NCBI RefSeq assembly: GCF_000420345.1
Contig: NZ_ATUT01000020.1
Coordinates: 1-32,849, forward strand
Direction: 5' to 3'
Length of the DNA: 32,849 nt
Source of the DNA: Faecalicoccus pleomorphus DSM 20574
Lineage (GTDB): Bacteria; Bacillota_I; Bacilli_A; Erysipelotrichales; Erysipelotrichaceae
In this document: positions 1 through 32,849 of the stretch, piece by piece
How positions within the stretch are numbered: position 1 is the stretch's first letter
How the letters are laid out: each line of letters opens with the position of its first letter
Made by a program: the position numbers and the translations under genes
Notes under the pieces: generated by a model
What the model was told of the DNA's origin: nothing
The model's input: the letters and a program-made list of their open reading frames with translations, nothing else
Databases searched by the model: none

Positions 1-63
1 GCTAGTTACTTTTTTATTCGTCAAATACGAAAAGAAGATCTTTTTAAATTTGCGATTACTTAA
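1..63 (+). CDS. C-terminal end of a probable LytTR-type response regulator (partial)
   Basis: An open frame enters from the left edge and stops with TAA at 61-63; only about 20 residues are visible. The ending, with Tyr-Phe-Ile-Arg followed by Arg-Lys-Glu-Asp-Leu-Phe, has the look of the last strand and helix of a LytTR DNA-binding domain (compare SRxYRKxFL). The next gene downstream has the architecture of an AgrC-like sensor, which fits a regulator-sensor pair. The family call is an inference from a very short tail plus context; any other protein end is possible. Confidence 0.35.
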   Translation, partial: ASYFFIRQIRKEDLFKFAIT

Positions 64-80
64 AAGGCTATATCAACAAA

Positions 81-971
81 TTGGAGGTTAAGCGTACACA
101 GTTTCTTTCTTTTTCTACGATTGCTCCCACGATCGAAGTCTTGTTGGTGATGATCCTATGTACCCAGGTTTTAAATCTCAGCTTTTCGCTCGTGTTTGTG
201 TATCTTAAAAATCAATACAAACAAATCTTGCTAAAGGGCTTTCATTCTTTATTCTATATTCCTTATATTTTGTTATGTTTCTTCTATATCTTTCATATGG
301 ACTATGGCGTTTTCTATGATCGTGCCACCTGCCTTGTTTTTCTGTATCTCATTCAAGTGGCAGTTCTATCTTTGGTTGCCCGTCTCTTTTTCTGGCAACA
401 AGCACTTTATCAACGAAAGCTCGCTCGGCTACAACAGTCGAATCTACAGCTACAATGTCGCTGTCGGCTCTTGTATCAAGCCTATTCCTCTTATTTTGAT
501 CACATTCATGATCTATTACATCAATGTCTTTGTCTGGAAAGACTTTCCTGTTTCAAACAATATAATCTCTTACAGAAACAAATCAAAAAATTGGCAGAAC
601 ATACGTTTAGTCACTTCCAAAATCTCTATAGAACCTGTCCGGTCTTAAAAAACTTGTTGGAAAAAGAAAAGAAACGAATTCAGAAACAACAGTTACGCTT
701 TGATACAACTCAGTTGGATGAGGAAAAAATACAAATCAGTTATGCTGCCTTACAATCTGTCTATCAATCCATGCTGCAGGTACTTTTTCAATGTTGTGAA
801 AAGACAACGATTACAATTCAAAATCAACAGAAGGTTCATTGTTGTTTTCTCCAATTTACTTTTTCTTCCTTTTGTTTTGATGAAACAAAACTTTCCCTGC
901 CCTATGAAGTTTATATATCCCGGGATTCCCTTCAACTGTATCATGTCACTTTTTTGATTCCTGATTTGTGA
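81..971 (+). CDS. AgrC-like membrane sensor with degenerate kinase domain
   Basis: About 296 residues. Hydrophobic segments lie near residues 15-45, 55-75 and 85-105, followed by a Gln/Leu/Arg-rich helix and a cytoplasmic region ordered like an AgrC-type kinase. An H-box-like HIHDLLHQ sits at 141-148 and a CPVLKNLLEKEKKRIQKQQ stretch at 186-204 occupies the place of the usual CNxxLDxILxxKxxxAxxxxI segment. Where GHKL kinases have the N-box NLLDNAIEA, this protein has SMLQVLFQC (230-238), so the metal/ATP-binding Asn is lost, and no glycine-rich lid follows. It is probably catalytically dead as an ATPase. The start is uncertain: TTG at 81 opens the frame, but the GGAGG at 83-87 lies inside it and no ATG or GTG follows at a good distance. 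It starts 17 bases after the preceding regulator's stop, suggesting one transcript. Confidence 0.6.
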   Translation: MEVKRTQFLSFSTIAPTIEVLLVMILCTQVLNLSFSLVFVYLKNQYKQILLKGFHSLFYIPYILLCFFYIFHMDYGVFYDRATCLVFLYLIQVAVLSLVARLFFWQQALYQRKLARLQQSNLQLQCRCRLLYQAYSSYFDHIHDLLHQCLCLERLSCFKQYNLLQKQIKKLAEHTFSHFQNLYRTCPVLKNLLEKEKKRIQKQQLRFDTTQLDEEKIQISYAALQSVYQSMLQVLFQCCEKTTITIQNQQKVHCCFLQFTFSSFCFDETKLSLPYEVYISRDSLQLYHVTFLIPDL

Positions 972-980
972 ACTTTGCCA

Positions 981-1034
981 AGTATTAATATTTATTTAGT
1001 ACTTGATTTTACATAGTACTGAATATACTATAAT
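981..1034 (+). promoter_or_regulatory. padR promoter with three 17-bp-phased AGTACT-type sites
   Basis: A -10 element TATAAT is at 1029-1034; candidate -35 elements are TTGATT (1003-1008) and TTTACA (1008-1013), neither ideally spaced. AGTATT at 981, AGTACT at 998 and AGTACT at 1015 recur at exactly 17-bp steps, and the last two lie in or beside the promoter. AGTACT is its own reverse complement, as expected of half-sites for a dimeric winged-helix repressor. The natural reading is an autoregulatory PadR operator; binding is inferred. Confidence 0.5.
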
Positions 1035-1051
1035 AGTGTGAGGTGATTCGA

Positions 1052-1381
1052 TTGAATACACAATTTAAAAAAGGTGTATTGGAGCTGATTGTTTTAAAAA
1101 CAATAGAATACAAAGATCTCTATGGATATCAGCTGGTGACAAAGATCAGTGAGATCGTCAATGTTAATGAAGGTACGATCTATCCGCTTTTAAAACGATT
1201 GTCCAATGATCATCTACTCGAATCTTATTTAAAAGAATCCTCGGAAGGACCACCCAGAAAGTACTATCACATTACCCCCAATGGGATACAAAAACTGCAG
1301 GATCTGGAAAAGGAATGGAATGAATTTTCCGGTAAAGTCAATGCATTTTTAAAGGAGGTGTCTTATCATGACGAAAAGTGA
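1052..1381 (+). CDS. PadR-family transcriptional regulator
   Basis: Small winged-helix regulator of about 109 residues with the family signature: an N-terminal KKGVLELIVLKTI helix, the Tyr-Gly-Tyr-Gln recognition region, NEGTIYPLLKRL, and the wing GPPRKYYHITPNG. TTG at 1052 is preferred over the GTG at 1043 because AGGTG at 1041-1045 is then at a good ribosome-binding distance. The stop overlaps the next gene (ATG at 1368) by 14 bases, so the two are translationally coupled. PadR genes directly ahead of a HAAS-domain membrane protein and an exported protein form a common Firmicutes arrangement in which PadR usually represses its own operon; the phased AGTACT sites just upstream fit that. The ligand is unknown. 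Confidence 0.9.
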   Translation: MNTQFKKGVLELIVLKTIEYKDLYGYQLVTKISEIVNVNEGTIYPLLKRLSNDHLLESYLKESSEGPPRKYYHITPNGIQKLQDLEKEWNEFSGKVNAFLKEVSYHDEK

Positions 1382-2300
1382 ATTTTTAGAACAGTTGGAA
1401 CAAAAGCTTTTATTGATCTCCGAACAGGAACGAAAAGACATTTTGATTGAATATGGCACATATATTGATGATAAGATTGCCAATGGTGCCAGTGAAAAAG
1501 AGGCAATCCAGGGCTTTGGTGATCTGGATGAGCTTGCCAAAGAAATCTTAGAAGCTTATAAGATCAATACAGATAGTATGGATAGTAAAGCTGATAAAAC
1601 GTTGGATCGCGCCTATTCGAAAACCGAAAGTTTTCTAAATAAGTTCGGCAATTTCAGTGTTAATGATATTTTTCATCTGATTTTTGATGCCTTTGTCCTT
1701 CTTGTATTGCTTTATATCGGAAGGATTCTTCTCATTGATATTTGTTTAAATATTCTGATGAATGTATTTAACTGGATCTTTGGTATCACTTATGGAGCCG
1801 GTATCGTATATGCCTTTGAAGATTTGATGATCTGGATCTTTAAGCTCATTTATCTGGCGGCAAGCATTCTCTTCTTTATTACCGTCATGTCCAGAAGAAT
1901 TCGTCGAATCAAACGACATGACTATCGCATCAATGTAGTGGAAGACTTAAAACAATCCTTCAACAAAGAAGCCAAGGATTTCTTAAAAGACGATGATGGC
2001 CTGCCACCGATTCCCGGCACAAAGCCGGAGAAAACACTCTATCATCAAAGAAAAGCACAATATACAGATAGCGGAAGCCTGCTGATAAAAATCATTTTAG
2101 CGTTGATCAGCTTTCCGACCATCTGTTGCATCATCGGATTCAGTATTGCTTTGATTGCCTTATTCTTTGTAGGCGTTTTCGAACACGTTTACAGTATTGG
2201 CTTGATCTTATTAGGTGTTGGATTGTTAGGCGGCAGCATTTCTGTTCAATGGTTCTTGATCCACCTGTGGCCAAAAAAGGAGGAGATTCCCCATGCGTAA
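1368..2300 (+). CDS. HAAS (DUF1700-type) domain membrane protein
   Basis: 310 residues. The N-terminal ~65 residues are a typical HAAS signaling domain: short helices with LSEQERxDILxEYxxYIDD-like spacing followed by GASEKEAIQGFGDLDELAKEIL. Then come two hydrophobic segments around residues 100-125 and 150-175, a charged cytoplasmic-looking stretch, and two more near 238-265 and 272-295. HAAS proteins are encoded beside PadR regulators and are thought to pass information to or from them at the membrane; the signal sensed here is unknown. It overlaps padR at its start and the next gene at its end (ATG at 2293), giving a tight three-gene operon. The ribosome site is AAGGAGGTG inside padR. Confidence 0.85.
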   Translation: MTKSEFLEQLEQKLLLISEQERKDILIEYGTYIDDKIANGASEKEAIQGFGDLDELAKEILEAYKINTDSMDSKADKTLDRAYSKTESFLNKFGNFSVNDIFHLIFDAFVLLVLLYIGRILLIDICLNILMNVFNWIFGITYGAGIVYAFEDLMIWIFKLIYLAASILFFITVMSRRIRRIKRHDYRINVVEDLKQSFNKEAKDFLKDDDGLPPIPGTKPEKTLYHQRKAQYTDSGSLLIKIILALISFPTICCIIGFSIALIALFFVGVFEHVYSIGLILLGVGLLGGSISVQWFLIHLWPKKEEIPHA

Positions 2301-2799
2301 GATCCTCATCACATTTGTGGTATCCGTCATCTTAGTAATCAGCGGTGCCCTGGTCTTTGCGATGGAGCTCTCACAAATTCAGTTTCGTGCAAAAACACTT
2401 CCTGTGGAAACAAAAACAGAAACAATAACAATAGAAAATCATACAGGTGCCGTGCTACTTGAATTGGATCCTTACATAGATTTTAGATATGAAGAGATTC
2501 AACTGGAAGTGGAAAGCTTTCAAATGGATCCTAACCTAAAAGAGGATCAAATGAAGATCGAATATCCAGAATTTCTAGAGTTGGCATATGGAGAAGAAGG
2601 AGAGCCCGTACATTCTCGAATTTGGTTTTTTTCGACTCTGAACGGGGATCATAATGTGTTCTCTCATATCCATAGTCTGGAAGATATCAAAGAGATATGG
2701 AATCAAAAAGAAATAACTCTATACAAACCCGATGCAAAAAACTTGCATATAAAGGTTTTCTATGGAAAAAAACTGGAAGGAAAAATTGATATCTATTAA
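2293..2799 (+). CDS. Exported or membrane-anchored protein of a PadR-HAAS operon
   Basis: 168 residues. An N-terminal hydrophobic helix (about residues 3-24) after Met-Arg-Lys marks a signal peptide or anchor; there is no lipobox. The remainder is hydrophilic and beta-rich, with ETKTETITIENHTGAVLLEL resembling the start of the repetitive beta-solenoid seen in DUF4097-type proteins that often occupy this operon position, but it is too short and too divergent to assign. The gene overlaps the HAAS gene by eight bases and ends at a hairpin. Its role is unknown; co-transcription with padR implies the same cell-envelope signal. Confidence 0.75.
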   Translation: MRKILITFVVSVILVISGALVFAMELSQIQFRAKTLPVETKTETITIENHTGAVLLELDPYIDFRYEEIQLEVESFQMDPNLKEDQMKIEYPEFLELAYGEEGEPVHSRIWFFSTLNGDHNVFSHIHSLEDIKEIWNQKEITLYKPDAKNLHIKVFYGKKLEGKIDIY

Positions 2800-2800
2800 A

Positions 2801-2926
2801 AAGGATCGTTAAGATCCTTCAAAAAAGCAGCCTGACTCTCATACAACCGGCATAAAGAACTTTCTGCACAAAATGGAACACACAAGCTTTGTGATGTGAA
2901 TGCTTTATGTCTTATGGCTGCTTTTT
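2801..2926. terminator. Convergent intergenic region with a small hairpin and a long nested inverted repeat
   Basis: AAGGATC (2801-2807) pairs with GATCCTT (2813-2819) just after the upstream stop codon. Beyond it an A-tract plus GCAGCC (2822-2832) is perfectly complementary to GGCTGC plus a T-tract (2916-2926). Inside, CATAAAG (2851-2857) matches CTTTATG (2903-2909) and CACAAA (2867-2872) matches TTTGTG (2888-2893). The outer A/T tracts would serve a terminator read in either direction, between two convergent genes. The right arm covers the stop codon of the minus-strand gene. A ~105-nt loop is unusual for a simple terminator, so a small structured RNA or repeat element is an alternative. 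Confidence 0.5.
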
Positions 2927-3170
2927 ATTCGGATGAAAGAATTTGTCTTGCCAATTCCTGATTTTGAAAATCAACATAAAAATCCCAGGCATATCTAGGC
3001 TTATGATCGCCTGCCAACATGGATCCCATCAAAGCCGTATGAAAGGGGTGCAGCTGATTGACATCTTTCATGCGGATGCGATATTCGATATGATGTTCAC
3101 TTAAAATATCTTCTATTTTGTTTTTTTGTTCTATGTCTGTCGTCGTAAAAACCTTTTCTTTTCCAAACAT
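2925..3170 (-). CDS. Small DUF2007-like protein
   Basis: 81 residues, cytoplasmic. The N-terminal half, with VFTTTDIEQKNKIEDILSEH followed by the short strand EYRIR, follows the pattern of the DUF2007 / putative signal-transducing fold (strand, helix bearing charged residues, strand). The C-terminal half ends with YAWDFYVDFQNQELARQIL. AGGAG is well placed upstream of the ATG. It lies downstream of the corA gene but behind that gene's terminator, so it probably has its own promoter. The family link is tentative and no biochemical role can be assigned. Confidence 0.6.
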   Translation of the reverse strand: MFGKEKVFTTTDIEQKNKIEDILSEHHIEYRIRMKDVNQLHPFHTALMGSMLAGDHKPRYAWDFYVDFQNQELARQILSSE

Positions 3171-3201
3171 TTTATATCTCCTTATTCACTCCCATTATAA
3201 C

Positions 3202-3225
3202 AAAAAAAAGAGAGTTTCCTCTCTT
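3202..3225 (-). terminator. Rho-independent terminator of the corA gene
   Basis: On the minus strand AAGAGAG, a four-base loop and CTCTCTT are followed by an uninterrupted run of T. The 5' arm overlaps the stop codon of the corA-type gene (3224-3226). Confidence 0.85.
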
Positions 3226-4177
3226 AATGAAACATATCCTTCTTTTTGAAAATCAAGATGGCTACCAGACAGGCGATAACCGCAATAGCTGTTGGAAAGA
3301 GAACATGTGGTGCAGGAAGACCATCAACATTCATCCCATAAAAGCTGAAAATAATATTTGGTATAGCCATAACGATCGTAATGACCGTTAAGACCTTCAT
3401 AACAATATTTAAGTTGTTGGAAATAACAGAAGCAAAGGCATCCATGGTTCCACTTAAAATGTTGGAATAAATATTACACATCTCGATGGCCTGATGAATC
3501 TCGATCATCACATCTTCCAGTAAATCTTCATCTTCTTCATAAAGCTTGATCATTTTACCACGCATGATTTTATTCAATGTGATCTCATCCGCTTTTAATG
3601 AAGTCGAAAAGAAGACCAGTGATTTTTCCAAGCCCAACATCTGAATCAATTCTTTGTTTTCCATCGACTGATGCAGCTTTGATTCGGTACGGCTGGACAA
3701 ACGATCGATCTGACGCAAATACACCAGATATTGTTGCGAAATGCGCAATACCAGCAAAAGCAAGAAGCGTGTTTTTAAACGGGTATCCATCTGGCGGATA
3801 CGCCCCTGCGCCATATCCTGTAAAGACCAGCTTTCATACAAACTGATCGTTACAACATAGCCCTTTAAGATTACGATACCCATTGGGTTCGTTTTATACT
3901 GCAAAGTCGTATAATCTTCATTCTTATTGACATCACTTTCATCAGAGTCTGGATAGTCGATAATCACAAGCGTCTGATCAAAGTCATCATCATAGTCGAT
4001 ATGTGAACTTTCTTCATCATCCAAAGAAGATTTGACAAATTCCGGCAATACACCAATATGTTCGATCAAAAAATTTCTTTCTTCTTCAGTTGGAGCAATC
4101 GCATTAATCCAACATCCTTTTTCCGGAGCATCAATACGACGGGTACCATCATCAAAAGTCTTGTAAAATTCAAGCAC
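3224..4177 (-). CDS. corA: CorA-family divalent metal (Mg2+) channel
   Basis: 317 residues, the usual length for CorA. The soluble N-terminal domain is acidic (for example DDEESSHIDYDDDFDQTLVI), followed by the long stalk helix region and two C-terminal membrane helices around 255-280 and 293-311. The selectivity-filter motif is intact: YGMNV with GMN at 281-283 at the end of the first helix. CorA forms a pentameric inner-membrane channel importing Mg2+ (sometimes Co2+/Ni2+); some family members export metals, so substrate and direction are inferred from family. The start is GTG at 4175-4177 with GGAGG at 4185-4189. Only 15 bases separate it from a 26-codon leader peptide, and the ribosome site can be paired in an RNA hairpin, so expression is probably controlled at translation. 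Confidence 0.9.
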   Translation of the reverse strand: MLEFYKTFDDGTRRIDAPEKGCWINAIAPTEEERNFLIEHIGVLPEFVKSSLDDEESSHIDYDDDFDQTLVIIDYPDSDESDVNKNEDYTTLQYKTNPMGIVILKGYVVTISLYESWSLQDMAQGRIRQMDTRLKTRFLLLLVLRISQQYLVYLRQIDRLSSRTESKLHQSMENKELIQMLGLEKSLVFFSTSLKADEITLNKIMRGKMIKLYEEDEDLLEDVMIEIHQAIEMCNIYSNILSGTMDAFASVISNNLNIVMKVLTVITIVMAIPNIIFSFYGMNVDGLPAPHVLFPTAIAVIACLVAILIFKKKDMFH

Positions 4178-4273
4178 AGTAATCCCTCCTTTTTAACGGA
4201 GACAAACTGCGATGCCTCCGTATCCTTTATTTTGCTTTTTGTTCCACTCATGACTTAACGGGTCCGGAGACAT
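4178..4273 (-). promoter_or_regulatory. Candidate translational attenuator in the corA leader (alternative hairpins)
   Basis: Four complementary segments lie in the transcribed leader: 1 = AUGUCUCCG (4273-4265, includes the leader start codon), 2 = ACGGAGGCAU (4221-4212), 3 = UGUCUCCGU (4204-4196), 4 = the corA ribosome site GGAGG (4189-4185). Segments 1:2 can form 9 bp with one wobble, 2:3 can form 9 bp with one wobble and an 8-nt loop, and 3:4 can form 5 bp with one wobble. Pairing 1:2 plus 3:4 would hide the corA ribosome site; a ribosome sitting on segment 1 would free segment 2 to capture 3 and expose it. Pairings were done by hand; function is inferred. Confidence 0.55.
4193..4273 (-). 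CDS. Putative Mg2+-responsive leader peptide of corA (26 residues)
   Basis: ATG at 4273-4271, TAA at 4195-4193, with AGGTG six bases ahead of the ATG. The peptide begins Met-Ser-Pro-Asp-Pro-Leu-Ser-His-Glu-Trp, continues with a Lys/Gln/Asn stretch, and ends Gly-Gly-Ile-Ala-Val-Cys-Leu-Arg. In enterobacteria the MgtL leader of mgtA begins Met-Glu-Pro-Asp-Pro-Thr-Pro, and alternating Pro/acidic residues destabilise translating ribosomes when Mg2+ is low; Salmonella corA also has a leader ORF (CorL). The same Pro-Asp-Pro next to the start, directly ahead of a metal channel, suggests convergent or shared logic. It is not homologous by sequence beyond this motif, and translation has not been shown. 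Confidence 0.6.
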   Translation of the reverse strand: MSPDPLSHEWNKKQNKGYGGIAVCLR

Positions 4274-4299
4274 AATTTCACCTACTTTCATGCCTTTGT

Positions 4300-4305
4300 A
4301 TTGTA
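4300..4305 (-). promoter_or_regulatory. -10 element of the corA leader promoter
   Basis: TACAAT on the minus strand, placing the transcript start near 4293, about 20 bases ahead of the leader peptide's ATG. No strong -35 box is visible 16-18 bases upstream, so the promoter may be weak or activated. Confidence 0.4.
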
Positions 4306-4360
4306 CCACAAAAATGAAAAAGGATAAAAAGGCTTTAACAAACTTTTTACACATTTTAAT

Positions 4361-4383
4361 AAAAAAACGGGATTGCTCCCGTT
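4361..4383 (-). terminator. Rho-independent terminator of rnpB
   Basis: On the minus strand ACGGGA, loop GCAA, TCCCGT, then seven T residues, beginning just beyond the 3' end of the RNase P RNA. Confidence 0.9.
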
Positions 4384-4385
4384 AC

Positions 4386-4721
4386 TTTCAATTTCATAAG
4401 CCATGTTCTGTATCAGACAGTCATTTATCTATAGGTTTCCCTATCCGATCTTAGGTTCAGTTCCCCTTGATCAGTTCCCCTACCAAATTTGGGTTTCTCA
4501 CTTGCGGGGTTTACCCGTTCCACCTATTCTGTTTCCAGAATAGCTCGTCTCTGTGGCACTTTTAAAGCCGTATTTCCATAGTTTCCCTTAGGAAATACGA
4601 CAGCCGTCAGGATCAACCTGCCTGGATTTATGACTTCATCCAGCACAAACACTACGATCATCGCAGATCGTGCGAGCATGGACTTTCCTCTAGCTTTCGC
4701 CAGCGACTGTCGAAATTGAAA
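4386..4721 (-). ncRNA. rnpB: RNase P RNA, type B
   Basis: The catalytic RNA that matures tRNA 5' ends. Read on the minus strand it contains the universal conserved strings AGAGGAAAGTCCATGCTCGC near the 5' end, GTGCCACAGAGACGA and GGTAAACCCCGCAAGTGAGA in the middle, AAATTTGGTAGGGGAA, and the closing ACAGAACATGGCTTATG. Their order and spacing match the Bacillus-type (type B) RNA. The ends are set by the P1 helix: TTTCAATTTC at the 5' end and GAAATTGAAA at the 3' end, giving about 336 nt. The 5' end is only about five bases beyond the gpsB stop codon, so transcription must begin within or before gpsB; a CCGGT-AAA-ACCGG hairpin in the last gpsB codons could mark a processing site. Confidence 0.96.
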
Positions 4722-4725
4722 TCAA

Positions 4726-5088
4726 TTATTCTTCCGGTTTTACCGGTGCGCTATTTGTCGTATGGAATACAGCTTGTTCCAAACGTGCAATACGTTTTAA
4801 CAGATCGATCATATCTGTATTTCCGTTTACGTAGTCAGCGCTCACTTTTTCATTTAAATTCTGGTTTTCGCTCTGCAATGTATAAATTTCCTGCTGCAGT
4901 TCTTTAATCTTTTCTTCATAACGGCTTAATGCCTGCCCCAGTTCTTCCATTTTTTCATCATAGACCTGATAGTCTTCAATGATCAAATCTAAGAATTCAT
5001 CAACTTCTGCCGGAGCATACCCTTTAATATCCACATGGAATTCTTTTTCAAAGATTTCCTGCGCAGTCAGATTCATTTCTTTTGTCAT
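4726..5088 (-). CDS. gpsB: GpsB, cell-division/elongation coordinator (DivIVA family)
   Basis: 120 residues, cytoplasmic and membrane-associated. The N-terminal DivIVA-type membrane-binding region includes LTAQEIFEKEF, then GYAPAEVDEFLDLIIEDY (about 23-40). A coiled coil (41-85, EKIKELQQEIYTLQSENQNL) is followed by a short C-terminal helical segment with IDLLKRIARLEQAVF. GpsB bridges peptidoglycan synthases, especially class A PBPs, to the division machinery; fittingly a class A PBP is encoded just across the divergent intergenic region. GGGGGA precedes the ATG. The gpsB-rnpB adjacency is also known from Bacillus. Confidence 0.93.
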   Translation of the reverse strand: MTKEMNLTAQEIFEKEFHVDIKGYAPAEVDEFLDLIIEDYQVYDEKMEELGQALSRYEEKIKELQQEIYTLQSENQNLNEKVSADYVNGNTDMIDLLKRIARLEQAVFHTTNSAPVKPEE

Positions 5089-5150
5089 TTTGATTCCCCC
5101 TGAGCACTACTCATTATTATGACGTTTTTGCCCTAAAAAATCAACCATAA

Positions 5151-5179
5151 TTGAATGTTAGTATGATTTCATATATAAT
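5151..5179 (+). promoter_or_regulatory. SigA-type promoter of recU-pbp, giving a leaderless or near-leaderless mRNA
   Basis: TTGAAT (5151-5156), a 17-base spacer and TATAAT (5174-5179). The expected start of transcription, seven bases past the -10 box, is 5186-5187, which is the recU ATG itself. There is no ribosome-binding site ahead of that ATG. Confidence 0.7.
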
Positions 5180-5186
5180 TAGAACG

Positions 5187-5777
5187 ATGAGTATAGTGAA
5201 ATATCCAACAGCGGTTGTCCACCAGAATTTTCACGGTGTAAAAGATCAACACACCAACCGCGGAATGCGTCTGGAAGCCGATCTAAACGATACAAACAAG
5301 TATTACAGAGAGTGTGATAAAGCGCTGATTTATAAAAAGCCTACACCGGTACAAGTCGTTCGTGTCGATTATCCGGCAAGAAACAAGGCTAAGATTGTGG
5401 AGGCATATTACAAAACACCTTCTACAACGGATTATAATGGCATTTATAAAGGTCGTTATATCGATTTTGAGGCAAAAGAAACAAAGAATAAGGCGCAGTT
5501 TCCCATTGGGATCATTCATTCTCATCAGATCATGCATCTTAAAAAAGTACACAAGCATGGCGGTATCGGTTTCTTTGTGATTCGATTCAGCCTGCGAAAT
5601 GAAACTTTTCTGGTAGATGCCCCTTTATTGATCGATAAAATTGAACATTCCTCAAAAAGTTCGATTCCCTATTCCTGGTTTCAGGAACATGGGCATTTGA
5701 TTCAAGAAGGCTATATACCTAGATTAGATTATCTCAAGATCGTCGATCTTTTGTATTTTAAGGAGGATAAGACATGA
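5187..5777 (+). CDS. recU: RecU, Holliday junction resolvase
   Basis: 196 residues from ATG 5187. RecU cuts Holliday junctions during recombinational repair and chromosome segregation in Firmicutes. Family blocks are clear: NRGMRLEADLNDTNKYY, KKPTPVQVVRVDYP, the nuclease core TTDYNGIYKGRYIDFEAKE with catalytic Asp and the ExK-type Glu/Lys pair, and SHQIMHLKKV. The open frame extends back to 5151, but the promoter overlaps that extension, so 5187 is the likely start; the earlier in-frame ATG (5163) lies within the promoter. The gene overlaps the downstream PBP by four bases (ATGA), the same recU-ponA order as in Bacillus. Confidence 0.95.
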   Translation: MSIVKYPTAVVHQNFHGVKDQHTNRGMRLEADLNDTNKYYRECDKALIYKKPTPVQVVRVDYPARNKAKIVEAYYKTPSTTDYNGIYKGRYIDFEAKETKNKAQFPIGIIHSHQIMHLKKVHKHGGIGFFVIRFSLRNETFLVDAPLLIDKIEHSSKSSIPYSWFQEHGHLIQEGYIPRLDYLKIVDLLYFKEDKT

Positions 5778-8161
5778 GCCAAGATACAAATCAGAAACCG
5801 CAGACAAAAAAGCGTAGAAAGCTGGATATCTGGAACAAGCTGGCAATCGGCGTGCTTTCCATTTTTTTGGTAGGCTGCATCTCTGTTTTCTTTATTCTGG
5901 TCAACATCATCAATGACCCGGATGGCATGCAGTTTGTCGAGGGTGATCTGACAACACTTTCCAACTCACGTATTTATGACCGTAATGGAAACCTGATTTC
6001 CGAGCTGGGACAGGAGATTCGTGAAGATGTCACGTATGATCAGATTCCACAGAACGTGATCGATGCGTTTTTAAGTATTGAAGACTCTCGTTATTTTGAT
6101 CACAACGGGTTTGACTTACCTCGTTTTTTGGCCAGTGCTTTGACAAACCTTCGCTCCGGTTCCTTTGCCCAAGGTGGTTCAACATTGACCATGCAGCTGA
6201 TCGACAATACGTTTACTTCACAACAGGAAAAAAAGATTGAAAATGAACAAGGCAGCATTTCGGCATTTACCAAAATCAAGTTAAAAATACAGGAGATTTA
6301 CTTATCTTTAATCGCCGAACAAACTCTAAATAAGGAAGAAATTTTTGAGTATTATTTAAACCGAATATGGTTTGGATCAGGTGATAACACACGAGGCATT
6401 CAAAAAGCGGCCAATTACTTCTTTAATAAGGATGTATCGGAACTAAATTTAAGTGAATCGGCATTCTTGGCCGGTGCTATCAATGCCCCGGATACATACA
6501 ATCCGCTAAACAACTTATACAAGACGGATCAAGACTATTTGGCCAATGCGACAAGTCGTCGAAATACGACGTTATCCTTGATGTTGCAGCACGGATATAT
6601 TACTGAAACTGAATACAATCTGGCAAGGAATTCAAAATTAGAGTTTGCCCTGCAATATACGAATGTATCCAGTCAGGATCCAAATGCTCCATTTATCTAT
6701 CAAGTTCAACAAGAAGTCATTCAGTTGACTGGTCAAGATCCGGCTGTTGTTCCTATGGATATCTATACAACGCTGAACCCGGATGTACAAAAGGTAGCTT
6801 ATGATATTTGTGCCGGTAATATAATTGACTTCCCAATCGAGCAGCTTGATACCGGCTTTGCCGTAGTTGAAAATCATACCGGTGAAGTCATCGCCATAGG
6901 AGCCGGTCGAACATATTATCAAGATGCAACCAAACGAGATTTATCCATGGAAGAAAGGCAGCCTGGTTCTTCGATGAAACCATTGTTGGCTTACAGTTCA
7001 ACCTTTGATCTATTAGGCTGGTCCACTGAACATAAGATCAATGACCACGGTGAAGACTATTTCCATGCGGGAAGTAACCTTCAAAACTCTGATCGTCAAT
7101 ATCGTGGCGTTGTCAACTTAAAGACAGCCCTTGGTTTATCCTTGAATACCCCGGCGGCTCAGGCGATGATTGCCCTGGTGGATGAAACCGGTTATGACTA
7201 CTGGATCGATTTCTTAAAGAAGTTAGGATACAGTGAAGATACATATACACAGTTTGTTGAACAGTTTGCGATCGGTGGTTCCGAGATGTATGCATCCCCT
7301 CGCCAACAAGCCAGCGCTTACAGTATGTTGGCCAATGGTGGTAAACGTGTAGAAGATCATACAATTCGAAAAATTGTACGTCGCTCGGATGGAAAAGAAA
7401 CCTCCGGTGATACGACCGAATATGAACTGATTAGTGAAGAAGCCGCTTATATGACATCCTACCTGTTGGAAAATGTCGTATCCGGAAATTATCAAAACTT
7501 CAACGAAATCTTATATAGTCAAAACTATACGGCATATGGTAAATCCGGTACATCCGACTGGTCTGATTTGGGTGTTGAACAAGGAATACCAATTGGTGCA
7601 GCCCGTGATGAATGGTCCATCGGTTATACCAGTGATATCAGTGTGGCAACATGGACCGGCTTCAGCGGTGAAAATGAAGCATTAGGATACTACTTCACAA
7701 ACTCTTTACTATTTGAGGCAACTGCCTTCCATATCACGCATTACTTATTAGATTACTGCCAACAGTTCTATGACTATAACGATATTGAAAAGCCTAGCGG
7801 TGTATCCAACTATAATGGTGGTTATATCAAAACAGAGTTCCTTTCTAAAGGTGATTCAAAAGTAACCGGCGGAAATGCGAAGTCTGAAGATGAAGAAGAT
7901 ACTGAGGAAGAGGAACAGGAAGAAGAAACGACAGAAGAAGAAAATACGCAGGATCCAACAACGCCGCCAACGGAACCAACTGTACCAGAGGAGCCTAGTG
8001 ATCCAACGCAGGATCTTCAACAACAATGTATTAATTCCGGTGGTACATGGCAAAATGGAGCTTGTATCTATCAGAACACCGGCAATAACGGAAATACAGG
8101 TATGGAAACCTTCCGACTGGATTCACTGACCTTACCGGATTCACGAAAGAGAATATTATAA
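5774..8161 (+). CDS. ponA: Class A penicillin-binding protein (bifunctional peptidoglycan synthase, PBP1A type)
   Basis: 795 residues. A cytoplasmic basic tail and one membrane helix (23-45) precede a GT51 glycosyltransferase domain with motif 1 EDSRYFDHNG (catalytic Glu103), motif 2 GGSTLTMQL (134-142) and the KEEIFEYYLNRIWFG motif (187-201). The transpeptidase domain has SxxK (Ser399, Lys402), SLN (456-458) and KSGTS (590-594). It polymerises glycan strands and cross-links stem peptides outside the membrane, and is the beta-lactam target. The GT domain has an acidic insertion after motif 2 (about 150-165), and the RKxxE motif is altered to LKxQE. Residues from about 690 form an extracellular tail of Glu/Asp/Thr/Pro repeats ending in a two-cysteine CxxSGGTWQNGAC segment. 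GGAGG precedes the ATG inside recU. Confidence 0.95.
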   Translation: MSQDTNQKPQTKKRRKLDIWNKLAIGVLSIFLVGCISVFFILVNIINDPDGMQFVEGDLTTLSNSRIYDRNGNLISELGQEIREDVTYDQIPQNVIDAFLSIEDSRYFDHNGFDLPRFLASALTNLRSGSFAQGGSTLTMQLIDNTFTSQQEKKIENEQGSISAFTKIKLKIQEIYLSLIAEQTLNKEEIFEYYLNRIWFGSGDNTRGIQKAANYFFNKDVSELNLSESAFLAGAINAPDTYNPLNNLYKTDQDYLANATSRRNTTLSLMLQHGYITETEYNLARNSKLEFALQYTNVSSQDPNAPFIYQVQQEVIQLTGQDPAVVPMDIYTTLNPDVQKVAYDICAGNIIDFPIEQLDTGFAVVENHTGEVIAIGAGRTYYQDATKRDLSMEERQPGSSMKPLLAYSSTFDLLGWSTEHKINDHGEDYFHAGSNLQNSDRQYRGVVNLKTALGLSLNTPAAQAMIALVDETGYDYWIDFLKKLGYSEDTYTQFVEQFAIGGSEMYASPRQQASAYSMLANGGKRVEDHTIRKIVRRSDGKETSGDTTEYELISEEAAYMTSYLLENVVSGNYQNFNEILYSQNYTAYGKSGTSDWSDLGVEQGIPIGAARDEWSIGYTSDISVATWTGFSGENEALGYYFTNSLLFEATAFHITHYLLDYCQQFYDYNDIEKPSGVSNYNGGYIKTEFLSKGDSKVTGGNAKSEDEEDTEEEEQEEETTEEENTQDPTTPPTEPTVPEEPSDPTQDLQQQCINSGGTWQNGACIYQNTGNNGNTGMETFRLDSLTLPDSRKRIL

Positions 8162-8192
8162 AAGGAATGAGGCAGCGCCTCATTCCTTTTCT
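8161..8192. terminator. Bidirectional terminator between pbp and pflA
   Basis: A 13-bp perfect stem, AAAGGAATGAGGC (8161-8173) and GCCTCATTCCTTT (8177-8189) with loop AGC, followed by TCTTTT on the plus strand. It serves the PBP transcript and, from the other side, pflA; the pflA stop codon (8180-8182) lies inside the right arm. Confidence 0.88.
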
Positions 8193-8923
8193 TTTGGATA
8201 TTCATTTGTATGTAGTAAATGATTGGCGTTTTCAACACGTTCTTTTGATGGAGGATCAATTCCCTCTAAAGGATATTTCATACCCAGTGCTTCCCATTTA
8301 TAGGCTCCCAATGTATGGTAGGGTAAAACTTCCACTCTTTCGACATTGGATAAGCTTTGAATAAACGTATCCAGCTTTCTTAAATAAATATCTTCATCAT
8401 TTCTTTGTGGCACCAGAACATGGCGAATCCAAACCGGTTTGGAAATCGAATCTAAATACTTCGCAAAGGCCAGTATATTTGTATTGTCATGACCTGTCAA
8501 TAATCGATGTTGTTGAGGATCAATATGCTTGATATCCAATAAAACCAAATCGGTTACTTCCATCAATGCATTGATTTTATCCATGAATTCTTTTGTTTCA
8601 CAAAATGGTTGTCCGCACGTATCTAGTACGGTATGAACACCTTCTTTTTTAGCCAATTGAAACAATTCTAATATAAAATCAATCTGTAATAATGGTTCAC
8701 CTCCGGATACCGTTATGCCGCCTTTATCTTTCCAGTAAGGGCGATATCGCAAAGCTTTGGTAAGGACATCGCCTGCCTCTTGGTCCGGTTCTTTGATTTG
8801 CCATGTATCGGCATTATGGCAAAACTGACATCGCATCTGGCATCCCTGCAGAAAAATTACGTAACGAACACCCGGGCCGTCAACCGACCCGAATGTTTCA
8901 ATGGAATGTATGCTTCCTTTCAT
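8180..8923 (-). CDS. pflA: Pyruvate formate-lyase activating enzyme (radical SAM)
   Basis: 247 residues. It uses a [4Fe-4S] cluster and S-adenosylmethionine to place the glycyl radical on PflB under anaerobic conditions. The cluster motif CX3CX2C is CQMRCQFC (Cys28, Cys32, Cys35); TVSGGEPLLQ (glycine-rich SAM-binding) and VLLDIKH follow as expected for the family. The ATG is only three bases past the pflB stop, with AGGA inside that junction, so both are made from one mRNA. Length is normal for PflA. Confidence 0.95.
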   Translation of the reverse strand: MKGSIHSIETFGSVDGPGVRYVIFLQGCQMRCQFCHNADTWQIKEPDQEAGDVLTKALRYRPYWKDKGGITVSGGEPLLQIDFILELFQLAKKEGVHTVLDTCGQPFCETKEFMDKINALMEVTDLVLLDIKHIDPQQHRLLTGHDNTNILAFAKYLDSISKPVWIRHVLVPQRNDEDIYLRKLDTFIQSLSNVERVEVLPYHTLGAYKWEALGMKYPLEGIDPPSKERVENANHLLHTNEYPKEKE

Positions 8924-8926
8924 ATC

Positions 8927-11173
8927 CTATAAATGATCGTGACAGGTTCTGGCAATCACATCCAGCTGTTGTTCACGCGTTAAATCAATAAATTTGACCG
9001 CATAGCCACTGACACGAATCGTAAAGTTTTGATACTCTTCTTTTTCTGGATGTTCCATCGCATCTTTTAACTTCTCAACACCAAAGACATTGACATTTAA
9101 ATGATGAGCTCCCTGATCAAAATAACCATCCATCACATGCACTAAATTCTCTGCGCGCTCTGTATCACTATGACCCAGCGCACCCGGATTGATAGTCTGT
9201 GTATTGGAAATACCATCTAAGGCATATTCATAAGGAAGCTTCGCAACTGAATTCAAAGAAGCCAGTAATCCATTCTTTTCGGCTCCGTAAGAAGGATTGG
9301 CACCCGGCGATAAAGGTTCTCCGGCCTTACGTCCATCCGGTAAAGTTCCGGTTGCCTTACCATAAACCACATTACTTGTGATCGTCAAAATTGAAGTCGT
9401 TGGCTCACTGTTACGATACGTATGATGCTTACGAATCTTATTCATAAATGTCTTTAACAACCATACTGCGATATCATCGGCTCTATCATCATCGTTTCCA
9501 TAACGTGGGAAATCGCCTTCTACCTTGTAGTCAACGACGATACCATCCTCATCACGAATCGGTGTTACCTTGGCATATTTGATGGCACATAAGCTATCCA
9601 CAACATGAGAGAAACCGGCAATACCCGTGGCAAATGTACGTCTTACATCGGTATCGATCAAAGCCATTTCGGCTGCTTCATAGTAATATTTATCATGCAT
9701 ATATTGAATCAGGTTTAAAGTATTGACATAGAGTCCACTCAACCAGTCCATCATCAAATCATATTTATGCATCACTTCATCAAAATCAAGCACATCGCTG
9801 GTGATTGGCTTATACTCTGGACCTACCTGCATTTTTGTTCTTTCATCCACACCACCGTTGATGGCATACAACAGACATTTTGCCAAATTGGCACGGGCTC
9901 CAAAGAACTGCATTTCCTTACCCGTCTGTGTGGCGCTGACACAACAACATACCGCATAATCATCGCCCCACTCCGGACGCATCACATCATCGTTTTCATA
10001 TTGCAGAGAAGATGTCGCCACACTGACCTTGGCCGCATACTTTTTAAAGGGCTCTGGCAGATGACTGGAATACAATACCGTCAAATTGGGCTCCGGACTT
10101 GGTCCCATATTTTCTAATGTATGCAGGAATCGAAAACATGTTTTGGTGACCATATGACGGCCATCCATACCGATACCGGCTACATCCAAAGTGGCCCAGA
10201 CCGGATCACCCGAGAACAACTGGTTATAGGAAGGAATACGGGCAAATTTAACCATACGAAACTTCATGACCATATGATCGATCAGCTCTTGTGCCTTTTC
10301 TTCCGTCAATGTTCCGTTCTTTAAATCTCTTTGCATATAGATATCTAAGAAGGTGGAAATACGCCCAACGGACATGGCTGCCCCATTCTGTGTTTTAATG
10401 GCTGCCAAATAACCAAAATAAAGCCACTGTACTGCTTCCTTGGCATTCTTGGCCGGTTTTGAGATATCATAGCCATAAATAGCAGCCATCTCTTTCATCT
10501 CTTTTAATGCCTTGATCTGATCAGATAACTCTTCTCTTTGACGAATGATGTGATCCAGCATCGTTCCATCGCCACACAAATCAAAATCTTTTTGTTTTTC
10601 CTCGATCAAAAAATCAATTCCATACAAAGCTACACGACGATAATCCCCAACGATACGTCCACGACCATAGGTGTCCGGTAATCCGGTAATAATCTTATTT
10701 TTACGAGCTAGACGCATTTCCGGAGTATAAGCTCCAAATACCGCATCGTTATGTGTTTTATGATACTTTGTGAAGATTTCTTTTAATTTATCACTTGGTG
10801 TATATCCATAAGTTTCACACGCTTCGATACTCATACGAATACCACCATAAGGCATAAAGGCTCTTTTTAAAGGCTTATCCGTTTGTAAACCTACGATTTG
10901 TTCCAAATCTTTTAAATTTTCATCAATATATCCTGGTCCATAGGAAGTAAGGCTGGATACCACTTCCGTTTCCATATCCAATACACCGCCTTTGGCGCGT
11001 TCTTCCTTTTGAAGCTTCTGTAAGGCATCCCACAATGTATTCGTAGCTTCTGTTGGATCCGCCAAAAAGGCTTCATCACCATCATAAGGCTCATAGTTAT
11101 TCTGGATAAAGTCTCTGACATTGACTTCCTCCTGCCATTTGTTTCCTTTAAATCCGGTCCACTGTTCAAACAT
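8927..11173 (-). CDS. pflB: Formate C-acetyltransferase (pyruvate formate-lyase)
   Basis: 748 residues from ATG 11173, which follows GGAGGAAAGAC; the frame is open further upstream into the riboswitch, but that extension has no ribosome site. The enzyme converts pyruvate and CoA to acetyl-CoA and formate, central to strictly fermentative metabolism. The active-site cysteines lie in [20 protein letters not shown] (Cys409-411, one more Cys than the usual pair), and the glycyl-radical loop RVSGYAV has Gly near 723, followed by the conserved C-terminal helix. The transcript starts at a strong promoter (11308-11336) and carries a ZTP riboswitch, linking fermentation or formate supply to folate one-carbon status. 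Confidence 0.97.
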
Positions 11174-11199
11174 GTCTTTCCTCCTATTCTTGAACCATA

Positions 11200-11236
11200 T
11201 AAAAAGCTGGCCTCCGGGCTTCTTTTTCTGCCCAGA
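11200..11236 (-). terminator. Expression platform of the ZTP riboswitch
   Basis: UCUGGGC (11236-11230), a ten-base A-rich loop and GCCCGGA (11219-11213) are followed seven bases later by UUUUUAU (from 11205). The 5' arm is shared with the aptamer's conserved CUGGGC, so ligand binding and terminator formation compete. Seven bases between stem and U-tract is longer than usual, so an additional AAAAAG/CUUUUU pairing may be the functional form. Confidence 0.6.
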
Positions 11237-11302
11237 CGGTCGGCTCAATACTCTTATACTTCACGTGGTCTATTCCACTCATTCCGTCAGTCATATAAGG
11301 TG
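11230..11302 (-). promoter_or_regulatory. ZTP (pfl-motif) riboswitch aptamer
   Basis: The minus-strand RNA reads ...UAUAUGACUGACGGAA, then a GUGG/CCAC hairpin, GUGAAGUAUAA, a variable linker, and GCCGACCGUCUGGGC. These are the conserved elements and order of the ZTP/ZMP-sensing pfl motif, which detects the purine intermediate that accumulates when 10-formyl-tetrahydrofolate is short. It begins within a few bases of the predicted transcript start and lies in the 5' UTR of pflB, one of its classic locations. Confidence 0.92.
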
Positions 11303-11307
11303 ATTTC

Positions 11308-11336
11308 ATCATATCGGAATTTAGTTGAAGTGTCAA
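11308..11336 (-). promoter_or_regulatory. Strong SigA-type promoter of pflB-pflA
   Basis: TTGACA (11336-11331), a 17-base spacer and TATGAT (11313-11308) on the minus strand, predicting a start near 11301, exactly at the riboswitch 5' end. Confidence 0.85.
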
Positions 11337-11359
11337 CGAATAAGTCGCTGAAAATCCTT

Positions 11360-12775
11360 TCAGTGCTTTAAACCTAAAATTTTCTTTTTATAGAAAGAAG
11401 ACTGCTTTTGTATTTTCAGATTCAAAGCCTTTTCTCCTTTCTTTTCTAAGACTGTTTTTTCATCCGAAAAAAGATCACGCCCTAAAGCCAATCCATTTTT
11501 AGAAAGCGTATAGCCCATTCCCGAAAGAATCGTCGGAAACAGATCCATCGTCGTAAATTCTCTTTTCTTTATATGCATCGGATTCTTTTTACTGTGAATG
11601 AAGCAATTCCACACCCTTCGATCAAAGTCTCGATCAAAATTTGAATGAATATATTGTGCCGCCATGCTTGTATGATCCCCTTGAATCACGATGAGCGTAT
11701 CTTTGTAGAAAGGCTGTTTTTCTAACCATGTCATAAAATCTTCCAGAAGCCGATCAGTATGATAAATGGAGTTTGAGATACCTTTGTCAAAGGGTTTCTC
11801 CCATTTCTTCTCCTGATAACCATAAGGATGATGGGTATCTACTGTCAACATTTCAAAATTAAACGGGCGATCCTCCTTTACCAGCATGCTCAGTTTTCGT
11901 TTGGCAAAATCAAAGAGCTTTTCATCCTCATAACCCCAGAACACATGATATTTTTCATCCAACCAGCCTTCCTCTTTTATTTTTTTAATATCTTGAATAT
12001 CATAATGTCCATGTTGATCAAAATATGATTTGCGCCCTCCAAAGGCCGCATCCGAACCAATCATCAAGGTGTTGGAATAACCATCTTTTTCTAAAATGTC
12101 ACCTAAAGAAACTAAACCATTCATAAATGCTTGTTTAGGTGTACAAAATGGATGATAAATCGGAAAGTTTAAGGGAACCCCTGCCGTAGAAGCAATCATG
12201 CCGCCGGTTGTCCATCCGGTTCCTGTCACAACTTTAGCACCGCCTATTTGATCTGTATTTGAAAAACTGATGTTCTCTTTTGTCAGTTTTGTCAAAAAAG
12301 GAAGTAGATTCTCCTGGGAATCGCCTCCATCTTTCTTCAGCGCATATGTGGTTTCCATGGATTCTAAATAAATATGAATCAAATTCATTTTTTTCTTTGG
12401 CGCCTGTAAAGTCGAAGCGCTGACTTCGATATAGTCCTGTTCATAAAGATCCGACTTTTGAAACTGATGGATCCCATATTGAATCAATCCCACTTTATAG
12501 GCCGAATACACGATACACATAAGCAGCCATACCCAACAAAGCCAGAGCGCCGCAAAAATATGAATGATAAGCAAAGTCACAATTATCGAGATTACAAAAC
12601 CCCGTAGAAAACACAATCGAAACCAATCTACCAAAAATCGTTTATTGGTCCCTTCCAAAGGCACTTTTATATGAAATACTAACTGTTCAAAAGATGACAA
12701 TCCAAAATAAGAAAAAGCCCATGATACCGTCTTGACAAGTATAGATGCGAAAAGTACAAGCAGGAAATACAACAA
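11360..12775 (-). CDS. Membrane sulfatase-fold phosphoglycerol transferase (LtaS/OpgB-like)
   Basis: 471 residues. N-terminal membrane helices (about 1-22, 60-80 and 80-98) anchor an extracellular alkaline-phosphatase/sulfatase-fold domain. Visible features are the metal-binding Glu138 in NLIHIYLESMETTY, GTGWTTGGMIAS (185-196) with the catalytic Thr, IGSDAAFGGRKSYFDQHG, a DTHHPYG block and IQGDHTS near the C-terminus. LtaS adds glycerol phosphate from phosphatidylglycerol to lipoteichoic acid; OpgB-type enzymes transfer it to glycans. The GTGWTTGGMIAS block is closer to the OpgB style, and there are fewer membrane helices than the five of LtaS, so the acceptor is uncertain. The start is TTG 12775 with AAGGAGG in place; a TATAAT (12801-12806) lies just upstream. 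Confidence 0.82.
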   Translation of the reverse strand: MLYFLLVLFASILVKTVSWAFSYFGLSSFEQLVFHIKVPLEGTNKRFLVDWFRLCFLRGFVISIIVTLLIIHIFAALWLCWVWLLMCIVYSAYKVGLIQYGIHQFQKSDLYEQDYIEVSASTLQAPKKKMNLIHIYLESMETTYALKKDGGDSQENLLPFLTKLTKENISFSNTDQIGGAKVVTGTGWTTGGMIASTAGVPLNFPIYHPFCTPKQAFMNGLVSLGDILEKDGYSNTLMIGSDAAFGGRKSYFDQHGHYDIQDIKKIKEEGWLDEKYHVFWGYEDEKLFDFAKRKLSMLVKEDRPFNFEMLTVDTHHPYGYQEKKWEKPFDKGISNSIYHTDRLLEDFMTWLEKQPFYKDTLIVIQGDHTSMAAQYIHSNFDRDFDRRVWNCFIHSKKNPMHIKKREFTTMDLFPTILSGMGYTLSKNGLALGRDLFSDEKTVLEKKGEKALNLKIQKQSSFYKKKILGLKH

Positions 12776-12810
12776 TTTACCCCCTCCTTACATAATGTGT
12801 ATTATACTCG

Positions 12811-12845
12811 AAAATAAAAAGAAGAACAGAAAAACTCTATTCTTC
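12811..12845 (-). terminator. Rho-independent terminator of the Cof-type HAD gene
   Basis: On the minus strand GAAGAATAGA, loop GTTTT and TCTGTTCTTC (10 bp with one wobble) precede TTTTTATTTT. The 5' arm contains the stop codon (12837-12839). Confidence 0.82.
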
Positions 12846-13715
12846 AATCAAACCAAGTTTCTTTAAAGCGTGCCATATTCCTTCCTCATTATTGGAAAGC
12901 GTAATATGCGCCGCTTTCTCTTTAACATAAGATCTAGCCTGTCCCATCGCATAACTGCATGTCACAACATCAAATAAGCTTACGTCATTTTCTCCATCCC
13001 CAAAAGCGATGACTTCATCGGCACTCCAACCGTTTTCTTTCATGATCTTCCCTAAGGTTTCTCCTTTGGAAACACCTTTTGGTAAGATCTCTAATTGCCT
13101 TGGTGCAGTACGGAATACATTAAATTCCGGAAAACGATCAACCAGATACAAATATAAAGATTCCAGCTTCTCTTCTTCCTGCATCACCTGCAGCTTATTG
13201 ATCGGCGGCTGAATCTGGTCTATATCTTTTAAATAGGTGATTTTCGGATATCCTTTTCGCATATCCGCCAGCCAGCTCCATGGCCCCGCTGTCCAGGGAT
13301 AATCTTTTGGCAAGCCCTGCTCTTTACGCAGTTTTTCTTTGATGGCTCGAATCGAATCCGGGAAATAATCATAGACTCCATCATCAAAACAAGCCATGCT
13401 TTCACAATCTAAAGTCATCAATTCTAAAAACACCTTACGTACTTCTTCGATCGTCATTCGCCGTAAGATTTTCCTTTGGTCATGATGTATATCATAAACG
13501 GCCACACCATCGACCTCCAGTAAATAACCATGATGGCTGTCCATCTGCAGCTCTTTTGCGTATGGCACCAAACGTGTATAACTGCGCCCACTGGCCAAAA
13601 TCAAACGAACTTCTTTTTCCTGCAGTTCTAATAATGCCTGCTTTGTTTTAGGAAGAATCTGATTGTTGGAATCCAGTAAAGTTCCATCCATATCCATTAC
13701 AATTGCCTTGATCAT
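12837..13715 (-). CDS. Cof-type HAD-superfamily phosphatase
   Basis: 292 residues. HAD motifs: DMDGTLLDS with nucleophile Asp8 and Asp10, the LASGR motif 2, the motif 3 Lys with the cap domain between, and motif 4 GDGENDVSLF. The Cof-type (class IIB) cap and the total length fit sugar- or flavin-phosphate phosphatases; the physiological substrate cannot be read from sequence. ATG 13715 is chosen over the upstream TTG (13724) because GAGG then sits nine bases before it. It is transcribed alone, from its own promoter to its own terminator. Confidence 0.92.
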   Translation of the reverse strand: MIKAIVMDMDGTLLDSNNQILPKTKQALLELQEKEVRLILASGRSYTRLVPYAKELQMDSHHGYLLEVDGVAVYDIHHDQRKILRRMTIEEVRKVFLELMTLDCESMACFDDGVYDYFPDSIRAIKEKLRKEQGLPKDYPWTAGPWSWLADMRKGYPKITYLKDIDQIQPPINKLQVMQEEEKLESLYLYLVDRFPEFNVFRTAPRQLEILPKGVSKGETLGKIMKENGWSADEVIAFGDGENDVSLFDVVTCSYAMGQARSYVKEKAAHITLSNNEEGIWHALKKLGLIEE

Positions 13716-13735
13716 ATTTATCAACCTCGCCTGTT

Positions 13736-13764
13736 ATTGTATCACTGATCATTCCTTAGTACAA
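13736..13764 (-). promoter_or_regulatory. SigA-type promoter of the Cof-type HAD gene
   Basis: TTGTAC (13764-13759), 17-base spacer, TACAAT (13741-13736) preceded by an extended-10 TG. Confidence 0.72.
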
Positions 13765-13789
13765 AACCCACAGATAACCTATTTCTATA

Positions 13790-14605
13790 TCAGATATTCA
13801 ACAAGCCTATAGAGATCATGATCAAACCAAATGTCATCATCATTTCCTTATTGATCTTTTCTTTAAAGAAAGAGTATCCACATAGACTGATCGTCATGAT
13901 CGTCAGCATAGAATACATGGGATAAACAATAATAGAAGGCAACTCATTTAACGATATAAGTAAAAAGTAAGATGATAAGTAATTAGGAACACCAATCAAA
14001 AATCCATAAAGGATTTCGTTTTTAGAAATTCTTTGTTTCTTGATCACCATCAAAATAAAGCTTAAAATCGCAGCCATAAAAAAAGAAAGGAAGAAGTATT
14101 GACTGGCTAAAGACGGTTCTCCATAGAACTGATAGATCTTGCTCATGGTATCGATCAATCCGCTCACGATCATAAAAACAAGCAATGTCAGCCCCAATTT
14201 AAAGTTTATTTTTGATTGATAGAAAAATAAGACAATCGATAAAAAGGATAGAGCCATACCAATCAGTTGAAGCCAGGTTGGTATTTCATGAAACAAGAAA
14301 ACCGAAAACAATAAGGGTACACAAACACCTAACCGTCCATATAAACCTGTCAAAGCAATACCATTGAGTTTCATGCTCAGCTGCATTAAGTATAAGCTCA
14401 TCACCAAAAGTAAGCCATTGACAGTCCCTAATACCAAGGTCGTTTCATTCCATCGAAACACACGTGAAAAAAGCAGTGCACATAAAGAACAGGTCACATA
14501 ATTACAGACAAGCTTGCCATATAGACTATGTTCTCTATTATTGCTCATCCGTAAGAAAACAGAAATTGCGGTGCTGCATAAAATTGCTAAAACAAGAAAT
14601 GCCAT
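13790..14605 (-). CDS. DMT/EamA-like multi-pass membrane transporter
   Basis: 271 residues, strongly hydrophobic throughout with about ten predicted membrane helices in two halves and few charges outside short loops, as in the drug/metabolite transporter superfamily. The first half ends around KLNGIALTGLYGRLGVCVPLL; the last helices resemble the EamA tail with IIVYPMYSMLTIMTISLCGY and FFKEKINKEMMMTFGLIMISIG. Substrates in this superfamily vary widely (amino acids, nucleotides, sugars, toxic compounds) and none can be named. AAGGAGA precedes the ATG. It is monocistronic, and marks the end of the core-like region. Confidence 0.82.
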   Translation of the reverse strand: MAFLVLAILCSTAISVFLRMSNNREHSLYGKLVCNYVTCSLCALLFSRVFRWNETTLVLGTVNGLLLVMSLYLMQLSMKLNGIALTGLYGRLGVCVPLLFSVFLFHEIPTWLQLIGMALSFLSIVLFFYQSKINFKLGLTLLVFMIVSGLIDTMSKIYQFYGEPSLASQYFFLSFFMAAILSFILMVIKKQRISKNEILYGFLIGVPNYLSSYFLLISLNELPSIIVYPMYSMLTIMTISLCGYSFFKEKINKEMMMTFGLIMISIGLLNI

Positions 14606-14634
14606 ATCGTTCTCCTTAAAACGCAGTTAAGCAT

Positions 14635-14664
14635 ATCTTATCAAAATAATAGTATTTGATTCAA
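14635..14664 (-). promoter_or_regulatory. Probable promoter of the DMT-like transporter
   Basis: TTGAAT (14664-14659), 18-base spacer, TAAGAT (14640-14635) on the minus strand, about 30 bases before the start codon. The rest of the divergent gap 14606-14867 is AT-rich and holds a TATAAT (about 14797-14802) that may serve the plus-strand HAD gene. Confidence 0.45.
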
Positions 14665-14867
14665 TTGTTTTCTTATAAAATACATCAATAAAATAGGATA
14701 TAATTCTAATTTAATCTTCATAAACTCTCTTTGTTTCCATTTTTATAGATTGATCCTATTTTGAATTTACATAATTTCGATTTTGCCATTCGCATGTATA
14801 ATTGAATCAATAACACACGAGTAATAGTATAAACATGTGAATCTTTACATGAAAAGAGGTGTTTTCT

Positions 14868-15530
14868 ATGATCAAAGCTGTTTTATTCGACTTTGATGGA
14901 TTATTGGTTGATACAGAGGTTATATCTCTGAAAATCTATCAGGAAGTATTATCTGAATATGGATTTCAATTCAGTAAAGAAGAATACTCAAAACATTATA
15001 GTGGAAAGACTGAAGTTGAAAATATTCAACGACTCATAAATACCTATCACTTATCATTAACACACCAAGAATGCCTAAATAAAGTTTTAGATGTTGAACA
15101 AAAACTCATTGCACAAGGCGTAGAATTAAAAACCGGTGTAAAACCACTTCTTCAATTTTTGAAGGAAAACAATTTTAAAATAGCTTTAGCTACATCGAGT
15201 ACCAGAGAAAGAGCTATATCCATTTTAAAAAGACATGATATCCTCCATTATTTTGATGAATTTGTATTCAGTGAAGATGTGAATTCAAGCAAGCCTGATC
15301 CCGAGGTATTTTTAAATGCTTGTGAAAAACTGCATGTTTCACCTGGAAAAGCCATTGTCTTAGAAGACAGTGAAAATGGAATCATGGCAGCTTATAATGC
15401 GCATATTCCCGTTATTTGTATTCCTGACATGAAAAAACCGGCAAAAGAATATCTGGATAAAGCCCTTCATGTTTATGAAACTTTAAATGATGTCATCCCT
15501 TATTTACAAAGCTTCATTAAAGAAAAATAG
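14868..15530 (+). CDS. HAD phosphatase, beta-phosphoglucomutase-like
   Basis: 220 residues from ATG 14868 (AGAGGTG upstream; the in-frame GTG at 14859 lies inside that site). Motif 1 is FDFDGLLVDTE (Asp8, Asp10), typical of the beta-PGM / phosphoglycolate-phosphatase-like subfamily with a helical cap; then LATSS (motif 2), SKPDPEVF (motif 3 Lys) and LEDSENGIMAA (motif 4). It acts on a small phosphorylated metabolite such as a sugar phosphate, unidentified. The Nudix gene begins 23 bases after the stop, so both probably belong to one metabolite-cleaning transcript. Confidence 0.9.
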   Translation: MIKAVLFDFDGLLVDTEVISLKIYQEVLSEYGFQFSKEEYSKHYSGKTEVENIQRLINTYHLSLTHQECLNKVLDVEQKLIAQGVELKTGVKPLLQFLKENNFKIALATSSTRERAISILKRHDILHYFDEFVFSEDVNSSKPDPEVFLNACEKLHVSPGKAIVLEDSENGIMAAYNAHIPVICIPDMKKPAKEYLDKALHVYETLNDVIPYLQSFIKEK

Positions 15531-15553
15531 AATTTTATAGGTGAGGAAAATAT

Positions 15554-16164
15554 ATGGATAAACAAAATCAATGGATACAATGGGCCATAGAACTACAAAG
15601 CCTGGCACAAGCTGGTTTAACATATGGTAAAGATGTTTTTGATCAAGAGCGACATCAACGCATTCGTGAGATATCCGCTGAAATAATTTCCAATCTTTCC
15701 GATATTCCATATAAAACAGTTGTTGGTTTATTCTGTAACGAAATTGGTTATCAAACCCCTAAAATTGATACCGTGCATCAATCATTCGAGATGATAAAAT
15801 CCTTCTTGTGAAAGAAAATGATGGAAAATGGTCATTGCCGGGTGGATGGTGTGATGTAAATATATCCGTTGGCGAAAATGTAGTAAAAGAAGAAGCTGGA
15901 TTTGATATTATACCAGAGAAAATCATTGCGATTCAGGATAGAGCCAAGCATAATCTTCCGGTATATGCTTATGGAGTTTGTAAAATATTTATTCAGTGCT
16001 CTGTGATTAAAGGAGAATTTAAAAAGAATATCGAAACAACGAACTGTTCCTACTTTTCAGAAAATAATTTACCTACACTTGCGCTTGAAAAGAATAACGA
16101 GGAACAAATCAAAATGTGTTTTGCGGCTTATCGAACCAAAAATTGGACAACCCTCTTTGATTAA
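15554..16164 (+). pseudogene. Broken Nudix hydrolase (frameshift plus lost Nudix-box residues)
   Basis: Two overlapping frames together make one Nudix protein. The first (15554-15811) carries the N-terminal helical domain ending at GYQTPKIDT; the second (from about 15770 to 16164) restarts with ASIIRDDKILLVKE and WSLPGGWCDVN and runs to the family-like end TTLFD. One missing base near 15768-15771 (ACCGTG where ACCCGTG would keep frame) breaks the reading. In addition the Nudix box reads SVGENVVKEEAGFD, three residues shorter than the family's ...VKEVKEEAG..., as if nine bases were lost between two GTAAAAGAA copies; that removes part of the metal-binding Glu cluster. Homologues hydrolyse nucleoside-diphosphate derivatives. 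A GTGA stop-start at 15808-15811 could restart translation, but the damaged box argues for inactivity. Confidence 0.8.
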
Positions 16165-16268
16165 AGGCAATAAAAAATCAAATTACTAGATCAAGTATGG
16201 AATTACACCATCCTTTGCCGAATATGTATAAAAATATGGTGAAAATATTAATCAACCTTTTCTTCCAT

Positions 16269-16316
16269 AAAAGTATATTTAAAGTATACTTAAAGTCTAC
16301 TTTTAAAGTCTACTTT
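16269..16316. repeat. Repeat array R1: four AAAGTnnACTTT-type units at the 3' end of the AlbA_2 gene
   Basis: Units begin at 16269, 16281, 16292 and 16305 (steps of 12, 11 and 13). The best units read AAAGTCTACTTT, an imperfect palindrome with AAAGT and ACTTT arms. The gene's stop codon (16310-16312) lies inside the last unit. The stretch 16165-16268 before it is AT-rich with no gene. Confidence 0.8.
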
Positions 16317-17611
16317 GTTATCCATTGACCTTTTTTTCGAGATCCGACTCTTTCGAGAATTCCAAAACTCTGAAGCTTAGCACAAATTTTCTTAGTTGCT
16401 CCAAGACTGATTCCTATTTCATCTGCGACATTCTGAAGCGATAAATTACCATTATAACTTAGAATATCATATACTTTTTTCTGATTTTCAGTTAATCCAC
16501 TTTTATATAATAAGTTTTTTCTAGCTTCAACATCAGGTCTATCAAAAGCCAATGGAATCGTTACTTTTAACATCCCATCATCAAAAGAAAATACCTCTTT
16601 ACCATACTTTTCAACAATCGTTGGGATACCGTGCCCGCTTTGTTCAGCATATTTGGCAGCCATGAAAATCATTAATAAACTTTTATTGACCGGTACACTG
16701 GTTCCCTGATAGAACCCTTCTTTTGATAAAGAAAAAGGAAGACCGCCATATGAAACTATTTCGATACGATTATCAAACATATAAATAGAAGGCGCTATTT
16801 CGCTTTTCCAATCATTGTGTAAACAAGCATTTATCCAAGCTTCCCGAAAGCTAGGAAAGTCAAACAAGGGGAGTTCCTCTCTTATTGCGTTATTTAGATT
16901 CACTTTCGTTATATTTATGGTTTCAAAATATTGCATAACTTCTGAGATAGAAACCAGCAAGCATTTTCCCCCGTATTCAGTTCTTTTAGACATTACGCTC
17001 TTATCAGTTCCTTCAAAGGTAATAACTTTTAAAGAAATAGAATTCCTATCGGATAATAAGTAGGCATTCATGTTGAATTTACCATTTCTGTTTATCAAAC
17101 TGTAATTTGAGTAAAATTCTCTTGTAGCACTTGGATGGATTCCGTTGCCTGCTAATATGGCGAAAAGTGAATTAAAAGTAGGGTTTTGATTAGGTGATTC
17201 CATCTGACGCAAGATATCAGAATCAGAAGTAGATAGCATTTTTCTCAAAATCTCATTTGAAGCATGTTCATCAGCTGAAACATTACGGATATAGTATCTT
17301 CCATCGAATGAATATGGAATATCATATCCTCTAGCAGCAACCCTCACATATTTCCTGCTTTTTTCATCCGTCAATACTAGAATGTCTGCATAAATTCGAG
17401 GTTCAATTTTATCAGTTATTCTATTTCGTATATCCATTAAAGTATTTTTACCTATAGAAATTCCACATATATTTCCATCATCTTTTACACCATAATATAC
17501 AGTGCCTTGACCATGCTTATTAAGCATGGCTACAATTGATTTCAAGCCTTTATCAAGCTGGCCTAACCCTTCTTTAAATTCTTGATATTCATTCTCGATA
17601 CCGAGATTCAT
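16310..17611 (-). CDS. AlbA_2/HATPase_c_4 ATP-binding regulator with C-terminal winged helix
   Basis: 433 residues from ATG 17611 (AGGTG six bases upstream). Domain order: AlbA_2 (Schlafen AAA_4-like) at about 5-110 with EYQEFKEGLGQLDKGLKSI and GTVYYGVKDDG; a middle region; a HATPase_c_4 domain around 245-370 with the N-box FREAWINACLHNDW and lid EQSGHGIPTI; and a winged helix at the C-terminus (LTENQKKVYDILS, LSLQNVADEIGIS). Such proteins are annotated as DNA-binding transcriptional regulators of mobile or stress regions; the true activity is not established. Repeat arrays of the same unit lie both over its promoter and over its stop codon, suggesting it binds them. There are no neighbours in an operon. 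Confidence 0.85.
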   Translation of the reverse strand: MNLGIENEYQEFKEGLGQLDKGLKSIVAMLNKHGQGTVYYGVKDDGNICGISIGKNTLMDIRNRITDKIEPRIYADILVLTDEKSRKYVRVAARGYDIPYSFDGRYYIRNVSADEHASNEILRKMLSTSDSDILRQMESPNQNPTFNSLFAILAGNGIHPSATREFYSNYSLINRNGKFNMNAYLLSDRNSISLKVITFEGTDKSVMSKRTEYGGKCLLVSISEVMQYFETINITKVNLNNAIREELPLFDFPSFREAWINACLHNDWKSEIAPSIYMFDNRIEIVSYGGLPFSLSKEGFYQGTSVPVNKSLLMIFMAAKYAEQSGHGIPTIVEKYGKEVFSFDDGMLKVTIPLAFDRPDVEARKNLLYKSGLTENQKKVYDILSYNGNLSLQNVADEIGISLGATKKICAKLQSFGILERVGSRKKGQWITK

Positions 17612-17632
17612 AACGTTCACCTCATTTCATTT

Positions 17633-17679
17633 AAAGTATACCTTAAGTCTATTTTAAAGTCTACTTTTAAAGTCTACTA
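17633..17679. repeat. Repeat array R2: AAAGTCTACTTT-type units over the AlbA_2 gene promoter
   Basis: Units begin at 17633, 17644, 17656 and 17669 (steps of 11, 12 and 13). They start 22 bases upstream of the gene's ATG, and the first unit contains TATACT in minus-strand orientation, a likely -10 box. The array repeats the composition and pacing of the array at the gene's other end. They look like an autoregulatory operator. Confidence 0.8.
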
Positions 17680-18142
17680 CAATATCGTTGCTTCTATTAA
17701 ATATGATTGTGCCGATTTAAAAATGTAGATTATTATCGCTACTAATAGCACTCAGAAACAAATAGTTCTGTGGCGAAAATGTGGCAAATATGTATAAAAA
17801 TAAAAACACTTCCTCAATCTGCCTTTATTCAAAGCATTTCAAGAAAGTGTTTATATGCAATGGCGCCTGAAACATTGTGAATTATACTGAAATTAAAGAT
17901 TATTGAAGGCTATTATCCACCATTATAAGGGCCATTTTATTTAACATAATCGTTATAAATCATTATTAATCGATATAAATATAGTTAAAAATTTGGCGGA
18001 TTTTTGGCGAAAATGAAAAGAGTAGAGTTTTTACTTTGCCATTGAATTTCCACATTATCATTCAGTATTTTTTAATCGATTTAGAAAATATAGTTGCTTA
18101 TAGCAAAATTGTCTATCAATTAAAATATGTGAAAACTCCGTT
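17680..18142. other. AT-rich intergenic stretch with possible recombinase-gene remnant
   Basis: No complete gene is visible. A short plus-strand frame at about 17749-17880 includes NSSVAKMWQ, similar in feel to the C-terminal tail of phage-type tyrosine recombinases, and a hairpin-prone AAACACTT / AAGTGTTT pair follows (about 17804-17852). The 16-mer AATATGTATAAAAATA at 17787-17802 also occurs at 16221-16236. The remainder to 18142 is low-complexity AT-rich sequence. Confidence 0.3.
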
Positions 18143-20125
18143 CTATAACATTGTACAACTTTCTGCTATTTTAAATGCTAGATTTTTTATAAATAATAAA
18201 TCATTGCTGTCTATATTTTCCGGTGAATCGTCAACAGAAATATAAAGATAATAATTAATTAATTCTTTTGTCTCAATATTTTGGAAATCGATAGTAGCAA
18301 TAGTAGTTTCGCCGTTTTCAAATAGCTCGTATGGATACCAGATACGTATGAATCTAGTTTGATCTCCTAAATATTGCTCTTCTCCTCCATTTGAACTATT
18401 TTTATTCAAATCTTTATATTCATCCATATTCCGTTGAATTCCATCATACGGTTGAAAAGACTCAATAATAATAATTTGAATTGTTCTATTTTCTAATTTA
18501 TCAATATATGGAACTTTATAATTCCAAATATAGCTTAATGTTGACCCATCATTTTTCTTATAATCGCTTAAAATAGAATTCTGAGGTAAATATATACTGC
18601 AAGAAAAATCCTCCATCTCAAATTCTTGTGTTAATTGGATTTCTTCTATCTTCGGAAAGATCAAAGTATTTATATCTGTTGAATTTGCATTGGGTATGTC
18701 TAGAGTAAAAACATCGTGTCCATACTTATCTATTTCTTTTTCTATATTTAAATACTGTAAATAATTATTCTCAAATAAAGGATCTGGAGCATAATCATTA
18801 TACATATGATAATATGCTGTTTTCACATGGTAGTACATTCGGACAAGTTCTACATAATCTCTAATTTTTTCTTCAGATAACGTTCCTCCTTTTTTTATTT
18901 GATTATGATATTTTTGTAACTCGACAGCAATTTTAGATTGAAGAGCAGTATAATCTTTCTGCTCAATTACTGAAACAGCTCCATCAGTCACACCACTAAT
19001 ATTTCCATAAACTTTAAGTAGACTTAACCCTACATCTAATGCCGGTACTATTTTTATCAATGTGGATGCTATAATATCGCCACCAGTATTTTTTATAAAA
19101 GAAATTCCTTCATCTTTATATAGCCCCATCATTGCATCTTGATACATTCTTTCGCTATTTTTATTGTATCCATTAGTAATCTTCTTGAGATCTTTATATA
19201 AAGAATCAGTTTTACTTAAAATATGCATATCTGGATTTAATAAAGTTTTTTCAACATTCTTTATATTTTCAGTATACAATTGTTCTATTTGTAACTGTAT
19301 ATTAGCCATGCGGCTTAGCATTTCATAATCTAAATTTGCAGAGTTTGTAACCATGTTCATATTATCTCCAAACACTTTAAGCGATTTGTCAAAGATTTCT
19401 AAATTCATCATTTCCCCAACTGAAGAAATAAAAGATACATCGTTAGAAACTGTAGAAGCATAATCTACAATAGCGCGGTTACTTTCTAAAATAAAATTAT
19501 CTTTATCCTCTTCCGTCAAAAGGCTAAAAGCTAATCGTCTGCTTCTCTCCCCAGGCATAGAAGATAATAATTTTCCATTCAATAATAGCCATAGCCAAGC
19601 AGCTCCACTTTCTAGATTATTAGCATTATTTTCAATATTTCCACCATGCACTAAGTCATAATTTACTTGGTTTACCAATTGGCTAAATGTCTTCTCGGCA
19701 GAAAATAAAATTAACCTGCCATCTGGAGACATCTTTAAACGAGAATCTAAATAATCTATCGTGGGTATTAATTCAATATAAGTCACACCATCTACATCAA
19801 TTGTTCTAATCGTATCTTTATAAGAACCATATTGAATCTTTCCATCTTTAAGTGATACTCGCTTAGTTGTTTGTAAACCGCTTTTCTTTTCAAATACTAT
19901 TTTTCCATCCTGTAGAGCATATACATAATCAGTCAATAAAGCTAACTCATTTGGTTCAATATATGGAGTATTATCTTGAAAGTACAGAATTACAGTTTTA
20001 TTATCAGATTCATAATAATCATAAATCTCGATTCTTTTTTTCTCACTCTCTATTGCATGTACTGATAAAGTACAACACTGAAACAATAAAGAAACTGTTA
20101 AAAAATAGCAAATTATTTTCTTCAT
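18143..20125 (-). CDS. Exported protein with amine-oxidase-N-like domain
   Basis: 660 residues from ATG 20125; the frame is open 17 codons further upstream, but Met-Lys-Lys plus a hydrophobic run ending SVHA makes a clear signal peptide at 20125. Residues ~40-150 (VDGVTYIELIPTIDYLDSRL, SPDGRLILFS) resemble the copper-amine-oxidase N-terminal-like domain, a small wall-associated fold found in many Firmicutes exported proteins. A long helical middle region (about 160-460) follows, then a beta-rich C-terminal part with IRIWYPYELFENGETTIATIDF. No catalytic motif is seen. It follows the preceding gene's stop by a single base, so the pair is coupled. Not recognised beyond this. Confidence 0.7.
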   Translation of the reverse strand: MKKIICYFLTVSLLFQCCTLSVHAIESEKKRIEIYDYYESDNKTVILYFQDNTPYIEPNELALLTDYVYALQDGKIVFEKKSGLQTTKRVSLKDGKIQYGSYKDTIRTIDVDGVTYIELIPTIDYLDSRLKMSPDGRLILFSAEKTFSQLVNQVNYDLVHGGNIENNANNLESGAAWLWLLLNGKLLSSMPGERSRRLAFSLLTEEDKDNFILESNRAIVDYASTVSNDVSFISSVGEMMNLEIFDKSLKVFGDNMNMVTNSANLDYEMLSRMANIQLQIEQLYTENIKNVEKTLLNPDMHILSKTDSLYKDLKKITNGYNKNSERMYQDAMMGLYKDEGISFIKNTGGDIIASTLIKIVPALDVGLSLLKVYGNISGVTDGAVSVIEQKDYTALQSKIAVELQKYHNQIKKGGTLSEEKIRDYVELVRMYYHVKTAYYHMYNDYAPDPLFENNYLQYLNIEKEIDKYGHDVFTLDIPNANSTDINTLIFPKIEEIQLTQEFEMEDFSCSIYLPQNSILSDYKKNDGSTLSYIWNYKVPYIDKLENRTIQIIIIESFQPYDGIQRNMDEYKDLNKNSSNGGEEQYLGDQTRFIRIWYPYELFENGETTIATIDFQNIETKELINYYLYISVDDSPENIDSNDLLFIKNLAFKIAESCTML

Positions 20126-20126
20126 A

Positions 20127-20630
20127 TCATAACCCTTTTTCCTCAAAATACTTATCCATTCCACCAAAAATTGCATAAATTAGTTCTTCATTTTCTTTAA
20201 CCTGATACTTCCCATCCTTTTTTTCATAATTTATTTTTATTTTATTAGTAATCAATGGGCAATTTTCAGAATTTATTATTTGTAAAATTTTTTGTTCATC
20301 TTCACTATGTTTCAAAATTGAATACATATCCGGTACGGTAATGGAAAGATTAGCTTGTTCTTCATTATATTTTGTTACTTCAATTTGGACCTTTTTTTCA
20401 TAATCCATCTGAAAATCATTTATAAAATTACTATCATTTAAAACAATTCCGGTTTCTTCTTTCGCTTGGTTTTCTATCTCTTCACCAGTTCTTAAATCCA
20501 ATTGTTCATAGACTGAATCTGCAAGTAAGTCTTTGCTTTGAGCAGAAGACCAGAAAAAATATCCACTTATAATACAAATCACTACAAAAACAATTAGAAT
20601 TACATATATCTTTTTTTTCTTTATGCGCAC
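20127..20630 (-). CDS. Small membrane-anchored exported protein
   Basis: 167 residues starting at GTG 20630 with AGGAGG eight bases upstream. Basic N-terminus (RIKKKK), one membrane helix at about 8-27, then a hydrophilic extracellular region with no cysteine pair motif or known domain; the pattern of alternating strands ending in KDGKYQVKENEELIYAIFGG is like small cystatin/NTF2-type lipoprotein folds. Translationally coupled to the 660-residue exported protein, with which it probably forms a complex at the cell surface (inference). Function unknown. Confidence 0.7.
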   Translation of the reverse strand: MRIKKKKIYVILIVFVVICIISGYFFWSSAQSKDLLADSVYEQLDLRTGEEIENQAKEETGIVLNDSNFINDFQMDYEKKVQIEVTKYNEEQANLSITVPDMYSILKHSEDEQKILQIINSENCPLITNKIKINYEKKDGKYQVKENEELIYAIFGGMDKYFEEKGL

Positions 20631-20639
20631 ATCATTTTC

Positions 20640-21101
20640 CTCCTAATATATAAATAAGATTTTATAGTCAAAATACATATTTTATCTTGACTCACTTTTC
20701 TTAAGTATAAATTTTCGTGAAGCATAATATTTTCGTATTCATCAACAAAAATATATAATTGATTTATAATCAAATAACTCTCTCAATAAGAAACCTTTTA
20801 TTAAATAACTAGCATTCAGTTCTTTTGATTGATAAATGTTGAACTCAAAATAGCTTTTAGTCCTTTTCAAGAAACGCCGCTCTCTTAACATGAATATATT
20901 CCTGAAAAATAGTCAAAAATATAATAATTCAAAACTAGAAGTACGTCTCACAAAAATAATAAAGAATGATATTTTGATAAATAGCTACTATTATAATAAA
21001 CTTATATCTATTAATATGATTTTATAATATATATCCATAACATTGGGAATGTATAGGTGCAACAAAAACGAGACTTCACTTCTTCATTCTCAGGTAATTT
21101 A
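20640..21101. other. Gene-poor AT-rich gap
   Basis: No credible gene. A 52-codon minus-strand frame (within about 20620-20790) runs into the next gene's ribosome site but has no ribosome site of its own and is not convincing. The promoter of the 20630-18143 pair must lie in the lower part of this gap; no clean -35/-10 pair stands out. Confidence 0.4.
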
Positions 21102-21929
21102 TTACTCATTTACTAAATTAGGGATAATTATATTACTGTTTAGTTCTAACTGATTATTATTCGCTTTTTCAATTAAATTTAAAAAGGGTTTTGTATTTAT
21201 TACTTTATAATCTGGATATTGATAACTACTTTCTATCGTTTTAGTATATCTATCCAAATGATAGGTGTACTCCATGTTAGTTTCAATATTTGTTATCAAC
21301 CCAGAAGAATCAATCATAACATTCATGTTAAAAGAAAGATAATGAAGAACAGTATTAGTTGCATCTTCTAATTGAGAATAAATATCATCTAACGCAGAAA
21401 AATATGAAGTGTTAAATTTCTCAATATCTGTTATATTAATTTCAATCTCTTTTAAGTCATCTAAATCTGATATCATATTAAACTCTGCATAATCCTGTAC
21501 ATTTCCGGACATGAGTAAAGATAACATACTTGTACTAAATAATTCATGATATTTATTAAAATCTTCACTAATAATATCTAGTTGGTAATATCCATAAATT
21601 TCCATATTAGTGAAGGAAGTATTTGCATAAGCATTAATACTTGTCTCATACTCAGGTGTTTTCTGCTGTATAAGCACTTCATAGTCAGTATCATCAATAT
21701 TTAATGTTGAATACAAATATTCATTTGTTTCATCAATATACTTATACCCCTTTCCTATCTCGACAGATCCATTACAAATAGTTTTATCACTTACTATAAA
21801 ACTGTCTTTACTATTTGATATTTCTAATGCGTTTCGGATAACTTCTATCGGATTAGAATGAAATATTGAACAACCATATAATGTTATTAGAAAAGATAAT
21901 AAAATCAGGAACTTCTGACGCAAAACCAT
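21102..21929 (-). CDS. Lipoprotein of unknown function
   Basis: About 275 residues. A signal peptide with lipobox LYGC places the lipidated Cys at residue 18 when counted from TTG 21923, or 20 from ATG 21929; the ribosome site GAAAGGGTGAT fits TTG 21923 best, though ATG is given here. The mature part is Asn/Ser/Tyr-rich with repeated short strands (SINAYANTSFTNMEIYGYY, NMEYTYHLDRYTKTIESSY), a layout seen in beta-sheet lipoproteins such as LolA/LppX-like folds, but no named family is recognised. It stands alone, with ~200-base gaps on both sides, in a run of lipoprotein genes. Confidence 0.7.
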   Translation of the reverse strand: MVLRQKFLILLSFLITLYGCSIFHSNPIEVIRNALEISNSKDSFIVSDKTICNGSVEIGKGYKYIDETNEYLYSTLNIDDTDYEVLIQQKTPEYETSINAYANTSFTNMEIYGYYQLDIISEDFNKYHELFSTSMLSLLMSGNVQDYAEFNMISDLDDLKEIEINITDIEKFNTSYFSALDDIYSQLEDATNTVLHYLSFNMNVMIDSSGLITNIETNMEYTYHLDRYTKTIESSYQYPDYKVINTKPFLNLIEKANNNQLELNSNIIIPNLVNE

Positions 21930-22173
21930 CACCCTTTCTTTTTTAAAGCTTATTAGATTTTTAATCAATTGTAACTATTTTATCGGTAGTAATCTCAGGA
22001 AAAATACTCTAGTAGTTTCTCTTCTTGCTGTACAAAAAGATTTTCCTAATTCTCTTAATTGAATTCTAATTTCTACTTATGTGACAGTGTATTCTCTCAA
22101 ATATAAATTCTTTAAATAATACATTTTATCAACGTCTTTTGTTTACTAAACATTTGTCTTGTTGTTTAATAAA

Positions 22174-23124
22174 TCATTTCTTCTCTACCCATTTTTCCAC
22201 AAAGAAGTCATCGGTACCATAATCTCCATTATAAGTACTTCCATTTAACATTAAATTTTCAAATTCTTGATCTGTATTAGCTTCTTCAACACTGAAAACA
22301 CTACCAGTATCAGTATCATAACTTTTTCTCTGTGTAAATCGTGAAGTGAAATCCCTAAATCCGCAATAGAGGTATATATAATCATCATATGTTTCATCAG
22401 AATAAACAGGATGTCTTCCTGACCATCCAACTTCTAAACACGCCTTAAAAGAAACTTTATAAGTATAAACTAACATTCTCTCATTTAAACCACTTTCATT
22501 AACATATTCATATAATTTAAGCGATCTTAATTTATTTGTATCTTTAGAGGTAACATAATATACATCTAGTGGCTCTATATCTGTAACTTCATTTAGTAGA
22601 TAGTCCTCATTTTTAGCCCTAATATAAGTTCCAATCCGTGGTTTAACATTCTCTAACGCATCTTCTCTTAATGCATCAACATCTTCGGCTGGTATTTCGC
22701 TTGCATTTAAATAGTCATGTATAATGCTTTCCATTATTCCTGAGTAACTAGTATTAACAAGCTGAACTGCTATATCATGATTTTCATCAGTATAAATCTC
22801 TTCTGCATTTACTACATTAACTTCATACTCATCTCCCATAGATAAATAATCATTCGTTGGTAAAACTTCAAACTCTAGACCATTTAGAATAGACTCTATG
22901 TATGTTATTTCGTAATCTTTTAAATTACTTTTATTAATATTCTCTGTTGAGCAATCAAACCAAATATTACCGCCTCCAGACATACCACCTTCTACTACAG
23001 GGCAGGCCTTTTTTACATCAATTGTAATTAAATTTTTATTTGAACAAGAAGATAGGCAAATCACTATTACTAAACTTATACAAAGAATTAATATTTTTTT
23101 AACATTTTTAATACTCCCATTCAA
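22174..23124 (-). CDS. Lipoprotein of unknown function with a doubtful start
   Basis: 316 residues from TTG 23124. A basic Lys-rich N-terminus, hydrophobic helix and lipobox LSSC (Cys27) mark a lipoprotein. The mature protein is acidic and Tyr-rich, has a Gly-rich stretch (VEGGMSGGGNIWFDC) and pairs of Cys that may form disulfides. No domain is recognised. No ribosome site precedes TTG 23124; instead GGGAG lies inside the frame, eight bases before an ATG (in the +1 frame) that would join this frame if the following run of seven A had eight. Either an unusual start, or slippage control, is possible. Confidence 0.65.
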   Translation of the reverse strand: MNGSIKNVKKILILCISLVIVICLSSCSNKNLITIDVKKACPVVEGGMSGGGNIWFDCSTENINKSNLKDYEITYIESILNGLEFEVLPTNDYLSMGDEYEVNVVNAEEIYTDENHDIAVQLVNTSYSGIMESIIHDYLNASEIPAEDVDALREDALENVKPRIGTYIRAKNEDYLLNEVTDIEPLDVYYVTSKDTNKLRSLKLYEYVNESGLNERMLVYTYKVSFKACLEVGWSGRHPVYSDETYDDYIYLYCGFRDFTSRFTQRKSYDTDTGSVFSVEEANTDQEFENLMLNGSTYNGDYGTDDFFVEKWVEKK

Positions 23125-23389
23125 CTAAAAAATACTATTTTTACAATGTTTTTCTATTTTGATTCTATTATTGAGCACATATCTGAACATTACGAACAAA
23201 AAATTTAAAACATTACATACTAATATCCACTATGATTAAGGGGTCTATTATTTAGAATAATCAATACAAGATATCATAAATCCGACTAAGAATTTAGTGA
23301 TTTTTTATGCAAGAAAAGAAATTATAATCCTACAAAAACTTATTAATACATAACGTCAAATATTTCCAACAATTCCTTTATAATAGACA

Positions 23390-24373
23390 TCATGAATAGA
23401 AATCCATTTCAGGAATTTCCCCATTGTCTACCTTTGTATAAATGGATCTTATCATATCCATATCAATATCATCTTGATTCATTTTTGAAATTGTTATTAT
23501 TATTTTTCCCTCAGAGGAAGAGGTCTGATCCTGGTATTTGGCAGTTTGACGATCATGCATAATCACTTGGCTAATACAGTTATTTTTATCCAGAACTAGT
23601 GTAATTTGATACAAATCGTACATTAAAGAATCTATCCTCAAATTACTATCAGAGCCATTAACATCCAATGGAGTTCCGTGTTCGTTTCCTTGCATATAAA
23701 GCTGATTGAAAACATCCATATCATTAGGTTCTAACAAAATTGTATTTTCGCCTTCTTCATTTTTCTGAACCGTTGCCTTCATTTCAGGATCTATTGCTTC
23801 TCCGCCATAAATATTAGCTAGTATGTTTTCAAGAACATAAACATAAACCATCTTCTTAGTATTGTCCCTCATTGTTTCTTGATTTGTTATTGGTTCAGAC
23901 TCGTTTTTATCAAAACTGTTTGTCGCCGTGGAAATACTTATTTGATTCGGATCATCATCATCTTTTGTACCGATTATTGTATACTCCTTCGTATTTGATC
24001 CATCATCAGTATATAAATAGAAAGTTTTTAAACCAGTTTCTTCATCAGCTTCTTCAGTATAATAAAAATGTATGGATTCTTCTAACCAATTATAAACAGT
24101 AACTGTGCTATCATCCCAATTCTGTGGTGTTATATCAATTTCATTAACATTCCCCGTGGGGTATATGTAAGTTCCAAACTTCTCTATATTTGAACAGATT
24201 TGATATTCATTAGCTTCTACCGTATCAAGAAGCAAGTCATAAAGTGCAGTATTAGCATCTTCTTCAAATTGCTTAGCCAAATTATTCAAAGCAATACTTT
24301 CATTCGTATTTGTGTTAGAAGAACAACCCGCCAATATAATAACCATAGCAATCTTTAACCATCTTTTTTTCAT
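23390..24373 (-). CDS. Lipoprotein of unknown function
   Basis: 327 residues from ATG 24373 (AAGGAGAG upstream); earlier in-frame codons are ignored because the signal peptide begins here: KKRW, a hydrophobic helix and lipobox LAGC (Cys17). The mature region is strongly acidic and Asn/Thr-rich, with a TEEADEETGLKTFYLYTDDG hairpin-like stretch and a late beta-rich part (NLRIDSLMYDLYQITLVLDK). No known domain. It is a single gene separated from the operon upstream by about 145 bases. Confidence 0.68.
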   Translation of the reverse strand: MKKRWLKIAMVIILAGCSSNTNTNESIALNNLAKQFEEDANTALYDLLLDTVEANEYQICSNIEKFGTYIYPTGNVNEIDITPQNWDDSTVTVYNWLEESIHFYYTEEADEETGLKTFYLYTDDGSNTKEYTIIGTKDDDDPNQISISTATNSFDKNESEPITNQETMRDNTKKMVYVYVLENILANIYGGEAIDPEMKATVQKNEEGENTILLEPNDMDVFNQLYMQGNEHGTPLDVNGSDSNLRIDSLMYDLYQITLVLDKNNCISQVIMHDRQTAKYQDQTSSSEGKIIITISKMNQDDIDMDMIRSIYTKVDNGEIPEMDFYS

Positions 24374-24517
24374 CTCTTTTCTCTCCTTATTTTCATGATA
24401 TACTACGCTAAAAATCATTCATTCTCTTTTAAGGAAAATAAGATTAACTTAATTTAAATATAGTGAAAATATTATCTATAATGTATTCCTAAAAAATTCC
24501 ATCTTTCTCATCAAATA

Positions 24518-25552
24518 TTACAATCTATTTTTCTCTCTAAACTTCTTTATAAAATATATGATTAAGAATGGTATTGCACATAACATAAGTGCTGCAATAG
24601 GATAAATCAACAACAAGCTAATAATCCAGGAACTTAACGGAGTTTCTAAATAAATTAGATCATAAAATAATGAAAATGCTCCCATTATTCCAACCGTTGT
24701 CATGAATCCAGCTCCAAAAGATTTTTTATAATAAATATAGGAACCAACTGCACAAGAAATAAGTAAAACAATTTTAATGACTGATCCGCCTCCGTCATTG
24801 TTATCTGAATTAAAAATTTGAATCCATCCAGTTGTTACAAACGCAGGAATAGCTATTATTGCTAAAGCACCTAATAAAACTAAAGCCAATATATATTTAG
24901 CAAGTCCTGTAAATCCATTAGCAAGATAAACACCTATAAAGCTCCCAATAATCCCTGTCTTCTTAGGATCAACTAATCGTTCTGTTTTATAAGTTTTTTT
25001 TCTTGATTGATTTATTTCCTCTTGTTTTGGTAAATAATTATCATATTCAATGGGAGTTAGTAAGGGATCTTTGCCAAATATATATTCTTGTATCTCATTT
25101 TGAAACAACAAAAGCATGGATGCAGCTGCACATACGGAAATATTTTCGCTTTTAGATAATAACCCACAAAATTTGTCTTGATTATCTACAACTTGATTCC
25201 CCTCTATTTGCCCTAATAATATCCCTTCATTTTTTTCTCCCATGAAAAATTTATTACTTTGAACATACCCTACTTGATGTCTATTTTTTTCTTCATCAAA
25301 ATAATAAACTAAATCATTATCTAACTCTCCAATAACTTTTTTACTATAAAGACTTTGAATCACTGTATTTTTATTTATATATCCTGCAATCCATCCATTC
25401 GTACACTGCAGATAAATCATGTCGTTTATTTCTGTAGGCACTGCATTTATACCGTTTTCTGAATTGTTTGTTTCATTTGATTCATTTGGTATTTTGGGTA
25501 TCTTGGGTATTTTTACATTATTATCAACATTATATAATCTACCTTGAACCAT
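24518..25552 (-). CDS. Multi-pass membrane protein with N-terminal repeat-like domain
   Basis: 344 residues from ATG 25552, which follows AGGAGG at a good distance; the open frame extends nine codons upstream over the preceding gene's end. The N-terminal part (to about 115) has short strands of the pattern Gly-x-Ile/Val...Val...Ile-Gly (GWIAGYINKNTV, KKVIGELDNDLV, HQVGYVQSNK, GILLGQIEGNQVV), suggesting a small repeated beta fold. A charged linker leads to four or five membrane helices in the C-terminal half (about 200-340), with a GGG loop. Last gene of a three-gene operon. Function unknown; the organisation suggests a membrane scaffold or transporter with a cytoplasmic sensing domain. Confidence 0.65.
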   Translation of the reverse strand: MVQGRLYNVDNNVKIPKIPKIPNESNETNNSENGINAVPTEINDMIYLQCTNGWIAGYINKNTVIQSLYSKKVIGELDNDLVYYFDEEKNRHQVGYVQSNKFFMGEKNEGILLGQIEGNQVVDNQDKFCGLLSKSENISVCAAASMLLLFQNEIQEYIFGKDPLLTPIEYDNYLPKQEEINQSRKKTYKTERLVDPKKTGIIGSFIGVYLANGFTGLAKYILALVLLGALAIIAIPAFVTTGWIQIFNSDNNDGGGSVIKIVLLISCAVGSYIYYKKSFGAGFMTTVGIMGAFSLFYDLIYLETPLSSWIISLLLIYPIAALMLCAIPFLIIYFIKKFREKNRL

Positions 25553-25571
25553 CTCAAAATCCTCCTGATTT

Positions 25572-26690
25572 CTAAGCATTTAATCCTAATTCAGGGAACA
25601 TGCTAGCTATTCTTTTAAATTTGTAGTAACTCTTCTTTATTTGATCATCTGTAGTATATTTACAAGAATCCATATCTTGATACCATTCTCTCATGGTTTC
25701 TAAAGCTTTTTCATATTGATCATTTTCTGCATATGAGCAAACAATAAAAGAGTATATCGTTAGATGCACATCATCAATTGCTCTTAAATATTCTAAACAT
25801 TCTTGTTTAGAAAAATTATCATTTGAGCCATCTAAATAATCTTCAACAAATAACAATTCATTTAAATACATATTAATTCTTTCTCTCAAAGCAAGTACAA
25901 TATTTAGACGATCGGATAATCTCACTTCAACTCTCATCTTATTCAATAAGCAGATTACAAAGTCTGTATACATGTACCAATATGCCTTGCCAGCTTTTTC
26001 CAAAACCATAATTTGATTTATCGATAGATCTATATATTTGCTTGCTTGCTCTATATTTGATTTTTCAAGATATATTAAAAAACAATTTTGATAGGCCTTT
26101 AGTAAATCTAATTGTGCCTGATAATACCATGTTTCTGAATATGTATTTACTTTTTTTAATTCATTAATTTCTTTTGTTAATAGTGAAATTCCAATATTTA
26201 TTTTCTCATTATTACTTAATTTATTATACTTTTTCCTATGTTTATCAGCAGCATGGATATAGGGGTTCTTAACATTCATTAACTTTCCACAATCAGGGCA
26301 AGTTCTAAATTTGGACATATCTTCCCATTTGTAATTAATTGGTAATTTTTTCTTACATCCAGGGCAAATTAAAACTTCTTGGTTTTCTAAAGGTTCAATT
26401 AATGTAACATCGATCCCAATTGAAGGATGATACCAATTTAGCTCCATCTTTTTTTCAGTTAGAACTTTGTCAATGGATTCTTCAGTATCTTTTAAGTCTT
26501 TCCAATAATGATCAAAAAGAGCTGAACCTTCCATATCCTTTAAAGGCATATTCTTAATGCAACGAGTTCGTCTACCAAACAAATTCAATAATTCTTTTGG
26601 CAGGTCAGGATGCTTAATCTGTGCGGATAACTCTTCATCACAATATTCATAGTATTTTCCTCTATAGATAAATGAATTTTCTCTGGACAT
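25572..26690 (-). CDS. Cytoplasmic zinc-ribbon protein with helical repeat C-terminus
   Basis: 372 residues, no signal peptide or membrane helix. A zinc ribbon is formed by Cys109/Cys112 and Cys131/Cys134 (CPGC ... CPDC) around a KKKLPINYKWEDMSKFRT loop. From about 150 the protein is all helical, with TPR-like spacing (EKINIGISLLTKEINELK, YYQAQLDLLKAYQNCFLIYL, NDQYEKALETMREWYQDM). The combination suggests a protein- or nucleic-acid-binding adaptor. AAAGGAA precedes the ATG. It lies between two membrane-protein genes in one operon (gap 15 bases to the gene before), so it probably works at the inner face of that complex. Not assigned to a named family. Confidence 0.7.
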   Translation of the reverse strand: MSRENSFIYRGKYYEYCDEELSAQIKHPDLPKELLNLFGRRTRCIKNMPLKDMEGSALFDHYWKDLKDTEESIDKVLTEKKMELNWYHPSIGIDVTLIEPLENQEVLICPGCKKKLPINYKWEDMSKFRTCPDCGKLMNVKNPYIHAADKHRKKYNKLSNNEKINIGISLLTKEINELKKVNTYSETWYYQAQLDLLKAYQNCFLIYLEKSNIEQASKYIDLSINQIMVLEKAGKAYWYMYTDFVICLLNKMRVEVRLSDRLNIVLALRERINMYLNELLFVEDYLDGSNDNFSKQECLEYLRAIDDVHLTIYSFIVCSYAENDQYEKALETMREWYQDMDSCKYTTDDQIKKSYYKFKRIASMFPELGLNA

Positions 26691-26705
26691 TATGTGAATT
26701 CCTTT

Positions 26706-27845
26706 CTAGATTCTCCAAATCATGTAGTAGTCATTTCCTTGTGAAATGCATACCCAGTTCCCATTATCTAATTGTCCCCATTCTTCATCATTACTTAGTA
26801 TTCTTGATGCAACAATAGATACTTCTTGATCTTCTTGAAGTTGTCCAACAATACTAGCTGATGTACTTGGATTATCTCGAATATTAACTACTGTAGAAGC
26901 ATAATAAGTTTCATTCATATTTCTATCTTCTAAAATTCCTACATCATCAGTACCAGCTTTATTTATGATTTCTAGCTCGCAATTATAAGACTTAACTTCA
27001 TTTTCAAACAAATTTAATATAGTATTTGATGAAGTATAGCAATCATATGAAGAACTTATAAAATTAGACATAACAGATAGTTTTGCATTTGACTCTCCTT
27101 CTGTAGAATAGTCTTCAGCACTGTAAATAAAATATTCTGTTTCATATATATCGCCAGAACCATTTCTGCCTGTATCTCGATCAGCTTGATAAATCATATA
27201 AATATCGCCTGAATGAGGGGTCCCATCACCACTTATATAAGGCTTGACATAATAAAAACCTATTTCCTTCACATTCATTACATCTGCACCGATTCCCTCT
27301 TCAATCCAGGATTCTATATTATCTCTTACCCAATTTGCTAGCGAATCTCTTTCGCTTGGGTCAATTTCTGAGTAAGATTGGTAATCATCTTCTTGATCAA
27401 TCAATCCACTAACTGTGTACTCCTTCTCGGTAGACTTAACTTTAATTCCTTCTGATTCTGCTAAAACTTGATCATAGTTTACACGAACGGTTACAGTTTG
27501 ATCATTAGATAGCATTCCATCATTCTCTGTTGTAAAAAAAGCCTTATCCAGTAATTCAGATCTTACTGAATAGTCACCAGAAGGAACATCACATACGCCA
27601 ACCACACTACCTTGTCCATTAGCTCCTGTAAAACTAATTTCACAGGATGAGAAAAAATCTAAATTCGTTTTTTGAGTATATGCATAGGCAAAAATAATTA
27701 CTAATAGAACCAATGCAGCAGGAATACCGACTGAAAGCCATTTTGTATAATCTTTCGTTTTCACATTATTTTGTGTTGACGCATGAATATCATTTATATC
27801 TGTTGCTATTCGTTTTAAACTATCTATATCAATTTTTCGATTCAT
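26706..27845 (-). CDS. Single-pass membrane protein with C-terminal SH3b domain
   Basis: 379 residues, GGAG eight bases before the ATG. A cytoplasmic N-terminus of about 35 residues, one membrane helix (36-56), then a large extracellular region. Just outside the membrane lies a strand-rich domain with SFTGANGQGSVVGVC, resembling the F-G-x-N-G-x-G module of other Firmicutes envelope proteins. A second region (about 150-290) has no recognised fold. The C-terminal ~70 residues form a bacterial SH3 domain (VVNIRDNPSTSASIVGQL ... EEWGQLDNGNWVC), which typically binds cell-wall peptides. First gene of the operon with the zinc-ribbon and multi-pass proteins. It may couple wall binding outside to the cytoplasmic adaptor (inference). 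Confidence 0.75.
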   Translation of the reverse strand: MNRKIDIDSLKRIATDINDIHASTQNNVKTKDYTKWLSVGIPAALVLLVIIFAYAYTQKTNLDFFSSCEISFTGANGQGSVVGVCDVPSGDYSVRSELLDKAFFTTENDGMLSNDQTVTVRVNYDQVLAESEGIKVKSTEKEYTVSGLIDQEDDYQSYSEIDPSERDSLANWVRDNIESWIEEGIGADVMNVKEIGFYYVKPYISGDGTPHSGDIYMIYQADRDTGRNGSGDIYETEYFIYSAEDYSTEGESNAKLSVMSNFISSSYDCYTSSNTILNLFENEVKSYNCELEIINKAGTDDVGILEDRNMNETYYASTVVNIRDNPSTSASIVGQLQEDQEVSIVASRILSNDEEWGQLDNGNWVCISQGNDYYMIWRI

Positions 27846-27957
27846 TTTCTAGCTCCCTATGTTTCTATTTTCATCAAGTTTATAAGTAATTAATATTCAT
27901 CCAATATGAAACAATATTGATCTAAATTATTAGAATATCTTTATTTATAGATTATTT

Positions 27958-29223
27958 TTAAATCTCAATTAATTGCCATTTATTATCTATTTTAGCTAAA
28001 GTTTTATTTCCTATTGGTTTGGCAACCTCTTGAAAATTTCCTAAAACTACTAAATTCAAATTTTGATCAAGGATTCCTTTTTGTCCATCCATTGTTGTAA
28101 TTGCTAATGATGATCTTGATAATACCTCTACATCTTGTACTAAATCAGGGTAAGAGAAAGTTCCCGTTGCATCATAAATTCTATATCCTATACCCTCTGT
28201 AACATAAAATGGACCTACTACTGGAATATTTCTAGATAAACGAATTTGACCATTATAATTTCCATTTTGATCTTTTTTCAATGGAATAGCTGCGCTAGTA
28301 GCGGTTTCATCAACCGGATAAGGCCCAAATATGTTTTTATTAGATGTATATATATAATAGTAAGTTGGTTGTTCATTTTCTCTAGAAAGTGAGTCAAATA
28401 AAATATAACTTTCTCCATCATCATAAATAGATTGATCTATACCCAAAAACTGATTGCTTTGATATTCATAATAAACAACACTACCAATGTCTTGCCGATA
28501 CACTAGCTCACCAGCCGCAAGCCCTCCGAGGCCTGAACAATCTCCATTCTCGCCACCAACACTACCATCGATTACTACTGGACTTATTTGTCGATCTACT
28601 GGATTCAAACATACAGTTCCATCTGGTTCATCTTTTTGTTCAATACCTGATAAACCTACTAATTGTGTATAGTTAGCATATTTTGGTTCTATAAGCCAAT
28701 CACCATTAATATCTAAAAAACCGTATAACCCGTTTGTCTTAACTAGGTACCCCAAATCATTTATGTTTACAGGAATCTCATCAAATTGGGCTGTTCCCTC
28801 AAATAGTTCATTAAATCGAAGATTATTGAAAGTTATATTTTTTTCAAATGAATACTCTTGTTCTTCATTTATAAAAGTAACTCTTGTTTCAAAAGTACCC
28901 TCTGTAGCATTCATCCAAATATTATCTTCTAATTGAATTTTTTCATTGTTAATGTATACCTGGTACTCTTCAGGTACTAGCTCTTTTTCTTTCTTTTCAT
29001 CTTCAATCACTACTTTTAACTGACCAAAGTCAACTTTACCGCCTTGGATATAGTACTCATTTTTCCAGTTAATATCTTTTATAATAATTTCTGATTTTAC
29101 CTTAGGTTCTGAGGCCTTAGGTTTTGAACTTTTTTCTTGTTGACCGCAGGCAATCAAACTAATTATTAAAACCACAACAAAAAAAATTTTAAATAAATTT
29201 AGTGCACTTCTTTTTTGAACCAC
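27958..29223 (-). CDS. WG-repeat lipoprotein
   Basis: 421 residues starting at GTG 29223 with GGAG seven bases upstream. Lipobox LIAC puts the lipidated Cys at 26. After a Lys/Glu/Ser linker (to about 50) comes a beta-rich domain, and from about 165 WG-type repeats: YGFLDINGDWLIEPKYANY is an unmistakable WG (KWG) motif, with looser copies at the end (QKGILDQNLNLVVLGNFQEV). WG repeats form beta-propeller-like interaction surfaces. It is probably anchored on the outer face of the membrane and interacts with protein or wall partners, perhaps those of the operon downstream (112 bases away). No enzyme motif. Confidence 0.78.
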   Translation of the reverse strand: MVQKRSALNLFKIFFVVVLIISLIACGQQEKSSKPKASEPKVKSEIIIKDINWKNEYYIQGGKVDFGQLKVVIEDEKKEKELVPEEYQVYINNEKIQLEDNIWMNATEGTFETRVTFINEEQEYSFEKNITFNNLRFNELFEGTAQFDEIPVNINDLGYLVKTNGLYGFLDINGDWLIEPKYANYTQLVGLSGIEQKDEPDGTVCLNPVDRQISPVVIDGSVGGENGDCSGLGGLAAGELVYRQDIGSVVYYEYQSNQFLGIDQSIYDDGESYILFDSLSRENEQPTYYYIYTSNKNIFGPYPVDETATSAAIPLKKDQNGNYNGQIRLSRNIPVVGPFYVTEGIGYRIYDATGTFSYPDLVQDVEVLSRSSLAITTMDGQKGILDQNLNLVVLGNFQEVAKPIGNKTLAKIDNKWQLIEI

Positions 29224-29321
29224 TTTTTTGCTCCTTTACCCTCTTGTTAACTGATTATATCAGTTCTTATAAACAAAAAGATTAACCTGTCCTCAGATGC
29301 ACACTTTAGGACCTCAAATGT

Positions 29322-29345
29322 AAAAAAGAGCAATTATTCTTGCTC
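29322..29345 (-). terminator. Rho-independent terminator of the split-kinase operon
   Basis: On the minus strand GAGCAA, loop GAATAA and TTGCTC are followed by TTTTTTA. The stop codon of the last gene (29334-29336) is in the loop, so no further coding sequence follows. Confidence 0.85.
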
Positions 29346-30155
29346 TCTTTCAATAACATTCAAATCATATTGTAATGACAATATGTAGTTCATTAAATCA
29401 TGCCGAAGCATTCTATATCTGTTTTCATTATCCGCCAATTTCAAATATTCTTTAATTTGTTTTTTGTACTCTTTTTGTAATAACTCAATGGATTCATTTT
29501 TCTTTCTTCTTTTATTTAAATAAATCAGAGTTATTAATAAAATTGTATATATTGCAACAAGGATTGAAAAGATTAAAAAGTTATAAACTGTTATCGAATG
29601 GTGTCGAATGTCGAAAATGTTATTAATCGCATAAAACAAAAGCATAGATTGACTAATCAATAAGCATACCTGGCAAAGAGAATATCTATTTGCTTCGAAC
29701 GCTTTTCTAGCTAAAAATCGTATACATAATGTATATTCTATAAAAAGCATTATAGCTTCTATTACATATAGAGAAAATGAAACTGAAAATCTTGTTGAAA
29801 ACGAAAACATAGTACCAGTAATCAAATACACTAAAATACACAAGAATAACTCCGTAAAAGCTACTACAATCAAATGAATAAAAAAAGCATATAAAATTCT
29901 TCCATTTGAGTTCCCAGGGTAGAAAATTTTCAAATAACTTAAAACTAGAGCAAACATTACAATTTCACGTAACGCGTAATTATCCGAGAGGATCAAAGAG
30001 ATTGGTGCAAATATCACATTGAAAAAAAAGGTAAAAGATAAAATACTCCTAATAGGATGTTTGCAGTACAAAAAATAAGAATAAAAATAACCAAAGCTCA
30101 AGTTAAAAAAAACATTTGCCACAATATTGAGCACAATTCCATTTACTTCATTCAT
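29334..30155 (-). CDS. AgrC-like membrane protein with H-box but no ATPase domain
   Basis: 273 residues. Six to seven membrane helices (about 5-30, 38-58, 62-80, 88-113, 125-148, 160-180, 190-213) match an AgrC-type sensor region. A cytoplasmic coiled helix (NKRRKKNESIELLQKEYKK) leads to a textbook GHKL H-box, RMLRHDLMNYILSLQYDL, with phospho-acceptor His252. The protein ends 21 residues after that His, with no second DHp helix and no ATP-binding domain. The stop is genuine: it sits in the terminator loop, so no lost downstream part is present. The ATG overlaps the preceding gene by eight bases, with GGGAG upstream. The most economical reading is a sensor whose His is phosphorylated in trans by the adjacent ATPase-bearing protein. 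Confidence 0.82.
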   Translation of the reverse strand: MNEVNGIVLNIVANVFFNLSFGYFYSYFLYCKHPIRSILSFTFFFNVIFAPISLILSDNYALREIVMFALVLSYLKIFYPGNSNGRILYAFFIHLIVVAFTELFLCILVYLITGTMFSFSTRFSVSFSLYVIEAIMLFIEYTLCIRFLARKAFEANRYSLCQVCLLISQSMLLFYAINNIFDIRHHSITVYNFLIFSILVAIYTILLITLIYLNKRRKKNESIELLQKEYKKQIKEYLKLADNENRYRMLRHDLMNYILSLQYDLNVIEREQE

Positions 30156-31029
30156 TTGTATTTTCTCCCGGAATCATCAGAATTGCTGTACAAGTGATCA
30201 TTTTTGTTTTCGTATTTACCTTAAAGTGATAACTTCCTTGATATTTTTTGCAAATTGATTCAATGACTTGAAGACCAATTCCATGATTTTCTTTATTCTT
30301 CTTTGTTGACTTTCCTGAGGTAAGTTCAATATTACTGTTAGTTCTTATCGAATTTTCTACCTTAAAGATAACATAATTTGATTTTTTATAGAGATCAATT
30401 AAAACTTTCCTCTTCCCAAATGTAACTTGTTCACAAGCTCCAATTGCATTATCTAGCATGTTAACCAAAACTGCCATTAGTACATAATCTTCTATACCAA
30501 TATTTTCATTAATTAACGCTGTGATAGCATAATTGATGTGTAGTTTTTTCATCAAAAGTGATTTATTATAAAGAACTGCATCTATGACCTTATTCGAACA
30601 ATAACTAATTAATATTCGATCTTTATAGACCTCTAAAAGACAGTCAGCTAACTTTCTAGATTCATCCTCGGTTTTTATATTATAATTCCGAACAGCAAGT
30701 TGTAATTCTTTTCTTATTTTCATTAAATCTTTCTCAGACTGCATTATTGATAGTATATGTTGATTTTGATAGTTAATCTGTTCAGCTAATAATGTCTCCT
30801 TAATTTGTTTCTCATATGAAGTGTCCAAATAATGAAGAGCTTTAAATAATAAATACAAGGAAAATATGCAAAAAAATATAACTAAGACAAGGATAATTGA
30901 TTGACAAACTAAATTTTTAAAAAAATTACTCAAAAAAGTAACAATGAAAAAACAAGTCTCAATACATAAAAATAAAACCACTTGTTTTTCATTCCTTAAA
31001 AAATTAACAATTTTCTTTGAAAAAGTCAT
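30148..31029 (-). CDS. GHKL kinase-like protein with intact ATPase but no phospho-acceptor His
   Basis: 293 residues. Two membrane helices (about 17-37 and 42-64) and a helical linker precede a complete GHKL ATP-binding domain: N-box NMLDNAIGAC (190-199) and lid STKKNKENHGIGLQVIESIC (241-260). The helix where AgrC kinases carry RHDxxN reads IRKELQLAVRNYN (105-117): Lys107 and Glu108 replace His and Asp. Thus ATP can probably be bound but not used to autophosphorylate at this site. It lies between the response regulator (2-base gap) and the H-box protein (overlap), so all three are co-translated. It could phosphorylate the neighbour's His252, or act as an allosteric subunit. Confidence 0.85.
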   Translation of the reverse strand: MTFSKKIVNFLRNEKQVVLFLCIETCFFIVTFLSNFFKNLVCQSIILVLVIFFCIFSLYLLFKALHYLDTSYEKQIKETLLAEQINYQNQHILSIMQSEKDLMKIRKELQLAVRNYNIKTEDESRKLADCLLEVYKDRILISYCSNKVIDAVLYNKSLLMKKLHINYAITALINENIGIEDYVLMAVLVNMLDNAIGACEQVTFGKRKVLIDLYKKSNYVIFKVENSIRTNSNIELTSGKSTKKNKENHGIGLQVIESICKKYQGSYHFKVNTKTKMITCTAILMIPGENTNE

Positions 31030-31031
31030 AT

Positions 31032-31739
31032 TTAAACTTCCTTACTCAAAAAAATCTGAAATTTCTCAGTTATTTGATTTTTATAATTTCGGCTAATAGG
31101 AATTAAACTATTATTAGCCAAAATAAAATCATTTTTGGTATGCATTTTTACCTTCTGAAAATTTACAATATAACAGCGATGACATTGTTCAAAGCACTGT
31201 GGTAATTGTTCGTAAATTTGCTGAAAATTTTCTTTAACCTTAAAAGTTTTATCTTCACAATGAATAAGGCTGTATCTTTTAATTCGTTCGATCGAGTAAA
31301 TTTTGTCAACAAGTATTACTATTTCATCTGATCCACTATGAAAAACTATTTTCTTTTTTTTGCTATCTAAAAGATAAACAGCTTTGTTAATTGCTTGATG
31401 CAATCGTAAATCTAATTCTGGCTTATAGATAAAATAACAAGGATCGGTATTAAATATATCAGTTACGCGATTTAAATATGAAGTAATATAGATATGTATA
31501 GATTGTTTAAATTTTTCATTGATGATCTTTGCAGTTTTAATCCCATCCTGCTGATTTTTCAAAACTATATCAATTATAAAAATAAATTCCCCATTTAGTT
31601 TTGAACATTCTTCCACCATTTCATCAGCATCCTCAAAGCCTTTTATTATATATTCTCGATTAATTGTAAGTTTACTGATTTTATTCATAATCATATCTTT
31701 TTGCTTTTGTTCATCATCACATACAATTATATATAGCAT
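31032..31739 (-). CDS. LytTR-family response regulator (AgrA/ComE-like)
   Basis: 235 residues. The receiver domain has the acidic pocket Asp8/Asp9, phospho-acceptor Asp57 in FIIDIVLKNQQDG, Thr86 and Lys106 (FIYKP). A LytTR DNA-binding domain fills the C-terminal half (EIVILVDKIYSIERIKRYS ... QCHRCYIVNFQKVK ... LIPISRNYK). Such regulators bind paired direct repeats ahead of quorum-sensing or bacteriocin genes. AGGGTG lies before the ATG. No AgrD-like peptide, AgrB protease or bacteriocin gene is seen nearby; the target genes are unknown. Confidence 0.93.
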   Translation of the reverse strand: MLYIIVCDDEQKQKDMIMNKISKLTINREYIIKGFEDADEMVEECSKLNGEFIFIIDIVLKNQQDGIKTAKIINEKFKQSIHIYITSYLNRVTDIFNTDPCYFIYKPELDLRLHQAINKAVYLLDSKKKKIVFHSGSDEIVILVDKIYSIERIKRYSLIHCEDKTFKVKENFQQIYEQLPQCFEQCHRCYIVNFQKVKMHTKNDFILANNSLIPISRNYKNQITEKFQIFLSKEV

Positions 31740-31765
31740 ATTCTCACCCTAATATTGTAATTCAA

Positions 31766-31794
31766 AGTATACACATATCTAGCATCTTATTCAA
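31766..31794 (-). promoter_or_regulatory. SigA-type promoter of the response-regulator operon
   Basis: TTGAAT (31794-31789), 17-base spacer, TATACT (31771-31766) on the minus strand, with the transcript starting about 20 bases ahead of the regulator's ATG. Confidence 0.65.
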
Positions 31795-31898
31795 TTTATT
31801 ATTAATTAGTTATTTGTCTTAACTGATTAAAAAATACGCTAATCATATTCAAACGTGTTTAAAGAGATTTAGAATTTTGACTCTCTTTTTGTTAGCTC

Positions 31899-31964
31899 TC
31901 AACCGTTGGAATCAGGTATCTTAAATGGAGAATCATTAATGTTACTTTTATATAATTCAATCAT
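31899..31964 (-). pseudogene. Remnant paralogue of the 72-residue gene at 32290
   Basis: A 21-codon frame contains ELYKSNINDSPFKIPDS, clearly related to KYYKNITNHSPFKILDS at the start of the 72-residue protein 500 bases to the right. The DNA is also alike (GTATCTTAAATGGAGAAT in both). The reading ends in TGA right after this block, so only the 5' part of a duplicated gene survives. There is no ribosome site. Confidence 0.6.
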
Positions 31965-32044
31965 TAAATTTATAAATAATTTTTTGAATAACGGGCTAAA
32001 CAATAATAATCATAAAGCCCAAAGGTAGCATATTAAATTCTTTT

Positions 32045-32146
32045 TTATTCAATTCCAATTAAATGTGATAACTCAGTATCTTCAAAACTTGCGTTTGTAT
32101 AAACATGAACTTTGCCATCATTTTCATAATCCAGACAAGATGGCAT
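32045..32146 (-). CDS. Possible small or truncated ORF (33 residues)
   Basis: Met-Pro-Ser-Cys-Leu-Asp-Tyr then GKVHVYTNASFEDTELSHLI. The composition is protein-like, but no ribosome site is obvious ahead of the ATG and the fragment may be what is left of a larger gene. It is among decayed sequence between the signalling operon and the transposase. Not recognised. Confidence 0.3.
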   Translation of the reverse strand: MPSCLDYENDGKVHVYTNASFEDTELSHLIGIE

Positions 32147-32289
32147 TTTTTAGAATAGTGAAAAGGAAAAGACCATTTTTTGTTAATCCTTTAAATTCTT
32201 AGAGGGTTTGACAAAAAGCCTTAATAAAAATCAGTGAGTATCTCAAAAATGATTTGCTAATCTTCATTGACTAGAGCACCCAGTGATTA

Positions 32290-32508
32290 TTACCAATACT
32301 CGGGGTTTCCATACTCTAAAAATTTTTCTTCCAATTTAGATAATTCATTTAAAACGATTGTTATTCCATTGTAAAATAGTTGTTGCTTACTCCAATCAAT
32401 GAGGTCAATATATTCGTCATTGTTATATTTAGACAACAAATTAAAGGAGTCAAGTATCTTAAATGGAGAATGATTTGTGATATTTTTATAATATTTCGCT
32501 AAATTCAA
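32290..32508 (-). CDS. Small soluble protein, possible immunity-like; start uncertain
   Basis: 72 residues, acidic, helical, no signal peptide: KYYKNITNHSPFKILDSFNL, then DEYIDLIDWSKQQLF and LSKLEEKFLEYGNPEYW. It opens at TTG 32508 directly after an in-frame TAG and has no convincing ribosome site, so it may be the rest of a longer gene. A partial second copy lies at 31899-31964. Small duplicated acidic proteins near mobile DNA are often immunity proteins, but nothing here proves that. Confidence 0.45.
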   Translation of the reverse strand: MNLAKYYKNITNHSPFKILDSFNLLSKYNNDEYIDLIDWSKQQLFYNGITIVLNELSKLEEKFLEYGNPEYW

Positions 32509-32581
32509 CTAAAAAGTTGATGATTTAACATGAATAGCGTCAGATTCAGGGATATTCTTTGACATGTAAAGGAGATTTCCT

Positions 32582-32849
32582 ATGATCAACGAAACATTCT
32601 TAAACCATCTAAAACCAGTAGAACTCGAATTCATTCAAGCCTTCATTTATAAACTGACAAGCGACAAAATAACTCTGGATACAACAAATTCAGAAAATAT
32701 TGAATCTACTGTATCCCGTTGTCCTCACTGCGGATCTTTTCATTTTGTGAAAAATGGATTTAACAAAAAGCACAGGCAAAAGTATCTTTGCAGAGATTGC
32801 GGAAAAATATTCAGTGATACAACAAATACCATTTTTTCTCATACAAGAA
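32582..32849 (+). CDS. IS1595-like transposase, N-terminal part (runs off the window)
   Basis: 89 codons visible from ATG 32582, with AAAGGAG nine bases upstream. A short helical region is followed by a zinc ribbon: CPHCG (codons 51-55) and CRDCGK (76-81) around a KNGFNKKHRQKYL spacer, then FSDTTNTIFSHTR. This pattern (CPHCGS...KNG...QKYxCxxCxKxF) is the transposase zinc ribbon that precedes the DDE domain in IS1595-type elements. The inverted repeat could not be identified with only one end present; the element's left end should lie between about 32510 and 32580. Confidence 0.75.
   Translation, partial: MINETFLNHLKPVELEFIQAFIYKLTSDKITLDTTNSENIESTVSRCPHCGSFHFVKNGFNKKHRQKYLCRDCGKIFSDTTNTIFSHTR

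Follow-up and report, generated by a model that had tools for sequence, protein, structure and literature searches.

We report that a three-gene operon of the gut bacterium Faecalicoccus pleomorphus DSM 20574 (genus Faecalicoccus, Erysipelotrichaceae) encodes a LytTR response regulator together with two membrane proteins, one carrying the phospho-acceptor His and the other the ATP site of an AgrC-type sensor kinase. The most probable explanation, and the best we have, is a heteromeric two-component sensor kinase. The gene anatomy, the complementary loss of motifs, the co-occurrence and selection of the partners, the structure of sensor arrays in relatives, and the conservation of an operator are documented below. 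The operon lies on the minus strand of the window, i.e., the whole stretch of DNA analyzed (32,849 nucleotides):

31032..31739 (-): opening gene of the operon, encoding the 235-aa LytTR response regulator (Pfam matches LytTR at E 2e-13 and Response_reg at E 2e-5).
30148..31029 (-): ATPase-only half, 293 aa, with two transmembrane (TM) helices, a pseudo-DHp, and an AgrC-type GHKL domain (HATPase_c_5, E 4e-20).
29334..30155 (-): His-only half, 273 aa, an AgrC-like multi-pass membrane sensor followed by one long helix, without an ATPase domain.
29321..29352 (-): intrinsic terminator (RNA fold), overlapping the end of the His-only gene, with the TAA stop codon in its loop.

The regulator and ATPase genes are separated by 2 nt, and the gap between the ATPase and His-only genes is -8 nt; across related loci, junctions mostly fall between -34 and +35 nt. 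We conclude from these tight junctions that the genes form an operon. The phospho-acceptor site of the regulator, read from the translation, is intact (D8, D9, D57, T86, and K106), and its orthologs head or sit within nearly all related operons. The terminator is a 13-bp hairpin (-14.8 kcal/mol, z -4.3) followed by a T run, and 0/200 shuffled sequences were as stable; a simple consensus terminator scanner missed this hairpin (29352-29321).

Two other features of the window were observed. At its edge, upstream of the operon, a transposase-like ORF that has a CxxC zinc motif begins (32583-32849, +). The ORF at 81-971 (+) encodes a multi-pass protein that has an extended helical region in the cytoplasm and matches nothing in Pfam, possibly a heavily degenerate sensor-kinase-like protein.

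The ATP-site residues of the ATPase-only half are present (N190, N194, N226, and H249-G250-x-G252). Its AF2 model (pLDDT 88) gave AgrC 6e52 and 4bxi as best PDB matches, and a two-helix pseudo-DHp with a degenerate H-box is retained. K107-E108 stands in the H-box column, which is occupied by His in 35/35 full-length AgrC-type kinases versus a non-His residue (K, L, E, N, or Q) in 13/15 aligned ATPase partners (K, 5; N, 3; E, 2; Q, 2; L, 1; H, 2). The N-box Asn and HGxG are each found in 15/15 of these partners. The locus thus satisfies the GHKL criterion of an AgrC-type (HPK10, GHKL) kinase, an ATP-binding domain with N-box and HGxG, but not that of an H-box and ATP site on one polypeptide: the His is found only in the 273-aa protein and the ATP site only in the 293-aa protein. 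The His in the H-box column of the L060 partner is probably a misalignment. The L180 partner (genome G235) keeps His-Asp at the canonical place, without Asn at +4, and the L231 partner keeps His-Glu near the canonical H-box place; therefore, self-phosphorylation is not excluded in every locus. In the genome containing the window, the ATPase-only half is the only strong HATPase_c_5 protein, two others being weak and located on other contigs, and the His-only half therefore has no obvious alternative donor of that type.

The H-box of the His-only half reads R251-H252-D253-x-x-N256 (RHDLMN), and the protein ends 21 residues past His252. A Pfam search found no HATPase match in this 273-aa protein, and neither Pfam nor NCBIfam assigned it a family. 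Its AF2 model contains a continuous helix (187-272); a fold search with this model yielded no related PDB structure (E above 1), leaving the fold of the sensor unassigned. A plasmid origin was rejected, as a plasmid search with the His-only half gave no match. All 22 His-only proteins compared have H252 and D253, and R251 and N256 are nearly invariant; the proteins extend 9 to 39 residues after the His. Orthologous His-only halves showed dN/dS values of 0.08-0.21, similar to those of the ATPase partner and the regulator. We conclude that the halves are under purifying selection.

A sequence-only reading of this locus had described the three ORFs, their motifs, and a terminator; all were confirmed by translations, Pfam searches, and RNA folding, including the placement of the terminator directly after the second half-kinase, as the hairpin is real and holds the stop codon. 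Its claim that each half lacks exactly what the other has was correct only in part, since the ATPase partner retains the pseudo-DHp. Its main proposal, that the locus encodes a split kinase with two membrane-bound halves complementing one another in trans, is supported by sequence evidence, the phosphotransfer itself being inferred.

The arrangement recurs in 18 Erysipelotrichales genomes, which goes beyond a chance occurrence. Across 196 Erysipelotrichaceae genomes, where ATPase-half matches were counted as strong at E 4e-18 or better, both partners were found in the same 13 genomes, and no genome with only one partner was found. The two checks proposed with the earlier reading, a search for the same gene set in other genomes and for partners that always occur together, were therefore passed, the latter within this family sample. 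Gene orders are listed with R for the regulator, C for the ATPase half, and H for the His-only half:

Window: R-C-H.
G003: R-C-H.
G001: R-C-H-H.
G089: R-C-H-H.
G050 and G132: R-C-H-H-H.
G051: R-C-H-H-H-H; the R and C ORFs look broken (MAG, 81% completeness).
G075: R-H-C-H-H.
G082: R-H-C-H-H, interrupted by contig ends, with further halves on another contig.
G043 (Longicatena caecimuris DSM 29481, L098): H-H-R-H-C.
G029 (same genus as the window; contig L099, recorded as uncultured Faecalicoccus): R-H-C, truncated by the contig end.
G107: H-C.
G113: R-C, with a His-only half about 10.7 kb from the ATPase gene.
G223, G203, G232, and G235 (second family of the order): R-H-C; G203 has a second, more divergent set besides.
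G204 (second family): more divergent sets, namely four halves with an ATPase half and a regulator, and a separate ATPase half with a His half.

No members outside Erysipelotrichales were found with these profiles in a 296-genome class sample. Scanning genome contigs with the ATPase alignment returned mostly ordinary complete kinases, plus one case (L130) described below. In the ATPase-domain tree, one clade for all split proteins had an AU p of 0.051, and one versus several origins remains undecided. Full-length kinases of another Bacilli family that lie near the second-family ATPase partners in this tree are complete and unpaired.

Going beyond the earlier reading, the usual form of the system proved to be one ATPase protein with one to four different His-only sensors, and most relatives carry two to four of them in tandem. 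Sensors of the same operon are distinct, their membrane parts sharing 21-54% identity in Erysipelotrichales operons. At comparable membrane (TM) identity of 25-30%, the 43-residue His segment was 42% identical for the 6 within-operon pairs versus 25% for the 151 between-operon pairs, the pattern expected of halves that all dock on a single shared ATPase partner. Common ancestry within operons may contribute to this likeness, and gene conversion or recent duplication could account for part of it (L055). The two tandem His-only sensors of G001 (L055, 4339-5890) share 43% identity in the membrane part and 91% in the His segment, and their last 135 nt are 92% identical at the DNA level; this pair probably reflects recent gene conversion of the output segment or sensor swapping.

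A putative regulatory site and target were found next to the operon:

29288..29322 (+): predicted LytTR operator, an imperfect direct repeat (TGTCCTCAGATGCA / GGACCTCAAATGTA) with a 21-nt period, directly past the terminator.
27958..29223 (-): predicted target, the first gene of a cluster, a lipoprotein with a WG-type repeat that starts 65 nt from the predicted operator.

With a leave-one-out matrix trained on other loci, the operator motif was the only match in the 32.8-kb window; with a degenerate pattern allowing up to 3 mismatches, no second site occurred anywhere in the 2-Mb genome, and 0 control matches were obtained. The motif adjoins the regulator gene, in intergenic DNA, in G075, G029, G089, G113, and G051 (in numerical order, loci L054, L056, L059, L061, and L063). 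The matrix scan did not detect it in L055, L057, L060, L064-L067, or second-family loci. A scan for exact 9-mer direct repeats found no operator, whereas the matrix built from aligned sites succeeded. Past the operator, genes for lipoproteins and membrane proteins are co-directional from 29223 down to about 18143 (-). In the congener G075, the motif separates the operon from a divergent gene group, one member of which (L056, 9504-10523) is a homolog 42% identical to the window gene at 23390-24418. The adjacent lipoprotein/membrane-protein cluster is likely the target of the regulator; this is an inference. The cluster (18143-29223, minus strand) is without clear Pfam families, and members of it also turn up close to this regulator in G075 and G082.

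A histidine kinase is ordinarily a homodimer that joins one input to one catalytic unit. Split and heterodimeric kinases are already known; one survey put the share of HisKA proteins that could be split and bifunctional at 1.7% (PMC3591291). The sequence-only reading had cited CheA3/CheA4 as precedent, but FasBC of Streptococcus pyogenes is closer (PMC12675982). FasBCA likewise consists of two kinase-like membrane proteins and a ComE-like (LytTR-class) regulator, FasB giving the kinase domain and FasC the sensor and the required His (H246). FasB and FasC heterodimerize and do not homodimerize in two-hybrid assays; the FasB kinase domain suffices, its TM part being dispensable, and FasC(1-286), with the kinase domain removed, is fully active, while FasC H246 is required (PMC12675982). 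The FasBC-like criterion, His and ATPase domain on different proteins with a regulator in the same operon, is met in the window and the 18 genomes. However, FasC still encodes a dispensable kinase domain, FasB keeps its DHp His (H284), and FasBC is a single pair without a sensor array. In the Faecalicoccus pair, by contrast, the sensor has no ATPase domain and the ATPase partner no His; the natural His-only half is the counterpart of the experimental FasC 1-286 truncation. We regard the FasBCA results as strongly supporting a heteromeric kinase here.

In CheA3/CheA4 of Rhodobacter sphaeroides, the His and ATPase functions also lie on separate proteins that are active only together (PMC3591291), but these are soluble chemotaxis CheA proteins with an Hpt-type P1 domain, paired one to one, and of an unrelated domain family and regulator. 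The CheA criterion (P1-P5, chemotaxis cluster) is not met here, HATPase_c_5, LytTR, and Response_reg being the only Pfam matches. Hik36/Hik43 (PilL-N/PilL-C) of Synechocystis is similarly a kinase spread over two genes and interacts with its regulator in two-hybrid assays (PMC7656254), but is of the CheA/PilL type, soluble, and one to one. AgrC/AgrA of Staphylococcus shares the closest GHKL fold (6e52, 4bxi), the multi-pass sensor, and the LytTR regulator; unlike the present pair, AgrC is one polypeptide and homodimeric. The genome containing the window has no match to the AgrB protease (PF04647), and standard Agr signal-peptide quorum sensing was rejected on this ground.

Several other unusual kinase layouts were observed. 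Outside Erysipelotrichales, L130 (G561, uncultured Clostridium; 5169-8400) encodes a regulator and then two His-only halves with a full-length kinase between them; the kinase has a degenerate H-box (LKQYYFSQ) and an intact ATP site, and the flanking truncated paralogs keep MKHDFAN. L248 (G802:C72, 101-3951) encodes a regulator, a 148-aa His-only membrane protein (RHEFTN), and then two full-length sensor kinases in which His is replaced by Gln and the ATP sites are intact, an arrangement inverse to that of the window, with the ratio of His-bearing to ATPase proteins reversed. The L130 and the two G802 kinases cluster in the ATPase-domain tree (support 100/93), and a common origin with the Erysipelotrichales system is undecided. 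In L182 (G215:C141, 2414-5970), at least three multi-pass pseudokinase-like proteins are encoded in tandem after a 242-aa minimal kinase that has FRHDISKH and an ATP site. The two that are complete are nearly identical C-terminally but differ in their membrane parts, a further one-kinase, many-sensors layout. In Blautia (L150, 6779-8847; L151, 6764-8826), a small complete kinase (RHDLAKH) adjoins a 440-aa membrane protein that lacks a recognizable H-box, has a degraded ATP domain, and may be a sensor pseudokinase. Finally, an AgrC-type kinase has an in-frame stop (L137, 1691-2983) and another a frame change (L237, 4204-6100) between H-box and ATP domain; each may be a real split or an assembly error.

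For the Faecalicoccus pair, we propose a mechanism in which complex formation, trans-phosphorylation, phosphotransfer, signals, and target genes are all inferred, with neither biochemistry nor a heteromer model to support them. The distance of about 10.7 kb between the two partner genes in G113 and the loci in which the operator went undetected also count against it. The membrane-anchored ATPase-only protein, its own H-box lost, would not autophosphorylate. The multi-pass His-only protein would detect a signal, either within the membrane or across it, and present the H252 helix. The halves would associate via DHp-type helices, the His helix pairing with the pseudo-DHp of the ATPase protein, whose ATPase domain would phosphorylate H252 in trans. 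Phosphate would then pass from H252 to D57 of the LytTR regulator, which would bind the predicted operator at 29288-29322 and switch the neighboring lipoprotein cluster. In the unstimulated state, the His half could, through its HDxxN, act as a phosphatase on the regulator instead. Among relatives, two to four His-only sensors would act on one ATPase protein, feeding several inputs into one catalytic engine and regulator.

Three alternatives were considered. The one that survives best, though we regard it as unlikely, involves no kinase: acetyl phosphate would charge the regulator, the His-only protein would be a signal-controlled phosphatase or sequestering partner acting via HDxxN, and the ATPase protein would be a nucleotide-sensing cofactor. 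In its favor, the His half has an intact HDxxN, which is the phosphatase motif in kinases of this class, and free CheA3 of the Rhodobacter split kinase is mainly a phosphatase (PMC3591291). Against it, selection has kept every ATP-binding residue along with every His/Asp residue, and the kinase route works in the nearest analog, FasBC. In an accessory model, the partner of the ATPase protein is some other, complete kinase, and the half acts as a regulator on its own. Some loci have more than one kinase-like gene (G802, L248), and the genome containing the window has two more weak HATPase_c_5 matches; however, the partners are co-operonic and always co-occur in the family sample, and the weak matches are on other contigs, making this model very unlikely. 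That the locus is a decay remnant, a complete AgrC-type kinase truncated and mutated in its H-box to leave two pseudogenes, finds support only in the broken regulator and ATPase ORFs of G051 (the 81%-complete MAG) and in the kinase interrupted elsewhere by a single in-frame stop (L137), and is all but excluded by the same anatomy in 18 genomes, by dN/dS of 0.08-0.21, by the invariance of the catalytic residues in each half, by the tandem multiplication of halves, and by a terminator fitted to the stop codon.

Two other readings of the gene pair were also rejected: a pseudogene pair, given the same dN/dS range, and a frameshifted or truncated gene, given that the ATPase gene precedes the half in most loci, that the terminator overlaps the stop of the half, and that the arrangement is conserved. 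A frameshift joining the halves, named beforehand as refuting the split, was not found.

Returning to the heteromeric sensor kinase, in a bolder version the His-only membrane sensors are exchangeable and either compete for a single ATPase subunit or are combined on it, so as to drive one regulator, and keeping His and ATPase apart may be a recurring route to LytTR multiplexing, because G802 shows a division of labor with the roles reversed outside the order. We lean toward this version, by a narrow margin.

No description of reciprocal loss in an AgrC-type membrane pair, or of tandem His-only arrays with one ATPase subunit, was found in the open-access literature searched. The finding carries a warning for annotation, as the His-only partner receives no Pfam or NCBIfam family. 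If the proposed reading is true, it would also offer a naturally separated system for studying trans-phosphorylation, the partition of kinase and phosphatase activities, and the ultrasensitivity that has been predicted of split kinases (PMC3591291), as well as a kit of parts for synthetic sensors. In that case, the sensor/His module can be unplugged and multiplied, and signals would be integrated at the kinase itself.
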